From the NCBI RefSeq assembly GCF_964186625.1, contig NZ_OZ075109.1:248001-312000 (forward strand): DNA of 64,000 bases, written 5' to 3'. Every line of letters starts with the position of its first letter. The stretch's first letter is position 1. The notes below the pieces were generated by a model. It was not told where the DNA came from. It was given only the letters and a program-made list of their open reading frames with translations, and made no database searches. This document shows positions 1 to 64,000 of the stretch, in pieces. Position numbers and translations under genes: made by a program. Origin of the DNA: Asticcacaulis sp. MM231. Its GTDB lineage: Bacteria; Pseudomonadota; Alphaproteobacteria; Caulobacterales; Caulobacteraceae.

Positions 1-1251
1 CCACGCACCGTAGGGCTGCACTACCAGGTCGAGACATGGAACAACCAGCTTATCATCCTGACCGATGCTGACAGCGCCGTTGATGGGCGTCTGGTCCGTG
101 CGGATGTCTCCAGACCCGGCAAAACCGACTGGCAGGATTGGGTGCCGTATGCTGAAGGGTGCAACCTGCTCGAAATGCATCCTTTCAGGGACCACTTTGT
201 CTTGCTTCAGCGTGCCGGGGGCAAGTTAGAGGTCGTCGTCACGCAAGCCGATGGGAGGACGAAGACGATCGCCTTCGATGAAGCGGCCTATGATGTGCGT
301 GTCGCCGATAATCAGGAGTTCGCCTCCCAAACCCTGCGCCTGAGCTATCAGTCGCCGCGGACGCCGGAGCGCTGGATAGCCTACGACATGGCGACCTCGC
401 AGCAGACCGTCATCATGAGCTCCAGCGTCCCCGGTCACGATCCTCAGGCCTACGAGGTGCGGGCCTTGTTTGCCGCAGCGCCTGACGGCCAGCAGGTGCC
501 TTTGACCGTGCTGATGAAGAAGGGGACAAAGCTTGACGGCACAGCGCCACTGCTGCTCTATGGCTATGGCGCTTACGGCGTGCCTTCGGAAGCCGACTTT
601 TCCATAGCCAATATTGCTTTGGTCAACGCCGGCTGGATCTACGCCATCGCCCATGTGCGCGGCGGTTCGGAAAAAGGGCGGAGTTGGTTCCTCGATGGGC
701 GCAAATTCAAAAAACGCAACAGCTTTACCGATTTCAACGCCTGCGCCGAGTACCTGATCGCCCAAGGTTATACCGCAAAGAAGCGCCTTGTTGCTTACGG
801 GCTTTCGGCCGGCGGTCTTCTGGTCGGGGCTTCGCTGAATCTGCGACCTGATCTTTATGCCGGCGTCATCGCGCAGGTACCGTTCGTCGACATGCTCAAC
901 ACCATGTCGGATGCCACGCACCCGTTAGTGCCGGCCTTCCGGCCTGACTGGGGTGATCCGCTCGCGGACGGACAGGCCTATGATTATATCGCCTCGATCT
1001 CGCCGTATGAGAATGTCCACAAGGCGGCTTACCCGATGGTGCTGGCAACGGCGGGGGTGCGCGATAATCGGGTGAGTTATTGGGAACCGGGCAAGTGGGT
1101 GGCGGCCCTGCGTGCCCACACCACGTCCGGCAAGCCGATCCTGTTCCGCATTAATATGTCCGGCGGCCACCAGAGCAATTCGGGCCTTTCCGACGCGTTC
1201 GCACAGGCGGCGCTGTTCTGGTCGTTCGCTGAACTCAGCCTGAAATCTTAA
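1..1251 (+). CDS. Oligopeptidase B-like S9A serine peptidase, C-terminal part
   Basis: The frame is open from base 1, so the N-terminus lies outside the window; about 416 codons are visible. The end of the beta-propeller is followed by the alpha/beta-hydrolase domain. The nucleophile elbow YGLSAGG carries the catalytic Ser, AGVRDNRVSYWEP carries the Asp, and SGGHQSNSG near the C-terminus carries the His. The phrase DNRVSYWEPGKWVAALR is typical of oligopeptidase B, which cleaves short peptides after basic residues; that specificity is inferred from family. It is followed after 21 bp by an esterase and an amidase on the same strand, suggesting a small catabolic operon for peptides or amides. 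Confidence 0.9.
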   Translation, partial: PRTVGLHYQVETWNNQLIILTDADSAVDGRLVRADVSRPGKTDWQDWVPYAEGCNLLEMHPFRDHFVLLQRAGGKLEVVVTQADGRTKTIAFDEAAYDVRVADNQEFASQTLRLSYQSPRTPERWIAYDMATSQQTVIMSSSVPGHDPQAYEVRALFAAAPDGQQVPLTVLMKKGTKLDGTAPLLLYGYGAYGVPSEADFSIANIALVNAGWIYAIAHVRGGSEKGRSWFLDGRKFKKRNSFTDFNACAEYLIAQGYTAKKRLVAYGLSAGGLLVGASLNLRPDLYAGVIAQVPFVDMLNTMSDATHPLVPAFRPDWGDPLADGQAYDYIASISPYENVHKAAYPMVLATAGVRDNRVSYWEPGKWVAALRAHTTSGKPILFRINMSGGHQSNSGLSDAFAQAALFWSFAELSLKS

Positions 1252-1272
1252 CTGACGAAAGTTCCATAGCTT

Positions 1273-2277
1273 ATGATGCCACCTGTCAGCGCCTTCGGCG
1301 CCGATCTCGACCCGGATATTCGCCGTTTCATTCAGGAAACTGGCGCGGCCTACGGCGATCATCCGCCCTTCGACACGCTTTCGCCGGATGCGATGAGGGC
1401 CGTCTGCGAAGCCGTACGCACACCGTGGCGTCAGGGCGGACCGGTAATGGTGCGCACAGAAGCGTTTGAGGTCGCCACGCCGCATGGCCGCGTGAACGTG
1501 CGCCTGCTCGACCCGACACCTGCCAGCGATGCACCTAAGCCGTGCCTGGTCTATGTCCATGGCGGCGGCTGGATGCTGTTTTCGATGCAGACCCATGATC
1601 GCGTGATGCGCGAATATGCGGCGAGGGCTAGTGTCGTCGTCATCGCCATGGATTACGCTTATGCGCCGGCGGCAAAGTTTCCCGTGGCGCTGGAGCAGGT
1701 GGTGGCCACGTTGCGCTGGACGCACGACCATGCCGCCGAACTGGGCATCGATCCTGATCGTATCGCCATTGGCGGCGATAGTGTCGGTGGCAATATGTCG
1801 GTAGCGACGGCCCTGATGCTGCGCGATGTCGGCGAGGGCGATCTGCTGAAAGGCCTGATGTTGCATTACGGCGCATTTGACGATGATTCAAGCCCCGAGG
1901 ATCACATCCGCTATGGTGGCGAGGGCTATATGCTCTCCAGCGCTGAGATGGTGATGTTCTGGGACAACTATCTCAACAATGACGCCGATCATCACAACCC
2001 GCTGGCCGTGCCGATGCGCGCCGATGTGACCGGCCTGCCGCCGGCCTTTTTCACGATTCCACAGTGTGACGTGTTGAGTGGTCAGAGCAGGATAATGGCC
2101 GAGCGTTTCAAGGCGGCGGGTATCGCTACGCAAGTGGAAATCTATCCCGGCGCATCGCACAGCTTCCTTGAGGCTGTCTCGATCTCACCACTGGCTGAAA
2201 AAGCTATCCATGATGGCGCGATGTGGCTGGCCAGGTTGTTCGCGACGGTCAAGGCGGATTCCGAGGTTCCGGCATGA
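1273..2277 (+). CDS. HSL-family alpha/beta-hydrolase (esterase)
   Basis: 334 aa. It has the oxyanion-hole motif HGGGW around residue 97 and the nucleophile elbow GGDSVGGN around residue 168, the hallmark pair of the hormone-sensitive-lipase (family IV) esterases. The late Asp is in QCDVLSGQ and the His in PGASHSF. It should hydrolyse short-chain acyl esters; no substrate can be named. The stop codon overlaps the ATG of the downstream amidase (ATGA), which indicates translational coupling. Two Met codons lie together at the start, so the exact start may shift by one residue. Confidence 0.9.
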   Translation: MMPPVSAFGADLDPDIRRFIQETGAAYGDHPPFDTLSPDAMRAVCEAVRTPWRQGGPVMVRTEAFEVATPHGRVNVRLLDPTPASDAPKPCLVYVHGGGWMLFSMQTHDRVMREYAARASVVVIAMDYAYAPAAKFPVALEQVVATLRWTHDHAAELGIDPDRIAIGGDSVGGNMSVATALMLRDVGEGDLLKGLMLHYGAFDDDSSPEDHIRYGGEGYMLSSAEMVMFWDNYLNNDADHHNPLAVPMRADVTGLPPAFFTIPQCDVLSGQSRIMAERFKAAGIATQVEIYPGASHSFLEAVSISPLAEKAIHDGAMWLARLFATVKADSEVPA

Positions 2278-3653
2278 AGCTGGCCGAGGCGTTTGCGCTA
2301 GGCCAGCTTGATGGTCACGATCAGGCGGCGCTGGTACGCTTGGGCGAGGTCTCAGCTTTGGAACTCACCGAGGCGGCGATTCTGCGCATTGAGGCGCTGG
2401 ATCCGGAGCTACATGCGGTGAGCTACAGGGCCTATGATCAGGCACGGGGCGAGGCCTCGTCGCCACTCGCGGACAGCCCGTTAGCGGGCGTGCCATGGCT
2501 GGTGAAAGATTCGCTCGACTATCCTGGCATGCCAAGCTTGGGCGGTTCGCGCAGCAAGCCGGATACCGCGAAGACGTCGGCTTTTCCCTATGTCGAACGT
2601 ATTCGCGCCGGTGGCCTGATCGCCCTGGGCAAAAGCGCCATGCCGGAATTCGGCCTGCTGCCGGTTACCGAACCTTTGATTCGTTCGGCCACACGCAATC
2701 CATGGTCGGCACAACATTCACCCGGTGGTTCGAGCGGGGGCGCTGGTGCGGCGGTCGCGGCGGGTCTGGTGCCGGTGGCGCATGGTTCGGATGGCGCGGG
2801 CTCAATCCGTATCCCGGCCTCGTGCTGTGGCCTGGTGGGGCTGAAGCCGGGCCGCGGCGCTACGGTGCGGGTACGTTCTCGTCACGTCATTGAGGACCTG
2901 CTGGTTGGCGACGGCCTGATGGCGCGCAGCGTGCGTGACGTCGCCGTTGGTTTCTCATTGGCGCATACGGGGCAAATGACGCCGGCCGTGGATCGCCGGT
3001 TGCGCATCGCCGTGACCACGCGCACGCTTTCTGGTGCGCAGGCGGCGCCGGAACTGATGGCGGTGACGATCAAGGGGGCCAAGCTATGCGAAAGTCTCGG
3101 TCATCAGGTCAGCTTCGTAGACTATCCGATTGATGGCCCGGCGGCGGAAGCAGCCGAGCGTACCCTTTGGATTCATATAGGCGCCGATTGCGTCGATGCC
3201 TGCCGAGCAACGGGGCAAGACCCGGGAGCAGTGCTGGAACCATGGACCAACGCCTTGGGGCGCATGGCGGCGGCTCTGCCGGTCTCGGCACTGGAAGCGG
3301 CCTATCGTCAACTGACCGACCTGCCGCGCCAACTCGACGCTTTCCATCAGGCATACGATGTCGTGCTTTCGCCCACCCTGGCACATCTGCCGCCGCTAAT
3401 CGGCGAACAGGCCCCGACGGTTGACGGTGATACCTTGATTGAGCGTATGTTCGGATTTCTCGGTTTCACGCCGCTACAAAATCTTGCCGGAACTCCGGCT
3501 ATTTCTCTGCCTCTCTATGAGGAAAAGGAACTGCCAGCAGGTATCATGTTCGCGGGAAATCGCGGATCTGAACCGACCCTGTTGGCTCTGGCCACCGAGT
3601 TGGAGACGGCGTTGCCATGGAGAAACCGCTGGCCGATGATGTCGGTATGTTAG
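2274..3653 (+). CDS. Amidase-signature family enzyme
   Basis: About 459 aa from the ATG that overlaps the stop of the esterase gene. An upstream in-frame ATG inside the esterase is less likely. The Ser-cisSer-Lys triad of the family is visible: VKDSLDYPG (Lys), HSPGGSSGGAGAAVAAG (cis-Ser region) and DGAGSIRIPASCCGLVGLKPGRG (nucleophile Ser). The C-terminal half resembles amidases acting on small or cyclic amides (6-aminohexanoate cyclic-dimer hydrolase-like), but the substrate is not determinable. It is the last gene of the hydrolase run; a 590-bp gap follows before the lasso receptor. Confidence 0.88.
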   Translation: MKLAEAFALGQLDGHDQAALVRLGEVSALELTEAAILRIEALDPELHAVSYRAYDQARGEASSPLADSPLAGVPWLVKDSLDYPGMPSLGGSRSKPDTAKTSAFPYVERIRAGGLIALGKSAMPEFGLLPVTEPLIRSATRNPWSAQHSPGGSSGGAGAAVAAGLVPVAHGSDGAGSIRIPASCCGLVGLKPGRGATVRVRSRHVIEDLLVGDGLMARSVRDVAVGFSLAHTGQMTPAVDRRLRIAVTTRTLSGAQAAPELMAVTIKGAKLCESLGHQVSFVDYPIDGPAAEAAERTLWIHIGADCVDACRATGQDPGAVLEPWTNALGRMAAALPVSALEAAYRQLTDLPRQLDAFHQAYDVVLSPTLAHLPPLIGEQAPTVDGDTLIERMFGFLGFTPLQNLAGTPAISLPLYEEKELPAGIMFAGNRGSEPTLLALATELETALPWRNRWPMMSVC

Positions 3654-4241
3654 ATATGTCCGACATTGAAGCACATAAATATGCGGTCAGGACTGTGGAA
3701 CGGCATCCAAAGCGGAATCACAACCTGATCCATTAGATGTTTGATTTGCAAAAACTTTGTTTCAATAAATGGTGCCTGAGCATTGGGAGCCGATCAAGAT
3801 CTTCAAGGCTTTCCATGGCGGGTATCTGAAGCGAGCTTTATGCTCTTTCCCTTTTGGATATGCTTCGTGAGGTTCCGTTCAAAAACCCTTTGGGCCTAGG
3901 ACGCCGACATCGAGGGGAATGTGCCGGTCGTTTTGCGAAGTCTCTTTACAGGCATAAATTGTTGATTATTCGCGCTACGCGGTGACGCGTGTTGGCCTGG
4001 GTTTGACGGCGCGCGAAAAAATGAACTATTTTATAGGCTTATGAGGCACATTTTACCGTGCTAGGCGGCTGCTAGGCACTCATTATAGACAGCGTGCGTC
4101 TGGGCTGAAGTTTTCCTAAATTTGGTGACGGATTTCCGGCGCGATGGTGGTTTTTGATCTAAGCGTGTGGGGTATCCAGAGATCTCCCACTCCTTCTCCC
4201 CAACGGTCACAAAAGTGACACGTCACGAAGGGGAAAAGATC
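3654..4241. other. Intergenic gap before the TonB receptor
   Basis: No convincing gene in 588 bp. A possible sigma70-like promoter on + is TTGACG at 4003-4008 and TATTTT at 4027-4032, spaced 18 bp, about 210 bp upstream of the receptor ATG. Lower GC and A/T runs around 4015-4060 fit a promoter zone. Nothing else is clear. Confidence 0.4.
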
Positions 4242-6782
4242 ATGTCCAACCATTACCATCCGTCTACTGTGCGCGCATCCGTCATCGCTCTCATCATCGG
4301 GGCCGCCCTCTATTCCAGTGGGGTTGCCGTCGCGGACGACCGAAAAATTGCTTTCGATATTCCGGCGGAAAGCACCGCTGCCGCGCTGAACGACCTGGCG
4401 GCCCAGGCCAATATCCATCTGCTGTTTCCCTACGATCTCGTCGCGAGCACATCCGCGCCCGCCCTCAAGGGCACCTATTCCGTTGATGAGGCGCTGACTT
4501 TGATACTGTCGGGGAGCGGCCTGGAGATCGCCGAACAGAAGGATGGCAGTATTTCCCTCCGCGTGACTGCCGGTAAAGGGGAGGCGGCGACTGAGGTGAT
4601 TGTCACTGGCAGCCACATCCGGGGCGGAAACCCGACCTCGCCCGTCCATACCGTCACGCGTGCTGATATCGATGCTTCGGGCTTTTCGCAGATTGGCGAC
4701 GTGATGCGCAGCCTGCCGGAGAATTTCGCCGGCGGCCAGAATCCCGGCGTTTTGGGGGCCTCCAACAGCAATATTGCCAATATGAACATCACCAACGCCT
4801 CGACCATGAACCTGCGAGGCCTGGGGTCTGATGCCACCCTGGTACTTGTCAACGGCCACCGTCTGGCCGCAGACAGTTCGTTTCAGGGCGCCGATATCTC
4901 CGGGATACCCCTTTCGGCCGTCAAGCGTATCGAGATCGTGCCCGACGGCGCCTCGGCCCTCTACGGATCCGACGCGGTGGCCGGTGTCGCCAATATCATT
5001 CTTCGCAGGACGTTCAATGGGGCCGAGGTCAGTGCCCGTCTGGGGACGACCACCCAAGGCGGCGGCGCGGAACAAACCTACAGCCTCCTGGCAGGCCGCG
5101 CCGGCACCGCTGGTTACGCAATGCTCAATCTGGAATATGCCAAACAGGACGCTATCCTGGCGGGCGACCGTGCCTTCGCGTCTAACGTTGCCTCGGACGC
5201 GACCCTCATTCAGCCGCAGGTGAGACGCTCGGCGTTCGTCAGTCTTGGCCGTGACCTGAGCGACGCCGTCTCGGTATCCTTGGATGCCTTGCTGTCGGAC
5301 CGGGACACGACCTATCTCAATCATATTTACAAGGACTATCCCGGTTACACCGGCTGGGCCTACACACCGGCCTTCTCTGTGACGGCCATGGTCGATGTCG
5401 CCTTGTCCGGGGGCTGGAAGGCCCATATCGCCGGCGGCGCAGCCGGCAGCCGCAACAGCACGGGCATCAGGTCCTATGGCGTGGATTACCCAAACTACAA
5501 CACCAACCACCTTCAGTATATCGAGGCGACGGCGGACGGTACCCTCATGTCCTTGCCAGGTGGTCCCTTAAAGGTCGCGGTGGGCGGAGGCATGCGCACC
5601 GAGGGCTTTCAGCAAGGCTTTAAAGGCAGCCCCAGCCTGCTGATGCCCTCAAGGCAGGTGGACTATGCCTATCTCGAAGGGCAGTTGCCCCTGATCGCGC
5701 CGTCCTCGGACCGGACCGGGCTACATGCCCTGGAACTGAATCTGTCGGCGCGCACAGAGCATTATAGCGACTTTGGATCGACGACCAATCCGCGCGTCGG
5801 TATGCGGTACGTTCCCTTCAAAGACCTGACCCTCCGGGCCAGTTGGGGCAAGTCGTTTAAGGCGCCCTCCTTCCTGCAAATGTATCAGGCGGTCACCCTG
5901 GCGCTCTACAAGCCCGGTCTTCTGGGGGGCAGCAATGACGGTTCGATCGCGATGCTCGTCTATGGTGGCAACACAGACCTGAAGCCGGAAACGTCCACCT
6001 CATGGTCACTCGGCGCGGACTACGCCCCGGCACGTATGCCGGGCCTGACGCTATCGCTCAACCTGTTCAATATCGATTACACAGACAGGGTCGTGCAACC
6101 GATCAATCCGCTAACGGCGTCCCTGTCGAATCCGCAGTTTGAGCCGTTCCTCAAGGTCGATCCGGCCACAGCGACCGTTGAAGCCCTAGTCGCCAACGCC
6201 TATTCCATGGATAACTATTCGGGCCTGACCTATGACCCGAACAAGGTCTCGGTGATAGTCTACGACAATTATCAGAATGCGACGGCCCAGACCGCGCATG
6301 GGGTGGACCTCGGCTATCGTCAGCACTTCACTCTGGGAGGCGGAGGGTTGGACGCGTTTGCCAACGCCACCTGGCTTCATCTCGAACAGCAGACCATCGC
6401 AACACAGCCGAAGGTCGGTCTGTCCGGGACCATCTTCAACGCTCCTGATTTCAAGGCGCGCGGCGGGATGACGTGGCAAAATGGCGGGCTATCCCTCTCG
6501 GGCATCGTGAACTATCTGGGCGAGGAGACCGACACCGGCGTGACGCCCAACCGCGTGATCGCGTCCTGGACTACCGTGGATATCCATCTGGCTTACAGCT
6601 TCGCGGGCCGGTCAGGTTTTGCCCAAGGCCTGAAACTAGCCCTGTCCGTCTCCAACCTCTTTGATCGCGATCCACCCTACGCGCCCAGCCCGGCCCTTTT
6701 CTACGAGGGCCTGGCGTTCGACAGCACCAATGCCTCTCTCATCGGACGTACTGTCAGCCTGACCCTGACCAAGGGCTGGTAA
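4242..6782 (+). CDS. TonB-dependent receptor with STN domain (lasso locus)
   Basis: About 846 aa from the ATG at 4242, preceded by AAGGGG. A signal peptide (residues ~1-32, ending GVAVADD) precedes an STN domain (~35-105, KIAFDIPAES...ALNDLAAQANI), then the plug (TEVIVTGSHIRG...RGLGSDATLVLVNGHRLA) and a 22-strand-type barrel with NLFDRDPPY near the C-terminus. An STN domain usually signals to a FecR/FecI pair, but none is present here. It lies 2 bp upstream of a lasso isopeptidase, as in astexin-type loci where the receptor is thought to import lasso peptide; the ligand is inferred. The start was chosen from the RBS and signal peptide; an in-frame ATG at 4167 is unlikely. Confidence 0.9.
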   Translation: MSNHYHPSTVRASVIALIIGAALYSSGVAVADDRKIAFDIPAESTAAALNDLAAQANIHLLFPYDLVASTSAPALKGTYSVDEALTLILSGSGLEIAEQKDGSISLRVTAGKGEAATEVIVTGSHIRGGNPTSPVHTVTRADIDASGFSQIGDVMRSLPENFAGGQNPGVLGASNSNIANMNITNASTMNLRGLGSDATLVLVNGHRLAADSSFQGADISGIPLSAVKRIEIVPDGASALYGSDAVAGVANIILRRTFNGAEVSARLGTTTQGGGAEQTYSLLAGRAGTAGYAMLNLEYAKQDAILAGDRAFASNVASDATLIQPQVRRSAFVSLGRDLSDAVSVSLDALLSDRDTTYLNHIYKDYPGYTGWAYTPAFSVTAMVDVALSGGWKAHIAGGAAGSRNSTGIRSYGVDYPNYNTNHLQYIEATADGTLMSLPGGPLKVAVGGGMRTEGFQQGFKGSPSLLMPSRQVDYAYLEGQLPLIAPSSDRTGLHALELNLSARTEHYSDFGSTTNPRVGMRYVPFKDLTLRASWGKSFKAPSFLQMYQAVTLALYKPGLLGGSNDGSIAMLVYGGNTDLKPETSTSWSLGADYAPARMPGLTLSLNLFNIDYTDRVVQPINPLTASLSNPQFEPFLKVDPATATVEALVANAYSMDNYSGLTYDPNKVSVIVYDNYQNATAQTAHGVDLGYRQHFTLGGGGLDAFANATWLHLEQQTIATQPKVGLSGTIFNAPDFKARGGMTWQNGGLSLSGIVNYLGEETDTGVTPNRVIASWTTVDIHLAYSFAGRSGFAQGLKLALSVSNLFDRDPPYAPSPALFYEGLAFDSTNASLIGRTVSLTLTKGW

Positions 6783-6784
6783 AG

Positions 6785-8914
6785 ATGCGCATCACGTCGT
6801 TTGCTTCACCGATCGCCCTGCTGGTCGGGCTCAGCCTCGGTACGGCCGGGGTCGCAAACTCCGCCCCTTGTACCAGCCTCCTGCCGGCACCTTCGCTGGC
6901 AGGAGACGCCAAGCGCGCCATCGTCGCTGACGACCTCTTACGGCTTAGGGACATCGGACCGAAGCACCCATCGGCGAGCGACCCCATCTTGAGCTTGTCG
7001 CCGGACGGTACACGCGTGGCATTTCAACTTCGTCGGGCCGATCCTGAGATGGATGCCTACTGTCTGGGCATGGTGGTGATGCCGCTTACGCCCGGCGGAA
7101 GACCGACCATCGTCGATACAGGCGGCGACTATATCCGCGTGCGACAGGAGATTGGCACGCTCACCAACGGGCCGAGCGGATATACTGAAATTATCACGCC
7201 CAAATGGTCGCCCGACGGCAAGGTCATCGCCTTCAAGCGCAGCGACAATGGTAGTATTCAGGCCTGGATCGCCGCTGCCGACGGAAGCGGGTCACGCGCC
7301 GTCTCCCATCTCCCTTTCGACGTTGAAGACCTGAGCTGGACACCCGATGGACTGGGTCTGATCGTAAAGGGTCGACCGGGCCTGGACGACGCGAAGCGTG
7401 CGATTCAGCGCGAAGGTGAAAACGGCTATTTGTTTGATGACCGCTTTGTTCCCTTCGACAGCAATGTACCGTGGCGTCGTAACAATGTCCCCAGGCAAGC
7501 CTATTTCATCAACGTGGAGACCGGTGAGGCCCGGTTGGCTACCGATATGGAAGTGGCGAAAAGTCTGAGTGTACGATCGACCGCCACCCCCGAAAGAGCC
7601 CTGAACAGCGTCTCAGGGCCATCCGGCCAAGTGGCTTGGACCGAGATGTCTGACCCCAAAAATGTCGCGTCGCCTGAACGCCTGGGTGTCAGCGGACCTC
7701 ACGGGAAAGTCTGGACCTGTGCGGCTGAGGTCTGTGCAGGTGCGAGGGCGGTCTGGTGGCGCGATGAGGAGACTGTCGTTTTCCAGAAACTCGAAGGCTG
7801 GGCGCGATCCGAGACCGGCCTGTACGAATGGTCTATCCGTTCAGGCAAGGTGCGGCAGATCCTCAAGACGGAGGATCTCCTCGCTGGATGCCAGATCGCT
7901 ACAGGCGTCCTGGTATGCGCCCACGAAGCCAAGGTGCAACCCCGTGATATCGTGCGGATTGATCTGACATCAAGGCGGTTAGAGACGCTGTTCGACCCCA
8001 ATCCGGAGTACAAGGCCATCGCCTTCGGACCCGTCAAACGGCTGCAGTACGTCAATAGTTTTGGGGTGCAAGGCTTTACAGACCTAGTCCTGCCGGCCAA
8101 CCGTAAGCCTGGAGATAAGGTACCGCTCGTCGTAGTACAATATCTCAATCGTGGCTTTTTGCGTGGTGGTATCAATGACGAGGTACCAATTCTCCTGTTC
8201 GCTGCCAACGGCATGGCCGTGCTCAGTTTTGAAGATTACCAGTCGCCCGGGTCCATAAAAGGCGGCCCCTCCTGGGACGCGATCACGGCTTATGATCGCA
8301 TCCACTGGCGTGGCCATCGCAGCACACAAGAGCTGCTCGAATTGGCCATCAAGCAATCGGTCGCGACGGGCGCGATCGACGAGAAGCGGCTAGGCATTAC
8401 GGGCATCAGCGCTGGGTCCAACACCACGCGCTGGGCCTTGCTGAACAGCGATCTGTTTTCTGCGGCTGTCATCGGAAGCTGTTGCGAAGACATGACCTCG
8501 ATCTTCACGGTGTACGGCGAGCAGGGTGGAAACGAAATGCGTCGTTATGGCTATCCTGGCCTGACGGCGGACGGCAGGGCCTTCTGGGCGCCATTTTCCA
8601 TGCGCCTGAACGCCGGCCGAATGAAAACACCCCTGTTGATGGAACTGGCGGATCACGAATATCTCGCGTCGCTGGAAAGCTACTTTTCCCTCAAGGAGCA
8701 GGCCGCGCCCGTCGAGATGTATGTGTTTCCAGATGAGTTTCACGAGAAGTGGCACCCCATACATCGGCGTGCACTTTACGCGCGTAATCTCGACTGGTTC
8801 ACATTCTGGCTCCTGGGCCAGGAAGACACTAATCCGGCAAAACAAGAGCAATACAAACGGTGGCGATCACTCCGCGCCAACCTGCCGGGTTCGGACGCAT
8901 CCAGAGGGAATTAG
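6785..8914 (+). CDS. Lasso-peptide isopeptidase, Atxe2-like S9 hydrolase
   Basis: 709 aa with a signal peptide (~1-26). A beta-propeller region (residues ~50-430, repeats such as SPDGTRVAF, WSPDGKVIAF, WTPDGLGLIV) is followed by an alpha/beta-hydrolase domain. GITGISAGSNTTRW holds the catalytic Ser, LMELADHEY a candidate Asp, and FPDEFHEKWHP the His. Enzymes of this type, defined by Atxe2 of the astexin system, open the macrolactam isopeptide bond of lasso peptides. Its place between a TonB receptor (2 bp upstream) and convergent lasso genes (29 bp downstream) supports that rather than a generic dipeptidyl peptidase. Export to the periplasm is predicted from the signal peptide. Confidence 0.9.
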   Translation: MRITSFASPIALLVGLSLGTAGVANSAPCTSLLPAPSLAGDAKRAIVADDLLRLRDIGPKHPSASDPILSLSPDGTRVAFQLRRADPEMDAYCLGMVVMPLTPGGRPTIVDTGGDYIRVRQEIGTLTNGPSGYTEIITPKWSPDGKVIAFKRSDNGSIQAWIAAADGSGSRAVSHLPFDVEDLSWTPDGLGLIVKGRPGLDDAKRAIQREGENGYLFDDRFVPFDSNVPWRRNNVPRQAYFINVETGEARLATDMEVAKSLSVRSTATPERALNSVSGPSGQVAWTEMSDPKNVASPERLGVSGPHGKVWTCAAEVCAGARAVWWRDEETVVFQKLEGWARSETGLYEWSIRSGKVRQILKTEDLLAGCQIATGVLVCAHEAKVQPRDIVRIDLTSRRLETLFDPNPEYKAIAFGPVKRLQYVNSFGVQGFTDLVLPANRKPGDKVPLVVVQYLNRGFLRGGINDEVPILLFAANGMAVLSFEDYQSPGSIKGGPSWDAITAYDRIHWRGHRSTQELLELAIKQSVATGAIDEKRLGITGISAGSNTTRWALLNSDLFSAAVIGSCCEDMTSIFTVYGEQGGNEMRRYGYPGLTADGRAFWAPFSMRLNAGRMKTPLLMELADHEYLASLESYFSLKEQAAPVEMYVFPDEFHEKWHPIHRRALYARNLDWFTFWLLGQEDTNPAKQEQYKRWRSLRANLPGSDASRGN

Positions 8915-8943
8915 GCATTCCCGCGTCCGGTGTGCGGCCTCGA

Positions 8944-10716
8944 TCATTCGAGCATGGTCGGGGCCGTCTTTTCCTTTCGGACGGCCTCCCAATGTCGTAC
9001 CCACGCTTCTGCCTCCGCCAGGTCAGACAGACGCATGTGGTCGAGCGGTTTGATGAGCGCGTTTGGGGCCAGCGCCTCATACACGGCCCGCGCATCGATC
9101 AGGCCCTCTTGGGCGAGCCGCCCCGTTGTCAAACGTTCGCGTACCAGGTCCTTGTGGTGTTCCATGACGGTGTAGGCGAAACTATTCGGACCGCCCTTGG
9201 AGGTGCGCTCGATGAGCGCCTTGGGGAGACGCCGGGCGAACGCTGCCCGGGCAACAGACCGGTTGCGCCCGCCAGCGATCCACTTCCACATCGGAATCCG
9301 GAGACAGGTCTCCATGACCGGTTGCGAAATCAGGGGCAAAATCTGCGGGGCATGGTCCCTCGGAAGTCCGTCAATCGTACCCTGAAGACCAGCCAGCATC
9401 GCAATGTGAGCCGCCTTGCCCGGGAGGGCGGCCTTTGGGGCGTGTAGCCAGGGATGGCTCAGCGGACTATCGCTGACGTGAGCCGCAGCGGGACCAAGGA
9501 AGCGCGTCTCACCGTGAAATCTATAGGTCGGGTCTGCGTCGACATACCGTTGAAATGCCATCCTAAAGACGGCACCGGCACTCGCATTGTTCTGATGGCA
9601 TATATCAGCGAAGGTCTGGACCAGACCCAAGCCGAGCCCTTCGCTGCGGAACCGATCCACCAGGGCCGTCGCCGATTGCGTAAAACAGAAGACGTTGTCG
9701 CCACCGATGCCGCTGAAAAAGGCATCTATACCGAGCACTTTTTCCAGTTCGAAGCGGATGCCGAAATTGCTTTGGGCAAAGGCATGACCAATAGGGCGCG
9801 GCAGGTTGGCGGACAGCGCGCGTGTGAAGTCCACCAATTCTGGGCGATGAAACGCTTCTACTAGTGGGACCTGCAACCTGTCGCGCAGGATGCGCGCAAA
9901 CGCGCGCTCATCCCCCTCCGCTTCATGGGTCGCCAGGGTCACGCAGGTGAGATCGGCGCCCGCTTCGACCAGACAGGCCGCCAGGATCGAAGAGTCCAGT
10001 CCACCGGACACACCCAGCAAACACCGCGGATACCGACCGGCCCAAGCGGCAACGCAAGAGAGGAGGGTCTCCTCAAGATGTTCGACCATCTCCGCATCCG
10101 ATTGTGCGCGGTCCGCTTGAACGAAATCCCATGGCGACCAGGCCTGAGTGGCCATCTGCACCTCAGCCCCAATGGAGAGCCGAAAACCCGCCATGACTTC
10201 CTGAACCCCGACCAGGCCCGTGTCCGGCGTACGGATATCTGGTGCATGGAGGTGGCGCCCGAGAAAGCTGAAATCGATCTCAGGGGTGAGGAAGCCTGCG
10301 GCAACCAGCACATCCACATCAGATGCAAAAAGAACGGCGCCCTCATGTTTCAAAACGTAGCAAGGCATGGCGGCAGACGGATCCCGCACGACGTGAACAA
10401 GGCCTCGGGCATCTTCGATGACGGCCACGTAGCCACCCCAATAGGACGTCAGAAAGCTCTGTCCAAGGGTGTCCCGCGCGATCTGGCTCGCCCGGTGATC
10501 CATGACCTGAACCCGCACGGAACACGGCGCGCGCGTGAACAGATCACCGACGACTGCGCCGATGCCACCGTGAAGCGGCAGCAAAGGGGTGTTCGAATGA
10601 ATCATTACCGCCGGTGACGTCACGGTCTGCGCCAGACCGATCGCACTGACGGCTCGCGAGACACGAGCCCTTCGATCGGAATCTCGCGTCACGATGGCGA
10701 TATAGCGCAGAGCCAT
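8944..10716 (-). CDS. Lasso peptide macrolactam synthetase (C protein, Asn-synthetase-like)
   Basis: About 590 aa starting MALRYIAIV, 1 nt after the stop of the B gene; a longer start at 10758 would sit inside B. The N-terminal half resembles the class II glutaminase domain of AsnB but lacks the Met-Cys start, so no amidotransferase nucleophile. The C-terminal half has the PP-loop LLGVSGGLDSSILAACL and SGIGGDNVF. Lasso C proteins adenylate the ring-closing Asp or Glu side chain and join it to the N-terminal amine. It is convergent with the isopeptidase gene. Function follows from the complete A-B-C context. Confidence 0.93.
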   Translation of the reverse strand: MALRYIAIVTRDSDRRARVSRAVSAIGLAQTVTSPAVMIHSNTPLLPLHGGIGAVVGDLFTRAPCSVRVQVMDHRASQIARDTLGQSFLTSYWGGYVAVIEDARGLVHVVRDPSAAMPCYVLKHEGAVLFASDVDVLVAAGFLTPEIDFSFLGRHLHAPDIRTPDTGLVGVQEVMAGFRLSIGAEVQMATQAWSPWDFVQADRAQSDAEMVEHLEETLLSCVAAWAGRYPRCLLGVSGGLDSSILAACLVEAGADLTCVTLATHEAEGDERAFARILRDRLQVPLVEAFHRPELVDFTRALSANLPRPIGHAFAQSNFGIRFELEKVLGIDAFFSGIGGDNVFCFTQSATALVDRFRSEGLGLGLVQTFADICHQNNASAGAVFRMAFQRYVDADPTYRFHGETRFLGPAAAHVSDSPLSHPWLHAPKAALPGKAAHIAMLAGLQGTIDGLPRDHAPQILPLISQPVMETCLRIPMWKWIAGGRNRSVARAAFARRLPKALIERTSKGGPNSFAYTVMEHHKDLVRERLTTGRLAQEGLIDARAVYEALAPNALIKPLDHMRLSDLAEAEAWVRHWEAVRKEKTAPTMLE

Positions 10717-10717
10717 G

Positions 10718-11377
10718 TCACACCACCAGAATAGGTGTGTAGGCTGAGACCTGCTCAACCGTATCGTTTAAAAGGGTGTCTCCGTCCTGGACCCAGGCGT
10801 GCGCGCCAAACGGCATCATGCGAACACCCAGCACCAGGTTTGGATAGTAGCCATAGGCGCTGAGATAACGCACCATCGCGATCGACCAGCGAAGACATTC
10901 ATTCTGCCCAGAGATAAAGCGCCGGGACGCCAAATATCGCAGGGTTATATGGCTGAGCGTGTCGCCATCCACAGGTGGGGCGTGAGAGGCCTTTCGGCAT
11001 TTATGTTGGCGGATATCGGAAATTATGTCGTTCAAAGGCCGATGCTTCAGATCGTGCCGTGCCTGGATCTGCGCGAAGACAGGGAACAACGGAGGGAGCA
11101 AAGACAGACTAGCGCTCTGCTGGGGCAGCCGACTGGAACGGGCAGGTGCAAGGGCCACCTGCTGACGGGGGGCGCCCGCTTCACTTTGAACAATAAGCCC
11201 AGCGGTCATCAGTTTGGACGTTGTCGCCGGGTCCAGACCCTTGCCGTTAAACCAGTCCTGAACGGCGGCATCCGTCGCGGTGGGAAGGGCAAAATACCGG
11301 TCGGCGGCCAGATCGAGCACGACGACACGACCGTTGGCGACGCATCCATACACGTCCGTTCGGAAAGCAAATGCCAT
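10718..11377 (-). CDS. Lasso peptide B protein (RRE fused to leader peptidase)
   Basis: About 219 aa from the ATG at 11377 (MAFAFRTDV); an in-frame ATG at 11392 adds five residues and has no better RBS. Residues ~1-80 resemble the PqqD-like RiPP recognition element that binds the leader. The C-terminal ~110 residues are the transglutaminase-like cysteine protease: NECLRWS (Cys), FGAHAWVQ (His) and LLNDT (Asp). It should remove the leader of the two precursors so that C can close the ring. Fused B1/B2 is the usual proteobacterial form. It follows precursor 1 after a terminator-like hairpin, and its stop is 1 nt from the C start. Confidence 0.93.
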   Translation of the reverse strand: MAFAFRTDVYGCVANGRVVVLDLAADRYFALPTATDAAVQDWFNGKGLDPATTSKLMTAGLIVQSEAGAPRQQVALAPARSSRLPQQSASLSLLPPLFPVFAQIQARHDLKHRPLNDIISDIRQHKCRKASHAPPVDGDTLSHITLRYLASRRFISGQNECLRWSIAMVRYLSAYGYYPNLVLGVRMMPFGAHAWVQDGDTLLNDTVEQVSAYTPILVV

Positions 11378-11405
11378 GCTGATACCGCCCATAAAAATGA
11401 AGAAA

Positions 11406-11428
11406 GGGCAGCGCTACCCGCACTGCCC
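11406..11428 (-). terminator. Attenuator-like hairpin between precursor 1 and the B gene
   Basis: On the - strand GGGCAGTGC pairs with GCGCTGCCC (nine pairs, one G-T) around the 5-nt loop GGGTA, and is followed by TTTCTTCATTTTT. This is a rho-independent terminator shape sitting 7 nt after the precursor 1 stop and before gene B. It would let precursor mRNA exceed processing-enzyme mRNA, as in other lasso operons. Confidence 0.7.
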
Positions 11429-11435
11429 CACCTGT

Positions 11436-11567
11436 TTAGTCATGGCTCAGGCCAGGGTTAGGCTTGTGCTGGAGGGCATCATCTGCCTGGAACTGGGTCT
11501 GCATGCCCTTGGTCTCGGTACTTACGGCACCAAGGTCGATGACGTCTTGAGGTTCGATTTTGGTCAT
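11436..11567 (-). CDS. Lasso peptide precursor 1 (astexin-like)
   Basis: 43 aa. The leader is MTKIEPQDVIDLGAVSTETK (20 aa), with the D-L-G-x2-S-x-E-T-K ending of proteobacterial lasso leaders; Thr is the penultimate leader residue. The predicted core begins Gly-Met-Gln-Thr and is 23 aa: ring GMQTQFQAD closing Gly1 to Asp9, then a 14-residue tail ending PGLSHD. Astexin-1 also has a 23-residue core with the ring Asp at position 9. The RBS is weak (GAAAGCAGC). It is close in sequence to precursor 2, so the pair is a duplication. The core and ring are predictions. Confidence 0.9.
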   Translation of the reverse strand: MTKIEPQDVIDLGAVSTETKGMQTQFQADDALQHKPNPGLSHD

Positions 11568-11684
11568 GGTCGCTGCTTTCAGTTTGTGAGAAGCTATGCC
11601 GGCGACAATCTGTCGGCGGGATGAGCTTTTCGGAGATGAGAGGAAATGCGGAGAACGGGATCAGTACTGTCCTCCGCCGGGTGA

Positions 11685-11822
11685 TCAGTCGTTGCTCAGA
11701 CCGGGTTGCCGCAGGTGCTGGGCGACTTCGTCGGGCGCGAAGATGGTTTGATTGCCCTTGGTTTCGACCGACGCGTTGCCCAGGTCGATGAGGTCTTCGG
11801 ATTCATGATCGAACTTGGTCAT
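11685..11822 (-). CDS. Lasso peptide precursor 2 (astexin-like)
   Basis: 45 aa. The 22-aa leader opens MTKFDHESEDLIDLG and ends SVETK. The predicted 23-aa core has the ring GNQTIFAPD (Gly1-Asp9, with Pro8 before the ring Asp as in astexin-1) and a 14-residue tail ending QPGLSND, close to the GLSAD end of astexin-2 as recalled. A strong RBS (AAAGGAG, 6 nt before ATG) makes it the better-translated of the two precursors. It is the first gene of the transcript toward precursor 1, B and C. The 117-bp gap to precursor 1 has no terminator. Confidence 0.92.
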   Translation of the reverse strand: MTKFDHESEDLIDLGNASVETKGNQTIFAPDEVAQHLRQPGLSND

Positions 11823-11891
11823 GACAGTCTCCTTTGTCAGTTTTGAAAAGCCATGGAAATTCATGGCCTTTCGACTGTACGACCGGTGAAA

Positions 11892-11923
11892 TTTGATCCC
11901 AAACTGATCTTATTCTGATCAAA
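11892..11923 (-). promoter_or_regulatory. Candidate operator of the lasso precursor promoter
   Basis: Three TGATC words start at 11894, 11905 and 11916, exactly 11 bp apart. The outer edges form a perfect inverted repeat TTTGATC/GATCAAA (11892-11898 and 11917-11923). It lies 70-100 bp upstream of precursor 2, where an activator or repressor site would sit. The GntR regulator encoded just beyond is an obvious candidate, but binding is inference. Confidence 0.5.
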
Positions 11924-11939
11924 CGATTATCACGTGACC

Positions 11940-11963
11940 CCTCAAAATCTGAAATTTTTGAGG
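11940..11963 (-). terminator. Hairpin after the GntR gene
   Basis: CCTCAAAA (11940-11947) pairs with TTTTGAGG (11956-11963) around an 8-nt loop, directly after the GntR stop. It lacks a downstream T run on -, so it is at best a weak terminator separating gntR from the precursors. Confidence 0.35.
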
Positions 11964-12572
11964 CTACTGACCGTAGGCCAGAGCAATGAAATTTGGCACC
12001 AGGGCCAGGCGTCGATGGTGATAGCGTTTCACGAGATCCCGAAGTGAGCCCAGATCGTGCGCCTCCCACGCCGCCTTGAATTCGGCCATCTCGGCTGGCA
12101 GGTCGATGAGGTTGCCGGTGTCTAGTTGCCGAAGGGGGCGCAGACGGTCGTTGACGTTAGCGATCGCATACCGTGTCTCGCTGGTGTCGCTGAAATCGGC
12201 GATCGCCAGGAAAAGGGCTTCTGTGGCCGCCACGATATCGGCCTGATCCAGGTTCAACTCCGGAAAGTGTGGCGCAGGCCCGTTGTCCATGGCGGTCTCA
12301 ATCGCCAGCATCAGGATCATTTTATTCCATTTGTGGACATCGCGGACGCGGCGCTCCTTCGCGGCCGGAATGACGTATCCCTCATGTGGCGTGATATCGA
12401 CCACGCGTTCGCCGATCATGCGGTTGAGTAATAAGCGTATCGGCATGGTGCTGACGCCGTAGCGTTGCGACAGGGCTTCGATATCTATCCGTTGGCCTGG
12501 CTGGAGCGGCGCCGACAACAGGTGCGGCCGCAGATCACTATAGATGTGTTCAATACGAGACGGCTTGCCCAT
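11964..12572 (-). CDS. GntR-family transcriptional regulator
   Basis: About 202 aa from the ATG at 12572, which has AAGGA 8 nt upstream; longer in-frame starts (12659, 12686) lack this. Residues ~5-70 form a winged helix-turn-helix (SRIEHIYSDLRPHLLSAPLQPGQRIDIEALSQRYGVSTMPIRLLLNRMIGERVV), the GntR signature with the usual wing. The C-terminal half is helical and FCD-like but short and divergent. It is co-directional with and directly upstream of the lasso precursors, so local control of the locus is likely; the ligand is unknown. Confidence 0.8.
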   Translation of the reverse strand: MGKPSRIEHIYSDLRPHLLSAPLQPGQRIDIEALSQRYGVSTMPIRLLLNRMIGERVVDITPHEGYVIPAAKERRVRDVHKWNKMILMLAIETAMDNGPAPHFPELNLDQADIVAATEALFLAIADFSDTSETRYAIANVNDRLRPLRQLDTGNLIDLPAEMAEFKAAWEAHDLGSLRDLVKRYHHRRLALVPNFIALAYGQ

Positions 12573-12730
12573 GACGGTCCTTGCAGACGCCTGAAACCTA
12601 GACAGCCAACCGGCTGACTTCAGCTTGGGCGTGATATTTTGAGGAATTAGTCGCTTCATAATAGAATGAACGCGCGGTAAAATCAAGCTGTGGCGGGCTA
12701 GGTGTTGGCGGACGACCGTCCGTGTTCAGA

Positions 12731-13063
12731 TCAGTTCAACGGTGACAGGCGATTGGCGACCTGGGCGGCAATCCCCTCGCGGCGCTCGTAATAGGCTGCC
12801 AATTCCCTTTGCAGCCCGCGTTTGTCCTTACGGCGCCAGCAATCGAGCATGCGTTGATATTCCGCCTCCCGATCCGGCAACATCTCGGCCTCGTAGGCGC
12901 GGATCGCCAGTGTCTCTTCCCGCAGCAATGATATGCTCGTCTGCAGCAGCGGGTTATCCGCAGAGTCGATGATGTCCTGGAACAACCGATCTACGGCCTC
13001 GCCGACGTCGAAGGCGGGTGCGTCGGCTGAGGTGGCCCCTGAAGACGGCGGTCGCTGTGTCAT
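12731..13063 (-). CDS. Short FCD-like protein, possible remnant of a GntR regulator
   Basis: 110 aa with a good RBS (GGAGG, 9 nt before ATG). From residue ~35 it resembles the last helices of FadR C-terminal (FCD) effector domains: NPLLQTSISLLREETLAI...DREAEYQRMLDCWRRKDKRGLQRELAAYYERR. No DNA-binding domain is present. It may be a free-standing effector domain or a degraded regulator at the edge of the conjugative module. Just upstream lie a CTTG/CAAG hairpin (13095-13113) and an inverted repeat AAGCATT/AATGCTT (13111-13136) that could be a binding site. Confidence 0.6.
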   Translation of the reverse strand: MTQRPPSSGATSADAPAFDVGEAVDRLFQDIIDSADNPLLQTSISLLREETLAIRAYEAEMLPDREAEYQRMLDCWRRKDKRGLQRELAAYYERREGIAAQVANRLSPLN

Positions 13064-13180
13064 GGAAATCCAGTCCTCCGCGCAGGTCTTGAGCCTTGGG
13101 TGATTTCACCAAGCATTTTGAATTCCGTCAATGCTTAGTTTATCTGACTTCAGGTCTCAGGGGCGTCGCCCCTCGCGCGG

Positions 13181-13308
13181 GCAAGGCCCACGTTCGGTAT
13201 CCCCGGCCTTCCGCGCGAAGCGCTTGTGCAGGCCGGGTGATCCCCCTCCGAACCTGGGCCGTGGCCCTTGCTACCCCCAACCTCGCCGGTGGGCAGGGTT
13301 TCAGCGCG
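13181..13308 (+). ncRNA. Structured leader, copy 1 (upstream of DUF736)
   Basis: Non-coding, 67 bp before the DUF736 ATG. Outer stem GCAAGGCCCACG (13181-13192) with CGTGGCCCTTGC (13260-13271), 11 of 12 paired; GTTCGG with CCGAAC; inner stem CCCGGCCT (13202-13209) with AGGCCGGG (13230-13237), perfect. A GCGC-GAA-GCGC hairpin lies inside. The single-stranded parts CTTGTGCAGG and GTGATCCCCCTCCG and the 3' block GGGCAGGGTTTCAGCGCG recur in copy 2 while the stems change in pairs. A cis-regulatory RNA of the mobile module is inferred; no known family could be assigned. Confidence 0.75.
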
Positions 13309-13375
13309 GACTTGAGCGCTGGAACCGTCATCGAGGTCGCAACGGAGCGGTCCGATCCCACAAAGGAACACGAGC

Positions 13376-13684
13376 ATGCCAACCATAGGTACTTTCACCA
13401 AGGCCGGAGACATCTTTACCGGCACCATCCTGACCCTGACACTCAATGTGACGGTCAATATTGTCCCCGCCGACCGCGTTTCAGACCAGTCGCCCGACTA
13501 TCGGATCCACTGGGGCTGCGTTGACTGCGGCGCGGCCTGGAAGCGGACCAACGACGCCGGCCAGGCGTTCCTGTCCGTGAAGCTTGACGATCCGGCCTTT
13601 CCCCATCCGATCTATGCGAGCCTGTTTGCCGATGACGATGAAAATCGCTTCAATCTGGTCTGGTCACGACCGAAAGGGCGATGA
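13376..13684 (+). CDS. DUF736 family protein
   Basis: 102 aa. It starts MPTIGTFTKAGDIFTGTILTLTLNV and contains DYRIHWGCVDCGAAWKR and FLSVKLDDPAFPHPIYASLF, the conserved blocks of DUF736. These small proteins are found on alphaproteobacterial plasmids and integrative elements next to conjugation genes; the biochemical role is unknown. The RBS is AAAGGAA, 8 nt before ATG. It is preceded by the structured leader copy 1 and marks the left part of the transfer module. Confidence 0.92.
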   Translation: MPTIGTFTKAGDIFTGTILTLTLNVTVNIVPADRVSDQSPDYRIHWGCVDCGAAWKRTNDAGQAFLSVKLDDPAFPHPIYASLFADDDENRFNLVWSRPKGR

Positions 13685-13844
13685 CGCGGACAAAAAAGGG
13701 AGCGGGCGCCCTGGGGGGCAAGGCGCCCGCGCGCCGCCAGATTCGGGGGGATGAACAGGGCGGCGAATTCGCATTATAGGCGAAAAATGGGGCCTGAGTG
13801 TGACGCTGTTGACAGAAAGGGGCTAAGGGCGCTGCCCTCGCGAC

Positions 13845-14000
13845 GGTCAAGGAGAACGTCCCGATAGGGGGACCGGCGCGGGCGGTCTCCCCAACCTTCC
13901 GCGCCCAAGGGGGCTTGTGCAGGTTGGGTGATCCCCCTCCGCCCGCGCCGTCCTTGACCTCTGCTACCCCGGTCTCGCCGACGGGCAGGGTTTCAGCGCG
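13845..14000 (+). ncRNA. Structured leader, copy 2 (upstream of the 99-aa gene)
   Basis: Outer stem GGTCAAGGA (13845-13853) with TCCTTGACC (13951-13959), perfect; CGGCGCGGGCGG (13874-13885) with CCGCCCGCGCCG (13939-13950), perfect over 12 pairs; inner stem CCCAACCT (13890-13897) with AGGTTGGG (13921-13928). Against copy 1 the inner stem changes GG to AA and CC to TT on the two sides, so pairing is kept by compensatory change. Copy 2 has an extra hairpin GTCCC/GGGAC (13858-13873) at the junction. It ends 44 bp before the next ATG. Confidence 0.78.
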
Positions 14001-14044
14001 CCAAGGAAGGCCGCTGTAACCCAGCCTCAAAAGGAAAGACCCAT

Positions 14045-14344
14045 ATGAAAATGACATACCTGCCCAGCCTGATGGCCATTGTTCAGGATGACTCACAAGC
14101 GACGCCTGTCGCCACGGTGACCATAAACACACTCGACGGCATATCTATCCATGTCCTCGCGCGCGCCATGGCCATGGCGCCGAGCCTTGTGTGCCTGCTC
14201 GATGGCATCATGGATATTGAACCCGATGAAGACGGCGACCGCACCCTCTCGACAGAAGGGATGCAGCCCATTCGGGACGCGCTCTCAGCGTTCACCGTGG
14301 CCGATTTTGTCCCCCTGAGCCACTACGTCCACATCATCAAATAG
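14045..14344 (+). CDS. Hypothetical 99-aa protein of the conjugative module
   Basis: 99 aa, acidic in the middle (DIEPDEDGDRT). RBS AAAGGAAAG, 6 nt before ATG. No family recognised: no membrane segment, no cysteine pair, mixed alpha/beta composition. It lies 12 bp upstream of the DUF932 gene and is probably co-transcribed with it, under the structured leader copy 2. A role in protecting or establishing the element is only a guess from context. Confidence 0.75.
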   Translation: MKMTYLPSLMAIVQDDSQATPVATVTINTLDGISIHVLARAMAMAPSLVCLLDGIMDIEPDEDGDRTLSTEGMQPIRDALSAFTVADFVPLSHYVHIIK

Positions 14345-14356
14345 GAGCGAAACGCT

Positions 14357-15553
14357 ATGAATACCTCAAATATTACAACGTGTGCCGCGCCGATTTCAGG
14401 GGCTTTTAAGGTCGATGTCTCGCGTGGTAGTCACAACGGCGTTGTGTCGTCACAGTGGTTCAGCCGCCCGGACGATCAAAGGTTTTTGAATCTGGATGAC
14501 CTTTATGAAAGCACCCGTCGCCGTGCTGATGGCGCACAGGTTCGCACCGTGAAAAGCGATCAGGTACGGGTGGAAGCCGACCGTGACGATACCGAGTCAT
14601 TGCGCCTGATCCTTCCGGGACGCGATGCCGAAATTGCCCCGACACATTGGAGCTTCGGGCAATTGTGCAGCATGGTCGGTGCGCCCAGCACCTATATGCG
14701 TCAGTTGCCTGCGCCGCTGGCCGGGATCAATCTGCAACACGGCCTGTTAAGTCATCGCGCTGAACTGATGAAAACCTTAGAAACCGGTGACGGGCAGGTC
14801 GAATTGCGCGCCGTGACCGGACCGGACTACGGCCGCATTTGGGATCATGAACTGGTCGGCGCGGTGCGGAAGATTGCCGGAAATGGCCTTGGCGATACAC
14901 GCTGGAAAGTCCCCGGCGTGCTCGACTGGGGTACCATGACCCATAACCCTTATGTCGATGTCACCAAGGAAACGACGACCCTTTATGCCAGTGACCGTGA
15001 CGTCTTCGTGTTTCTCGTGGACGACACCCACCCCATCGAGGCAGGGCGATTGCCCAATGGCGAGCCGGATCTTTATTTCAGGGGGTTCTATGCGTGGAAC
15101 TCGGAAGTCGGCTCCAAAACCCTCGGCATCGCGTCCTTTTTCCTGCGTGGGGTTTGTCAAAATCGCAACCTATGGGGTGTTGAAAGCTTTGAAGACATCA
15201 CCATTCGTCACTCTAAATTTGCCGCCCAGCGCTTCGCCCATGAAGCCGCGCCGGCCCTGAAAAATTTCGCCAATTCATCCCCAGCCTCGTTCATTGCCGG
15301 GATCAAGGCGGCACGGGACAGGGTCGTGGCGAAGGATGACGATGACCGCGAAACCTTCCTGAAAAAGCGCGGATTCTCGAAGCCGGAGACGGCCAAAATC
15401 ATCGACGCCGTGCTCAAAGAAGAAGGCAAAAAGCCGGAAAGCATCTTTGATTTCGTCCAAGGTATTACCGCCCTGGCCCGTCAAAAGCCGCATCAGGATA
15501 GCCGTCTGGAATTGGAAAAGGAGGCTAAGAAATTGATGTCAGTGGTTGTCTGA
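14357..15553 (+). CDS. DUF932 / phage-plasmid-like protein
   Basis: 398 aa, RBS TAGGAG 8 nt before ATG. It has the DUF932 pattern: an N-terminal region with WSFGQLCSMVGAPSTYMRQLPAPLAGINLQHGL, then VTGPDYGRIWDHELV and SFFLRGVCQNRNLWGVESFEDITIRHSKFAAQRF. The family is common on plasmids, phages and integrative elements and has no firm biochemical function. It is downstream of the 99-aa gene and upstream of a hairpin-rich gap. There is no sign of damage. Confidence 0.9.
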   Translation: MNTSNITTCAAPISGAFKVDVSRGSHNGVVSSQWFSRPDDQRFLNLDDLYESTRRRADGAQVRTVKSDQVRVEADRDDTESLRLILPGRDAEIAPTHWSFGQLCSMVGAPSTYMRQLPAPLAGINLQHGLLSHRAELMKTLETGDGQVELRAVTGPDYGRIWDHELVGAVRKIAGNGLGDTRWKVPGVLDWGTMTHNPYVDVTKETTTLYASDRDVFVFLVDDTHPIEAGRLPNGEPDLYFRGFYAWNSEVGSKTLGIASFFLRGVCQNRNLWGVESFEDITIRHSKFAAQRFAHEAAPALKNFANSSPASFIAGIKAARDRVVAKDDDDRETFLKKRGFSKPETAKIIDAVLKEEGKKPESIFDFVQGITALARQKPHQDSRLELEKEAKKLMSVVV

Positions 15554-15576
15554 ACCCGCTCTCATAGGCCCGTTTT

Positions 15577-15639
15577 GCCGTCGGGAACCCCGTGTTTCCG
15601 GCGGCTCGCCATGCCGACGGCATGGCTCGCGGGGATCCC
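15577..15639 (+). ncRNA. Hairpin-rich element upstream of the AlpA-like gene
   Basis: GGGAACCCCG (15583-15592) pairs with CGGGGATCCC (15630-15639) with one A-A mismatch. Inside it GCCATGCC (15608-15615) and GGCATGGC (15619-15626) make a perfect 8-bp stem with loop GAC. An alternative pairing GCCGTCGG (15577-15584) with CCGACGGC also exists, so two exclusive folds are possible. There is no T run, so it is not a simple terminator. A second pair TGTCCT/AGGACA follows close to the next gene. Confidence 0.45.
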
Positions 15640-15781
15640 AATTCTCAGGTCAAACCGGTCTTGAAATAGGGAATCGTTTTTGTCTCGGAGCGAATTTCGA
15701 CTCTCCCGAAAACACCCCTCAAAAATACGCTGTCCTGACGACCGGTGGCCCTCGCACCCGGCGGTTCAAGGACAGACCTCT

Positions 15782-16027
15782 ATGGACGACGAAATTACGC
15801 GTGCCGCCCTGGCACGAAAGGGTAGCCCTTACTTAAATACCCAGCAGGCTGGCCATTATCTCGGCCTTTCATCGAAGACATTGCAACGGTTGCGGATCAC
15901 CGGCGGCGGCCCGGCTTTCCGAAAACTGAGCTGGACCATTCGCTACCATATCGATGACCTGAAGGCGTGGTGTAAGGCGGAAGCCCTCATCAAGATTCCC
16001 GAAAAGCCAGAATGGGATGACATGTAA
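15782..16027 (+). CDS. AlpA/excisionase-like helix-turn-helix protein
   Basis: About 81 aa from the ATG at 15782; upstream in-frame codons lack homology. YLNTQQAGHYLGLSSKTLQRLRITGGGPAFRKLSWTIRYHIDDLKAWC is the compact MerR-like HTH of the AlpA/excisionase (HTH_17) family. Such proteins act as excision factors or activators of mobile-element genes. The stop TAA overlaps the start of the next gene (ATGTAATG), so it is co-translated with the TraF-like peptidase. Confidence 0.82.
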   Translation: MDDEITRAALARKGSPYLNTQQAGHYLGLSSKTLQRLRITGGGPAFRKLSWTIRYHIDDLKAWCKAEALIKIPEKPEWDDM

Positions 16028-16560
16028 TGCTGCGCTGGCAACCCCGAAATCACGGGCCCTCAGGCTCGAAATCCGCGCGCCTCTACGGCAAAATCTCCGC
16101 GATTGCCATCGGTGCTCTGTCACTCTCTGGCCATCCCGGAACGCCCGCTCTGGTCTACAATCCAAGTCCAAGCGCGCCGCTCGGCTACTATCGCACCTTA
16201 CCCGCCCGCCCGCTGATGAGAGGCGACTGGGTGCTTGTAAGAGCGCCGAAAGCGGCCAGACAGTTGGCGGATCAACGCGGCTATTTGTCCGCGTCTGTGC
16301 CCATGATCAAAACTGTCGTCGCCCTCGCTGGGGATCGCATTTGCGCAAGCGGCTCCCTGATCTACGTCAACGGTGCGATGATTGCGGCCCGCTTACACGT
16401 TGATCATCACGGACGGCCTTTGCCATGGTGGACAGGATGTCGGACCCTGGGAGCGAACGATGTCTTTGTCATCAACCGGTTCTCTCCCAGTTCATTTGAC
16501 GGGCGCTACTTTGGCGTCGTCTCCCGAGAGGCTGTGCTGGCCCGGTTGGTGCATTTATGA
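16027..16560 (+). CDS. TraF-like S26 conjugative signal peptidase
   Basis: 177 aa. An N-terminal membrane segment (~20-35) is followed by NPSPSAPLGYY with the catalytic Ser, and VPMIKTVVALAGDRI with the catalytic Lys of the S26 family; VFVINRFSPSSFDGRYFGVV is the late conserved block. In RP4-type systems TraF processes and cyclises the TrbC pilin, and a trbC gene is present 8 kb downstream. It overlaps the lytic transglycosylase gene by 4 bp (ATGA). Confidence 0.88.
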   Translation: MLRWQPRNHGPSGSKSARLYGKISAIAIGALSLSGHPGTPALVYNPSPSAPLGYYRTLPARPLMRGDWVLVRAPKAARQLADQRGYLSASVPMIKTVVALAGDRICASGSLIYVNGAMIAARLHVDHHGRPLPWWTGCRTLGANDVFVINRFSPSSFDGRYFGVVSREAVLARLVHL

Positions 16561-17177
16561 CCCGTGCGATGCGCTTGTCAGTGCTTTCTGCCGCCATTGC
16601 CTTGGTGGCATTCCCGTTTACGTCTATGGCAATCGAAGCGGCCACAGACGGGGTTTCACACACCGAAATCCTGTCGCGCTGGCATGCGGAGATCGCCATC
16701 GCCGCCCAGCGATTTTCCATACCGGAAGCTTGGATTGCTGCGGTTATAGGGGCGGAAAGCAACGGGCAGACGGAGGTCGGCGGCAGACCCATCACCTCAC
16801 CAAAAGGCGCGATGGGGCTGATGCAGCTCATGCCGCCTACCTACGCCGAGATGCGCCGACTTTACGGTTTGGGTGATGACCCGTACGTGCCCGGCGACAA
16901 CATTCTCGCCGGGGCCGCTTACCTGCGTTTGAACCTCGACCGCTTCGGATATCCCGGCCTGTTCGCTGCCTATAATGCAGGGCCAGAGCGATACGCCCGC
17001 AGCTTGAACGGCCACGGACTGCCTGCGGAAACGCGCGACTATCTGCGCAAGGTGACCAGAGCGACCACCGCCCAGGCCCCTGCACCTGACAGCATTTTCG
17101 TGAATTTAGGCGATCCGGTGGCGCCCTCGGAATCCTCCGTCGTGCCCTCGGTTTTTGTCCCCCTGACCATACCCTGA
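16557..17177 (+). CDS. Lytic transglycosylase of the conjugation system (TrbN/VirB1-like)
   Basis: 206 aa with a signal peptide (~1-26). The SLT domain covers ~40-150: AWIAAVIGAESNGQT with the catalytic Glu, GAMGLMQLMPPTYAEM, DNILAGAAYLR and LFAAYNAGPERY. It should cut peptidoglycan locally for the transfer channel. It is coupled to the TraF-like gene by an ATGA overlap. The gap before the relaxase (157 bp) is AT-richer and could hold an origin of transfer, but no nick motif was recognised. Confidence 0.9.
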   Translation: MTRAMRLSVLSAAIALVAFPFTSMAIEAATDGVSHTEILSRWHAEIAIAAQRFSIPEAWIAAVIGAESNGQTEVGGRPITSPKGAMGLMQLMPPTYAEMRRLYGLGDDPYVPGDNILAGAAYLRLNLDRFGYPGLFAAYNAGPERYARSLNGHGLPAETRDYLRKVTRATTAQAPAPDSIFVNLGDPVAPSESSVVPSVFVPLTIP

Positions 17178-17334
17178 AAATGAGCACAAAATGAGAACTG
17201 AGTGAAGGCAAGATAAAGGCTCAACTCCCGTTTCGCTTAAGGGTTTGTCTGCACATCGGTTTTAGGGATTTACGAAAATTGTTTGGAGTTAAATCGCGGT
17301 AACTGGCTGAAATCATTAGATTGTGGGTTTTGTG

Positions 17335-19299
17335 ATGCAGGATGACGATGTGCGGCCTAAACTGGGTCGAATCCGGGCTAAGGGCGACCAATCTTTTCTG
17401 CCCAAAGTCCTGAAGGCCGCGCGCAAAGCAGGCGGTCTTAAAACGCCGGGCGGAAAGGGGCGGGGAAAGCTCTGGAGTCGGGGGCGGGGGGCGGGTATCG
17501 CCGCCGTTACGGCGGGTGCGAGGGTTAGGGGGCTTTCTGCACGACGCGTGATCGTCAAAACGCGGTACACCCGTTTCACGCCGAGCGGTGTCAAAGCGGC
17601 CAGGGCGCACCTACGCTATCTCCAGCGTGACGGGGTGACGCCGGAGGGGGAGCCGGGGCAGATGTATGACCGATTGAGCGACCAGGCAGACGGCAGAGGT
17701 TTCATGGATCGGGCTGCAGACGATCCGATTCAGTTCCGGCTGATTGTCTCTGCCGAGGATGGCGACAAGTATGAGGATCTGAAGCCTTTGACCCGACGCT
17801 TTATGGATCAGATGGAGAAGGACCTGGGCACGCGCCTCGATTGGGTCGCGGTCGATCATCACAATACGGCGCATCCCCATACCCACATTGTGGTCCGCGG
17901 TCGCGATGAGGCCGGGAAGGAACTGGTCATTGCCCGTGATTATATCAGTGAGGGTATGCGTGACCGGCTTGAGCAATTAGTGACCCTTGACCTCGGGCCC
18001 CGTTCCGAGCGGGAAATCGATATTGCCCGACGCCAGGAGGTCGAACAGAGCCGGCTGACCAGTCTCGATCGTCAGTTGATAAGAAACATGTCCCTGGACC
18101 GGATCGTCGAACCCGATATTTCGAACGTGAAGACGAGATCGCTTCAGGTTGGACGTCTAAGCAAATTGCGTGAGTTCGGCCTGGCAGAGGAAATGGGGCA
18201 GGGCCGGTGGCGACTAGCTGAGCATCTCGACGCCACGTTGCGGGAAATGGGCGAACGCGGCGACATCATCAAAGCAATGCATAAGGAGCTCGCGCTCAAA
18301 GGCATGGCGCGTGCCGCGGAGGAAGGCATTATCCATAGATCGAATGATCCGACCATCGCCAAGCCCCCCCTCGTCGGCCAAGTGTTAAAACGCGGTCTGC
18401 TCGACAGCGAGTCAGATCGTCACTTCCTCATGATCGACGGTGTCGACGGCGCCGTCCATTGGGTTGATATCGGGCGGGCCGGCCGGACACGCCCACTGTC
18501 AGAGAACATGCTCGTTCGTATCGAATTTCGGCAGGCCGAAATCAAGCCGGCCGACAGGACAATCGTGGATGTGGCAGCGGCGAATAACGGATATTATGAT
18601 GTCGCCGCCCATCTGAACTTCGATCAGTCGGCGACTGAAGCCTTCGCGGAGACCCACGCGCGGCGTTTGGAAGCTATTCGGCGTTTGACCGGAAAAGTGG
18701 AAAGAAATGACACGGGTGCTTTTCATATCGACGAGGCCTATCTCGATCACGCCCTTACATATGAAAAGAAGCGGGTGGACCAAGCGCCGGCAGACGTCCA
18801 GCCCCTTTCGCCGATCGTCTTATCGCGGCTGCCCGAATATAATGGGGCCACATGGCTAGATCGCGAACTGAACGAGAGCACGATCGCGGTGGCGGACGCT
18901 GGCTTTGGAAAAGAAGTCCGGGTCGCCCTACAACTCCGTCAAGCGTGGCTCCTGCAAGAGGACATGGCCATCGAGGTTGAGGGGCAGTTTGTGACCAGAC
19001 CGGACATGCTGGGGAAGCTAGAGACACGCGACCTCTTTAAAGCGGCAGCGCGCCTCACCAAAGAGTCTGGATTGAGTTACCGAGCCGCTCAAGTTGGCGA
19101 ACGGATCGAAGGGCAGCTCAGACAGTCGGTCAACTTGCCAAGTGGGAAGTTTGCCATGGTTGAAAAGGGCAAGCAGTTCACGCTGGTGCCCTGGCGGCCG
19201 GTGCTTGAAGACCATATCGGGAAAACCGTGTCTGGTATGAACCGTGACGGGGGCATTAATTGGACGATCGGCCGTGGCAGGGGGAGAGGCGTACAATGA
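17335..19299 (+). CDS. DUF3363-type relaxase (VirD2-like)
   Basis: About 654 aa from the ATG at 17335; a GTG at 17323 is an alternative and neither has a strong RBS. A basic, Arg/Gly-rich N-terminus is followed by the relaxase core: RLIVSAEDGDKYEDLKPLTRRFMDQMEKDLGTRLDWVAVDHHNTAHPHTHIVVRGRDEAGKELVI. HHNTAHPHTHIVVRG is the metal-binding 3-His motif. DUF3363 occupies the C-terminal half. It should nick oriT and pilot the DNA; TraG downstream is its likely coupling partner. Confidence 0.92.
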   Translation: MQDDDVRPKLGRIRAKGDQSFLPKVLKAARKAGGLKTPGGKGRGKLWSRGRGAGIAAVTAGARVRGLSARRVIVKTRYTRFTPSGVKAARAHLRYLQRDGVTPEGEPGQMYDRLSDQADGRGFMDRAADDPIQFRLIVSAEDGDKYEDLKPLTRRFMDQMEKDLGTRLDWVAVDHHNTAHPHTHIVVRGRDEAGKELVIARDYISEGMRDRLEQLVTLDLGPRSEREIDIARRQEVEQSRLTSLDRQLIRNMSLDRIVEPDISNVKTRSLQVGRLSKLREFGLAEEMGQGRWRLAEHLDATLREMGERGDIIKAMHKELALKGMARAAEEGIIHRSNDPTIAKPPLVGQVLKRGLLDSESDRHFLMIDGVDGAVHWVDIGRAGRTRPLSENMLVRIEFRQAEIKPADRTIVDVAAANNGYYDVAAHLNFDQSATEAFAETHARRLEAIRRLTGKVERNDTGAFHIDEAYLDHALTYEKKRVDQAPADVQPLSPIVLSRLPEYNGATWLDRELNESTIAVADAGFGKEVRVALQLRQAWLLQEDMAIEVEGQFVTRPDMLGKLETRDLFKAAARLTKESGLSYRAAQVGERIEGQLRQSVNLPSGKFAMVEKGKQFTLVPWRPVLEDHIGKTVSGMNRDGGINWTIGRGRGRGVQ

Positions 19300-19385
19300 C
19301 AGCTTTCACATCAGGGGCGATGTTTAGGCGAAAGGACGGTTGCCCGTATGAGAGGCCAGCCACCCGTCATTTTATTGGCGCCCCG

Positions 19386-20249
19386 TTACGGGTTGTTGAG
19401 CCGCCGGCACGCGGGGCCAACCAAAGCCCAAATGGCGCGCACAATGTCCGGGAAGGGCGGGCCGTCAAATTCGATGGAGCGGGCATAGGCATCCCACTGA
19501 CGCCGCTTGTCCGCAGAGGTATAAAACGCTTCTGAAAGCCCCGGCGGTGTCTCGGTGGGTACGGCCGTGCCACGCCGTTTGAATGTGGCTTCGATCGCGG
19601 CATCCAAACAATTCGGCTCTATGGCCAGGCTCTGGGGAATAGCCCACAGGTCGTAATAGTCTTTCATACGCCCGTTGATGAGGCCGAGATGGACCATCGC
19701 CTGGAACTTTTCTGCGATCACCGCTGCGGGCGGATAGGCTTGTATGCGGGAGGCTTGGCCATCCAGCAGGTTGGGAAAGTCGATGTCCATAGCAGGTGGA
19801 GCAACCGCATCTCCGAAACCAATGTCAATGGTGATCGAAATGCGCGTCTTCTCAAGCAAAGCTACGGTCTTAAGGCGGGTGCCGCCATAGTCAGCATCCT
19901 CGCGGATCGCCTCGGCGGTTAAGGCCTCGGCGTCAAAGATCAGGCCGTCGTGACCGTCGATCGCGAATATCTCAGCGAAGGTCTCTAGCAGACGATCAGG
20001 ATTATCGTCACCATGGCCAAGAAAATCGACATCTCGGGTGACGCGCATAGCATCGTCCACCCAGAGTGTGACAAGCAGGCCGCCCTTGAGGATAAATCGG
20101 TTCCGATAGGTTGAAATTGAAAGCCGGTACAGAAGTCGCTCCAGGCCGTATCGGACCAGGATCACATCGAACGGCTGTCCCTGGGCCTTAGCAAGCCTCA
20201 GGAGCCGGTCCTTAAACGATGCCGCCAGGTTTGACTTGGCCTTATCCAT
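19386..20249 (-). CDS. AbiEii-type nucleotidyltransferase toxin
   Basis: 287 aa. It has the AbiEii/AbiGii nucleotidyltransferase fold: FILKGGLLVTLWVDDAMRVTRDVDFLG holds the GG and D-x-D metal-binding residues, followed by KTRISITIDIGFGD and AEKFQAMVHLGLINGRMKDYYDLW. In type IV AbiE systems the toxin transfers nucleotides to its target RNA and causes abortive infection or stabilises the element. It overlaps the antitoxin gene by 8 bp. It is inserted antisense inside the transfer module, between relaxase and traG. Confidence 0.92.
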   Translation of the reverse strand: MDKAKSNLAASFKDRLLRLAKAQGQPFDVILVRYGLERLLYRLSISTYRNRFILKGGLLVTLWVDDAMRVTRDVDFLGHGDDNPDRLLETFAEIFAIDGHDGLIFDAEALTAEAIREDADYGGTRLKTVALLEKTRISITIDIGFGDAVAPPAMDIDFPNLLDGQASRIQAYPPAAVIAEKFQAMVHLGLINGRMKDYYDLWAIPQSLAIEPNCLDAAIEATFKRRGTAVPTETPPGLSEAFYTSADKRRQWDAYARSIEFDGPPFPDIVRAIWALVGPACRRLNNP

Positions 20250-20862
20250 TGGAGGTCAGGGCTTCCAGGTACGGCGCTATGATTTTGACCGCGCCGCCAT
20301 GTCTCGCCGCCTCATAGATGTCAGATGGCGTCACTTTGCGTTGGGTCAGCGCAGATTTTAGGCTCTCGATAGCGATGGATCTATCCACCAGTCGCGGGTT
20401 ACGGAAGACGTCTGCCAGCGTTCTGGCAATGGAGTAGATCGGTACGTGAACGCCGGAGATCGTATGGGTTTCAACGCCATCGCGAAAGGAACCGGATTTA
20501 AAGCGCACCAGTCGTATCGGTGGCGAACGCACGTCAGGCGCCCAGGCGCCCTTGGCAATGGCCACCCAAACTCTACGGGGCATCTGGTCTGTCAGGCCAT
20601 GAAAGGCCAGGGCGGAGGTCATGGAGATAATGCCGTTGGGGATTTGTTTGGCAATTTCAGCCAAAGCGTGGTCGTTTTCCAGTTCACTATCACGACTTCG
20701 GTAGAGGCCACGAGCGACCCGACCGATGAGACCGCTGGCCTCGGCACGGGCGATCGTTGCGGATGTGATACCTTGAGCCCTCAGGTCATACGCCCGCACA
20801 AGCGGTTGGGCTTCAACGATAGCCTTCAGGCGTTGCTGCTGCGTGGCGGCCAGGGGCTGCAT
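20242..20862 (-). CDS. AbiEi-type antitoxin / autorepressor
   Basis: 206 aa. The N-terminal winged helix (~10-60: AIVEAQPLVRAYDLRAQGITSATIARAEASGLIGRVARGLYR) is of the AbiEi_4 kind; the C-terminal domain contains ISMTSALAFHGLTDQMPRRVWVAI and VPIYSIARTLADVF. AbiEi antitoxins both neutralise AbiEii and repress their own promoter through inverted repeats. Such a repeat overlaps its start codon. The start sits in the repeat with only a weak AGG upstream, so a leaderless or slightly internal start is possible. Confidence 0.88.
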   Translation of the reverse strand: MQPLAATQQQRLKAIVEAQPLVRAYDLRAQGITSATIARAEASGLIGRVARGLYRSRDSELENDHALAEIAKQIPNGIISMTSALAFHGLTDQMPRRVWVAIAKGAWAPDVRSPPIRLVRFKSGSFRDGVETHTISGVHVPIYSIARTLADVFRNPRLVDRSIAIESLKSALTQRKVTPSDIYEAARHGGAVKIIAPYLEALTSNG

Positions 20863-20911
20863 GATACAAAACCTATAACTGATTATCTTTCAGGTATATG
20901 TTTTGTATCAT
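20861..20911 (-). promoter_or_regulatory. Inverted repeat at the abiE promoter
   Basis: ATGATACAAAAC (20861-20872) and GTTTTGTATCAT (20900-20911) are perfect 12-bp inverted repeats 27 bp apart; the inner copy overlaps the abiEi start. Known AbiEi proteins bind paired inverted repeats at their own promoter, so this is very likely the autorepression site. Confidence 0.75.
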
Positions 20912-21164
20912 GTCGCCTATTAAGCGTCCACTAACATTCGCTATGAACCGGTCGGTGCCCAACTGACGAATCCAAAAGCGGAGCCACAATTCGTCCGATG
21001 AGACTGGGGCACATCCGCGATGAACGCAGGACTGCAAGCAATACCCGACCGGCGTGGTTTACCTGTCCTCATTTGGCCTGACTAGGCCCTCCCTGGTATC
21101 TGGCTGATTCACGCAGAGTGCCCGAGGATGACGAGGCATAAGCCTTCCCCCTCGGACACTCCAC
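20863..21164. other. Gap between abiE and traG
   Basis: 302 bp with no gene. The left end is the abiE operator. The right end carries an imperfect stem (CCGAGG with CCTCGG, 21122-21153 region) just before the traG ATG. The middle holds nothing recognisable; an oriT cannot be excluded. Confidence 0.4.
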
Positions 21165-23216
21165 ATGACCCCCACCAAACTCCTGTTCGGTCAGATATTC
21201 ATCGTCTTGCTGACGGCCCTATTGGGGGTTTGGGCGGCGACCCAGTGGGCCGCGGCGCAGCTGGGTTATCAATCTCAGTTGGGACCTGCCTGGTTTTCGG
21301 TTTTGGGTGTGCCGGTTTACCGGCCCTGGCAGCTGTTCATCTGGTGGTACTTCTACGATGCCTATGCGCCGGAGATCTTCGCCCGTTCAGGTGTGCTGGC
21401 CGCGTTCAGCGGTTTGGTCGGATGCTCCACGGCCATAGCCGGATCGGTCTGGCGGGCCCGGCAGACCAAGCTGGTGACGACCTACGGCTCGGCACGTTGG
21501 GCGACCCAGACCGAACTCGAACATTCGGGCCTGCTGGGCGATGCGGGCGTGTTTCTCGGTTGCTGGAAAGACGGCTATATTCGTCATGCCGGCCCGGAGC
21601 ATGTGATCGCCTTTGCCCCAACCCGCTCCGGAAAGGGCGTCGGGCTGGTAGTGCCGACCCTGTTGTCGTGGACCGGGTCCGTCATTGTCCACGACATAAA
21701 GGGCGAGAACTGGGAACTGACATCCGGCTGGCGCGCCAAGTTCTCGCACTGTCTGCTGTTCAATCCGACCGACATTCGCTCTGCCCGGTTCAATCCGCTG
21801 CTGGAAGTGCGCAAGGGCTCCAACGAAGTGCGGGATGTCCAGAACATCGCGGACGTCCTGGTCGATCCCGAAGGCGCGCTGGAGCACCGCTCGCATTGGG
21901 AAAAAACCAGCCATTCGCTGTTGGTCGGTGTTATCCTCCACCTACTCTACGCGGACCCCGACAAGACTCTGGCGCGGGTGGCGACCTTCCTCTCTGATCC
22001 CGAGCGCACCTTCGAGAACACCTTGCGCCGGATGATGACCACCAACCATCTGGGCACCAAGGACGAACCACTGGTACACCCCGTTGTCGCCTCCGCCGCT
22101 CGGGAAATTCTCAATAAGTCCGAAAACGAACGCTCCGGCGTGCTGTCGACCGCCATGTCCTTTCTCGGACTGTACCGCGATCCGGTCGTATCGGCCACAA
22201 CGGCGGCCTGCGACTGGCGGATTGCTGACCTGATGGACGGCGAGCGGCCCGCCTCCCTCTATCTGGTCGTCCCGCCCTCCGATATCTCCCGAACCAAGCC
22301 ATTGGTCCGCCTGATCCTGAACCAAATCGGTCGCCGCCTGACCGAAAAGCTCGAGGGGCACGACGGTTTCAAACATCGCTATCAGCTTTTGATGATGCTG
22401 GATGAATTCCCCGCCCTGGGGCGCCTGGACTTCTTTGAGACGGCCCTAGCCTTCATCGCCGGCTACGGCATCCGCGCCTTCCTGATCGCCCAAAGCCTGA
22501 ATCAGATATCCAGAGCCTACGGTGAGAACAACTCAATCCTCGACAATTGCCATGTCCGCATCGCCTTCTCGTCGAACGATGAGCGCACAGCCAAGCGCAT
22601 ATCCGACGCGCTGGGGACAGCGACTGAGCAGCGCGCCCAACGCAACTATGCCGGCCACCGCCTGTCACCCTGGCTTGCCCACGTCATGGTGTCACGTCAG
22701 GAAACCGCGCGTCCGCTCCTGACGCCCGGCGAAATCATGCAACTGCCGCCGTCGGATGAGCTGGTTCTTGTCTCAGGCCTGCCGCCCGTCCGCGCTAAAA
22801 AGCTGCGCTATTTCGAGGACCGAAATTTCGTAGTGCGACGTTTGTCTGCTCCAGCCCTCCCGACGGACGGCTACGCCGACAAGCCGGCCAACCGACCGGA
22901 TGAGTGGGGTGAACATGTGCGCGCTGTGTCCGAAACCTTGCGCGCTGCGTTGAAGGCCGAAGAGGCGCGGCAGGCCGAAGAAGACGGTGTGACCCTCCAG
23001 AAGGTGCCCGGTTTTCACCCGGCCGCACCTCCTGTTCTGCGACCGGCGCCGGAGCCGGCAGGTCCACCTTCCGACGATGATGGCGATGCCGTCGCTGACA
23101 AGAAGTCCATCGATCTGGCCTGTGCGTCGCGAGCCGTTACCCAGGCTGCCACGATGGCGTCGGACCGCAAGGCCGCCGCCAGGGGCCTCAACCTCGATCT
23201 CTTCAGGGACAACTGA
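21165..23216 (+). CDS. traG: Type IV coupling protein TraG/VirD4
   Basis: 683 aa. Two N-terminal membrane segments (~8-28 and ~45-95) precede the ATPase domain. Walker A is APTRSGKGVGLVVPTLL and Walker B LLMMLDEFPALGRLDFFE; the conserved WE/GENW block is HDIKGENWELTSGWR. It links the relaxosome to the transfer channel. It is the first gene of a run of twelve co-directional genes with very short gaps or overlaps; the next ATG begins 2 nt after its stop. Confidence 0.95.
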   Translation: MTPTKLLFGQIFIVLLTALLGVWAATQWAAAQLGYQSQLGPAWFSVLGVPVYRPWQLFIWWYFYDAYAPEIFARSGVLAAFSGLVGCSTAIAGSVWRARQTKLVTTYGSARWATQTELEHSGLLGDAGVFLGCWKDGYIRHAGPEHVIAFAPTRSGKGVGLVVPTLLSWTGSVIVHDIKGENWELTSGWRAKFSHCLLFNPTDIRSARFNPLLEVRKGSNEVRDVQNIADVLVDPEGALEHRSHWEKTSHSLLVGVILHLLYADPDKTLARVATFLSDPERTFENTLRRMMTTNHLGTKDEPLVHPVVASAAREILNKSENERSGVLSTAMSFLGLYRDPVVSATTAACDWRIADLMDGERPASLYLVVPPSDISRTKPLVRLILNQIGRRLTEKLEGHDGFKHRYQLLMMLDEFPALGRLDFFETALAFIAGYGIRAFLIAQSLNQISRAYGENNSILDNCHVRIAFSSNDERTAKRISDALGTATEQRAQRNYAGHRLSPWLAHVMVSRQETARPLLTPGEIMQLPPSDELVLVSGLPPVRAKKLRYFEDRNFVVRRLSAPALPTDGYADKPANRPDEWGEHVRAVSETLRAALKAEEARQAEEDGVTLQKVPGFHPAAPPVLRPAPEPAGPPSDDDGDAVADKKSIDLACASRAVTQAATMASDRKAAARGLNLDLFRDN

Positions 23217-23217
23217 C

Positions 23218-23637
23218 ATGACCCGCCTGCCCATCAAGAAAAAATATCAGATCTACCTGCATGGTCCGGTCGTGGCGCGCTTCGAGGCATTGGCCGCCCG
23301 GCCTGGCACCAACAAATCGGCCATCCTCGCCATGGCCATCACAGCGTGGATAGACCGCAAGGCGGCCAACGAACTGGATGACCGGTTCGGCGTGCGCTTC
23401 CGCAACTACGGCGTCCAGCTCGAACGCTTTGAACGCGATCAGCGCGTCCTGATGGAGACCCTGGCCCTGTTCATCCGTCTGAACCTCCAGCGGGACGCCT
23501 TTCTGCCGGAAACGGATGAAGCCACCCGCGCCCGAGGCGCGGAACGTTTTCGCGCCTTCGTGGCTGAGGTGGGCCGCAGACTGGCTCAGGATGAGCCCAG
23601 CTTCGATCCGGAGATATTGGGAGGCCTCGATGACTGA
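23218..23637 (+). CDS. Ribbon-helix-helix (CopG-like) protein between traG and trbB
   Basis: About 139 aa from the ATG 2 nt after the traG stop. KKKYQIYLHGPVVARFEALAARPGTNKSAILAMAITAWI is a ribbon-helix-helix motif; the C-terminal part is helical and charged. A CopG-type gene at this place is usual in Tn4371-like and alphaproteobacterial trb operons, where it may regulate transfer genes. It overlaps trbB by 8 bp. Confidence 0.85.
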   Translation: MTRLPIKKKYQIYLHGPVVARFEALAARPGTNKSAILAMAITAWIDRKAANELDDRFGVRFRNYGVQLERFERDQRVLMETLALFIRLNLQRDAFLPETDEATRARGAERFRAFVAEVGRRLAQDEPSFDPEILGGLDD

Positions 23638-24607
23638 GACCGTCTCCGCCCGCCGCCTTCGGTCTATGCTGCGCACGGCCATGGGCAATGTCCTGGCAGC
23701 CGCTCTGGCCGATCCCGAAGTCGCCGAGATCATGGTCAACCCAGATGGCGAGATCCGTATCGATCGTCTCGGGCAAGGCCGTATCGAGACCGGTAGCCGG
23801 CTGGAACCGGCCGAGGTTGAACGCATAATCCGGCTCGTTGCCAGTCACGTTCGGGCGGAAGCCCATCGCGACAATCCCATTGTGAGCGCGGAACTGCCCT
23901 TCCGCGATGGCCTGTCGGGGGAGCGGTTCGAAGGTCTGCTACCGCCCGTGGTGGTGTCGCCCTGTTTCTCGATCCGCAAGCCAGCGCATCGTCTCTACGG
24001 GTTGGGCGACTATGTCGCTGACGGCGTCATGTCATCCCTGCAGGCCAGAGCTTTGCGCACCGCCGTGCGCGACCGGCGCAATATCCTGGTCGCTGGCGGT
24101 ACCAGCTCCGGAAAGACCACCCTCACCAACGCCCTTCTGGCCGAGATGGCCGAGCTTAATGAACGCATCATCCTCATAGAGGACACACGCGAACTGCGCT
24201 GCGCCGCCCGCGATTGCGTGGCCTTGCGTACGCGACCCGGATGGGTCTCGCTGGGAGATCTGGTGCACTCCACCCTACGTTTGCGTCCCGACCGGATCAT
24301 CGTCGGCGAGGTCAGGGGTGGAGAGGCGCTCGATATGCTGAAGGCCTGGAACACCGGCCATCCCGGCGGTGTCGCCACCCTACATGCCAATTCCGCACGC
24401 GGGGCGCTCTACAGGTTGGAACACCTCATCCAGGAAGCCGTCACCTGTGTGCCGCGCGCCCTGATTGCCGACGGCATCGACGTCATTGTCTACATCGCGG
24501 GCGACAATCCGCACACCCATTCGCCCCGCCACGTCGAGACCATTGCCGAACTGGTCGGCCTCGACGCCACCGGCGATTACCTGCTTCAGCCCCTGATCCA
24601 GGCCTGA
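23630..24607 (+). CDS. trbB: P-type conjugative transfer ATPase TrbB (VirB11-like)
   Basis: About 325 aa from the ATG at 23630, with GGGAGG 6 nt upstream. Walker A is VAGGTSSGKTTLTNALL, followed by the Asp box ILIEDTRELRC and the Walker B region LRPDRIIVGEVRGGEALDMLKAWNTGHPGGVATLHANSA. It is the hexameric traffic ATPase on the inner face of the mating-pair channel. The full family length is present with no damage. Confidence 0.95.
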   Translation: MTETVSARRLRSMLRTAMGNVLAAALADPEVAEIMVNPDGEIRIDRLGQGRIETGSRLEPAEVERIIRLVASHVRAEAHRDNPIVSAELPFRDGLSGERFEGLLPPVVVSPCFSIRKPAHRLYGLGDYVADGVMSSLQARALRTAVRDRRNILVAGGTSSGKTTLTNALLAEMAELNERIILIEDTRELRCAARDCVALRTRPGWVSLGDLVHSTLRLRPDRIIVGEVRGGEALDMLKAWNTGHPGGVATLHANSARGALYRLEHLIQEAVTCVPRALIADGIDVIVYIAGDNPHTHSPRHVETIAELVGLDATGDYLLQPLIQA

Positions 24608-24638
24608 AGGTTCATCCACCTTTTTTACGGAAAGTCCT

Positions 24639-24977
24639 ATGTTTGTAACTGTTCTGCGTTCCCCGTCGTCACGCGCCTTTGCCCGGGCGGGCTGCCTATG
24701 TCTGCCTGTCCTGATGTTCGCCGCCGTCGCCAATGCCACCGGTAGCGACATGCCCTGGGAGGAGCCCCTCCAGCAGATCCTGGATTCGGTTCAGGGGCCG
24801 GTGGCCAAGATCATCGCCGTCATGATCATCATCGTCACGGGCTTGACCCTGGCCTTCGGGGAAACCTCGGGCGGTTTTCGCAAGCTGATCCAGATCGTCT
24901 TCGGTCTGTCCATCGCGTTTGCCGCGTCCAGCTTCTTCCTCGCCTTCTTCAGCTTCGGCGGAGGCGCGGTCGTCTGA
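24639..24977 (+). CDS. trbC: Pilin precursor TrbC (VirB2-like)
   Basis: 112 aa: a long signal peptide (~1-34, AVANATGS) and two hydrophobic segments (~55-75 and ~85-105) around a short basic loop (ETSGGFRK). This is the TrbC/VirB2 layout. In RP4 the mature pilin is cyclised by TraF, and a TraF-like gene is present at 16027. The stop overlaps the ATG of trbD (TGATG). Confidence 0.92.
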   Translation: MFVTVLRSPSSRAFARAGCLCLPVLMFAAVANATGSDMPWEEPLQQILDSVQGPVAKIIAVMIIIVTGLTLAFGETSGGFRKLIQIVFGLSIAFAASSFFLAFFSFGGGAVV

Positions 24978-25240
24978 TGTCCCATCCCGTTGAAGGCTTC
25001 GAGGTGCCTGTTCATCAGGCTCTGACCCAACCCATCCTCCTGGGCGGCGCACCCCGCTCGGTCGCCATCGTCAATGGCACGCTGGCGGCCGCGCTGGGTC
25101 TCGGCCTTCACCTGTGGCTGCCCGGTCTGGCCGTCTGGCTGGCCGGGCATAGCCTGGCGGTCTTCGCCGCCCGAAAAGACCCGGATTTCGTGCCGGTGCT
25201 TCTGCGTCACCTCCGTCAGAAAGGGTATTGGTCATGCTGA
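24977..25240 (+). CDS. trbD: TrbD (VirB3-like) channel protein
   Basis: 87 aa. It has PVHQALTQPILLGGAPRSVAIVNG and then two hydrophobic segments (AALGLGLHLWLPGLAVWLAGHSLAVFAARKDPDF), the VirB3 layout with its conserved R-K-DP-x-F end. It is an inner-membrane channel subunit. It overlaps trbC at the start and trbE by 7 bp at the end. Confidence 0.93.
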   Translation: MSHPVEGFEVPVHQALTQPILLGGAPRSVAIVNGTLAAALGLGLHLWLPGLAVWLAGHSLAVFAARKDPDFVPVLLRHLRQKGYWSC

Positions 25241-27699
25241 ACCTCAAACAATATCGCCATAGCGCGGATCGTCTGGCAGATCACCTGCCCTGGGCGGCGC
25301 TGGTCGCGCCCGGCATTGTGCTCAACAAGGACGGTAGCTTTCAGCGGACGTTTCGCTATCAGGGGCCGGATATTGACAGCGCGACGCCGGAAGACCTCGT
25401 CGGCATCTGTGCCCACCTCAACAATGCGTTGCGTCGGTTTGGCTCTGGCTGGGCGCTATTTTTCGAGGCCCGCCGTGAACCCGCCATGGCCTATCCAGGG
25501 CTGGGGTTTGAAACCGGCGTTGCCCGTCTCGTGGATGAGGAGCGACGCGCCCGGTTCGAAGGCGAACTGGCCCATACGTTTGAGACGGCCTATTTTTTCA
25601 CCTTGGTCTTCCTGCCCGACGCCGATCAGACGGACGCCATCGGTATGGTCGTACTCGACACGGAGAGGGCGGGTGAGGGGCGGGACTGGCGTGAAGCCCT
25701 GGCCCGGTTTATCCGCCGCACCGACGCGGCGCTCGATCTGTTGTCAGGCTCCCTCAACCAGATTTCGGCCCTGAACGATACGGAGACCCTGACCTATCTG
25801 CACACTTGCGTCTCGACGAAGACCCATCCCGTGGCCGTGCCCGCAACCCCGGTCTATCTTGACGCCATACTGGCGGACACGGACCTGCTGGGCGGTGTGT
25901 CCCCGATTTTGGGAAGGGAATATCTGCGCAGTTTGACCCTTCTGGGTTTCCCGAACCATACATATCCCGGCGTGCTCGACGCCTTGAACCATCTCGATAT
26001 CCCGTACCGTTGGGTGACGCGGTTTATCCCTCTCGATAAGACGGAAGCCGTGTCGACCCTGACGAAGCTGCGACGCCAATGGTTTGCCAAGCGCAAGTCC
26101 GTCACGGCCATCCTGCGGGAGGTGATCTATTCCGAGGAAAGCCGGCTGGTCGATACCGATGCTGATAACAAGGTGTTCGATGCCGATGCCGCCTTACAGG
26201 CCGTAGGCGCCGATCAGGTTAGTTTCGGCTATCTGACCACGACGCTGACGGTACGGCATCCGGACAAGTCGATCGCCGATGACCGGCTCCGCCAGATCGA
26301 ACAGGTGATCAACGGCCTGGGCTTTACGACCATCGATGAATCCCTGAACGCGGTCGAGGCCTGGCTCGGCAGTCTTCCCGGTCACGTCTACGCCAATGTC
26401 CGCCAGCCCCTGGTCCATAGTCTCAATCTGGCTCACCTGATGCCGATGTCGGCCGTCTGGGCCGGTGCCGCGCGCGATACCCATCTGGACGGACCGCCGC
26501 TGCTCTATGCCCTGAGTTCGGGTGCGACGCCCTTTCGTCTGAGCCTCCATGTTGGCGACGTCGGTCATACCCTGGTGCTGGGGCCGACCGGCGCCGGTAA
26601 GTCAGTCCTGCTGAGTTTCATGGCCCTGCAATTCATGCGCTATAAAGATGCGCAGGTCTTCATCTTCGACAAGGGAGGGTCCGCCCGTGCGGCGACCCTG
26701 GCACTGCGCGGACAACATTACCGGCTTGGGCGCCAGGCTGCGCTCGCATTCCAGCCATTGCGTAGGATCGATGATGAAGCCGAGCGCGGCTGGGCGCTGG
26801 AGTGGCTGCAGGGGCTGTTAGCGGTCGAGAACGTTACCATCACCCCCGAAGCCAAGGAAAGCCTGTGGTCAGCATTAAACAGCCTGGCCCAGGCACCGAT
26901 TGCGGAACGGAGCCTGACCGGTCTGGTGATGCTTCTGTCCTCGAACGCGCTGAAAGCGGCCTTTCGTCCCTACACCCTTGATGGGGCTTTCGGGCAGTGT
27001 CTTGATGCCGAGGAAGATAGCCTCGATCTCGGGCGGGTGGCCTGTTTTGAGACCGAAGACCTAATGGTGGAGCCCAGCCTGCTGGGGCCGGCTCTGACCT
27101 ACCTCTTCCATCGCCTTGAGGCGCGCTTCGACGGGCGGCCGACCCTGCTGATCCTGGACGAGGCCTGGGTGTTTCTCGATCAGCCCTTGTTTGCGGCGCG
27201 TATTCGGGAGTGGCTTAAGACCCTGCGCAAGCGAAACGTCAGCGTCGTCTTCGCCACTCAATCCCTGACCGATGTCATCGAAAGCCCCATCGCGCCGGCC
27301 ATCATCGAGTTGTGCCCACAGCGCATCCTGATGCCCAATGATCGGGCGGTTGAGCCAGCGATGCGGCTTGCCTATGAACGCGTCGGTCTCAATACCCGCC
27401 AGATTGAGATCATCGCGCGCGCCACGCCGAAGCAGCACTATTATCTGCAGTCACGCCGCGGCAATCGTTTGTTCGATTTGTCTCTGGGTCCGATCGCCCT
27501 GGCCGTCTGCGGTGTGTCCGGTCCAGAGGACCAGGCGCTGGTCGATCGCCTTCTGGCGGAACACGGCGCCGAAGGATTCCCAAACGCCCTGATCAACGCC
27601 CGCGGACCGGACTGGGCGCGTGACCTGTTGCCAGCCTTTGAAGGAGGCGCTGCCTCTGACTGGCCTGCGACCCTTCCCCTTTATCTGAATGCCAACTGA
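25234..27699 (+). CDS. trbE: Conjugative transfer ATPase TrbE (VirB4-like)
   Basis: About 821 aa from the ATG at 25234 (a TTG two codons upstream is possible). The CagE/TrbE N-terminal domain covers ~1-400; Walker A is VLGPTGAGKSVLLSFMA; Walker B is TLLILDEAWVFLDQPLF; SVVFATQSLTDV follows. It energises pilus assembly and transfer. Its 3' end overlaps an alternative trbJ start, but the trbJ ATG used here begins 11 bp after the trbE stop. Confidence 0.95.
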   Translation: MLNLKQYRHSADRLADHLPWAALVAPGIVLNKDGSFQRTFRYQGPDIDSATPEDLVGICAHLNNALRRFGSGWALFFEARREPAMAYPGLGFETGVARLVDEERRARFEGELAHTFETAYFFTLVFLPDADQTDAIGMVVLDTERAGEGRDWREALARFIRRTDAALDLLSGSLNQISALNDTETLTYLHTCVSTKTHPVAVPATPVYLDAILADTDLLGGVSPILGREYLRSLTLLGFPNHTYPGVLDALNHLDIPYRWVTRFIPLDKTEAVSTLTKLRRQWFAKRKSVTAILREVIYSEESRLVDTDADNKVFDADAALQAVGADQVSFGYLTTTLTVRHPDKSIADDRLRQIEQVINGLGFTTIDESLNAVEAWLGSLPGHVYANVRQPLVHSLNLAHLMPMSAVWAGAARDTHLDGPPLLYALSSGATPFRLSLHVGDVGHTLVLGPTGAGKSVLLSFMALQFMRYKDAQVFIFDKGGSARAATLALRGQHYRLGRQAALAFQPLRRIDDEAERGWALEWLQGLLAVENVTITPEAKESLWSALNSLAQAPIAERSLTGLVMLLSSNALKAAFRPYTLDGAFGQCLDAEEDSLDLGRVACFETEDLMVEPSLLGPALTYLFHRLEARFDGRPTLLILDEAWVFLDQPLFAARIREWLKTLRKRNVSVVFATQSLTDVIESPIAPAIIELCPQRILMPNDRAVEPAMRLAYERVGLNTRQIEIIARATPKQHYYLQSRRGNRLFDLSLGPIALAVCGVSGPEDQALVDRLLAEHGAEGFPNALINARGPDWARDLLPAFEGGAASDWPATLPLYLNAN

Positions 27700-27709
27700 G
27701 GAGACTGTG

Positions 27710-28429
27710 ATGACCTGTTTGAAAACCCGTGTACTGCCTGCACTTGTTGCCCTTATGCTGGGAGCCGGAAGCCTATCACCGGCCCGCGCGCAATGGGTCG
27801 TTTACGACCCCACCAACTATGCGTCCAACGTTCTGCAGGCGGCACGTGCCCTGCAGCAGGTCAACAATCAGATCCAGAGCCTGTCCAATGAAGCCACCAT
27901 GCTCGTCAGCATGGCCAAGCATCTGCAAAAGCTAGATCTCAATGAGCTTGCCAAGCTCAATGGCGATATCGCCGCGATCAACGACCTGATGAAACAGGCC
28001 AAGGGCATCGCTTTCACCATTGAGGAAACCGAGGCCGCCTTCAAAGGCCAGTATCCCAGCGCCTATGCCAATGTGAAGTCGAGCGGGTTGATCGGTGAGG
28101 CCATGACCCGGTGGCAGAGCAGCATGGATGCCTTTGAGCAGACCCTGCTCGTCCAGGCCAAGGTCAATGAAAGCCTGACGGATGACGCCATGACCCTGAG
28201 CGATCTCGTGTCAGCCTCCCAGGGCGCAGACGGCAATCTCCAGGCACAACAGGCGGCCAACCAGCTTCTGGCCCTGAACACCAAACAGCAGATGCAGATC
28301 ACCACCCTTCTGGCCGCCCAGTATCGCGCCGAGGCCCTCGACCTGGCCCGTAAGGCACAAGGCGAAGCGGCCGCAAAAGCGATGACCAAGGCCTTTATCG
28401 GCTCCGGCTCTGCCTACACTGCACACTAA
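27710..28429 (+). CDS. trbJ: TrbJ (VirB5-like) transfer protein
   Basis: About 239 aa from the ATG at 27710, which has GAGGAG 6 nt upstream; the ATG at 27689 adds seven residues inside trbE. Signal peptide ~1-25 (ending ARAQW), then VVYDPTNYASNVLQAARALQQVNNQIQSL, the TrbJ signature, and a long helical body. It is a periplasmic, pilus-associated component. No trbK (small entry-exclusion lipoprotein) is found between trbJ and trbL. Confidence 0.93.
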   Translation: MTCLKTRVLPALVALMLGAGSLSPARAQWVVYDPTNYASNVLQAARALQQVNNQIQSLSNEATMLVSMAKHLQKLDLNELAKLNGDIAAINDLMKQAKGIAFTIEETEAAFKGQYPSAYANVKSSGLIGEAMTRWQSSMDAFEQTLLVQAKVNESLTDDAMTLSDLVSASQGADGNLQAQQAANQLLALNTKQQMQITTLLAAQYRAEALDLARKAQGEAAAKAMTKAFIGSGSAYTAH

Positions 28430-28459
28430 CCCACATTGGTTTTTGTTTAGGAGCCCCCC

Positions 28460-29665
28460 GTGGATCTCAATGTCGTTGACCAGTTTTTGAGTGTCTTTAG
28501 CCAGTATCTGGACAGTGGGTTTGGCTTGCTCAAGGGCGACGTCGGTCATCTGGCCGGACTACTGATCGCCATAGACGTCACCCTGGCAGCCCTGTTCTGG
28601 TTGCTGGACGAAGAGGCCCATATCCTGACACGGCTCGTGAAAAAGGTCCTGTTCGTCGGCGCGTTCGCCTACATCATCAACAATTTCAAAACCCTGGCCG
28701 GCATCATTTTCTCGTCGTTCTCGACCCTGGGGCTGGATGCCAGCGCAAACACCCTGTCAGCCGCCGACCTGCTCAAGCCCGGCCGTCTCGCCGGCATCGG
28801 TTTCGACGCGGCCAAGCCCTTGCTGGATCAACTGGCCGATCTCATGGGCCTGGACACCTTCTTCTCAAACTTCCTTACGATCGCTGTCCTGCTCATCGTC
28901 TGGTTGCTTGTCCTCCTGTCCTTCTTCGTGCTGGCCATTCAACTGTTCATTACGATCCTGGAGTTCAAGCTAACGACCCTGGCCGGCTTTACCCTCGTGC
29001 CCTTTGCCCTGTGGAACAAGACCTCGTTTTTGGCCGAGCGCGTCCTTGGCAACGTGGTCACCTCCGGCGTCAAGGTCATGGTGCTGGCCGTCATCGTCGG
29101 CATCGGCGCGTCCTTCTTTCAACACTATGTCATGGGTTTGAACGGCGCCACGCCCGATCTCGTCCAGGCCCTGACCCTGGCCCTGGCCTCGTTGACCCTT
29201 TTGGGCCTGGGCATTTTCGGACCTACCATCGCCTCCGGGCTTGTCTCCGGAGCACCGCAACTGGGCGCCGGCGCCGCTGTTGGGACCGCCGCGGCCGCTG
29301 TAGGGGCCGGTATGCTGGCCGGTGGGGCGGTGCGCGCCCTGGCCGGCGGTGGCGCCCAGGCCTTCAGTGCCGTCAAGGCCGCCGCTGGTATGTCCGGTGG
29401 GATGAGCAATGGTGGGACGGGTGGGAACGGCGGCCCGTCGAGTGGCGGCGGCTCCTCCGGTGGAGGGGCTGGCGTCGGTGGTCCTCCGCCGAATATGCCA
29501 AAAAGCCCTACTGCCAGTGGCAGCGACGATACGCCACCGGCCTGGGCCAGACGCCAGCACGAGCAACATCGACGTCAGGGCCACATCCATATGATCCAAT
29601 CCGCCATCACGTCGGGTGACCAGGGCGGCAGTGGGCCTGCGCCGGATATCACCGACAAGTCCTGA
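28460..29665 (+). CDS. trbL: P-type conjugative transfer protein TrbL (VirB6-like)
   Basis: 401 aa from a GTG start with GGAG 7 nt upstream. Five or six hydrophobic segments fill residues ~25-260, then an Ala/Gly-rich region (~260-330) and a Gly/Ser-rich low-complexity tail (~315-350, GGTGGNGGPSSGGGSSGGG) ending charged. This is the TrbL layout: a polytopic inner-membrane channel protein with a flexible cytoplasmic tail. Confidence 0.94.
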   Translation: MDLNVVDQFLSVFSQYLDSGFGLLKGDVGHLAGLLIAIDVTLAALFWLLDEEAHILTRLVKKVLFVGAFAYIINNFKTLAGIIFSSFSTLGLDASANTLSAADLLKPGRLAGIGFDAAKPLLDQLADLMGLDTFFSNFLTIAVLLIVWLLVLLSFFVLAIQLFITILEFKLTTLAGFTLVPFALWNKTSFLAERVLGNVVTSGVKVMVLAVIVGIGASFFQHYVMGLNGATPDLVQALTLALASLTLLGLGIFGPTIASGLVSGAPQLGAGAAVGTAAAAVGAGMLAGGAVRALAGGGAQAFSAVKAAAGMSGGMSNGGTGGNGGPSSGGGSSGGGAGVGGPPPNMPKSPTASGSDDTPPAWARRQHEQHRRQGHIHMIQSAITSGDQGGSGPAPDITDKS

Positions 29666-29719
29666 TATTTCCGTTTTTTAATCTGCCTGTTTCAAAGCTT
29701 CACCCCGGAAGGAGACCTC

Positions 29720-30457
29720 ATGTTCAAACGCATTATCCAGAAATATGGCGATACGCCGGGGCCCCTCACGCCCTACCAGAAGGCGGGTGAGGTTTGGGAT
29801 CGCCGCATCGGCAGCGCGGCCGCCCAGGCCGCCAATTGGCGCGCGCTGGCCTTCGGGGCGGTCGCAGTCAGCGCGCTGCTGTCGTGTGGCCTCATCTATC
29901 AGGGCAGTCAAAGCCGTGTCACACCCTATGTGGTCGAGGTCGGACCGGGGGAAGGCGTGCGCGCTGTAGCGCCCGCGTCAGAAGCGATTAAACCCACAGA
30001 CGCCCAGATTGGCTGGTTTCTCTCAAGGTTCATCACGGATGTCAGAGGCCTGCCAACAGACCCGGTCCTGGTACGACAAAACTGGCTGGAAGCCTATGTC
30101 TTCGCCACGGACGACGCGGCGCGCTTCCTGAACGAACAGGCCCGCTTGAATGATCCGTTTACGGATGTTGGCAAGCGGTCGGTAACGGTGAACATCGCCA
30201 GCGCTGTGCGCGCATCGGCTGGCACGTTCCAGGTCAAATGGGTCGAGCAGGTGTTCGCGTCCGGTAGTCTCGTCTCGACCACGCGGTGGACGGCCCTGTT
30301 AGGCGTTCGCCAGAAGACTCCCAGTACCGCCGACGTGCTGCGCAAAAACCCGCTGGGTCTCTACGTCACAACGCTCGCCTGGTCGAAAGACTATGGCGGC
30401 GAGGTCGTACCCACCAATCCTTCGCCTGCCAGTCCCTTACCCCTTGTTCAACCCTGA
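29720..30457 (+). CDS. trbF: TrbF (VirB8-like) transfer protein
   Basis: 245 aa, RBS GGAAGGAG. A short cytoplasmic N-terminus (TPYQKAGEVWDRRIGSA), one membrane segment (~42-62) and a periplasmic VirB8 domain with VTPYVVEVGPGEGVRAV and FQVKWVEQVF. It is an assembly factor of the core complex. It lies 54 bp after trbL and 17 bp before trbG. Confidence 0.94.
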   Translation: MFKRIIQKYGDTPGPLTPYQKAGEVWDRRIGSAAAQAANWRALAFGAVAVSALLSCGLIYQGSQSRVTPYVVEVGPGEGVRAVAPASEAIKPTDAQIGWFLSRFITDVRGLPTDPVLVRQNWLEAYVFATDDAARFLNEQARLNDPFTDVGKRSVTVNIASAVRASAGTFQVKWVEQVFASGSLVSTTRWTALLGVRQKTPSTADVLRKNPLGLYVTTLAWSKDYGGEVVPTNPSPASPLPLVQP

Positions 30458-30474
30458 TCTTGAGGAGCCTTGAT

Positions 30475-31455
30475 ATGCGTTTGATCTGTCTGCCACTTGT
30501 TGTGTCTGTGTCCAGTTTGGCCGTCTGCGCGGTGGCTGGCACGCCGTTGGTTTCACCGGACTTCGTCGCCGCCAAGCGGCTGTCCAGCACTCCGCCCGCC
30601 GTGACCGTGCGATCGCTCGATACACCGGCCGTGCCTGCCGGCCTCATTGTCTCAATGCCAGTGCCGTTGCCGGCCACGTCCGCGGGAGCCGTGGCAAAAC
30701 CGCTCGACCGCATAACCGCCGCCAATAAGGCAGCGCTTCAGGAACCGCGTGGTGAAGGATTTATCAGCGCGATACAGGTCTACCCCTATATGGAAGGGGC
30801 TCTCTATCGTCTCTACGCGGCCCCGGACCGTGTGTCCGACATCACCCTCCAGGCCGGTGAGGGGTTGATTGCTATTTCCAGTGGTGACACAGCGCGCTGG
30901 ATCATCGGCAACACCAAAAGCGGCGCAGGTGCCGATGCCCGCGTCCATATCCTGGTCAAGCCGCAGCTCAGTGGGTTGAAGACCAACCTGATCATCGCGA
31001 CCGACCGCCGCACCTACCATCTCCAGATGGAAAGCACGCCGGCAACCGCAATGGCCGCCCTGTCCTGGCGCTACCCGCAAGATGGATTACTGGCGCTCAA
31101 GGCAGCGGAGAAGAGGGCCCAGGTGGCTGCGCCGACGGCAGACGCGATTGCGCTGGAGAACGTCCACTTTGGCTATGCGATCACCGGCGCCAAGCCTGCG
31201 TGGCGACCGGTACGCGCTTTCGACGACGGCGCCCGCGTCTTTATCGAATTCCCCAATGACCTGTCGACAACCGAGGCGCCGCCCTTGTTCGTCGTAGGGA
31301 AGGGCGGTCAGGCGCAACTCGTAAATTATCGGGTGAGCCGCAACTACTACATTGTCGAGGGCCTGTTTGAGGTCGCGGAACTGCGCCTCGGCGAAAAGCC
31401 GCAGGCGATCGTGCGGATCACGGCCGATCGGAAGGGCGGTGCGCGCCATGACTGA
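30475..31455 (+). CDS. trbG: TrbG (VirB9-like) transfer protein
   Basis: About 326 aa from the ATG at 30475, which has GAGGAG 9 nt upstream and begins a signal peptide (MRLICLPLVVSVSSLAVCAVAG). The VirB9 beta domains are visible: YPYMEGALYRLYAAPDRVSDITLQAGE, ARVHILVKPQLSGLKTNLIIATDRRTYHLQM and NYFVEG-like RNYYIVEGLFEVAELRLG. It is the outer-membrane-core component. The ATG of trbI overlaps its end by 8 bp. Confidence 0.94.
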   Translation: MRLICLPLVVSVSSLAVCAVAGTPLVSPDFVAAKRLSSTPPAVTVRSLDTPAVPAGLIVSMPVPLPATSAGAVAKPLDRITAANKAALQEPRGEGFISAIQVYPYMEGALYRLYAAPDRVSDITLQAGEGLIAISSGDTARWIIGNTKSGAGADARVHILVKPQLSGLKTNLIIATDRRTYHLQMESTPATAMAALSWRYPQDGLLALKAAEKRAQVAAPTADAIALENVHFGYAITGAKPAWRPVRAFDDGARVFIEFPNDLSTTEAPPLFVVGKGGQAQLVNYRVSRNYYIVEGLFEVAELRLGEKPQAIVRITADRKGGARHD

Positions 31456-32629
31456 GACAGAAAAAGTGGAAAAGGTCGATCCGGAAACCCTGGTCTTGCG
31501 CGCAAAACCTCGCCGTGTGATTCGCATCAAGCGCAATCTTCTGATCGGTCTTGCCGGCGGGGCTTGCGTTGTTCTTGTTGGTCTGACCTCGCTGGGCTTG
31601 GTCCCCTCCCTGATCCATCCGGGCGCGCCTTCGGTGGACGACAAGGACCCGGAAAAGCACAAGGCCGGCCTTCCTGATCAGGTTGCCGGCCTGCCGAAAA
31701 CCTACGCTGATGTACCGAAACTGGGCGAGCCGTTACCGGGCGATTTGGGGAAGGCGATTCTTGAATATAGGCGACGGCATGGCGATATGGCGATGGTAGA
31801 CCAGGGTGCGCCAACCCCTTCTAAGGCATCGCTGTCAACCGCCGACCGTACGAGCAGCCTGTTTTTCCAGGTCGCCGCATCCGTGGCACCCGAGCGGCCC
31901 GTGGCCTCGGCTCCCAATCTTTCCAGCACTGACAACCAATCATTGATGTTGACGCCGGCAATCCCTCAGGCATCGTCGCCATCGGCGGCAAAGACAGGCT
32001 TCCTCGAAACGGCGAAGCGGAGCGCCAATATCAATCCCTATGTTGTGCAGGAACCGGCGAGCACAAACATCGTGATGGCCGGCACCGTCATTTCCGCAGC
32101 GCTGATCACAGGCTTGAACTCGGATCTGCCAGGCACCATCCTCGCGCAGGTGACCAGCGACGTGCATGATTTAACCGGACGGTCGATTCTTATTCCGCAA
32201 GGCACGCGCCTGATCGGGACATACGACAACACGGTATCGTTCGGTCAAGAGCGTGCGCTCATCGTCTGGCAGCGTCTGATATGGCCAGATGGTCGATCTC
32301 TGCAGATCGACACTATGCCAGCCTCAGATATGTCGGGCTATGCCGGACTTTACGACGAGGTCTCGTTCCACTCCACGGCCTTACTAAAGGGTATCGGACT
32401 GTCGACCCTTTTGGCCCTCACCGGAGACATCGGAAACGATAGCGACAATGATCTGGTCAGGGCGTTGCGCCAGTCCGTTCAGCAGACCGCCAATGAGGCC
32501 GGCCAGAAGATTGTCAGCCGGCAACTGGATGTTCAGCCAACGCTCAAGGTGCGGCCGGGCTGGCCGTTGCGGGTGATCGTCCAGAAAGACCTGATCATTA
32601 CCGAAAGCTTGGACGGAGATCGCCCGTGA
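31448..32629 (+). CDS. trbI: TrbI (VirB10-like) transfer protein
   Basis: About 393 aa from the ATG at 31448. A cytoplasmic N-terminus is followed by one membrane segment (~30-52), a Pro-rich periplasmic linker and the C-terminal VirB10 barrel domain: VMAGTVISAALITGLNSDLPGTILAQVTSDVHDLTGRSILIPQGTRLIGTYDN. It spans both membranes and gates the channel. Its stop overlaps the GTG of the next gene (GTGA). Confidence 0.95.
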   Translation: MTETEKVEKVDPETLVLRAKPRRVIRIKRNLLIGLAGGACVVLVGLTSLGLVPSLIHPGAPSVDDKDPEKHKAGLPDQVAGLPKTYADVPKLGEPLPGDLGKAILEYRRRHGDMAMVDQGAPTPSKASLSTADRTSSLFFQVAASVAPERPVASAPNLSSTDNQSLMLTPAIPQASSPSAAKTGFLETAKRSANINPYVVQEPASTNIVMAGTVISAALITGLNSDLPGTILAQVTSDVHDLTGRSILIPQGTRLIGTYDNTVSFGQERALIVWQRLIWPDGRSLQIDTMPASDMSGYAGLYDEVSFHSTALLKGIGLSTLLALTGDIGNDSDNDLVRALRQSVQQTANEAGQKIVSRQLDVQPTLKVRPGWPLRVIVQKDLIITESLDGDRP

Positions 32630-32841
32630 CCGACATAAAACTGCCAAGGCTGCCCGATCGCACACCGATCAAACTTACGATTACGGTTGGCGCCGATTTA
32701 AGCCAGGCCCTCAAAGACTATGCAGATTTGTATCGGGTCCAGTATGGCGTCCAGGAATCGGTCACCGATCTGATCCCCTTCATGCTTGAGGCCTTCCTGC
32801 AAAGCGACAAGGGGTTCAGTCGGACGGTCCGCAAAAGCTGA
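32626..32841 (+). CDS. DUF2274 protein
   Basis: 71 aa from a GTG that overlaps the trbI stop. It has KLTITVGADLSQALKDYADLYRVQYGVQESVTDLIPFMLEAFLQSDKGF, the DUF2274 pattern: a small ribbon-helix-helix-like protein nearly always directly after trbI in alphaproteobacterial elements. Function unknown. It is the last recognisable gene of the module; 186 bp without signal separate it from the convergent rpiR-like gene. Confidence 0.9.
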   Translation: MTDIKLPRLPDRTPIKLTITVGADLSQALKDYADLYRVQYGVQESVTDLIPFMLEAFLQSDKGFSRTVRKS

Positions 32842-33027
32842 AGGCGCTCTGAAATCTCCAGCGAGGGCGACTGGCCAAGTAGATTAACGTGAACGACCGA
32901 ACGCGAATTGAAAGTGTCGCGCACATGATACTAAAGCTGTGCCATGGACCTCAAGACAAGTGCCCTTCAATTTTCCCCTTGTTAAAGCATATAGGGATCT
33001 ACCTTTTGGCGACAGTTTACCGCCAGG

Positions 33028-33933
33028 CTAAAATCTCTTGATCGAGAGTGTTTCAAAAGTTTGCTTCAACGATGTCGTCGAGCGGTCGTAGTCTGCAAGC
33101 GCCAGCGCCGCGATCAGGGCATCGACCACGCAAAGCTGGGCGATTCGGCTGGTCATCGCCTCCGTTCGGAAAAGGGTCTCACGCGCCATAGTGAACAGCA
33201 CAACGTCGGCATGGCTCTGGATCGGTGAGCGGGCAAAGTTGGTAATGACGACCGTTTTTGCGCCGGCTTTCTTGGCCAGCTTGGTCGAGGTGACCGTTTC
33301 ATGCGTCGCGCCGGAGTGTGAAACCGTCAGAACGGCGACGTCCGGATTTGCCTGTGAGGCGCTGATCGCCTGGATATGACTATCGGTGACGACTTTGGCG
33401 TCAAGGCCGATGCGTAGCATGCGATAATGCGCATCCTCCGCGATGGGGGCGGATGAGCCGACGCCATAGATTTCGATGCGCTTGGCTTGGCGAAATATCT
33501 CTACGGCCTTGGCCAGGGATTTTGGATCAAGCACGGACAACGAGTTACGCAGCGCCTGGATACCAGAGTGGAATATCTTGCGGCAGACGGTATCGGGATC
33601 GTCGCCACGTTCAAGGTCCTCATGGATGAATTGTACGGGCTGCACGGTCTCCTGTGCCAGGCTTAGCTTTAACTGCTGGAAGCCGGACAGGCCCAGTTTG
33701 CGGCAAAAGTTGATCACGCTGCCTTCGCTGGCGCCGGTGGCTTCGGACAGTTCGGTGACCGACATGCTGACGATGCGTTCGGGCTGTTCGATGACGTAGT
33801 CGGCGATACGCTGTGCCCCCTTGGCTAGGGTCGGGTAGGCGATCGTGAGCCGCGCCAGGGCGTTTTCCACCGGTGTATGATGGGTTGGGCCTGATCGCGC
33901 TGTCTTTTCGTTCTTCATAATCTTTTTGTCCAT
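33028..33933 (-). CDS. RpiR/MurR-family transcriptional regulator
   Basis: 301 aa. The N-terminal HTH_6 domain (~25-100: RIADYVIEQPERIVSMSVTELSEATGASEGSVINFCRKLGLSGFQQLKLSLAQ) is followed by a SIS sugar-phosphate-binding domain (~130-265: IEIYGVGSSAPIAEDAHYRMLRIGLDA, LTVSHSGATHETVTSTKLAKKAGAKTVVITN). Members sense phosphorylated small molecules. It is divergent from the HAD phosphatase gene, and the 208-bp intergenic region holds an ACTCA-N20-TGAGT palindrome that recurs before the receptor gene, its likely operator. Confidence 0.93.
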   Translation of the reverse strand: MDKKIMKNEKTARSGPTHHTPVENALARLTIAYPTLAKGAQRIADYVIEQPERIVSMSVTELSEATGASEGSVINFCRKLGLSGFQQLKLSLAQETVQPVQFIHEDLERGDDPDTVCRKIFHSGIQALRNSLSVLDPKSLAKAVEIFRQAKRIEIYGVGSSAPIAEDAHYRMLRIGLDAKVVTDSHIQAISASQANPDVAVLTVSHSGATHETVTSTKLAKKAGAKTVVITNFARSPIQSHADVVLFTMARETLFRTEAMTSRIAQLCVVDALIAALALADYDRSTTSLKQTFETLSIKRF

Positions 33934-34052
33934 GGCCTGCCGCTCTCCCTAACATGCCGTTTGGTATCGTGATTCCGCAATTTGATCATGTCAGCGAGAT
34001 CGGGGTCGATTGTCATATTCAGCCTATATAGCCGTTTGTTGACATAAATATT

Positions 34053-34086
34053 ACTCATTATTGTCGCGAATAATTAATGAGTGAAA
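34053..34086. promoter_or_regulatory. Palindromic operator A (rpiR / HAD divergent promoter)
   Basis: ACTCA (34053-34057), 20 bp, then TGAGTGAAA (34078-34086); the arms extend to ACTCATTA/TAATGAGT. A nested palindrome ATTATT-GTCGCG-AATAAT (34057-34074) lies inside. Spacing and right arm are identical to operator B at 34972, so one regulator, most likely the adjacent RpiR protein, binds both. Confidence 0.65.
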
Positions 34087-34141
34087 TTTACACATCCCAA
34101 AATTGTCGCACGCGGCTTCGCAACGCGACCGAGGGAGTATA

Positions 34142-34963
34142 GTGTTGAATATACTGATCACGTCGCCTGCCGGCGGCAAGGGCCAATGGAACCAGCCAGC
34201 CGCTTTGACCCACGATGATATGGCCACCGTCTTTGACGGCGCTACGCACGTTCTGCTTGACTGGGACGGCTGTGTCGCTTTGGCCGATAAACCCTTGCCG
34301 GCGGCGATCGCCTTTATGCGCGCATGGGCAGGACGTGTCGCCATTGTGTCTAACAACTCAACCCACATGCCGGAGGATTTCGTCGCGATTTTGGCTGCCG
34401 CCGGCATAACCCTGCCGGCGTCTCATGTCCTTCTGGCGGGGGCGGAGGCGCTCCATCAGGCCCGTGACTCCGGCGCTGGCCGTGTCATGGTCCTGGGTGA
34501 TCATAGGCTTAAAACCTATGCAAAAAGCCTTGGTCTTATGGTGGTGCGCGAGGAGGCTGACCTTGTGGTCTTGCTCCGCGACAAGCAGTTCAGCTATGTT
34601 AAGTTGGCGCGCGCCGCCAACTGCTTGCGCCGCGGTGCGCGCCTCATCGTCGCCAATCCTGATCTGACGCATCCGGGCGCCAATGGCTGCCTTGTACCGG
34701 AAACCGGCGCCTTGCTTGCAGCGATTCTGGCCGGCACCGACCATGCATCCATAGACTATGACATCATAGGCAAGCCCAGCCGCGGCCTGTTTGAGCGTGC
34801 CTGCCAGGTGCTTGGCGCTTCGCCCCAGACCACAGTCATGATCGGAGACAACCCCAAAACGGATGGCGATGGCGCCAGGGCGCATGGCTTGCGGGCCGTC
34901 CTGATCGGCCCCGCGTCAGGTCTTTCCTTCCGCGATTTCCCCGGTTGGTCGGCCGAAGTATGA
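34142..34963 (+). CDS. HAD-IIA family phosphatase
   Basis: About 273 aa from the GTG at 34142, chosen because GAGGGAG lies 4 nt upstream; an ATG at 34103 would run through the operator-promoter zone. Motif I is LLDWDGCVAL (note W in place of the usual second-position residue), motif II IVSNNST, motif III around IGKPSRGLFERA and motif IV MIGDNPKTDGDGARAHGL. This is the NagD/phosphoglycolate-phosphatase-like HAD-IIA layout. It may dephosphorylate a product of the phospholipase pathway, such as phosphocholine or glycerol phosphate; that is inference from context. Confidence 0.88.
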   Translation: MLNILITSPAGGKGQWNQPAALTHDDMATVFDGATHVLLDWDGCVALADKPLPAAIAFMRAWAGRVAIVSNNSTHMPEDFVAILAAAGITLPASHVLLAGAEALHQARDSGAGRVMVLGDHRLKTYAKSLGLMVVREEADLVVLLRDKQFSYVKLARAANCLRRGARLIVANPDLTHPGANGCLVPETGALLAAILAGTDHASIDYDIIGKPSRGLFERACQVLGASPQTTVMIGDNPKTDGDGARAHGLRAVLIGPASGLSFRDFPGWSAEV

Positions 34964-34971
34964 TAAATTTC

Positions 34972-35005
34972 ACTCACTTTATTGCCAATGTAAAAATGAG
35001 TGAAA
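34972..35005. promoter_or_regulatory. Palindromic operator B (TonB receptor promoter)
   Basis: ACTCA (34972-34976), 20 bp, TGAGTGAAA (34997-35005). The arms extend to a perfect 9-bp inverted repeat TTTCACTCA (34968-34976) / TGAGTGAAA. Same geometry as operator A. It is 120-155 bp upstream of the receptor ATG. Confidence 0.65.
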
Positions 35006-35014
35006 ATCATTAAT

Positions 35015-35043
35015 TTGTCATAAAAGGCTGCATTTTCTGTCAC
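35015..35043 (+). promoter_or_regulatory. Pho-box-like repeats upstream of the TonB receptor
   Basis: TTGTCAT (35015-35021) and CTGTCAC (35037-35043) match PhoB half-sites and lie 22 bp apart, two units of the 11-bp Pho-box period, with an AT-rich AAAA after the first. The middle half-site is poor. PhoB control is suggested, not shown. Confidence 0.45.
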
Positions 35044-35125
35044 GGCCACTGGCTAGTTTCCCCTCGACCGGGCCCCGCACGCTCATAGCGCCGCCCACAG
35101 GTTCGCAACATCAAGGGGATATACC

Positions 35126-37432
35126 ATGTCTTTTAAGAAACGGGTGATTTATGCGCCGCTTCTGGGCGCGCTGACTTTGGCCTGCCTGGCTGGCGCTGCC
35201 CACGCTGAGGGTGAAGCCTCCACCACGACCAGTGCAGAGGTGGATGGCATCACCAACGTCGTCGTGAAGGGAAATCGCAAGCTCTCCGGCGCCACAGCGG
35301 TCGCCAAAGAGCAGGCCGAGTACGGCAACGACGTGCAGGTCATTTCATCGGCTCAGGTCGAGCAAAGCGGCGCGGTCAACTTCGCCGAAGCTGTTCAGTT
35401 CCTCGTCAAGGGCGTCAATATCGGTTATTCGCCCGATGAAGGCGAGTTCACGATCCGTCTTGATGGCGGCGGTGACCGCGATACGCTGGTGACCCTTGAT
35501 GGCACGCCACTTTACGACCGCGGCCCGGCGCTGGAGAACATTTGGGGTGCAACTACCATCGATCAGCATATGATCGACAATATCGAAGTCTTCCGCGGCG
35601 GTAACAGCCTGTACTTCGGATCGAACGGCGGCATTGGCGTCGTTAACGTCATCACCAAGAAGCCCGACGGTACGCGCAAGGGTGACTTCGGCGTCTCCTA
35701 CGGTTCCTTCCAGACGCGCGAGATCTGGGGTAACTATTCGTTCCCGCTCGATAAGGACGGCAAACATTCGATCATGTTCTACGGATCGATGCTGGCGACC
35801 GACGGTCCGCGCATATTCGATCCCGCCGTCTTTACCGACAATGTCGCGCTTTCAGGCGGCGTGCAAAAGTATCCGCTCAACAAGAACGACATTGGCATCA
35901 AGTACCTGTGGCAGATTGACGAAAACACCGAACTGCGCGCCAACGCCATCTATACCGAGAGCTGGTTCCAGGACCCATTCCCATCCGGTGAATCCTATTC
36001 ACCCAATACGCTGCGCTACCCGATCTTTGATGTGTCTTTCACCAAGCGCTGGAACGACAAGCTGTTCCTGGAGGCCTCGGCCTACTACTCCAATCCAAAG
36101 CTGTGGAATGCCGAAGTCTATCCTGAAATCTGCATGATCGCGGCGGGCTGCGTTGATCCGAACGCCCCGACCAAGACCATTCCGAAGGGTGCCTGGACGG
36201 GTGCGGTCGAGCCGGGTTTTGGCCATGGTTTTGGCAACAGCAACCAATATGTTAGTGGCTTCAAGGAAAAGGGCGCCACGGTACGTGCCACCTGGAACGT
36301 CAACCCTTATCTCGAACTGGTCGGCGGTCTGCAATATGTGACCTATGCTGATGACTCTGATGACCGCTTCGCCATCCCGAACAATGACAGCACCACGACC
36401 GGCGTCTTTATCGATGTCCATCCACGCCTGCCGTTCAGCCCGGATACCCGCATTTCTCTGGCCATCCGCGAAGATTTCTCGGACGCTTTCGATCACAAGA
36501 TGATCTGGAAGTTCGGCGTAAAGCAGCCCTTCCTAAAGGACTTCTACGCCCGCGCCAATGGTGGCACGTCCTACAGCCTGCCGCAGACTAACGAACTTTA
36601 CATCAATAATCCGCGTCCGACGACGGCGACGGCGGCCGGCTTTACCGTGATCGGCAATCCGGATCTGCAGACGGAGGAAACCGAGACCTACAACGCCGCG
36701 ATTGGCTATAAGCATGACTTCGGCAAGATGGGCTTCTTTGCGGAAGTCGGCGCTTTCAACACGGAAATTTCCAACCGTATCCAGACCACATCGGGCCGCC
36801 CGATCATCGTACAATATAAGGGCGTCAACACCCCGGTCGACACCTATTTCAACAACTCGGCCAAGACGATCATCAAGGGGCTGACGGCGGAAGTTGACCT
36901 GCGCCTGGGTGAACAGTGGCACTTCAATATTGGCTACACCAAACAAGACGCCTCGGACGAAAGTGGTTCGCGCAAGGGTCTGCAGATCAATGAAACGCCG
37001 GAATGGTTCGCCATCGGTGCCATCGACTGGACCTCGCGTGACAAGCGCCTGAAGATCCAGCTTCTGCCGCGTATCCAGGGGCCGGAATGGTCAACGGGCG
37101 GCCCCGCCATGCCTGGCACCGCCAAGCCGGCGGTGAATGGCATTGGCGCTGACTCCGGTGTGCCGCGCTACCGTCATAACTTCGGCGACTACACCGTGGT
37201 CAACGGCAGCGTCACCTATCTGCTCGGCGACGACATGCAGCACCGCCTCCAGTTCCGCATCGTCAACCTCTTCAATGAGCACTATGCCGAGCGTTATGGC
37301 TACGGCAACAACTTCTACGGCGTCGACTATAACAAGGGCCTCTATAGCAATACCGATGACCGTTATTTCTACGGCTACGAATTCGAAGGCAAGCCGCGCA
37401 GCTTCTACATGACCTTCGCCACCAAGTTCTAG
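35126..37432 (+). CDS. TonB-dependent receptor (phosphorus-scavenging locus)
   Basis: 768 aa, RBS AAGGGG 8 nt before ATG. Signal peptide ~1-27 (ending AHAEG). The plug (~45-165) has the TonB-box-like ITNVVVKGNRK, then DTLVTLDGTPLYDRG and NIEVFRGGNSLYFGSNGGIGVVNVITKK; the barrel ends RSFYMTFATKF with the usual C-terminal Phe. There is no STN domain. With a phospholipase C and a phosphonate-type ABC transporter as neighbours it may import an organophosphate, for example a phospholipid head group; the substrate is inference. Operator B and Pho-like repeats precede it. Confidence 0.92.
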   Translation: MSFKKRVIYAPLLGALTLACLAGAAHAEGEASTTTSAEVDGITNVVVKGNRKLSGATAVAKEQAEYGNDVQVISSAQVEQSGAVNFAEAVQFLVKGVNIGYSPDEGEFTIRLDGGGDRDTLVTLDGTPLYDRGPALENIWGATTIDQHMIDNIEVFRGGNSLYFGSNGGIGVVNVITKKPDGTRKGDFGVSYGSFQTREIWGNYSFPLDKDGKHSIMFYGSMLATDGPRIFDPAVFTDNVALSGGVQKYPLNKNDIGIKYLWQIDENTELRANAIYTESWFQDPFPSGESYSPNTLRYPIFDVSFTKRWNDKLFLEASAYYSNPKLWNAEVYPEICMIAAGCVDPNAPTKTIPKGAWTGAVEPGFGHGFGNSNQYVSGFKEKGATVRATWNVNPYLELVGGLQYVTYADDSDDRFAIPNNDSTTTGVFIDVHPRLPFSPDTRISLAIREDFSDAFDHKMIWKFGVKQPFLKDFYARANGGTSYSLPQTNELYINNPRPTTATAAGFTVIGNPDLQTEETETYNAAIGYKHDFGKMGFFAEVGAFNTEISNRIQTTSGRPIIVQYKGVNTPVDTYFNNSAKTIIKGLTAEVDLRLGEQWHFNIGYTKQDASDESGSRKGLQINETPEWFAIGAIDWTSRDKRLKIQLLPRIQGPEWSTGGPAMPGTAKPAVNGIGADSGVPRYRHNFGDYTVVNGSVTYLLGDDMQHRLQFRIVNLFNEHYAERYGYGNNFYGVDYNKGLYSNTDDRYFYGYEFEGKPRSFYMTFATKF

Positions 37433-37530
37433 TTTCTCTCTTGTGCCAACTTTGTGTGTGTCCCCGTCAACACTCGGGGCGCGCGTGGCGAGAAAGCGTT
37501 TAGCCGCGCGCGTTCCTCCGATGTGATCCT

Positions 37531-37573
37531 GCCTTGTCCTGTCCGTCACATCCTGAGACGGGCAGGACAAGGC
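37531..37573 (+). promoter_or_regulatory. Long intercistronic stem-loop before the phospholipase gene
   Basis: GCCTTGTCCTGTCCGTC (37531-37547) pairs with GACGGGCAGGACAAGGC (37557-37573), 17 pairs with one T-G, loop of 9. No T run follows, so it is unlikely to be a simple terminator. It ends 38 bp before the phospholipase ATG and may stabilise or attenuate the receptor-phospholipase mRNA. Confidence 0.55.
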
Positions 37574-37611
37574 TTCACCGCTTGGACTTTCCCTTTCCGG
37601 AGCACGATCCC

Positions 37612-39756
37612 ATGACCGAGACCAACCGTCGCAATCTTCTTCGTATGTTTGGCGCTGGGGCGGGTCTGGCCGCCAGCGCCACGCCCTTTTCGAACGCTAT
37701 CGCCCAGGCCCTCAGCATCCCGGCCAAATCCGTCACCGGTACCATCAAAGACGTTAAGCACATCGTCATCCTGATGCAGGAAAACCGCTCGTTCGATCAC
37801 TACTTCGGCACCTTGAAAGGCGTGCGTGGCTTTGGTGATCGCCATCCGGTGCCTATGGCGGCCGGGCCGGTATGGCAGCAGTCGGATGGCAAGAAGATCA
37901 TCCCACCTTACCACCTCGATACCAAAACGACCAATGCCATCGCGGTGCCCGGCACACCGCATGGGTTCGGTGACGCGCAAGCCGCCTGGAACCAGGGCAA
38001 GTTTGGCTACTGGCCGAAATACAAGAACCCCTATTCGATGGGCTACTACCAACGTGAGGATATCCCCTTCCAGTTCGCACTCGCCGAAGCGTTTACGATC
38101 TGCGATGCCTATCACTGCTCGTTGACCTCTTGCACGGATCCCAACCGCATCGTCTTCTGGTCAGGTTCGAACCACGATCCGGACCTACGCGCCAAGGGCA
38201 TCAATGCGACGAAAGACAATTCTGAACCTATGAACCTGCGCTGCTGGGTCAAGGGAACTCTGCCGGAACCTGGCTACACCTACCAGGGTTCCGCTTTCAC
38301 CTGGCCGACCCTGCCGGACGTTCTGGAAAAAGCCGGCGTGTCCTGGCGCTTTTATCAGGACCCGAACGACAACTGGACCGGCGCCATGCACGGCGCCCTG
38401 GCGTTCGCCAGTTTCCGCGACGCCAAGCCAGGTTCGGCCATTTACGAAAAAGGCATGCGCCACTGGTCGCTTGAGCAGTTCGCGCAGGATGTGAAAGACA
38501 ACACCCTGCCGGAAGTCTCGTGGATTTTGCCACCCAAGGACTGGTCGGAGCATCCTTCCGCCTCGACGCCGCTGCAAGGCGCGGAATTTACGGCCGGCAT
38601 TTTGTCGGCGCTGACCAGCAATCCTGAAGTATGGGCCAGTACGGTCTTCTTCCAGACCTTCGATGAAAACGACGGCCTGTTCGATCACGCGCCGGCGCCG
38701 GCGCCGCCTTCCTTCAACGTCGCCGGCGAGCTCATGGGCAAGTCGACGGTAGATGTAAAGGGCTTCTACTTTAGTGATCCTGAGCGCAAGTTCCTTGAAG
38801 CCGATGACACGATCACGGGCACGCTTAGGCCCTGGGGCCTTGGCCCGCGCGTGCCGATGTATGTCGTCTCGCCGTGGAGCCGCGGTGGCTGGGTGTCATC
38901 CGAAGTGTTCGACCACACCTCTGTCGGCCGGTTCCTGGAAAAGCGCTTTGATGTGGTGATCCCGGCTATCAGTCCGTGGAGCCGCGCTGTTTGTGGCGAC
39001 CTGACCTCGGCCTTTGATTTTGCCAATCCGAACGCGCAGGTCGCGCCGCTGCCGGATGCCTCGGGTTCGCGCAAAGCCGTTCTGGAGCAGATCCACCGCA
39101 AGCGCATCGAGCCGCCGGCGACACCGTCGCCCTTGACGCAGGAAACCGGAACGCGCCCATCCCGCGCTCTGCCATACGCCCTTGAGGTGCGTCCGAAGCT
39201 TGAATCGGACAGCCTCACGCTGGACTTCGTCAACACCGGCAAGATGGGGGCTGTCTTCCACGTCTATGACCGCCAGAATCTCGAAGCGATTCCGCGCCGT
39301 TATACGGTCGAGGCCGGCAAGACACTGAGCGACCGTTTCGCTTTCTCTGACGGTCATTATGACCTGTGGATTTTGGCGCCGAACGGTTTCCACCGCAGCT
39401 TCAAAGGGCAGACAAACGCCATAGAGATTGCGGCCACAACGTCGCCCAAGCCAGCCGTCTTGACCCTAACCTTGCGTAACACGACCAAGGCGTCGCTGAC
39501 TGTGGCTGTGGATGCCGAGGTCTATAATCTCGGCAGCAAGTCGCTGACTTTGAAGCCAGGACAAAGCCATAAGGAAGTGTTTTTGGCGGGCGAGCATGGC
39601 AACTGGTACGATGTCACGGTGACGGCGGACGGGTTCGAACGGCGCTTTGCCGGCCGGATCGAGACCGGCGCGCACAGCTTCAGCGACCCGGCGCCAACTC
39701 TGGCCCGTGCGCCGGCGGCTTATGTGGCGCCTGAGCCCCGCTTGCCTAAGTTCTAA
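37612..39756 (+). CDS. Phosphocholine-specific phospholipase C, Tat-exported
   Basis: About 714 aa from the ATG at 37612 with CGGAG upstream; an in-frame ATG at 37534 falls in the stem-loop. A twin-arginine signal (ETNRRNLLRMFGAGAGLAASATPF) precedes the phosphoesterase domain with HIVILMQENRSFDHYFGTLKGVRGFGD and FFQTFDENDGLFDHAPAPAPP. Two C-terminal DUF756 repeats (~510-690) follow. The family removes phosphocholine from phosphatidylcholine or sphingomyelin and is often induced by phosphate starvation. It is 179 bp after the receptor on the same strand and is followed by a strong terminator. Confidence 0.93.
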   Translation: MTETNRRNLLRMFGAGAGLAASATPFSNAIAQALSIPAKSVTGTIKDVKHIVILMQENRSFDHYFGTLKGVRGFGDRHPVPMAAGPVWQQSDGKKIIPPYHLDTKTTNAIAVPGTPHGFGDAQAAWNQGKFGYWPKYKNPYSMGYYQREDIPFQFALAEAFTICDAYHCSLTSCTDPNRIVFWSGSNHDPDLRAKGINATKDNSEPMNLRCWVKGTLPEPGYTYQGSAFTWPTLPDVLEKAGVSWRFYQDPNDNWTGAMHGALAFASFRDAKPGSAIYEKGMRHWSLEQFAQDVKDNTLPEVSWILPPKDWSEHPSASTPLQGAEFTAGILSALTSNPEVWASTVFFQTFDENDGLFDHAPAPAPPSFNVAGELMGKSTVDVKGFYFSDPERKFLEADDTITGTLRPWGLGPRVPMYVVSPWSRGGWVSSEVFDHTSVGRFLEKRFDVVIPAISPWSRAVCGDLTSAFDFANPNAQVAPLPDASGSRKAVLEQIHRKRIEPPATPSPLTQETGTRPSRALPYALEVRPKLESDSLTLDFVNTGKMGAVFHVYDRQNLEAIPRRYTVEAGKTLSDRFAFSDGHYDLWILAPNGFHRSFKGQTNAIEIAATTSPKPAVLTLTLRNTTKASLTVAVDAEVYNLGSKSLTLKPGQSHKEVFLAGEHGNWYDVTVTADGFERRFAGRIETGAHSFSDPAPTLARAPAAYVAPEPRLPKF

Positions 39757-39776
39757 GAGGCCGCTTGGTCGCCAAT

Positions 39777-39820
39777 CCCCGTAATCGATAAATGCTACAT
39801 TTATCGATTACGGGGATTTT
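39777..39820 (+). terminator. Strong rho-independent terminator after the phospholipase gene
   Basis: CCCCGTAATCGATAAAT (39777-39793) and ATTTATCGATTACGGGG (39799-39815) form a perfect 17-bp stem with loop GCTAC, followed by ATTTTTG. It is 20 bp after the phospholipase stop. The stem could also stop leftward transcription from phnE, whose gene ends at 40036. Confidence 0.9.
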
Positions 39821-40035
39821 TGCGTTTGCACGTCGATGTCTTAGAGGGCCGTGGGATGAGGTCTGACTGAGAGTCATGCCTAGCGCCGCTGACAAGACGT
39901 GCCTGGGGGTAGTGAAGGGGAGCATGGCGTGGACGCAAGGTCTGAGGCTCTTGTCAGATCCAGGACTGCCAATCCACGATGGTGGCTCGAACAAACAGCC
40001 CCCTTATCTGGGAGAGAGTGTCCAGGAAGGCGGCC

Positions 40036-41049
40036 TTACAGATAGATGCGTCTTAGACGGTTGGACACCTGCTCCAGAATCAGCACCAGCAGGAAGATCC
40101 CGACCAGAATGGTGCCGACATGGCCGTAATTGTACATGTCGTAGCGACCTTTCAGTTCCTGCCCGATGCCGCCAGCCCCGACGAGACCGATCACCATGGC
40201 CATACGCATATTGCGATCAAGCACATAGAGGGTATAGGCGATATATTGCGGCATGACCTGCGGCAGGATGGCGAAGCCTAGGATTTTGAGCCGGTTGGCG
40301 CCGATGGCGCGCAAGGCTTCCTGCGGTTTGATGTCGGCGTTTTCCATGTCGTCGGCGTAGAACTTGCCGAGGAAGCCGGCGCCATAAAAGGCCAGCGCCA
40401 GCACACCGGCGATAGGTCCGAAGCCGTAGGCCAGAACCAGAAACAGCGCGCTGATGAGTTCGGGGACTGCCCGGAACAGGCTGACAATGCCGCGGCTGAC
40501 AATATAGGCCAGTGTGTTTGGCGTCAGGTTGCGGGCCCCGAAAATAGCCAGGGGTGCGCCCAGAATGACCGCGATCAAGGTGCCCCACAGGGCAATCTCC
40601 AGCGTCTCCACGAGCTTGAGGGCAACGCGCACGACATAACCATAAGGTTCAACCAGAAACTCCGTCCGTTCCACCGAGGCATCCATTTGGTAGGTGTCCG
40701 GATTGAGGGTCTCAACCTTGGTTTCTGTCGTTTCAATATGCGAGAAGGGCGGCAGGTGCGCACGATCGAAATGTTCGATCCGGCTGGTTTCTGTGCGCTC
40801 TTCGAGCACCAGGGGGAAGAGTTGTTTGACCAGTCCGCCGAGGCCTTGCGCCACCTGGCTATCGGCGCGCTGACCGGCGACGTAAGCGACCGCATCTGCC
40901 GTCATAGCGGCGGCGCGATCCATCTCAACACGTTTGCCGGTGTAGGCGATAACGAGGAAGGCGACGATAATGAGCGCGATCTTGCCCATCGAGTAAGGTT
41001 TGGGGAACTGCCAGTCTTTCGGCTGACGGGTCGTTTCGGATTGGATCAT
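40036..41049 (-). CDS. phnE: Phosphonate-type ABC transporter permease PhnE
   Basis: About 337 aa from the ATG at 41049, which overlaps the phnC stop (ATGA). One membrane segment (~24-42) and a periplasmic loop of about 110 residues precede the permease core; ALRAIGANRLKILGFAILPQVMPQYIAYTLYVLDRNMRMAMVIGLVGAGGIGQEL is the EAA loop and conserved PhnE end. The N-terminal loop makes it longer than the common ~260-280 aa PhnE. It forms the inner-membrane pore with PhnC as ATPase. Confidence 0.92.
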   Translation of the reverse strand: MIQSETTRQPKDWQFPKPYSMGKIALIIVAFLVIAYTGKRVEMDRAAAMTADAVAYVAGQRADSQVAQGLGGLVKQLFPLVLEERTETSRIEHFDRAHLPPFSHIETTETKVETLNPDTYQMDASVERTEFLVEPYGYVVRVALKLVETLEIALWGTLIAVILGAPLAIFGARNLTPNTLAYIVSRGIVSLFRAVPELISALFLVLAYGFGPIAGVLALAFYGAGFLGKFYADDMENADIKPQEALRAIGANRLKILGFAILPQVMPQYIAYTLYVLDRNMRMAMVIGLVGAGGIGQELKGRYDMYNYGHVGTILVGIFLLVLILEQVSNRLRRIYL

Positions 41050-41810
41050 GGCAAGGTCTCGAAGGCGGGTTCGACCGGCTGCTGCCCGCCGTAGATGTCG
41101 GAAACTGTCGCTACGTCCAAGGCTGATGGCGGGCCGTCGAAGACGAGGCGGCCGGCTTTCAGCGCGACAATCCGATCGGCATAACGTTTGGCCAGTTCGA
41201 CCTGGTGAAGGCTGCACAAAACGCTGGAACCGCGCACGCGGGCCTGCGAGACGATCAGGCGGACAATGTCGTCGCTGATCTTCGGGTCGAGACTGGCGAC
41301 CGGTTCATCGGCCAGAATGACGGCTGGATCGAGCATAAAGGCGCGCGCGATGCCGACGCGTTGTTGCTGTCCGCCCGAGAGATCGCTCGCACGCCGGCGC
41401 AGGTGATCTTCCTCAAGCCCGACAGCGTTGACGAGTTCGCAGACCGTTGCGCGTTGCGCCGGCGTAAACAGGCCCAGCAGCGCGCACCAGGTCGGGACCA
41501 CCGGTAGCGCGCCGGACATGACGTTATCCGCCACGCTCGCGCGGGCCGCGAGATTAAAGGCCTGGTGGATCATGCCGATCCCTGGTCGTAACTTTGTCAA
41601 GCTCTTCCGGGTCACCGTCTGGCCGTTGATGGAGATGCTGCCCGATGTGGGTTCGGTGAGACCATTGACCATGCGCAGGAGCGTCGACTTGCCGGCGCCC
41701 GAAGGGCCCAGGATCACGCACACCTGGCCTTCCGGGACGCTGAAGGAGACCCCGGACAAGGCGATAAGGCCGTCCTTGTAGCGCTTGGTGACATCCGTAA
41801 ACTCAAGCAT
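41046..41810 (-). CDS. phnC: Phosphonate-type ABC transporter ATPase PhnC
   Basis: 254 aa. Walker A is LGPSGAGKSTLLRMVNG, the signature DLSGGQQQRVGIARAF and Walker B VILADEPVASLDP. MLEFTDVTKRYKDGLIALSGVSFSVPEGQ is the typical PhnC start. It powers uptake of phosphonate, phosphite or phosphate esters with PhnD and PhnE. It shares one base with phnD at its start and overlaps phnE by 4 bp at its end. Confidence 0.94.
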   Translation of the reverse strand: MLEFTDVTKRYKDGLIALSGVSFSVPEGQVCVILGPSGAGKSTLLRMVNGLTEPTSGSISINGQTVTRKSLTKLRPGIGMIHQAFNLAARASVADNVMSGALPVVPTWCALLGLFTPAQRATVCELVNAVGLEEDHLRRRASDLSGGQQQRVGIARAFMLDPAVILADEPVASLDPKISDDIVRLIVSQARVRGSSVLCSLHQVELAKRYADRIVALKAGRLVFDGPPSALDVATVSDIYGGQQPVEPAFETLP

Positions 41811-42733
41811 CAGCGCTGAGCTGCCTTCTTGAGGATTTCGCCCTTGAGCTGGTCATTGACCTTGGCCATCTTGGCGGCGGCGACGTTAAACTTGGCGGCG
41901 GGATAGGCGGTGTCGTAACGATCAATCTTGGCACCGCCGTAACCGCGGATCATATCCGGCGTCACACCAGGGGCGGTGTGAACGGTTGCAAAGGCCGCCT
42001 TCAGTTGCTTTTTGATCGCCGGTGGCAGTTTTTGGTTCATGACCAGAGGCGGGTAGGGGATAGGCATGCTCTTGGCGACGACCTGAATGGTTTTCGGATC
42101 AACGGCGCCCTGGCGCACGGCCTTGTCAAAGCTGTCGAACGACAAAGCGGCGACATCTACTTGTCCTTGTACGAGCGCGGCCAGGCTGTTGGCGTGGCTA
42201 CCAGTCAGGCGAATGGCAGACAGATCGCGCACCGGGTCGAGGCCAGCTTCCAAAATCATTGCCATGGGAAAAACGAAGGAGGAGGTGGAGTTGATATCGC
42301 CAAATGCGACGCGCTTGCCTTTCAAGGCCTTGATCGATGTGATTGGCGTGCCGGCTTTTGCGAACAGGCCGGCGTAATAGGTCGATTGCCCCTTCTCGAC
42401 GCCGACGGCAAGCAACTCGGCGCAGTGGCGTTCATTGGCCTGTATGTAGGTGACGGCACCGACGAAGGCGATATCAGCCGAGCCGTTGCACAGCGCCTGA
42501 ACGACCGCTGAATAGGACTGGCCGACGCGAATTTCAAAATTGAGATTGGTGGTGCGGGTGACGGCGTTGAACAAAGGCTGATAGTCAGCGCGTGTGCCGT
42601 CTTCGGTGCCGCCATCGGCAGGAATGAGGATGACCCGTAGCGGATGTGTGCTTGTGCCCAGAGGCGCGATCGCGTGGGAAGGGCCGCTGATCGCAAAAAA
42701 CAACCCGATCACGGCGAATATAAAGCGTATCAT
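41810..42733 (-). CDS. phnD: Phosphate/phosphonate-binding periplasmic protein PhnD
   Basis: 307 aa, RBS AGGAGG 6 nt before ATG, signal peptide ~1-22. The PhnD-like binding fold shows LRVILIPADGGTEDGTRADYQPLFNAV, DIAFVGAVTYIQANER, KGKRVAFGDINSTSSFVFPMAMILEAG and GSHANSLAALVQGQVDVAALSFDSF. The ligand (phosphonate, phosphite or a phosphate ester) cannot be read from sequence. It is the first gene of phnDCE; a Pho-box-like repeat lies about 60 bp upstream. Confidence 0.93.
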   Translation of the reverse strand: MIRFIFAVIGLFFAISGPSHAIAPLGTSTHPLRVILIPADGGTEDGTRADYQPLFNAVTRTTNLNFEIRVGQSYSAVVQALCNGSADIAFVGAVTYIQANERHCAELLAVGVEKGQSTYYAGLFAKAGTPITSIKALKGKRVAFGDINSTSSFVFPMAMILEAGLDPVRDLSAIRLTGSHANSLAALVQGQVDVAALSFDSFDKAVRQGAVDPKTIQVVAKSMPIPYPPLVMNQKLPPAIKKQLKAAFATVHTAPGVTPDMIRGYGGAKIDRYDTAYPAAKFNVAAAKMAKVNDQLKGEILKKAAQR

Positions 42734-43440
42734 GAGAGCCTCCTGTTTTAGGGCTTATCACCCGAACTAGAGGAGGCTTACTGGGGGAAAGTGACAGTGG
42801 CGTGAATGCCGCTCATTATTTCTCAAAAGAAAAAGTGAACTTAACTCACAAAGAAAACAGCTTTGTGAATCTGGTGCGGGGCGTCCCCCTACGCATTAGG
42901 ATGCGCCGAAAAGCCATGCGCTGAATGGCGCAGGTACAATCGTCGCTGTTGCCTACGATAACCTGCAAGTGGTGTTGCCCTTATCGCGCCACGGCATGTC
43001 CGTGCGGTGGAAACCATCCAATGGCGGTTCAGAAAAGGTTGGCTGTCGGTAATCCGAAATTAACCTGGCGCACCTGACTAGGCAACCAAACTGACTGCGT
43101 GCTGAAAATTTATACCGTAATTTCAATAATATACTGCTTCGAAGTTCTATTCGGAATGGTGCGCCACTCCTGTCCATGTCACTTAAGGCACGACACTTTG
43201 AGCGCTAAGATGCGCCACAATAACAACCCCATCTTGTAAAGATGGGCAAGCCGTTCAAGGTTGTCCTTCAATTTTTCGATCATAGCTGCAACTTCAGGAT
43301 GTATTGCGCCGGAATAGTGATCGGGGTTCAGTTACCGAAATATTCAAGACGTGCGGGTGAAGACTTTTTCAACGATACCGGCCTAAAGCGGTCCTTTGTG
43401 CAGCCTGGAGCTGTTAGCAGCTTGCCGATATTGAAAGCGG
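42734..43440. other. Gap between phnD and the ferric-reductase-like gene
   Basis: 707 bp. The left end holds the phnD RBS and Pho-box-like site (42791-42808) and A-rich sequence to 42870. From 42900 to 43440 only short reading frames without plausible family or RBS were seen. No RNA gene recognised. Confidence 0.4.
42791..42808 (-). promoter_or_regulatory. Pho-box-like site upstream of phnD
   Basis: On - the sequence reads CATTCAC-GCCA-CTGTCAC: two 7-bp half-sites with the standard 4-bp spacer; the second matches the PhoB half-site fully and the first at 5 of 7 positions. It lies 58-75 bp upstream of the phnD ATG. Confidence 0.5.
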
Positions 43441-44793
43441 CTAGCGCAAGGTAAAAAATTCTTGATGGAAGTTCTGGCCTGTCGGAAAGCCATGCGCGGT
43501 AAGGTCCGCTGTCAGGTCCGCAGCAAAACCCTCAGGACCGCAAAACCACAGGCTGGACGTACGCCAGTCCGGTATGGCCGCCCGGAGCCGTTCACCGGTG
43601 AGGCGGCCGTCGCGCAGGTCAATCATCAGGTGGAGGCGTATATTGGCGATCTTCGCATCGGCGGCCAGTTTGAGGAAAGCCTGTTCGTCCACGTCAGACG
43701 TCGTGTGAAAAAGATCAATGATCTGTCCCTTGGGCCAGTCAGGTTTGTCAATATTCAGAGCCATATGCTTCATCCGGGCCAGGAAGGGCGTAATGCCGAT
43801 GCCGCCGGCGACCCAGATCTGGTGTTTGTAGCCGTCATCAAAGGTGAAGCCCCCATAGGGGCCCTCGACCCTCACCTCCTGACCCGGCTTGAGTTTGGAT
43901 TTCAAGAGACGTGTGTGGTCACCCAATTCTTTGACGAGGAAGCAGATCTGGCCGTCATCGACATTCCAATCGGAAGCAATCGTATAGGGATGAGGGCCCT
44001 CTGAAGGGTCGGACATGGCGAAGGCGAACTGCCCTGCCTTGTGGCCTGGCCATTCCCGCGACATGTCGAGCACAATTTCCAGGGTGCGAACGCCTGGGTA
44101 GGCTTGGAGCGACGATATGCGCCCCCAGACCTGCCGCGCCTTTCCGTGCAGCCCCAGCAGAACGATCACAGCGGATAGTATCCCGGCCGTGAGCAGTATC
44201 GCCATGAGCAGACCCAGGGGCGACGTCCAGTAGCTGAACTTGATAAGAACAACAGCATGAAACGCTACGGCCAGATAAACCACCGCCAGCAGCCGGTGCG
44301 TTTTGTAAAACAGCCGATAGGGAAAGTACCGTACGAGCGCCAGCACAATCAGAAGAGCGGCCGCATAAAAGGCCCACTCGCCGATGCTCTCTGCGGGGTG
44401 GCGCAAACTGACAAGAAAGGCCTGCAAGGGATCGGTTATCGGCACTCTTGGTGGTCGGACACTACGGACCGTCCAGCCCAGCCCGCTGGCCCATTTGGGG
44501 GCCACCGCCCAAAGCCAATGACAGATAGCCACCACCAGAATGGATATCCCAAGCCATTTGTGCAGACGGTACATTTTGTCCAGGCCACTCATCCAACGTT
44601 CCAGCCACGGCAGACGTAGTGTGAGCATCATCGTAATGCTCATAAAGCCGATCGCCACCACGCCGCTGAATTGGATAGCGATACCTCTGAGCTCAAAGAC
44701 ATTCGTTATCGGGAACGACCATGTCTCGGCGAGCGCCCAGAAACCGCCGAGTAAGATAATCAACGCCAGGAACAGGGTCTGGATATGTCGCAT
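43441..44793 (-). CDS. Ferric reductase-like flavocytochrome oxidoreductase
   Basis: 450 aa. About six membrane helices (~1-210) carry candidate haem-ligand His in RLHKWLGISILVVAICHWLW and YKTHRLLAVVYLAVAFHAVVL. The FAD-binding domain (~215-310, HPYTIAS, GPYGGFTF) and NAD-binding domain (~315-450, VWVAGGIGITPFLARM-like, LWFCGPEGF at the end) follow. It belongs to the NOX/ferric-reductase superfamily and would pass electrons from NAD(P)H across the membrane; acceptor unknown. A FixJ-like box lies about 150 bp upstream. Confidence 0.9.
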   Translation of the reverse strand: MRHIQTLFLALIILLGGFWALAETWSFPITNVFELRGIAIQFSGVVAIGFMSITMMLTLRLPWLERWMSGLDKMYRLHKWLGISILVVAICHWLWAVAPKWASGLGWTVRSVRPPRVPITDPLQAFLVSLRHPAESIGEWAFYAAALLIVLALVRYFPYRLFYKTHRLLAVVYLAVAFHAVVLIKFSYWTSPLGLLMAILLTAGILSAVIVLLGLHGKARQVWGRISSLQAYPGVRTLEIVLDMSREWPGHKAGQFAFAMSDPSEGPHPYTIASDWNVDDGQICFLVKELGDHTRLLKSKLKPGQEVRVEGPYGGFTFDDGYKHQIWVAGGIGITPFLARMKHMALNIDKPDWPKGQIIDLFHTTSDVDEQAFLKLAADAKIANIRLHLMIDLRDGRLTGERLRAAIPDWRTSSLWFCGPEGFAADLTADLTAHGFPTGQNFHQEFFTLR

Positions 44794-44940
44794 AAGGCCG
44801 CCTTTTCCAAGATCGGCATATGGGCCAAATGAACCTCAAACACGCCTCCACCGCAGGCAGACGATTATCTTGGTTTAACCACACGCCCTTTTACCAACTG
44901 ACATGACTGAGCATGCCTGATCGACTAGCGCTTTCTCAAA

Positions 44941-44957
44941 CTCGGAAACTACTCAGG
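44941..44957 (-). promoter_or_regulatory. FixJ-like box 1 (flavocytochrome promoter)
   Basis: On - reads CCTGAGTAGTTTCCGAG, about 150 bp upstream of the ATG at 44793. One of five copies of the same word in this region. Confidence 0.5.
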
Positions 44958-45030
44958 TCCAATAAGATTTTGCAGGCTGCGATAAAGTCATGAACGTCCA
45001 CTTGCGCGCCGCATTCCCAATACAATTTTG

Positions 45031-45045
45031 CTGAGTAGTTTCAGA
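45031..45045 (+). promoter_or_regulatory. FixJ-like box 2 (cupin promoter)
   Basis: CTGAGTAGTTTCAGA, 107 bp upstream of the cupin ATG; the least conserved copy (CAGA in place of CCGA). Confidence 0.45.
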
Positions 45046-45151
45046 ATCTTACGTCTGTCGGAAGTCGGTGCGATAGTCTTGTCGCACTGTTTCACATCGC
45101 GCGATGGCGCTGTGATAGAGTGCATCGCCAAAAATCATGAGGAGATCCACC

Positions 45152-45505
45152 ATGGGCAGCCCTTCCGACAGAATCTAAGATATTGGCCTGGAAGCCCATC
45201 CGGAAACCGATCAGTTCCTTCGTCTCGACGCGGGTTGCGGCCGTGTGCAGATGGGCACCGCGAAAGACGCGCTGACCGTGTACCAGGAAGTCTCAGACGG
45301 CTGGTGTGTCCTTGTTCCTGCGGGAAGCTGGCACAACATCACAAACACTGGCGCAGCGCCAATGCAAGTCTATAGGATCTACGCTCCGGCGCATCACGCG
45401 CCGGACAGGGTGCAGGCGACCGCTTCAATAGCTGAAGCCGACAAGGGCGACAAACCCGCGGTCTGGTCAGTGCAACCGGAACAGGCGGCCGACAAGCACG
45501 GGTAA
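45152..45505 (+). pseudogene. Cupin-domain protein, decayed
   Basis: An ATG with GGAG 10 nt upstream begins MGSPSDRI and meets TAA at 45176-45178. The same frame continues DIGLEAHPETDQFLRLDAGCGRVQMG...VLVPAGSWHNITNTGAAPMQVYRIYAPAHHAPDRVQAT to 45505, clearly the C-terminal two thirds of a small cupin (mannose-6-phosphate-isomerase-like) with HPETDQF and GSWHN metal-site regions. The N-terminal strands are missing, so both an internal deletion and a stop codon have hit the gene. Translation from an internal start could give a fragment. Confidence 0.75.
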
Positions 45506-45650
45506 TTTATTACCAAAGTGCGAGGTTCAGTTCCGCATGTGTCGCAAACGGGAAGGCTCTGCCCGACCTTCGCCTCCGGCGCGGACTGGTTCATCATACG
45601 GTTTCAATCTCTAGGCGTTTCAGGGGGCGCGCATTCAGTGACGGAGGTAA

Positions 45651-45668
45651 CCCTGAGTAATTTCCGAC
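45651..45668 (+). promoter_or_regulatory. FixJ-like box 3 (efflux operon promoter)
   Basis: CCCTGAGTAATTTCCGAC, about 130 bp upstream of the small gene at 45797 that leads the macAB-like operon. Confidence 0.5.
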
Positions 45669-45796
45669 GGTACCGAAGATAAGCAATTTGCACTTCAATA
45701 GACCTAAGCGCATGGCCACCTGCCAAATGCGTGCTCCCAATCAAAAAGGCTCCGTGTCTTAATTGTGGAGGGAGCTAGACCACGGAAGGCTCAAGG

Positions 45797-46003
45797 ATGA
45801 ATGCCCAAACCGCCGAGATCGTTGCGAATATGCCTGTTCTTTTCGAGATTATACATCGTCACAAGATTTGGACGATTACCAAGGACTTTGCGTTTTTTGG
45901 TGACTTCACTCAGGAGAAATTTGCCATTGATGCAGTTGAAGCCGCTGTAGCGGCGATTGGAGCCGCGGGTGGCACGGCGCAAATCGTTTCAAAAGTGGCA
46001 TAA
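45797..46003 (+). CDS. Hypothetical 68-aa protein leading the efflux operon
   Basis: 68 aa with GGAAGG 7 nt before ATG. It ends 8 bp before the adaptor gene, so co-transcription is likely. Sequence is amphipathic and Ala-rich (AIDAVEAAVAAIGAAGGTAQIV); no family recognised and no signal peptide. A FixJ-like box lies upstream. It might instead be a non-functional leader frame. Confidence 0.5.
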   Translation: MNAQTAEIVANMPVLFEIIHRHKIWTITKDFAFFGDFTQEKFAIDAVEAAVAAIGAAGGTAQIVSKVA

Positions 46004-46011
46004 CACGACGC

Positions 46012-47301
46012 ATGGACACGCCCATCGAACCCCCAAAAAGCCTGCCAAAGCAGGTTGCGCCGGCCGCTCAAGAAGACAAGGTCGGTCCTAAAAGCCAAAG
46101 ACGTGTCTGGATCTTGGGGAGTGCGCTGGCCGCAGGCTGTGTTGTGGTCGCCGTTGTCGTTTGGTTGCTCTTTTTCAATAGACCGAACACAGCAAGTCTG
46201 GTTTCTGCAACGGTCGCCTTCGCTGACGTTGAAGAGACTGTACTCTCGACGGGCGTGCTTGTACCGTTCGTTGAAATCAATGTCGGCTCCCGCGCATCGG
46301 GTCTTGTAACGTCGTTGACCGTCGATGTAGGCGATACGGTAAAAAAGGGCGATATTATTGCTCAGATCGATGCCGCCAATCAGACAAACGGCCTCACGAC
46401 CGCCCAGGCAGCGCTTCTGGATATTCAGGCGCAGAAGATAGCTGATCAGGCTTCGCTCGATCAGGCTCAGACCGCCTATGATCGCGAGGCCCGCCTTTAC
46501 GCTGCAGATGCGGGCGCCAAGGCTGACCTCGACCTCGCCACGAAGGCCGTCAAGAGTGCCCGCGCCCTTTTGACCTCCGTCAACGCACAGATCCGTCAGG
46601 CTGAGGTTTCCGTCAGGACCGCTCAGGTCAATCTGGCCTATACGCACATACTGGCGCCGATCGATGGAACCGTGCTGGCGGTGGTCACCAAGCAGGGCCA
46701 GACGGTCAATGCCGCCCAGAGCGCGCCAACGATCGTCACTCTGGGGCAACTCGACAAGATGACCGTCGAGGCAGAGATTGCCGAAGCCGACGTGATCAAT
46801 GTGACGCCCGGAATGGTGGCGTATTTTACCATTCTTGGTGCTCCGGATCATCGCTATTACGGGCATATACGCCGCATCCAGCCGGCGCCCACGACCTTCG
46901 CGTCTGATGTCGCCGCGACCACAACGACCAGCACGGCTGTCTACTATTACGGCCTCTTCGATGTCGATAATCCAGATGGTCGTCTCAAAACGACGATGAC
47001 AGCCAATGTCAGCATCGTTTTGGCCCAGGCCCGACACGTCCTGACGATTCCGTCAACAGCCCTTGGTGAACAGGCAAAGGATGGTACCTATGCCGTCACG
47101 GTTGTCCTGAAAGATCATAAGACGACCTTGCGACAGGTCGTCATGGGTATCAATGATGGCGCCAAGGCCCAGGTTATCTCCGGACTTGCTGAGGGCGAAA
47201 CCGTCGTCATCGGAGATGGCAGCGTCTTGCCTGCCGCATCGTCATCGGCGTCCTCATCTGCGACAGGCGCGCCCGGTACGGACCGCGGTGACGGATTATA
47301 A
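46012..47301 (+). CDS. MacA-like periplasmic adaptor (HlyD/RND family)
   Basis: 429 aa. One N-terminal membrane helix (~32-55), lipoyl/barrel-sandwich halves (VEINVGSRASGLVTSLTVDVGDTVKKGDIIAQID and AYTHILAPIDGTVLAVVTKQGQTVNAAQ) around a coiled-coil hairpin (~130-205), then beta-barrel and membrane-proximal domains. It couples the inner-membrane ABC protein to an outer-membrane channel. The next gene begins 3 bp after its stop. Confidence 0.92.
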   Translation: MDTPIEPPKSLPKQVAPAAQEDKVGPKSQRRVWILGSALAAGCVVVAVVVWLLFFNRPNTASLVSATVAFADVEETVLSTGVLVPFVEINVGSRASGLVTSLTVDVGDTVKKGDIIAQIDAANQTNGLTTAQAALLDIQAQKIADQASLDQAQTAYDREARLYAADAGAKADLDLATKAVKSARALLTSVNAQIRQAEVSVRTAQVNLAYTHILAPIDGTVLAVVTKQGQTVNAAQSAPTIVTLGQLDKMTVEAEIAEADVINVTPGMVAYFTILGAPDHRYYGHIRRIQPAPTTFASDVAATTTTSTAVYYYGLFDVDNPDGRLKTTMTANVSIVLAQARHVLTIPSTALGEQAKDGTYAVTVVLKDHKTTLRQVVMGINDGAKAQVISGLAEGETVVIGDGSVLPAASSSASSSATGAPGTDRGDGL

Positions 47302-47304
47302 GCC

Positions 47305-49308
47305 ATGTTTGACAAACCCGCGCAGACGTCTCGCCCGTCAGCGGCCGCCTTGCCGCCGAGGCTCGTCGTTTCGAAACTTCGTCGTGACTATGCCGCCGGC
47401 GAGACCTCGATCACCGTGCTCAAGGATATCGACCTGACGTTCGAACCCGGTGAGATGGTCGCTATCGTCGGCGCGTCCGGCTCGGGGAAATCGACCTTGA
47501 TGAATCTCCTGGGCTGTCTCGATCAGCCGACCTCGGGTCTTTACACGATTGGCGGCCGCTCGACGTCCGAACTTCTGCCGGACGCATTGGCGGAGCTTCG
47601 CCGCGAGCATTTCGGGTTCATTTTCCAACGCTATCATCTGCTACCTGATCTGTCCGCGCTCGGCAATGTCGAGGTGCCGGCCGTCTATGCCGGCCTGCCG
47701 GCGAAGGCCAGACGGATAAGAGCCTTGGACCTTCTGAAGCGTCTGGGGATGGCTGAGCGCGTACAACACCGGCCTGGCCAACTGTCTGGCGGTCAGCAGC
47801 AAAGGGTTTCTATAGCCAGAGCCTTGATGAATGGTGGTGAGATTGTCCTGGCCGATGAGCCCACAGGCGCCCTTGACAGCGTATCTGGCGAAGACGTCAT
47901 GCGCATCCTGAAAGGCCTGCATAAGGAAGGTCATACCGTCATCGTCGTTACGCATGACATGGCGGTCGCCGAGCATTGCGAACGTGTGATCGAGATCAAG
48001 GACGGTCAGATTATCGGGGACAGGGTGGGCAAGGGGATAGGCGAGAGCCAGGACCAAGGACTTCCCGCCGTTGATCGCAGTCATCGCAGCGGCATGGCTG
48101 CCCTTTCCGATAGCCTGCGAGAGGCGTTTACCATGGCCGTGCTCTCCATGCGGGCGCACAAGATGAGGACGTTCCTGACCATGCTCGGCATCATTATTGG
48201 TATCGCATCGGTCGTTTGTGTGGTGGCGCTTGGAGCTGGCTCCCGTCAGAAAGTCCTGGAGAGCATCAGCGCGATTGGCACAAACACACTCAATATTCGC
48301 GCGGGAAGCGGGTTTGGCGATATAAGGGCGGGCGCTGTGCGTACGCTCAATGTCGCAGATGCCAATGCCATCGCGCAGCAGGCCTATGTCGACAGCGTGA
48401 CGCCGGTCGTCCAGACCAGCGTGACGGTCAGGTACCGCAATATTGCCGTCAATGCTCAGGTCTCGGGCGTCGGCGCGCAATACTTCCGTGTCACGGGCCT
48501 CGAACTGGCTCAGGGACGTTTCTTCGATGAGAAAGCGGTCAGCACCTATAATCAGAATGTCGTCCTCGACGACAACAGCGTCAATACACTGTTTGCCGGC
48601 AACAAGAGTGCGGCCATTGGTGCGGTGATCCTTGTAGGGTCCGTTCCTGCGCGCGTCATAGGTGTGACCAAAAAGGCCGGGATGGCGTTCGGCGGCGCCG
48701 GCGACACCTTAAGCATTTTCATGCCTTACACGGCGGTCAATTCGCGGATGCTGGGCACCACAACCTTGCGCAGTCTTACCGTGCGGACCAACGACAAGAC
48801 CGACAATGCCCTGGCGGAGGCTTTGGTGACCAAACTGTTGGTCGGGCGCCACGGCGCCAAGGACTTCTTCGTCGTCAATTACGACACGATCCGTCAGACC
48901 ATCAACACAACCACCCAAACCCTGACCCTGCTGATCTCCGCCATTGCGGTTATCTCTCTCGTTGTCGGCGGCATTGGCGTTATGAACATCATGCTCGTAT
49001 CTGTGACGGAGCGGACGGGCGAGATCGGTGTGCGGATGGCCGTCGGCGCAAGGCAGCGCGATATCATGGAACAGTTTCTGATCGAAGCCGTCCTTGTCTG
49101 CTTGATCGGCGGTGTGATGGGTATACTCCTTGCCTTGGCCTTCGGAGGGATTTTCTCGCTCTTCAGCAAGGACTTTAAATTGATCTATTCGGTAAGTTCG
49201 ATCTTTTGGGCGTTTACGTGCTCAACCTTGATCGGCATCGTCTTCGGATTTCTTCCGGCGCGCGCCGCTGCGCGCCTCGACCCTGTCGCCGCACTGGCAA
49301 GGGAATGA
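47305..49308 (+). CDS. MacB-like ABC exporter (ATPase-permease)
   Basis: 667 aa. The N-terminal ATPase has Walker A VGASGSGKSTLMNLLG, signature QLSGGQQQRVSIARAL and Walker B VLADEPTGALD. The permease has one helix at ~285, a large periplasmic domain (~320-530) and three C-terminal helices (SLVVGGIGVMNIMLVSVTERTGEIGVRMAVGAR...), the MacB/FtsX layout. It uses ATP to drive periplasmic substrates through a TolC-like channel; substrate unknown (macrolide, peptide or lipid). It overlaps the channel gene by 4 bp. Confidence 0.94.
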   Translation: MFDKPAQTSRPSAAALPPRLVVSKLRRDYAAGETSITVLKDIDLTFEPGEMVAIVGASGSGKSTLMNLLGCLDQPTSGLYTIGGRSTSELLPDALAELRREHFGFIFQRYHLLPDLSALGNVEVPAVYAGLPAKARRIRALDLLKRLGMAERVQHRPGQLSGGQQQRVSIARALMNGGEIVLADEPTGALDSVSGEDVMRILKGLHKEGHTVIVVTHDMAVAEHCERVIEIKDGQIIGDRVGKGIGESQDQGLPAVDRSHRSGMAALSDSLREAFTMAVLSMRAHKMRTFLTMLGIIIGIASVVCVVALGAGSRQKVLESISAIGTNTLNIRAGSGFGDIRAGAVRTLNVADANAIAQQAYVDSVTPVVQTSVTVRYRNIAVNAQVSGVGAQYFRVTGLELAQGRFFDEKAVSTYNQNVVLDDNSVNTLFAGNKSAAIGAVILVGSVPARVIGVTKKAGMAFGGAGDTLSIFMPYTAVNSRMLGTTTLRSLTVRTNDKTDNALAEALVTKLLVGRHGAKDFFVVNYDTIRQTINTTTQTLTLLISAIAVISLVVGGIGVMNIMLVSVTERTGEIGVRMAVGARQRDIMEQFLIEAVLVCLIGGVMGILLALAFGGIFSLFSKDFKLIYSVSSIFWAFTCSTLIGIVFGFLPARAAARLDPVAALARE

Positions 49309-50669
49309 GGCACCGTCTTGCGCAAAACGTTGCCGTGGGGATTGGCTTGACAATGGTATTGGGCGGGTGCGTGAGCGTCTATCACAGGCCTGACGCGCAA
49401 ATACCGGACCATTATTCTCACGCAGGTCCACCATCTACGGATGCTTTGATCGACAGCCGTTGGTGGCAGAGCTTCGACGACCCTGGCTTGAATATCGTCG
49501 TCGATAAGGCGCTGGCCTCTAATACGAATCTTTTGGTCGCCACCTTTATCGTTCAGCGGGCCCAAACCGTCGCGGGTATAACGTCCCTTGATCAATGGCC
49601 TCGGGTTTCAGGCAATGTGTCGGGGACACAGGCCAATGCCACGACAAGCTACACCGCCAACGCCGCCCTAAGCTACGACGTCGACCTCTGGCGCCGCCTG
49701 GCGTCGACGACATCCGCCGCGCGCTGGGAAGCGAAAGCCACGCAGGAAGACCGCAATTCCACAGAATTGGCCCTGATTGGCACGGTCTGTCAGCTCTATT
49801 GGGATATTGGCTTTACGCATCAGCAGATCACAACCGGCAACGCGACACTGGTCTATCAGCAGAAGATACTGGACCTTGTTACCTACCAGCACACCGTAGG
49901 TGCCGTGTCGGGGGTCGAAGTTGCAGAGGCCCAGCAGGTCGTCAACGTGCAGGTATCCACACTGTCGGAGCTTTCCCAGCACTTGGTCGAGGACCGGGCT
50001 GCCATGGCGATCTTGCTGGGCAATGAGCCCCTTGCCGAAGCGCAGGAGCCTCGAAGTCTGCCTGACTTGCCCTTGACGGCCATCGCGGCTGGCTTGCCGG
50101 CTGAACTTCTTGCACGTCGTCCTGATCTAAAAGCGGCTGAGCTGCGCCTACGCGAGACATTGGCAACGGGCGACGCCACGCGCGCGACCCTTTATCCTGG
50201 CCTTAGCCTCACCGGCACGGGAGGAGGTACCAGTACAGAACTGTCGTCCCTGCTTAGTCATCCCACGGGCTCAATCGCTGCTTTGATAACCCTGCCGTTT
50301 CTGGATTTGGGTCGGCATAGGTTGAACGACAAGCTAGCCCAGACGGATTACGATATTGCGGTCCAAAATTTCCGGCAGACCCTTTACGCAGCTCTGGCTG
50401 ATACCGATAATGCCCTGTCACATCGGACCCAACTGGTAAACCAGGCTGAAGCTCTCCAAAAATCTTTGGAGGCTGCTACCACGGCCGAGCGGCTTTATGG
50501 GGTGCGTTATCGGTTTGGTTCTGTCGCCTTGCGCGTCTGGCTTGATGCCCAGCAAAGCTTGCGGGTGGCGCAACTTGCCTATGATGGCAATCGACTGTCG
50601 CAGTTCAATAATCGCGCGACTTTGTTCCAGGCATTGGGCGGTGGCATGACGTCCGAGTCCCGTGAGTAG
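49305..50669 (+). CDS. TolC-like outer-membrane efflux lipoprotein (NodT family)
   Basis: About 454 aa from the ATG overlapping the macB stop. The lipobox LGGC lies at ~21-24, then two outer-membrane-efflux repeats: WWQSFDDPGLNIVVDKALASNTNL and ELLARRPDLKAAELRLRETLATGDATRATLYPGLSLTGTGG. It is the outer-membrane channel of the tripartite pump made with the two preceding genes. An upstream in-frame ATG lies inside macB. Confidence 0.92.
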   Translation: MRHRLAQNVAVGIGLTMVLGGCVSVYHRPDAQIPDHYSHAGPPSTDALIDSRWWQSFDDPGLNIVVDKALASNTNLLVATFIVQRAQTVAGITSLDQWPRVSGNVSGTQANATTSYTANAALSYDVDLWRRLASTTSAARWEAKATQEDRNSTELALIGTVCQLYWDIGFTHQQITTGNATLVYQQKILDLVTYQHTVGAVSGVEVAEAQQVVNVQVSTLSELSQHLVEDRAAMAILLGNEPLAEAQEPRSLPDLPLTAIAAGLPAELLARRPDLKAAELRLRETLATGDATRATLYPGLSLTGTGGGTSTELSSLLSHPTGSIAALITLPFLDLGRHRLNDKLAQTDYDIAVQNFRQTLYAALADTDNALSHRTQLVNQAEALQKSLEAATTAERLYGVRYRFGSVALRVWLDAQQSLRVAQLAYDGNRLSQFNNRATLFQALGGGMTSESRE

Positions 50670-50683
50670 TTTCCGAGTCTGTC
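50662..50683 (+). promoter_or_regulatory. FixJ-like box 4 (DUF1269-like gene)
   Basis: GTGAGTAGTTTCCGA followed by GTCTGTC, about 85 bp upstream of the ATG at 50766; it overlaps the stop of the efflux gene. Confidence 0.5.
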
Positions 50684-50765
50684 AGTCGAAAGGCCTTAAG
50701 TGCATGAAACCGGCGTCGCCACCGTTCGACGGTGGCATCAACGCTTTAAACGCAAGGAATGCCCT

Positions 50766-51333
50766 ATGAACACCTCCGATGTAACGATTGCAGTTTTCGA
50801 CGATCACGAGGCGGCCAATGCGGCCATTAAGGCGCTTGGAGACGCGGGTTTTGACATGAAAAGCCTCAGTGTCGTCGGCCGAGGGTATCACACCGACGAA
50901 CAGGTGGTGGGCTTTTACAACATCGGCGATCGCGTGACGTTTTGGGGTTCGCGCGGGGCATTTTGGGGCGGCTTGTGGGGGCTGTTCATTGGCGGCCTTT
51001 TTGTCACAGCACCTGTCGTCGGTCCTTTGATCATACTGGGCTCGGTAGCTGGCATGATTGTCACGGCACTGGAGAGTGCGGTCGTGGTCGGCGGGATCAG
51101 CGCGTTAAGCGCCGCTTTGTTCAGCCTTGGTACCCCCAAGGACAGTGTGATACGTTACGAGGAAGCCATTAAGGCCGACAAGTTCCTGGTCATGGCGCAT
51201 GGACCTGCGGACGAAATGACTTCGCGCCCGGGCCATTCTGGCAGCCGCGCGTGCTTCGAACGTCGAGGTCTATTCGGAGTCCGAAAGCAAACGCGAAGCC
51301 ATGGCCTCGTCGATCGTTCATGGGAAAGTGTAA
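50766..51333 (+). pseudogene. DUF1269-like membrane stress protein with a frameshift
   Basis: From the ATG at 50766 (CAAGGAATG region gives the RBS) the frame reads VTIAVFDDHEAANAAIKALGDAGFDMKSLSVVGRGYHT, then a Gly-rich hydrophobic hairpin (GAFWGGLWGLFIGGLFVTAPVVGPLIILGSVAGMIV). After HGPADEM at about 51219 the natural continuation (LRARAILAAARASNVEVYSESESKREAMASSIVHGKV, stop at 51331-51333) is in the +1 frame; the uninterrupted frame runs into an unrelated 46-residue tail ending 51356. One extra base near 51220 explains this: recent mutation or sequencing error. Confidence 0.75.
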
Positions 51334-51368
51334 GCATAGGTCCTGTATGCTTTTGAAAAGGTAGCCAG

Positions 51369-52451
51369 ATGTCGACGCGGCGACACCTTATTTTAGCGGG
51401 GGCCTCAGGCGTGCTGACCGCCTGTGCGCCCAGGCCGGTCGTATCGGGTTATGATCGTCTGGCCACCACCCTGCGTATGCCGGCGTTCCCCAATGCGGAT
51501 GTACGTGAATGGGTGCGTTATGCCGCGTTGGCGGCGAATGGTCACAATACGCAAGCCTGGCGGTTCGCATGGACGCCGCGGACTGTTACCATACTGCCCG
51601 ATTTTGGCCGTCGCACGCCGGTTGTTGACCCCGATGATCACCATTTGTTTGTGAGCCTTGGATGCGCCAGTGAAAACCTCAGTCTCGCGGCTGAAGCCAA
51701 TGGCCGACCGGCGACGATTTCGTTTCAGCCTAAGGTCGGTGGGCGTATCCATATTGACCTCGACACCTCCGTAGCGCGGGCCTCTGCTTTATTTGACGCG
51801 ATCCCCAAACGTCAAAGTACCCGATCCGTTTATACGGGGGGTGTTGTCGCCAAATCTGACCTCAGGCATCTCGAAGCGGCAGCCAGGATCGATGGCGTGT
51901 CGGTCGAGATACTTACCGACCGGCCAAAACTGGATACGGTTCGAGATTTCGTCGTCCACGGCAACAGCCTGCAACTGGAAGATCACGCGTTTATGCGCGA
52001 ACTCAAGTCATGGATTAGTTTCAACCGGCGTGAAGCCTTGGCGAGGCGTGACGGGCTCTTCAGTGGATGCTCTGGGAGCCCGGAGATACCGACGTGGGTG
52101 GGGGAGGCGGCTTTTTCCCTGCTGTTTGTGGAAAAGTCTGAAAACGACAAATATGCCAGACAGATCGCGTCCTCGTCTGGGGTAGCGGTCTTCGTCGGCG
52201 ACAAGGCCGATCCTGACCACTGGACCCGCGTGGGGCGAAGCGTCCAGCGCTTTGCTTTGCAGGCGACCGCGCTTGGCCTGAAATATGCCGTGATCAATCA
52301 GCCGGTTGAGGTGCCCTCCATCCGGGCTGAGTTCGCCAAGTGGCTGGGCATCGGCGCGGCCCGACCTGATTTCGTGCTGAGGTTCGGCTACGGACAGCCT
52401 ATGCCTATGTCCTTGCGGCGATCTGTAGATGACATTGTGGCTCACTCATAA
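51369..52451 (+). CDS. Acg-type nitroreductase-fold protein with lipoprotein-like signal
   Basis: 360 aa. The N-terminus STRRHLILAGASGVLTACAP has twin Arg and a lipobox-like LTAC, so membrane anchoring is likely. The body matches the Acg family: VREWVRYAALAANGHNTQAWRFAW, VDPDDHHLFVSLGCASENLSLAAEANG and RFALQATALGLKYAVINQPVEV. Acg proteins are linked to dormancy and hypoxia regulons in other bacteria, and their catalytic role is unclear. It is 35 bp after the frameshifted stress gene. Confidence 0.85.
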   Translation: MSTRRHLILAGASGVLTACAPRPVVSGYDRLATTLRMPAFPNADVREWVRYAALAANGHNTQAWRFAWTPRTVTILPDFGRRTPVVDPDDHHLFVSLGCASENLSLAAEANGRPATISFQPKVGGRIHIDLDTSVARASALFDAIPKRQSTRSVYTGGVVAKSDLRHLEAAARIDGVSVEILTDRPKLDTVRDFVVHGNSLQLEDHAFMRELKSWISFNRREALARRDGLFSGCSGSPEIPTWVGEAAFSLLFVEKSENDKYARQIASSSGVAVFVGDKADPDHWTRVGRSVQRFALQATALGLKYAVINQPVEVPSIRAEFAKWLGIGAARPDFVLRFGYGQPMPMSLRRSVDDIVAHS

Positions 52452-52765
52452 GACGCTAAAAGAAGCTTATGCCTGACACAAGCTTCGTGGCGATGGCACG
52501 ACGGCCTTGGCATGCGATGAGATCTTGCCAGGACATAGGCGTCGCACGCGATTGCGCAACCGATCATTTGCGTGCGCTTTAAGGGGTTACCTGTGCGTCA
52601 TGGCAAAGTCAGCTAAGTAATTTCCGACTCTGTCTCGCCCAGTCTTGCGGGCTTAGCCTTGAAGGTGCAGCCTTGAACAGGGCTCTGACCTTTGACCAGG
52701 CGTGAACGGGGCCAACCTGATCGCGTTCAGGCTTTGGTGCAATTTTTCCGGATATGGAGACGAAC
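52452..52765. other. Gap before the BON-domain gene
   Basis: 314 bp. GAAGCTT (52462-52468) and AAGCTTC (52480-52486) form a 7-bp inverted repeat close after the Acg-type gene; without a T run it is a poor terminator. A FixJ-like box lies at 52612. No gene seen. Confidence 0.4.
52612..52634 (+). promoter_or_regulatory. FixJ-like box 5 (BON gene promoter)
   Basis: GCTAAGTAATTTCCGAC followed by TCTGTC, about 130 bp upstream of the BON gene ATG. The trailing CTGTC is shared with box 4. Confidence 0.5.
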
Positions 52766-53413
52766 ATGGCTTCCGACAAAAACCTGAAACAAAACGTACT
52801 TGATGAACTGACCTGGGCACCCAATGTGAACAGCGCCCACATTGGCGTAGCTGCGCATGACGGGGTGGTCACCCTGTCTGGTCATGTTGAAACCTATAGC
52901 GACAAACTTGATGCGGAACACGCCGTACGTCGCGTCAAGGGCGCCAAGGCCATCGCGAACGAAATCGAAATAAAGCTGAAATCGGATGCCAAGCGCGATG
53001 ACGAAGACATCGCCAAGGCGGCGATCAATGTCCTCGCCTGGGACGGCAACGTGCCCTCCGATGCCATCAAGGTTGCCGTGAGCAACGGCTGGGTCACGCT
53101 CAGTGGCCAGGTGGAATGGTACTTCCAGAAGGAGGCTGCCGCGCAGGACATCCGTCGTCTCATGGGCGTGGTCGGCGTCTCCAATGAGGCTGTTGTCAAG
53201 CCTAAGGTGAATACTGAAGTTCTTGCCGAGGATATCGAGTTCGCACTCGATCGTTCGTGGTTCGATACAAAGCGCATCAAGGTGACAGCCATCGGCGGCA
53301 AGGTCACCCTGACGGGTAAGGTAGAGACCTGGAGCGATTGGCAGGAAGCCTCGGAAGTCGCCTGGGCTGCCAAGGGCGTGACCTCGATTGAAAACAACAT
53401 CGTTATTGCCTGA
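52766..53413 (+). CDS. Triple BON-domain protein
   Basis: About 215 aa from the second ATG of ATGGAGACGAACATG, since GGAG in it makes an RBS. Three BON domains in tandem: ~5-70 (VNSAHIGVAAHDGVVTLSGHVETYSDKLDAEHAVRRVKG), ~78-145 (VPSDAIKVAVSNGWVTLSGQVEWYFQK) and ~150-215 (FDTKRIKVTAIGGKVTLTGKVETWSDW). There is no signal peptide, unlike OsmY. BON domains bind membranes or lipids; cytoplasmic stress proteins of this form are common near low-oxygen genes. Confidence 0.92.
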   Translation: MASDKNLKQNVLDELTWAPNVNSAHIGVAAHDGVVTLSGHVETYSDKLDAEHAVRRVKGAKAIANEIEIKLKSDAKRDDEDIAKAAINVLAWDGNVPSDAIKVAVSNGWVTLSGQVEWYFQKEAAAQDIRRLMGVVGVSNEAVVKPKVNTEVLAEDIEFALDRSWFDTKRIKVTAIGGKVTLTGKVETWSDWQEASEVAWAAKGVTSIENNIVIA

Positions 53414-53508
53414 TTGACGGCCCAAGTCTGCGAACCGTCATTTTGTGGTTTGCAGACATGGGACACCCTCGAACCGCCCGGCAAGGCATGCCGCCTATGG
53501 AGACGAAC

Positions 53509-54996
53509 ATGCATACCCCATATGACCACGCCTTGTTGACGCCGGTGCAAATGAACGCGGCGGATAAGGCAGCGATTGCTTCAGGCGTATCCGGGCTTGA
53601 CCTTATGGAAGCTGCCGGTAGCGCTGTCGCTGCTGCTGTTATGGAACGCTGGACGAAAAGGCCTACGCTCGTTTTGTGTGGGCCGGGCAACAATGGGGGG
53701 GATGGCTTTGTCTGTGCCCAACACCTCACATCCGCCGGCTGGCCTGTCAAAATTGCGCTTCTCGGTCAGGTGACCGATCTGCGAGGCGATGCTGCCCATT
53801 TTGCTGCGGCGTGGCAGGGGGAGTGGCTTCCCTTTTCATCGGGAAGCCTTGATGGCATTGGTCTGGTGATCGATGCTATTTTCGGCTCCGGATTGTCGCG
53901 CCCCGTCGAAGGTGGTGCCAGGGACATGGTCGAAGCGCTCAAAAATCTCGAGATAGATATTTGCGCGATCGATGTCCCAAGCGGTGTCGATGGCGCGACC
54001 GGCGAGGTTCTGGGCGGTGCGGCACCTGCCAAACTGACCGTGACCTTTTTCCGGAAGAAGCCAGGGCATCTGTTGTTTCCTGGGCGGGCCCTGTGCGGCG
54101 AGATCGTGCTGGCCGACATTGGCACGCCGCCAAACGTCCTTGAGGCGATTGCCCCCACCTGTTTTGAAAACCATCCCTCATTGTGGCTCAACCGGTATCC
54201 ATGGCCCGAGATCAATGGCAACAAATATCAACGCGGGCATGTTCTGGTGCTCGGCGGAGATGTTCTGACCGGCGCCAGCCGCCTGACCGCCTGCGGGGCG
54301 ATGCGGGCGGGCGCCGGCCTTGTGACGCTGGCGGCGCCCCCCGATAGCTGGATGATCTACGCTGCGTCGCTCACCAGCGCGATGGTCAGGCCATTCAATG
54401 GCTTGGCCGGCTTTACAGATCTGCTGGCCGACGCCCGCCGAAATGTCATCGCTATAGGGCCAGGCGCCAGCGCCGGGGAGGCGACCCGGGCGTATGTCTT
54501 AGCCGCGCTGGCCGCGCGCAGAACGACGGTTCTCGATGCCGACGCACTAACCGCCTTCGCTGAGGCGCCTCAAAACCTGTTCGGCGCTATCTCGGGGCCT
54601 TGCGTATTGACGCCGCATGAGGGCGAGTTTGCCCGCCTTTTCAAGATCCAGGGTGACAAACTGGCGCGCGCGCGCGCGGCAGCCCTGCAAAGTGGGGCCG
54701 TCGTGCTGCTTAAGGGCCCCGACACGGTGATCGCTGCGCCGGACGGCCGCGCCATTATCAATGCGAACGCGCCGGCGACGCTTGCGACGGGTGGTAGTGG
54801 AGACGTGTTGACCGGGTTCATCGCCGGTCTTCTGGCCCAGGGGCTTGATGGCTTTCATGCCGCCGCCGCCGCCGTCTGGCTCCATGGTGAGGCTGCCAAT
54901 CGTCTGGGGGTTGGCCTTATTGCCGAGGACTTGCCCGATATATTGCCGCAGGTGCTTCACAGCCTGAACGAACAAATGACGGTGGCCAATTCATGA
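53509..54996 (+). CDS. nnr: Bifunctional NAD(P)HX epimerase/dehydratase
   Basis: About 495 aa from the ATG at 53509, which uses the same ATGGAGACGAACATG leader as the BON gene. The YjeF N-terminal epimerase domain (~1-210: VLCGPGNNGGDGFVCAQHL, IDAIFGSGLSRPV, AIDVPSGVDGATG) precedes the ADP/ATP-dependent dehydratase domain (~225-490: GHVLVLGG, RAGAGLVTLA, LTPHEGEFARLF, LATGGSGDVLTGFIAGLLAQG). It repairs hydrated NADH and NADPH. Its stop overlaps the next start. Confidence 0.95.
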   Translation: MHTPYDHALLTPVQMNAADKAAIASGVSGLDLMEAAGSAVAAAVMERWTKRPTLVLCGPGNNGGDGFVCAQHLTSAGWPVKIALLGQVTDLRGDAAHFAAAWQGEWLPFSSGSLDGIGLVIDAIFGSGLSRPVEGGARDMVEALKNLEIDICAIDVPSGVDGATGEVLGGAAPAKLTVTFFRKKPGHLLFPGRALCGEIVLADIGTPPNVLEAIAPTCFENHPSLWLNRYPWPEINGNKYQRGHVLVLGGDVLTGASRLTACGAMRAGAGLVTLAAPPDSWMIYAASLTSAMVRPFNGLAGFTDLLADARRNVIAIGPGASAGEATRAYVLAALAARRTTVLDADALTAFAEAPQNLFGAISGPCVLTPHEGEFARLFKIQGDKLARARAAALQSGAVVLLKGPDTVIAAPDGRAIINANAPATLATGGSGDVLTGFIAGLLAQGLDGFHAAAAAVWLHGEAANRLGVGLIAEDLPDILPQVLHSLNEQMTVANS

Positions 54997-55991
54997 AGGC
55001 CATGATTCTGAACAGGCCGGGCGAAGAGCTCCAGTACACCGAGCTTCCGGACCGTTTTCCGGGGCCTGGTGAGATTCGTGTCCGCGTCACGGCCTGCGGC
55101 GTTTGCCGGACGGATCTGCATGTGCTGGATGGCGAACTGCCTGACATGACTTACCCGATCATCCCTGGCCACGAGATTGTCGGCAGGATCGACAGGCTTG
55201 GAGAAGGCGTCGACGGGCTTCACTTGGGCGACCGGGTGGGCATTCCTTGGCTTGGGCATACGTGCGGACACTGCCCCTATTGTCAGGCGCATCGAGAAAA
55301 TCTTTGCGATCAGCCTCTGTTCACCGGTTACACGCGCGACGGCGGGTTTGCCTCATCTGTGATCGCCGATGCGCGGTTTGCCTTTCCTCTTGGCGAAGAG
55401 GGTAGCGATGTTGCCCTGGCGCCGCTGCTTTGCGCCGGCCTGATCGGATGGCGATCATTATGCCTTGCGGGTGACGGTGAGGTTATTGCGGGTAAGGCCC
55501 TGGGACTTTACGGCTTTGGCGCGGCCGCCCATATCGTGGCACAGGTCGCGCGTCATGAGGGCTGGAAGGTCTATGCTTTCACCCAAACCGACGACAAGGA
55601 CACGCAAGCCTTCGCTATGAGCCTGGGAGCGGTTTGGGCGGGCGGGTCAGAGGAGATGCCGCCGGTAGCCCTCGAGTCTGCCATCATCTTCGCGCCCGTA
55701 GGCAGCCTTGTGCCCCTGGCTTTGCAGGCCGTGCGCAAGGGCGGCCGTGTGGTCTGCGCCGGCATCCATATGAGCGATATTCCGGGCTTTCCCTACAGCC
55801 TATTGTGGGAGGAAAGGCAACTCGTCTCGGTGGCCAATCTCACACGACAGGACGGCCTCGATTTCCTGCCCCTTGCGCAGAAGATCGGCGTTGCGACCCA
55901 AACCACCACCTACGGCCTGCAAGACGCCAATCAGGCACTGGCCGATCTTCGTGCCGGCAAGTTCGATAGGGCGGCCGTTTTGATCCCCTGA
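54993..55991 (+). CDS. Zinc-dependent alcohol dehydrogenase (MDR family) 1
   Basis: 332 aa. The catalytic zinc residues are in ACGVCRTDLH and PGHEIVG, the structural zinc cysteines in GHTCGHCPYCQAHRENLC. In the Rossmann region the usual GxGGxG is LYGFGAAAHIVAQVA. It oxidises or reduces a small alcohol/aldehyde with NAD(P). It belongs to the subgroup of short (~330 aa) MDR enzymes often next to stress genes. The ATGA overlap shows coupling with the upstream repair gene. Confidence 0.92.
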   Translation: MKAMILNRPGEELQYTELPDRFPGPGEIRVRVTACGVCRTDLHVLDGELPDMTYPIIPGHEIVGRIDRLGEGVDGLHLGDRVGIPWLGHTCGHCPYCQAHRENLCDQPLFTGYTRDGGFASSVIADARFAFPLGEEGSDVALAPLLCAGLIGWRSLCLAGDGEVIAGKALGLYGFGAAAHIVAQVARHEGWKVYAFTQTDDKDTQAFAMSLGAVWAGGSEEMPPVALESAIIFAPVGSLVPLALQAVRKGGRVVCAGIHMSDIPGFPYSLLWEERQLVSVANLTRQDGLDFLPLAQKIGVATQTTTYGLQDANQALADLRAGKFDRAAVLIP

Positions 55992-56010
55992 TCGGGATAT
56001 AAAACGTGTT

Positions 56011-56048
56011 CCGATCTGATGGTATCAGATCGGCGCTTTAAATTTTTA
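56011..56048 (+). terminator. Rho-independent terminator after the first alcohol dehydrogenase
   Basis: CCGATCTGAT (56011-56020) and ATCAGATCGG (56024-56033) form a perfect 10-bp stem with loop GGT, followed by CGCTTTAAATTTTTAA. It ends the BON-independent repair/dehydrogenase unit and precedes the P-type ATPase gene. Confidence 0.75.
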
Positions 56049-56137
56049 ACGCGCTTTTTGATCCGAAACGTGCGTCACACTTTTCGGAAACGCTTGGGCT
56101 CCGCCGCCTGCTTTTCGCTCTTTGAGGAGTCTTGACT

Positions 56138-58660
56138 ATGAACGATAAGCATCTGACCGATGGTCTGACGCCTGCCGAGGCCGAGGCCCGTCTGAAGGTT
56201 GATGGTTTCAACCAACTGCCTTCGCCCGACAGACGCACGCCGCTTCGGATCATTTTCGAGGTCGTGCGTGAGCCCATGCTGTCCCTTCTGATGGTCGGCG
56301 GACTAATTTACTTGCTGCTCGGTGATTTGAAGGAAGCTTTGGTGCTGATGGCCTTCGCCATTCTGTCCGTGCTGATCACCGTCATTCAGGAGACCCGCAC
56401 AGAAAAGGTCCTCGAAGCCCTGCGCGACCTGACCAGTCCTCAGGCGCTGGTCATTCGCGCATCGCAACGGATCAAGATCGAGGGGCGTGACGTGGTATGC
56501 GGAGATCTGATCGTTTTGGCCGAGGGCGATCGGATCCCTGCCGATGCCAGGCTGGTGGAAACACATGACCTGCAGGTCGACGAATCCTTGCTCACCGGAG
56601 AATCTGTGCCGGTGCACAAGGACGTGCTCAAAGCGACCCACGAGGGCGACGACAGCCAGCAGGTTTTCTCCGGTGCGTTGGTCGTGCGCGGAACGGCCAT
56701 TGCTGAAGTGACGGCCACGGGTGTCAGAAGCAAGATCGGTCAGATTGGCCACTCGCTCAACAGCCTCACGACTGAAGTGCCGAGGTTGCAAACCCAGACC
56801 CGTAAGCTGGTTTTGATGTTTGCCTCGGTGTCATCCGTCGTGTGTGTCTTGGTGGTCGTGCTTTATGGTCTGCTTCGCGGAGGCTGGCTGGAGGCGTTTC
56901 TGGCTGGCATTGCGCTAGGCATGTCGATGCTTCCTGAAGAACTTCCGGTGGTTCTGGCCGTCTTCATGGCCATGGGCGCCTGGCGTATATCCAAGGCGAG
57001 GGTCTTGACGCGTAAGGCATCCTCCATTGAAACCCTCGGGTCGGCGACAGTCTTGTGCACGGACAAGACCGGGACCTTGACCGAAAACAAGATGACACTG
57101 GCAGAGTTTCGTCTGAAGGATGGTAAGGTTCTGCAAGCCAGCGGCACCTTGCCGAACGCCTTTATTGAGCTTGTCGAATATGGTCGGCTGGCGTGCAATC
57201 CCGAGCCCTATGACCCCATGGAGAAGGCCTTTCACGCGTTCAAAGCCGAAGGTCGCGATCATCCGGCCAGGCCGGCTCGGCTGGTGAAATCCTATGGTTT
57301 GAGACCCGATTTACTGGTCATGTCTCAGGTCTGGCAGTCAGAGGTTGGCGATGGCGACGTCATCATCGCGGCGAAGGGGGCGCCTGAGGCTATGGCTGAC
57401 CTTTGCCGGTTAAAGCCTGAAGAGATCGCTGCGCAAAGGATCTCGGTCGAAGCTATGGCCGCGCAAGGGTTGAGGGTGCTGGGCGTCGCTCGGGCCCGTC
57501 ATGCGGAGGCAGACCTACCCGATACCCAGCGCGCCTTCGCGTTCGATTATCTTGGCCTGGTCGGGCTCGCTGACCCGTTGAGGGCAAGTGTTCCGGCCGC
57601 CGTCATGGAATGCCGTGCGGCGGGTATCCGTGTCATCATGATTACGGGCGACTATCCGGTCACGGCTCAGGCCATTGCCCGGCAAGCCGGTCTGTATGCG
57701 GGAACAAAATCCGAAGACGTCATCACGGGCGACGCTCTGGCTCAGATGAGTGACGAGGCCCTGGCGTTGCGCCTCAATACGGCGACCGTCTTTGCCCGCA
57801 TCAAACCCGACCAGAAATTACGCCTGGTTCAGCGCCTTAAGGCCAATGGCGAGATCGTTGCCATGACGGGTGATGGTGTCAATGATGCCCCTTCGCTCAA
57901 GGCCGCACATATCGGGATCGCCATGGGCGGACGCGGGACCGATGTCGCCCGTGAAGCCTCTTCGCTGATCCTGCTTGACGACGATTTTGGGTCGATCGTA
58001 ACCGCCATACGCCTGGGGCGGCGCATCTATGACAACCTGCGCAAGGCCATGGCTTTTATCTTTGCCGTGCATGTGCCTATCGCAGGGTTGGCGCTATTGC
58101 CGCTGGTCTTTGGCTTGCCATTTCTGTTTGGGCCGATGCACATCGCCTTTCTGGAGATGGTTATCGATCCGGTCTGTTCCTTGGTGTTCGAAGCCGAAGG
58201 CGAAGAAGACAACGTCATGAAGCGGCCGCCGCGCGCGGCAGAGGCCCCCTTGTTCTCAAAGGAACTGATCGGCTGGAGTGTGCTTCAGGGCGTGGTGGCG
58301 CTTTTGATCGTGGCCGCGATATTTATAGTCGGCTTGAGGCTGGGTATGGCCGAAAGCGAAGTTCGCGCACTGGCCTTCTTTGCCCTGATCTTAAGCATCT
58401 TCGCCCTGATCTTCGTCAATCGGTCCTATAGCGCTTCAATTCTGACCGCCCTGAAGCAACCCAATCAGGTTCTGGTGTACGTGCTCAGCGCCGTTTTGGC
58501 CATGTTGTCCCTTACGCTGTTGTGGCCATTCGCGCGGGATCTGTTCCGCTTTGGTCCTTTGCATTGGAATGATCTCGCCGTCAGTTTGGGAGCAGGCATT
58601 GTCGTTCTTGTTTTTCTGGAGCTTTTAAAGCCCACCTGGCGCAAATGGTTGACCCCCTAA
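56138..58660 (+). CDS. P-type cation-transporting ATPase (P2 type)
   Basis: About 840 aa from the ATG at 56138 (GAGGAG upstream). It has the actuator TGES in LLTGESVPV, the phosphorylation motif CTDKTGTLTEN, the MITGDYPVTAQAIA hinge and MTGDGVNDAPSLKAAHIGIAMG. Transmembrane segment M4 reads MSMLPEELPVVLAVF, where calcium pumps usually have PEGLP. The M6 region has FLEMVIDPVCSLVFEAE. This matches a bacterial subgroup of uncertain ion specificity (Ca, Mg or Mn). Neighbours are redox and stress genes. Confidence 0.93.
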   Translation: MNDKHLTDGLTPAEAEARLKVDGFNQLPSPDRRTPLRIIFEVVREPMLSLLMVGGLIYLLLGDLKEALVLMAFAILSVLITVIQETRTEKVLEALRDLTSPQALVIRASQRIKIEGRDVVCGDLIVLAEGDRIPADARLVETHDLQVDESLLTGESVPVHKDVLKATHEGDDSQQVFSGALVVRGTAIAEVTATGVRSKIGQIGHSLNSLTTEVPRLQTQTRKLVLMFASVSSVVCVLVVVLYGLLRGGWLEAFLAGIALGMSMLPEELPVVLAVFMAMGAWRISKARVLTRKASSIETLGSATVLCTDKTGTLTENKMTLAEFRLKDGKVLQASGTLPNAFIELVEYGRLACNPEPYDPMEKAFHAFKAEGRDHPARPARLVKSYGLRPDLLVMSQVWQSEVGDGDVIIAAKGAPEAMADLCRLKPEEIAAQRISVEAMAAQGLRVLGVARARHAEADLPDTQRAFAFDYLGLVGLADPLRASVPAAVMECRAAGIRVIMITGDYPVTAQAIARQAGLYAGTKSEDVITGDALAQMSDEALALRLNTATVFARIKPDQKLRLVQRLKANGEIVAMTGDGVNDAPSLKAAHIGIAMGGRGTDVAREASSLILLDDDFGSIVTAIRLGRRIYDNLRKAMAFIFAVHVPIAGLALLPLVFGLPFLFGPMHIAFLEMVIDPVCSLVFEAEGEEDNVMKRPPRAAEAPLFSKELIGWSVLQGVVALLIVAAIFIVGLRLGMAESEVRALAFFALILSIFALIFVNRSYSASILTALKQPNQVLVYVLSAVLAMLSLTLLWPFARDLFRFGPLHWNDLAVSLGAGIVVLVFLELLKPTWRKWLTP

Positions 58661-58716
58661 GGGCTATGACGTGAGTCCCATGCTGGGCCTGAGCGAAGAG
58701 CCCCTAGGCTGATGGG

Positions 58717-59370
58717 CTACGCAACCGGCATCATCAGCTCATTGCGACGCAGGAACCATAGTGTCCAGGGTGGATCATACCGCGCCATTAAAACCGCCCC
58801 CATGGCTTTCAGCTTATGGCGTTGCACGTAAACCTCAAGCACATCGGTTTGCGTCTCGATGTCCCGGGCCTGTCCCAGTCCGGAGAAGCGCACGACTGCG
58901 AAACGGGCCGGTGGCAGGGTGACCAGGCGAACCCTGGGATTGTTCGGAATAGGCAGGGTGTCCAGCGTGTATCCGCCTGGCATGATAAAGCGTACCACCC
59001 AGCCTTCGGCCGAGGCCTGCTGGATCACCGGGGCTGTCATCGAGATTTTTTCAGAGTGCGGCGCCTGAATGACCGGGGCGGTCATGGCCACCTTATGCTT
59101 CTGCACATTGTCACCGAAGATATAGCCAGCCAGCAGACGAAACCCGGTATTGAGGGCCGGCTGGCGCTCGCCTGAAACCGTAACCTCTGCGGCGATCAGC
59201 GATGGATAATCGCGTAGTTCGCAGTCTCCGTCCGTTTGACTTGCGGTGTAGGCGGGTTCTTCGACGGCCATGGCGGCACTCCCTGTAAGCCCCAGCGTGA
59301 GGATCCCGCCACAGATAAGGCGTCTTGTGAGGGGCTTGGACAAGGTGGGGCGCCTTTTTGTTATAAACAT
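58717..59370 (-). CDS. SOUL family haem-binding-like protein
   Basis: 217 aa with a signal peptide (~1-36, ending AAMAVEEP). The SOUL domain is clear: ELRDYPSLIAAEVTVSG, AGYIFGDNVQKHKVAMTAPVIQ, KISMTAPVIQ and FIMPGGYTLDTLPIPNNPRVRL. Family members bind haem or hydrophobic ligands; function in bacteria is unclear. It is 46 bp after the second alcohol dehydrogenase gene. The ATG has no Shine-Dalgarno and lies in the loop of a GGGGCGCCT/AGGCGCCCC stem. Confidence 0.9.
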   Translation of the reverse strand: MFITKRRPTLSKPLTRRLICGGILTLGLTGSAAMAVEEPAYTASQTDGDCELRDYPSLIAAEVTVSGERQPALNTGFRLLAGYIFGDNVQKHKVAMTAPVIQAPHSEKISMTAPVIQQASAEGWVVRFIMPGGYTLDTLPIPNNPRVRLVTLPPARFAVVRFSGLGQARDIETQTDVLEVYVQRHKLKAMGAVLMARYDPPWTLWFLRRNELMMPVA

Positions 59371-59392
59371 AAAGCTTATACGCAGGCGCCCC
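59347..59392 (-). promoter_or_regulatory. Inverted repeat enclosing the SOUL start codon
   Basis: GGGGCGCCT (59347-59355) and AGGCGCCCC (59384-59392) are perfect 9-bp inverted repeats 28 bp apart; the start codon (59368-59370) is in the loop. In mRNA it could control translation of the SOUL gene. Confidence 0.45.
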
Positions 59393-59415
59393 GCTAAAGG
59401 ATCAAGGTGGAAGGG

Positions 59416-60489
59416 TTAGCTAAAGTCGATGACCACGCGCGAGGGCACATCGCCCGCCTCCAGACGTTCGAGCACGTCATTGATGGCGGAAAGCGGCTGA
59501 AGTTCGATATCGGCCTTGACCTTGCCGTCGGCGGCAAAGGCCAGGCATTCGGCCATGTCCGCGCGCGTGCCGACAAAGGAGCCCACGATGCTGATGCAGT
59601 TGGCGACCATGTCGAACAACGGCGCTGGGAACTCGCCCGGCGGCAAGCCGACGAGCACGCACACGCCGCGCTTGCGCGTCATGGCCACGCCTTGCTTGAA
59701 GGCGGGCAGGGACGGAGCCGTGATGAGCACGCCATGTGCGCCGCCACCCGTTGCCGCCTTGACCGCAGCGGCGGGATCACCGGTTTTGGCATTGATCGTG
59801 ACATCGGCGCCAAGGCGTTTGGCGTGCTCAAGTTTGCCGTCGTCGATATCGACCGCGCAGACCTTAAGCCCCATGGCCTTGGCGTACTGAATGCCGAGGT
59901 GTCCCAAACCGCCGCAGCCGGAAATGGCAATCCATTGGCCCGGACGCGCCTTGGTCTCCTTGATGCCCTTGTACGTCGTGATGCCGGCGCAAATGAGCGG
60001 CGCGGCTTCGGTGGCGCTTAAGCCCTCTGGGATATGGGCGACATAGTTGGGATCGGCGATGACGTAATCGGCAAAGCCACCATTTTGCGTATAACCCCCG
60101 AACTTAGCCTCCGGGCAGACCGTCTCCCAGGCTGACAGGCAGTATTCGCAATGTCCGCAGGCCGAATAGAGCCAGGGCACACCGACTCGTTCGCCCATCC
60201 TGACCGCGGTGACGCCGTCACCCATGCCTATGACGATACCAATTGCCTCATGGCCGGGGATAAAGGGTAGGGTGGGTTTGAGCGGCCAGTCACCCTTCGC
60301 GGCATGCAAATCGGTATGGCAGACGCCGCAGGCTTCGGTCTTGACCAGAATCTGTCCATGACCCGGCACGGGGATGTCAAAATCCTTGAAGACCAGGGGC
60401 TTGCCGAACGCTTCGACGACAGCGCCATGCATCCGTGCGGAACTGAGGGGGGAGGCGTTTGGCGCTTTGATGGGGATTGAATCAGGCAT
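59416..60489 (-). CDS. Zinc-dependent alcohol dehydrogenase 2 (AdhP-like)
   Basis: 357 aa. Catalytic zinc: EACGVCHTDLHAAKGDWPLKPTLPFIPGHEAIG; structural zinc: SACGHCEYCLSAWETVC; NAD-binding: ISGCGGLGHLGIQYAKAMG. This is the AdhP/AdhA ethanol-dehydrogenase type. A 20-residue N-terminal extension precedes MHGAVVEAFG; a shorter start at that Met is possible. It follows the four-helix copper gene on the same strand and would work with the aldehyde dehydrogenase upstream, which is truncated. Confidence 0.93.
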   Translation of the reverse strand: MPDSIPIKAPNASPLSSARMHGAVVEAFGKPLVFKDFDIPVPGHGQILVKTEACGVCHTDLHAAKGDWPLKPTLPFIPGHEAIGIVIGMGDGVTAVRMGERVGVPWLYSACGHCEYCLSAWETVCPEAKFGGYTQNGGFADYVIADPNYVAHIPEGLSATEAAPLICAGITTYKGIKETKARPGQWIAISGCGGLGHLGIQYAKAMGLKVCAVDIDDGKLEHAKRLGADVTINAKTGDPAAAVKAATGGGAHGVLITAPSLPAFKQGVAMTRKRGVCVLVGLPPGEFPAPLFDMVANCISIVGSFVGTRADMAECLAFAADGKVKADIELQPLSAINDVLERLEAGDVPSRVVIDFS

Positions 60490-60586
60490 GGGATTTATCC
60501 TTTTTGGCTTAATTTAGCGCAGACACTTCGGTCTGCTTGAGCGGCGTGCTCTCCAGGCGGCGATTGTAGCCGTCCGGCACAGCGCG

Positions 60587-60934
60587 TCAGGCCATCATGT
60601 TCATCCGGCTCATCTGTGCGCACGATGCCGCACATGTCCGACAGGCCTCTGCGCAAGCTTTTAGCTCAGGTGTCCCCATGGCGTCACAAGATACGGCGCA
60701 CGCTTCACAAACGCTTGCGCATACGCCGCACATTTGCGGGTGCATAACCGAGTCGCGGCTCATGAAATCCGAGCATGTGCGACAGGCCTCGATACAGTCG
60801 AGCATCAGCTTGATGTGGTCCTTTTGCGCAAAGGCGCCGCCCTTAGACAGGGCGTGATTGACCATCGTCGTCTGGCATATATCCCTGCAGTCCCAGCAGT
60901 TCTGGATGCAGGCTTTCATAGTGTCTTTGGTCAT
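60587..60934 (-). CDS. Four-helix-bundle copper-binding protein (DUF326)
   Basis: 115 aa with 12 or more Cys spaced along four helices: CIQNCWDCRDICQ, CIEACRTCSDFM, CGVCASVCEACAVSCDAMG and CAEACRTCAASCAQM. This is the Csp/DUF326 pattern whose tubes of Cys store many Cu(I) ions. No signal peptide, so a cytosolic copper store is likely. It is between the truncated aldehyde dehydrogenase and the alcohol dehydrogenase in one - strand run. Confidence 0.92.
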   Translation of the reverse strand: MTKDTMKACIQNCWDCRDICQTTMVNHALSKGGAFAQKDHIKLMLDCIEACRTCSDFMSRDSVMHPQMCGVCASVCEACAVSCDAMGTPELKACAEACRTCAASCAQMSRMNMMA

Positions 60935-60963
60935 GGGAATTGTCCTTGTTGAGGAGAAAAAAG

Positions 60964-61926
60964 TTATGCCGGCGCCAGCATGTCGTTGGTGCGCACGAGT
61001 TTTTTGTTCACGAAGGCCTGGATGCCCATGTCGCCCAGTTCGCGCCCGTAGCCGGAATTCTTGATACCGCCGAAGGGCAGTTCGGCATCGGTCCAGTCGA
61101 TATTGTTGATGAACATCATACCGGTGTCGACGCGACTGGCGACGCGCTTGCCACGGGCTGCGTCCTTGGTGAAGACCGATCCGCCGAGACCAAAATCGGA
61201 ATCGTTGGCCAGTTTCACGGCGGCGTCTTCATCCATGACCCGGAAGACCATCGCGACCGGGCCGAAGAATTCATCGCGATAGGCTGGGTTTTCCGGCGTG
61301 ACGTCGGTCAGGATCGTCGGCTGCATGAAGGCGCCCGGACGATTGAGGCGTTTGCCGCCCATAAGCACGGTTGCGCCATGCTCGATCGCTGTATCGACCT
61401 GTGCCAGAAGCTGAAGAAGGGCCGTCTCACTCGAAAGCGGACCGAGCGTCGTCTTGACGTCCATAGGATCCCCCGCTTCAAGCCTGGAGAGCGCTGCCTG
61501 AAACTTCTCCATGAACGGACCGGCGATGTCGCCAACCAGAATAAAGCGCTTGGAGGCGCAGCAGGTCTGCCCGGTATTATACATGCGGCCCCACACGGCC
61601 CATTTCACGGTCTCGTCGAGGTCGGCGTCGGGGAAGACGATGAAGGCATCGCTACCGCCCAGTTCCATCGACGAAATTTTCAGGTTCTGCCCTGCCTTGG
61701 CGGCGAGGCTTTGGCCGGCGGCGACGCTGCCGGTCAGGGCCACGCCTTTGATGCGTGGATCGGCGACGATGGCTTCAGACTGGTTATGCGATATCAGGAG
61801 GTTGGTGTAGAGGCCCTTAGGTGCACCAGCATCGAGCAACAATTGCTCGAACAGCATGCCGCACTGAGGCACGATGCCGGCATGCTTGATCATGAGCACA
61901 TTGCCAGCCATCAGGTGCGGCCCGGC
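60964..61926 (-). pseudogene. Aldehyde dehydrogenase, 5'-truncated
   Basis: About 320 codons of a succinate-semialdehyde-type dehydrogenase: from GPHLMAGNVLMIKHAG through SMELGGSDAF (catalytic Glu) and GQTCCASKRF (catalytic Cys) to SGYGRELGDMGIQAFVNKKLVR. About 140 N-terminal residues, including part of the NAD site, are missing. The frame stays open to 62046, but codons upstream of ~61926 are antisense to the agmatine deiminase gene and unrelated to dehydrogenases. The 5' end abuts the equally truncated deiminase gene. Confidence 0.82.
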
Positions 61927-61927
61927 G

Positions 61928-62587
61928 ACAGGAGGATCGATCGATGTCGACGGGGAGGGGACGGTCATTGTGACTGAGCAATGCCTGCTCAACCATGATC
62001 GCAATCCAGACTTGAACCGTGAGCAAATCGAAGAGAATTTGCGCAACTATCTGGGCTGCGACACAGTCATTTGGTTGGAACATGGCGTCTATCTTGACGA
62101 GACCAAAGGCCACACCGATAACTTTTGTCGCTTCGTGGCGCCCGGCGAGGTGATATTGACGTGGACGGACGATCAGAATGACCCGCAATATCCTATTTCG
62201 ACGGCGGCCCTGATGCGCCTGAACGTGGCCGCCGACGCCCATGGCCGCAAGCTGACGGTGCACAAGCTCTACCAACCGAGCCCGGTCCTGATCTCAGCGG
62301 CTGAGGCCGCCGGTGTGGATCAGGTCGAAGGCACCTTGCCGCGCACAGAAGGTGACCGGTTGGCTGCGTCCTACGTCAACTTCTATATAGCCAATGGCGT
62401 TATCGTCATGCCAGCCTTTGACGACCCTATGGACCTGCCGGCGCAACAGTCCCTGGCCAAGCTCTTCCCTTCGCGGAAAATCATCGCCGTACCTGGCCGG
62501 GAAATCCTGCTGGGCGGCGGCAATGTCCACTGTATCACCCAGCAGCAACCTCTGGCCCTTCCGGCTTCGCTGCGTTCGGTTGCCTGA
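61928..62587 (+). pseudogene. Agmatine deiminase, 5'-truncated
   Basis: About 218 codons matching the C-terminal two thirds of AguA: GGSIDVDGEGTVIVTEQCLLN, LEHGVYLDETKGHTDNFCRFV and the catalytic-Cys end GGGNVHCITQQQP. The first ~115-125 residues of the family are missing. An in-frame ATG at 61874 lies in sequence antisense to the aldehyde dehydrogenase. Agmatine deiminase makes N-carbamoylputrescine; the carbamate kinase gene that follows 3 bp later fits that pathway. Confidence 0.82.
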
Positions 62588-62590
62588 CCT

Positions 62591-63499
62591 GTGCGTCTTG
62601 TCATAGCGCTGGGCGGCAACGCCTTGTTGAAACGCGGTGAACCCTTAAGCGCCGCCAATCAGGCACGTAACATGGCCATGTCCGCCAAGGGTCTGGCAGC
62701 GGTTTGCGCAGGTCACGAGGTCGCGCTTGTGCACGGCAATGGCCCACAGGTGGGTCTGCTCGCGCTTGAAGCTGCCCTCTATAAGGCGGTTCCTCCCTAT
62801 CCGTTCGATGTCTTGGGGGCTGAATCTCAAGGCATGATAGGCTATGTCATCGCTCAGGCGATGCGCAGCGTGCTCCCAGGGCGAGAGATTTCAGCACTCG
62901 TCACTCAAACCCTTGTCGACGAAGATGATGCAGCGTTCAACCACCCGACCAAGCCCATAGGCCCCGTCTACAGCGAAGCTGAGCTTGCGGCCATCAAAGC
63001 GCCATCGGATTGGCATTTTAGCCCGGACGGTGCAGGGACGCGACGTGTGGTTCCATCGCCGACGCCCTTGAGCATTATGGAGTTAGAGTCGATCCAGCGC
63101 CTTGTGAGGGCTGGTGTCCTGACGATCTGTTGTGGCGGCGGCGGTATACCGGTCGTCGTATCTGGTACGGCTGGCGCCGTCAGGGGTGTGGAGGCAGTCA
63201 TCGACAAAGACCTGTGCGCGGCACTTCTGGCCATCGCACTCGGTGCCGATCACCTTATCATCCTGACCGACGTCGACGGCATTTACAGGGACTGGAGGGG
63301 ACCAGACGAAAGGCTCATCCGCTCTATAGGCGTGACTGAACTTCAAGCGATGAGGTTCGCCGGCGGCACGATGGGACCGAAGGTCGAGGCAGCTTGCTGG
63401 TTTGTCAGGGAAACGGGGATGCCGGTTTCCATAGGAAATCTCGAGGCGGCTTCAGCCGTCATGGCAGGTGCAGCGGGCACCCGCGTCTTCGGTCACTAG
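62591..63499 (+). CDS. arcC: Carbamate kinase
   Basis: 302 aa from a GTG, 3 bp after the deiminase stop. LVIALGGNALLKRGEPLSAANQ is the amino-acid-kinase N-terminus; VALVHGNGPQVGLLALE, DVLGAESQGMIGYVIAQAM, CCGGGGIPVVV and GTMGPKVEAACWFV are all carbamate-kinase blocks. It makes ATP from carbamoyl phosphate in agmatine or arginine fermentation. No carbamoyltransferase gene is in the window. Its stop shares the bases CTAG with the stop of the convergent regulator gene. Confidence 0.94.
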   Translation: MRLVIALGGNALLKRGEPLSAANQARNMAMSAKGLAAVCAGHEVALVHGNGPQVGLLALEAALYKAVPPYPFDVLGAESQGMIGYVIAQAMRSVLPGREISALVTQTLVDEDDAAFNHPTKPIGPVYSEAELAAIKAPSDWHFSPDGAGTRRVVPSPTPLSIMELESIQRLVRAGVLTICCGGGGIPVVVSGTAGAVRGVEAVIDKDLCAALLAIALGADHLIILTDVDGIYRDWRGPDERLIRSIGVTELQAMRFAGGTMGPKVEAACWFVRETGMPVSIGNLEAASAVMAGAAGTRVFGH

Positions 63500-64000
63500 G
63501 CGGGCTCCGTGCCTGACGCGGCTAGAGCCAATCTTGCCAGGGCCGGTAAAGATTTCGACTTCGTCTTTTTCATGATGGCATTGCGATGATTTTCTACGGT
63601 GCGCTGACTTATGCCAAGATCGGCGGCAATGTTTTTGCTCGGATCTCCCGCCAGGACCCGCTCCATGATCTGCTTTTGCCGAATTGTCAGGGCACCTAAC
63701 ACGCTGACGGCATTCTGCTGCCAGGCACCGCGACGGCTTTCGTCATGTGACACCTCCAGAGCGCGCTCGACGGACAAAAGCAGGTCCTGGGAGGACACTG
63801 GTTTCTCGATGAAATCTGTGGCCCCGGCTTTCATCGCCAGGACGGCGGTTGCGACGTCCGTATTACCTGTGATCATGACGGCTGGAAGATGGTGACCGGC
63901 CTCGGCAAGGCGCTGTAACAGCTCTACCCCCTTCATGCCCGGCAGATAGGCATCGATCAGAAGACAGCCTTCGGTGCCGGGCACGTAGTCGTCAAGGAAA
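63496..64000 (-). CDS. FixJ-type response regulator, N-terminus outside the window
   Basis: About 168 visible residues. The receiver domain starts after its first part: LIDAYLPGMKGVELLQRL contains the phospho-acceptor Asp, PAVMITGNTDVATAVLAMKAGATDFIEKP the Thr and Lys switch residues. The LuxR-type HTH follows (LTIRQKQIMERVLAGDPSKNIAADLGISQRTVENHRNAIMKKTKSKSLPALARLAL). FixJ/TodT-type regulators answer to a sensor kinase, often redox or oxygen-linked. It is a candidate for the repeated CTGAGTARTTTCCGA boxes upstream. Confidence 0.92.
   Translation of the reverse strand, partial: FLDDYVPGTEGCLLIDAYLPGMKGVELLQRLAEAGHHLPAVMITGNTDVATAVLAMKAGATDFIEKPVSSQDLLLSVERALEVSHDESRRGAWQQNAVSVLGALTIRQKQIMERVLAGDPSKNIAADLGISQRTVENHRNAIMKKTKSKSLPALARLALAASGTEPA

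Follow-up and report, generated by a model that had tools for sequence, protein, structure and literature searches.

The window analyzed here, a stretch of 64,000 nucleotides from Asticcacaulis sp. MM231 (NZ_OZ075109.1, positions 248,001 to 312,000), carries a lasso peptide cluster of the benenodin/astexin type with two precursor genes and genes for the B and C enzymes, an AtxE2-type isopeptidase, a TonB-dependent receptor and a GntR regulator. The features are listed in window coordinates, with the evidence in parentheses.

4242..6782, + strand: TonB-dependent receptor (STN, plug and barrel domains), predicted to take up lasso peptides (Pfam; STN 27.8 bits against a cut-off of 28.4)
6785..8914, + strand: AtxE2-type lasso peptide isopeptidase (NF033523, 747 bits, cut-off 400; PDB 5txc with triad aligned)
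8944..10716, − strand: lasso cyclase C, asparagine-synthetase-like, SGGLDSS motif (PF00733; sequence)
10718..11392, − strand: lasso B protein; its C-terminal part is a B2 transglutaminase-like peptidase, whereas the N-terminal one presumably binds the leader (NF033537, 72.9 bits, cut-off 33; PF13471)
11436..11567, − strand: precursor A1, core GMQTQFQADDALQHKPNPGLSHD (translation, family models, AC466 comparison)
11685..11822, − strand: precursor A2, core GNQTIFAPDEVAQHLRQPGLSND (translation, family models, AC466 comparison)
11829..11834, − strand: Shine-Dalgarno sequence AAGGAG of A2 (sequence; kept across leaders)
11845..11872, − strand: leader hairpin; core stem GCCATG (11867–11862) with CATGGC (11855–11850), extended outward to 11 bp
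11874..11879, − strand: putative −10-like box TACAGT, ending about 6 nt ahead of the hairpin (fixed spacing in 50 leader rows)
11897..11902, − strand: putative −35-like box TTGGGA, spacer 17 nt (sequence)
11892..11923, − strand: candidate GntR operator, GATC-containing repeats TTTGATC...GATCAAA (leaders of relatives)
11964..12572, − strand: GntR regulator, winged helix-turn-helix (wHTH) and FCD-like C-terminal domain (PF00392; structure model)
12731..13063, − strand: H, a 110-aa stand-alone paralogue of the GntR C-terminal domain, without HTH (homologues, tree, Pfam)

A preliminary description of this DNA ended at position 12572, the ATG of the GntR gene, without naming that gene; H and the leader hairpin did not appear in it.

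The region from 4242 to 13063 is almost certainly an isopeptidase-type cluster of the benenodin/subterisin family. Family models confirmed that B, C, isopeptidase and receptor genes lie next to the precursors, as previously described. A GntR gene ahead of the precursor together with a TonB receptor gene, both found here, is the standard architecture of such clusters according to PMC9266682, and the same architecture is present in named plasmids. The isopeptidase matched AtxE2 (5txc) with 462 bits, and AtxE2 residues S527, E610 and H638 align to S542, E625 and H653 (counted by hand on the alignment). A Pfam scan of the long ORFs upstream of the receptor (142–3653), which encode a peptidase, a hydrolase and an amidase, revealed no sigma/anti-sigma (FecI/FecR) pair. 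Since this pair is also not listed at locus L119, where the gene table is incomplete, it does not seem to be strictly defining for isopeptidase-type clusters. Among the 19 window proteins scanned (142–20249, part of the ORFs), no ABC exporter was found in the cluster. A MacB-type ABC transporter is encoded far from it, at 47305–49308.

In the precursors, the cores are preceded by the leaders MTKIEPQDVIDLGAVSTETK (A1, 43 aa in total) and MTKFDHESEDLIDLGNASVETK (A2, 45 aa). Both proteins scored above the cut-offs of NCBIfam NF033522 (benenodin; 38.1 and 45.1 bits, cut-off 33) and Pfam PF24178 (Subterisin; 45.8 and 55.4 bits, cut-off 27), demonstrating that A1 and A2 are not chance ORFs; their coordinates, strand and translations agreed with the preliminary description. 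Benenodin-family precursors are marked by Thr at leader position −2, Gly at core position 1 and Asp or Glu at core positions 7–9. Indeed, A1 and A2 share Thr at −2 and the 23-residue cores with Gly1 and Asp9 that had been reported, core 1 carrying Asp10 beside Asp9. Judged from the sequence alone, the core length and the nine-residue ring closed at Asp9 correspond to astexin-1, as had also been claimed. Two lasso products with Gly1–Asp9 rings are predicted, with monoisotopic masses of 2516.150 and 2488.209 Da (linear core minus 18.011 Da). The assumption that both cores are new held only in part: the core strings were absent from the open-licence papers searched, and a PDB search gave no match better than E 1.5 for core 2 and none at E ≤ 10 for core 1, but the public genome of Asticcacaulis sp. 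AC466 already contains a gene for exactly this A1 core, and its A2 core is one residue off (22/23). Compared with AC466, the A1 core shows six synonymous and no nonsynonymous changes, the A2 core two and one. A class-wide precursor search in 385 genomes drawn evenly returned the window as the only find, after which plasmid records were taken as a wider sample (13 of 20 plasmid matches fetched). Benenodin-family precursors bear automatic names in several plasmid records.

By analogy to relatives, B would remove the leader and C would join Gly1 to Asp9 with the tail inside the ring, so that two [1]rotaxanes of 23 residues arise. Retrieval of the lasso peptides, possibly with a ligand bound to them, would be the task of the receptor, and the isopeptidase would open the ring and return linear peptide. 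In isopeptidase-type clusters, the cell makes a knot yet carries the enzyme that undoes it, which raises the question of what the peptides are for. They might instead act as antibacterials of narrow range, not as carriers or signals that the cell takes back up. We regard this as doubtful: PMC9266682 attributes narrow-spectrum activity to astexin-1, but states that the remaining known peptides of the isopeptidase type have no antimicrobial activity, and the present cluster contains a receptor and an isopeptidase, with no ABC exporter among the proteins scanned around it.

A hairpin, mostly of 6–7 bp, was found ahead of the Shine-Dalgarno sequence of the first precursor in all 21 Asticcacaulis clusters examined, its stem being GCCATG in most of them and its distance to the ATG varying. 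Across these leaders, 97.7% of 132 alignment cells are paired and 10 cells are changed on both sides; within the core stem, five of seven pairs are altered on both sides (shuffles, 0/500; slides, 18–51%). In the six outer pairs, changes on one side only comprised seven G–U and no non-pair; in the innermost core-stem pair, they comprised three non-pairs and two G–U. A hairpin score of 16 was reached by 17/21 genus leaders versus 54/251 other ORFs. Taken one by one, 5/21 genus leaders had a hairpin score that over 5% of their shuffles also attained, and folding of whole leaders was not always better than that of shuffles (z = −2.5, −0.9, +0.9, −2.2 and −0.5). Leaders of second precursors (n = 8; scores 9–16) had no common element; as three of them (L060_2, L061_3 and L062_2) reach a score of 16 with unrelated letters, a similar hairpin may precede second precursors. 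Reading the hairpin as part of an upstream ORF was discarded: the ATG that it contains shares the reading frame of A2 in the window and in L051, an arrangement that was not found to recur generally. Rfam (4227 models) yielded no match at the gathering threshold in the whole window and none at E ≤ 1 between 11600 and 12100.

A model of the element, R1, was trained on the 21 Asticcacaulis leaders. In 25 whole genomes its 21 best matches were the training leaders, followed by the next at E 1.2e-3; across 299 genomes, the sole additional match below 1e-3 was a lasso leader (G193). Outside the genus, 19 genomes had a precursor match, two of which (G156 and G157) gave no locus. On these held-out genera, R1 identified the site at E ≤ 1 in 12 of the 17 lasso loci, each match ending at the precursor ATG, while at whole-genome scale (E ≤ 0.05, stricter filters) it recovered 1/17. 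Four further whole-genome matches at E 1e-3 to 0.03 were not lasso, and the idea that matches of E 1e-3 to 0.1 represent missed lasso clusters was rejected after L106–L109 and L137 were checked and none proved to be lasso. At L106, a single weak 58-aa C-like match lies about 6 kb off. Among 13 plasmid loci, nine were marked at E ≤ 10 and four below 1e-3, two of the latter (L124 and L125) being second copies of loci already counted. The 50 leader rows thus correspond to 48 loci (L124 and L125 repeat L102 and L094; L105, with an unclear start, is outside the rows).

Without recourse to the model, 45 of the 48 leaders, drawn from two orders, reached a Watson–Crick hairpin score of at least 12 (the others being L068, L094 and L118), with loops of 3–7 nt. 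As background, this score was reached by 12.2% of shuffles, by 9/48 loci in the −90 to −55 stretch and, in the same place, by 47/133 other genes of the same loci. The held-out comparison took 22 of 30 non-training loci, omitting L105, L114, L116, L118, L119 and L123, which R1 left unmarked or placed above E 1, and the marked repeats L124 and L125. In these rows, which were fitted to the model, 12 cells were doubly changed with pairing kept, and the six outer pairs showed four G–U and one non-pair where only one side had changed. A symmetric search that allowed A–C and G–U in any best hairpin gave 16 G–U versus 14 A–C, which limits the strand asymmetry to the aligned core stem. In the microcin J25 leader (mcjA, L126), an imperfect inverted repeat, read by eye only, lies further from the start codon.

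Counted from the hairpin, A occurs at −11 in 32/50 and T at −7 in 33/50 leader rows (for L103, the start of the hairpin was placed manually). Since the spacing between a −10-like box and the hairpin downstream of it is fixed, the hairpin probably forms the 5′ end of the mRNA. Furthermore, the doubly changed cells with pairing kept (10 in the genus, 12 held-out) suggest selection on pairing, and we consider it fairly likely that the hairpin acts as RNA. The main rival explanation is a palindromic operator at +1, bound by GntR or another regulator and acting as DNA only. Such an operator would agree with the fixed promoter spacing, compensatory changes would also preserve a palindrome, and palindromes do precede genes, for instance R1 matches L107 and L108 before an antitoxin-like ORF. 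We nevertheless deem it unlikely: the half-site spacing varies with the loop, one-sided core-stem changes favour G–U, and the Asticcacaulis stem is mostly GCCATG although the GntR recognition helices differ widely. Instead, as judged by eye, separate upstream repeats track the GntR type: the window and L051 share the GATC repeats TTTGATC...GATCAAA, and L054 has them in altered form, the identity to the window GntR protein being 87% for L051 and 67% for L054. In particular, the hairpin is unlikely to be a further GntR operator, as stem and recognition helix are not coupled within Asticcacaulis. Still less probable is an ordinary 5′ stem-loop as at many transcripts, kept by descent with no specific role; the 47/133 other genes would fit such a stem-loop, but 45/48 leaders carry the hairpin, and its covariation points to selection. 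Returning to the RNA reading, the 5′ stem-loop of the ompA leader prolongs mRNA life. Likewise, the lasso stem-loop would keep the mRNA end double-stranded and extend its life, raising precursor over enzymes; we choose this stabilizing role over other RNA roles only tentatively.

The GntR regulator contains a wHTH (PF00392, 39 bits, cut-off 27). Pfam FCD gave no match; the fold of the structure model (pLDDT 86.9; best PDB fold matches GntR-family regulators) agrees with the FCD type. Four of five H proteins matched Pfam FCD with 16.8–20.1 bits, below the cut-off of 24.3, and the fifth (L069) gave none. The search for H covered the Caulobacteraceae and revealed matches above 100 bits in 10/299 genomes, each at a lasso cluster and adjoining a lasso GntR gene. 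Within the genus, H is present in 9/21 cluster loci, with a displaced tenth copy in G017. This patchy distribution and the missing HTH could mean that H is a functionless, decaying remnant of a duplicated GntR gene. However, the frame is open (109–128 aa) in 9/9 loci aligned, dN/dS against AC466 is 0.126, and the H copies group on one side of a branch (92/89), so that a remnant appears rather improbable. That H acts on GntR has, in our estimate, slightly less than an even chance.

In the account that we propose, GntR would control the A2-A1-B-C operon via the GATC repeats over the −35 region, transcription would begin at the foot of the 5′ arm of the hairpin, which places the stem-loop at the very front of the precursor mRNA, and H would pair with GntR through its FCD-like domain and modulate it. 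For the explanation as a whole, beginning with the lasso cluster, we estimate a probability of roughly 85%, the steps rated singly above being in part less certain. Control elements that recur in isopeptidase-type clusters hint at the way in which production is regulated and at the signal that is perceived. As for the hairpin, it marks the beginning of the first precursor gene and sits in the native leader, which means that constructs with foreign promoters leave it out; H, as a GntR paralogue lacking the DNA-binding domain, suggests a second input into control. A more far-reaching scheme, which we hold to be quite improbable, is that the isopeptidase-type operons found in Caulobacterales and Sphingomonadales have in common a dedicated 5′-terminal RNA element controlling precursor synthesis (e.g., by protein binding or pathway feedback), and that Asticcacaulis added an FCD subunit without DNA binding that senses returned linear peptide or cargo and tunes GntR, closing a make-retrieve-sense loop.

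The cluster belongs to an already familiar type; for the leader hairpin of lasso clusters, which recurs across two orders, we did not find a description in the open-licence literature searched. The closest relative is the AC466 cluster (NZ_AWGE01000008.1; L003/L051), with the same genes in the same order, H included, and identities of 91% for the TonB receptor (dN/dS 0.115), 88% for the isopeptidase, 87% for C and GntR and 85% for H. It differs in one core residue (F6Y, A2), in B (80% identical) and in the synonymous divergence of GntR (1.27), well over that of the other genes. The window GntR shares wHTH and all-helical C-terminal domain with FCD-type regulators (FadR/VanR group; best fold match E. 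coli McbR, 4p9f), but lacks a Pfam FCD sequence match and reaches best TM-scores of about 0.5–0.6. The core at L052 is presumably benenodin-1 of A. benevestitus. Its precursor belongs to the same NCBIfam family, and the cluster likewise includes an isopeptidase, a receptor, a GntR regulator and the leader hairpin (GCCATGAATGGTCATGGC), whereas its core shares 8–9 of 23 residues with the window cores and has a ring of eight residues according to PMC13352647, compared with the predicted nine. In addition, one precursor was found there, and H was looked for and not found. In A. excentricus, we take the L063 core to be astexin-1 and the L060/L062 cores to be astexin-2/-3. These have the nine-residue ring with Asp9 predicted for the window, both clusters carry the hairpin, and the astexin-2/3 cluster also has two precursors and H. 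The label "astexin-like" in the preliminary description applies in the broad sense, while the models name benenodin/subterisin and the cores, which were rightly said to differ from the astexins, share 3–11 of 23 residues with them and only 3 and 4 with astexin-1, too few for assignment by core similarity. The sphingomonad plasmid clusters (e.g., Sphingobium indicum pCHQ1, L114) differ by a sigma/FecR pair adjoining the receptor in most cases and by other stem letters (GCTGC/GCAGC, CGCGC/GCGCG), but share GntR-A-B-C facing isopeptidase and TonB receptor, as well as a hairpin with a score of at least 12 ahead of the Shine-Dalgarno sequence in 9/10.

The part of the lasso locus most worth following is a hairpin in the leader of the first precursor gene, which lies among the following features:

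11436-11567, - strand: lasso precursor gene A1
11685-11822, - strand: lasso precursor gene A2, the first precursor
11845-11872, - strand: leader hairpin, between promoter and Shine-Dalgarno sequence
11892-11923: GATC repeats, putative GntR site
11964-12572, - strand: gene of the GntR regulator
12731-13063, - strand: 110-aa open reading frame H, similar to that regulator's C-terminal half, without HTH

An AtxE2-type isopeptidase scored above cut-off in 14 of 25 Asticcacaulis genomes, and 20 fetched lasso loci plus the window formed a genus set of 21 clusters. Judged by their cores, L063 presumably encodes astexin-1, L060 and L062 astexin-2/-3, and L052 benenodin-1. The 6-mers with the strongest enrichment upstream of the first precursor, CATGGC (17/20 clusters) and CCATGA (14/20), each represented one arm of a short inverted repeat, and a hairpin of 5-12 bp was present at this site in all 21 clusters. 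Single leaders were modest, more than 5% of shuffles reaching the observed score in 5/21. A score of 16 was reached by 17/21 leaders versus 54/251 other ORFs. In a plain MAFFT alignment of the 21 leaders, 97.7% of 132 cells were paired and both-sided changes occurred in five of seven pairs, while none of 500 shuffles reached any observed measure. Three leaders (L053, L056, L070) retained pairing with different stem letters, and in L054, whose precursor lies about 2.5 kb from the GntR gene, the hairpin remained with the precursor. The stem formed in all five leaders folded, with total energies that were not always unusual, and Rfam held no match to it. Leaders of second precursors (n = 8) exhibited no common element, three of them carrying unrelated hairpins of score 16. 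The second precursors of L060 and L062 possibly have a second, unrelated leader hairpin, with the stem TGAGCC/GGCTCA and differing loops directly before the Shine-Dalgarno sequence.

A covariance model built from the 21 genus leaders (R1) was run on 25 whole genomes, with scoring of at most 150 candidates in each. The best 21 matches were the training leaders and the next had an E-value of 1.2e-3; of the weaker matches after these, four were inspected and none was a lasso locus. In two genomes (L107, L108) the palindrome TCATGAAATTTCATGA, perhaps an autoregulatory operator, precedes an antitoxin-like ORF (MTEHQPREKF...). The held-out set comprised 17 precursor loci of other Caulobacteraceae genera, from 17 of the 19 genomes with such precursors. 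On these short loci R1 marked 12/17 at E ≤ 1, every match ending at the precursor ATG. On 299 whole genomes, with stricter filters and E ≤ 0.05, it recovered one of the 17 (G193, E 8.5e-5). Apart from the training leaders no other match fell below 1e-3, and four weaker ones were not lasso leaders. From 13 of 20 plasmid records matched we obtained 13 clusters, four of them marked at E < 1e-3 and nine at E ≤ 10. L124 and L125 duplicate the DNA of L102 and L094 and were dropped from the counts, leaving 48 loci in all and, among the plasmid clusters, 2/11 at < 1e-3 and 7/11 at E ≤ 10. For the ten sphingomonad loci within this set the numbers were one (L115) and six, respectively. R1 carries poorly across sequence, and the wider claim therefore rests on a model-free scan. 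A Watson-Crick hairpin within -50 to -15 scored at least 12 in 45/48 loci (9/10 sphingomonad loci) and at least 14 in 38/48. Mononucleotide shuffles reached these scores in 12.2% and 4.9%, the adjacent stretch from -90 to -55 in 9/48 and 2/48, and 133 other genes of the same loci in 47 and 27 cases (Fisher 3e-13 and 6e-13, values overstated because the loci are related). When non-training rows were aligned to R1, 98.9% of the 94 cells were paired and 12 had changed on both sides; this model-fitted alignment has 17 matches from 22/30 loci and contains only R1-found loci. The weak whole-genome recall of R1 leaves the odds of the claim as they were, since the model-free counts and the covariation in the genus carry it.

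A TANNNT box recurs at a fixed spacing from the hairpin (A at -11 in 32/50 rows, T at -7 in 33/50), which places the predicted transcription start at the first hairpin base. A DNA operator, too, could sit at a fixed distance from a promoter box. The innermost pair (three non-pairs versus two G-U) and an unrestricted symmetric search, which gave no asymmetry (16 to 14), speak against RNA. In favour of RNA, loop size varies from 3 to 7, and one-sided changes in the outer six pairs comprise seven G-U and no non-pairs in the genus; in the model-fitted rows they comprise four G-U and a single non-pair whose letters are not given. Moreover, the GntR recognition helices vary in the genus, whereas most stems remain GCCATG or a near variant. 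We put the probability that the hairpin acts as RNA at roughly two in three. The simplest role of such an RNA would be that of a 5'-terminal stem-loop slowing decay, as the stem-loop of the ompA leader does for its mRNA.

By eye, the GATC repeats recur in L051 (the AC466 cluster) and, altered, in L054, whose GntR proteins share 87% and 67% identity with that of the window, and other GntR types accompany other upstream repeats. Profile searches found H in 9/21 cluster loci. A tenth copy lies in G017, about 13 kb from the precursor and adjoining a broken GntR. This cluster (L068/L110) is decaying: the receptor and isopeptidase frames are broken as well, about 12 kb separate precursor and GntR, and precursor and hairpin persist. 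Across 299 Caulobacteraceae genomes, with at most 15 candidates scored in each, the matches above 100 bits were these ten, every one an Asticcacaulis copy lying next to a lasso GntR; the remaining matches listed were frames of at least 140 aa, mostly of GntR length, with the sole exception of a 105-aa frame in G273. A tree places the H proteins to the same side of a branch supported at 92/89, a grouping that is no proof of common origin. Sub-threshold matches to later parts of the FCD domain came from four of the five H sequences scanned, and the folds nearest to the GntR structure model (pLDDT 86.9) were GntR-family structures, FCD types included. H may be a partner or competitor of the cluster GntR; it is worth following, less strongly so than the hairpin.

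Translation confirmed the two short precursor genes and peptides of the preliminary description, and both precursors scored above the curated cut-offs of NCBIfam NF033522 and Pfam PF24178. The proposal of two new products stood in part: a string search of open-licence literature did not find the cores and the PDB gave no above-chance match, but the A1 core is already encoded identically in Asticcacaulis sp. AC466, of the same genus. The A2 core of AC466 differs by F6Y, and two more database proteins (P0004, P0005) contain related A2 cores. The cluster is thus a new representative of a described kind, with two cores absent from the literature searched. Between window and AC466 the A1 core shows six synonymous and no nonsynonymous changes and the A2 core two and one, suggesting that selection maintains both cores. 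From the sequence, Gly1-Asp9 rings are predicted for both products; core 1 also contains Asp10, and we know of no lasso ring of ten residues. All 24 distinct cores listed from Asticcacaulis clusters end in D, E or N, 14 of them in G[LIV]xxD, while ring and loop are variable; receptor or isopeptidase may recognise the end of the tail.

Next to the lasso cluster, conjugation genes occupy 16027-31455 (S26/TraF-type peptidase, SLT, DUF3363 relaxase, T4SS coupling protein, TrbE/VirB4, CagX/TrbG), and several sphingomonad lasso clusters adjoin tra or trb genes, so that such clusters seem to travel with conjugative elements. Within the conjugative stretch lies an AbiEii-type nucleotidyltransferase of a type IV toxin-antitoxin family (19386-20249). 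At 35126-39756 another TonB receptor precedes a phospholipase C-type phosphoesterase, and a prolyl-oligopeptidase ORF at 142-1251 largely misses its N-terminal propeller in frame (model positions 321-411 of 414 covered). In L116 and L117, LuxR, acyl-homoserine-lactone synthase and phytanoyl-CoA dioxygenase-like genes adjoin the GntR of sphingomonad lasso clusters; the L118 stretch has only dioxygenase and GntR of this set.

As initially described, C, B, isopeptidase and TonB receptor adjoin the precursors according to family models, together with the GntR regulator. The receptor's STN domain scored slightly below the Pfam cut-off. The isopeptidase is of the AtxE2 type, and its Ser/Glu/His triad, the one given in PMC9266682, aligns with that of AtxE2 in PDB 5txc (residue numbers counted on the alignment). 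The long ORFs scanned over the 4.2 kb next to the TonB receptor included no sigma or FecR gene, and among the FecR matches listed (6/8 in the window's genome) none fell inside the window. Except for this sigma/FecR pair beside the receptor, the window agrees with the usual order of isopeptidase-type clusters given in PMC9266682 (GntR, precursor, B, C, plus isopeptidase, TonB receptor and a sigma/anti-sigma pair), and the locus is ordinary for its lasso family.
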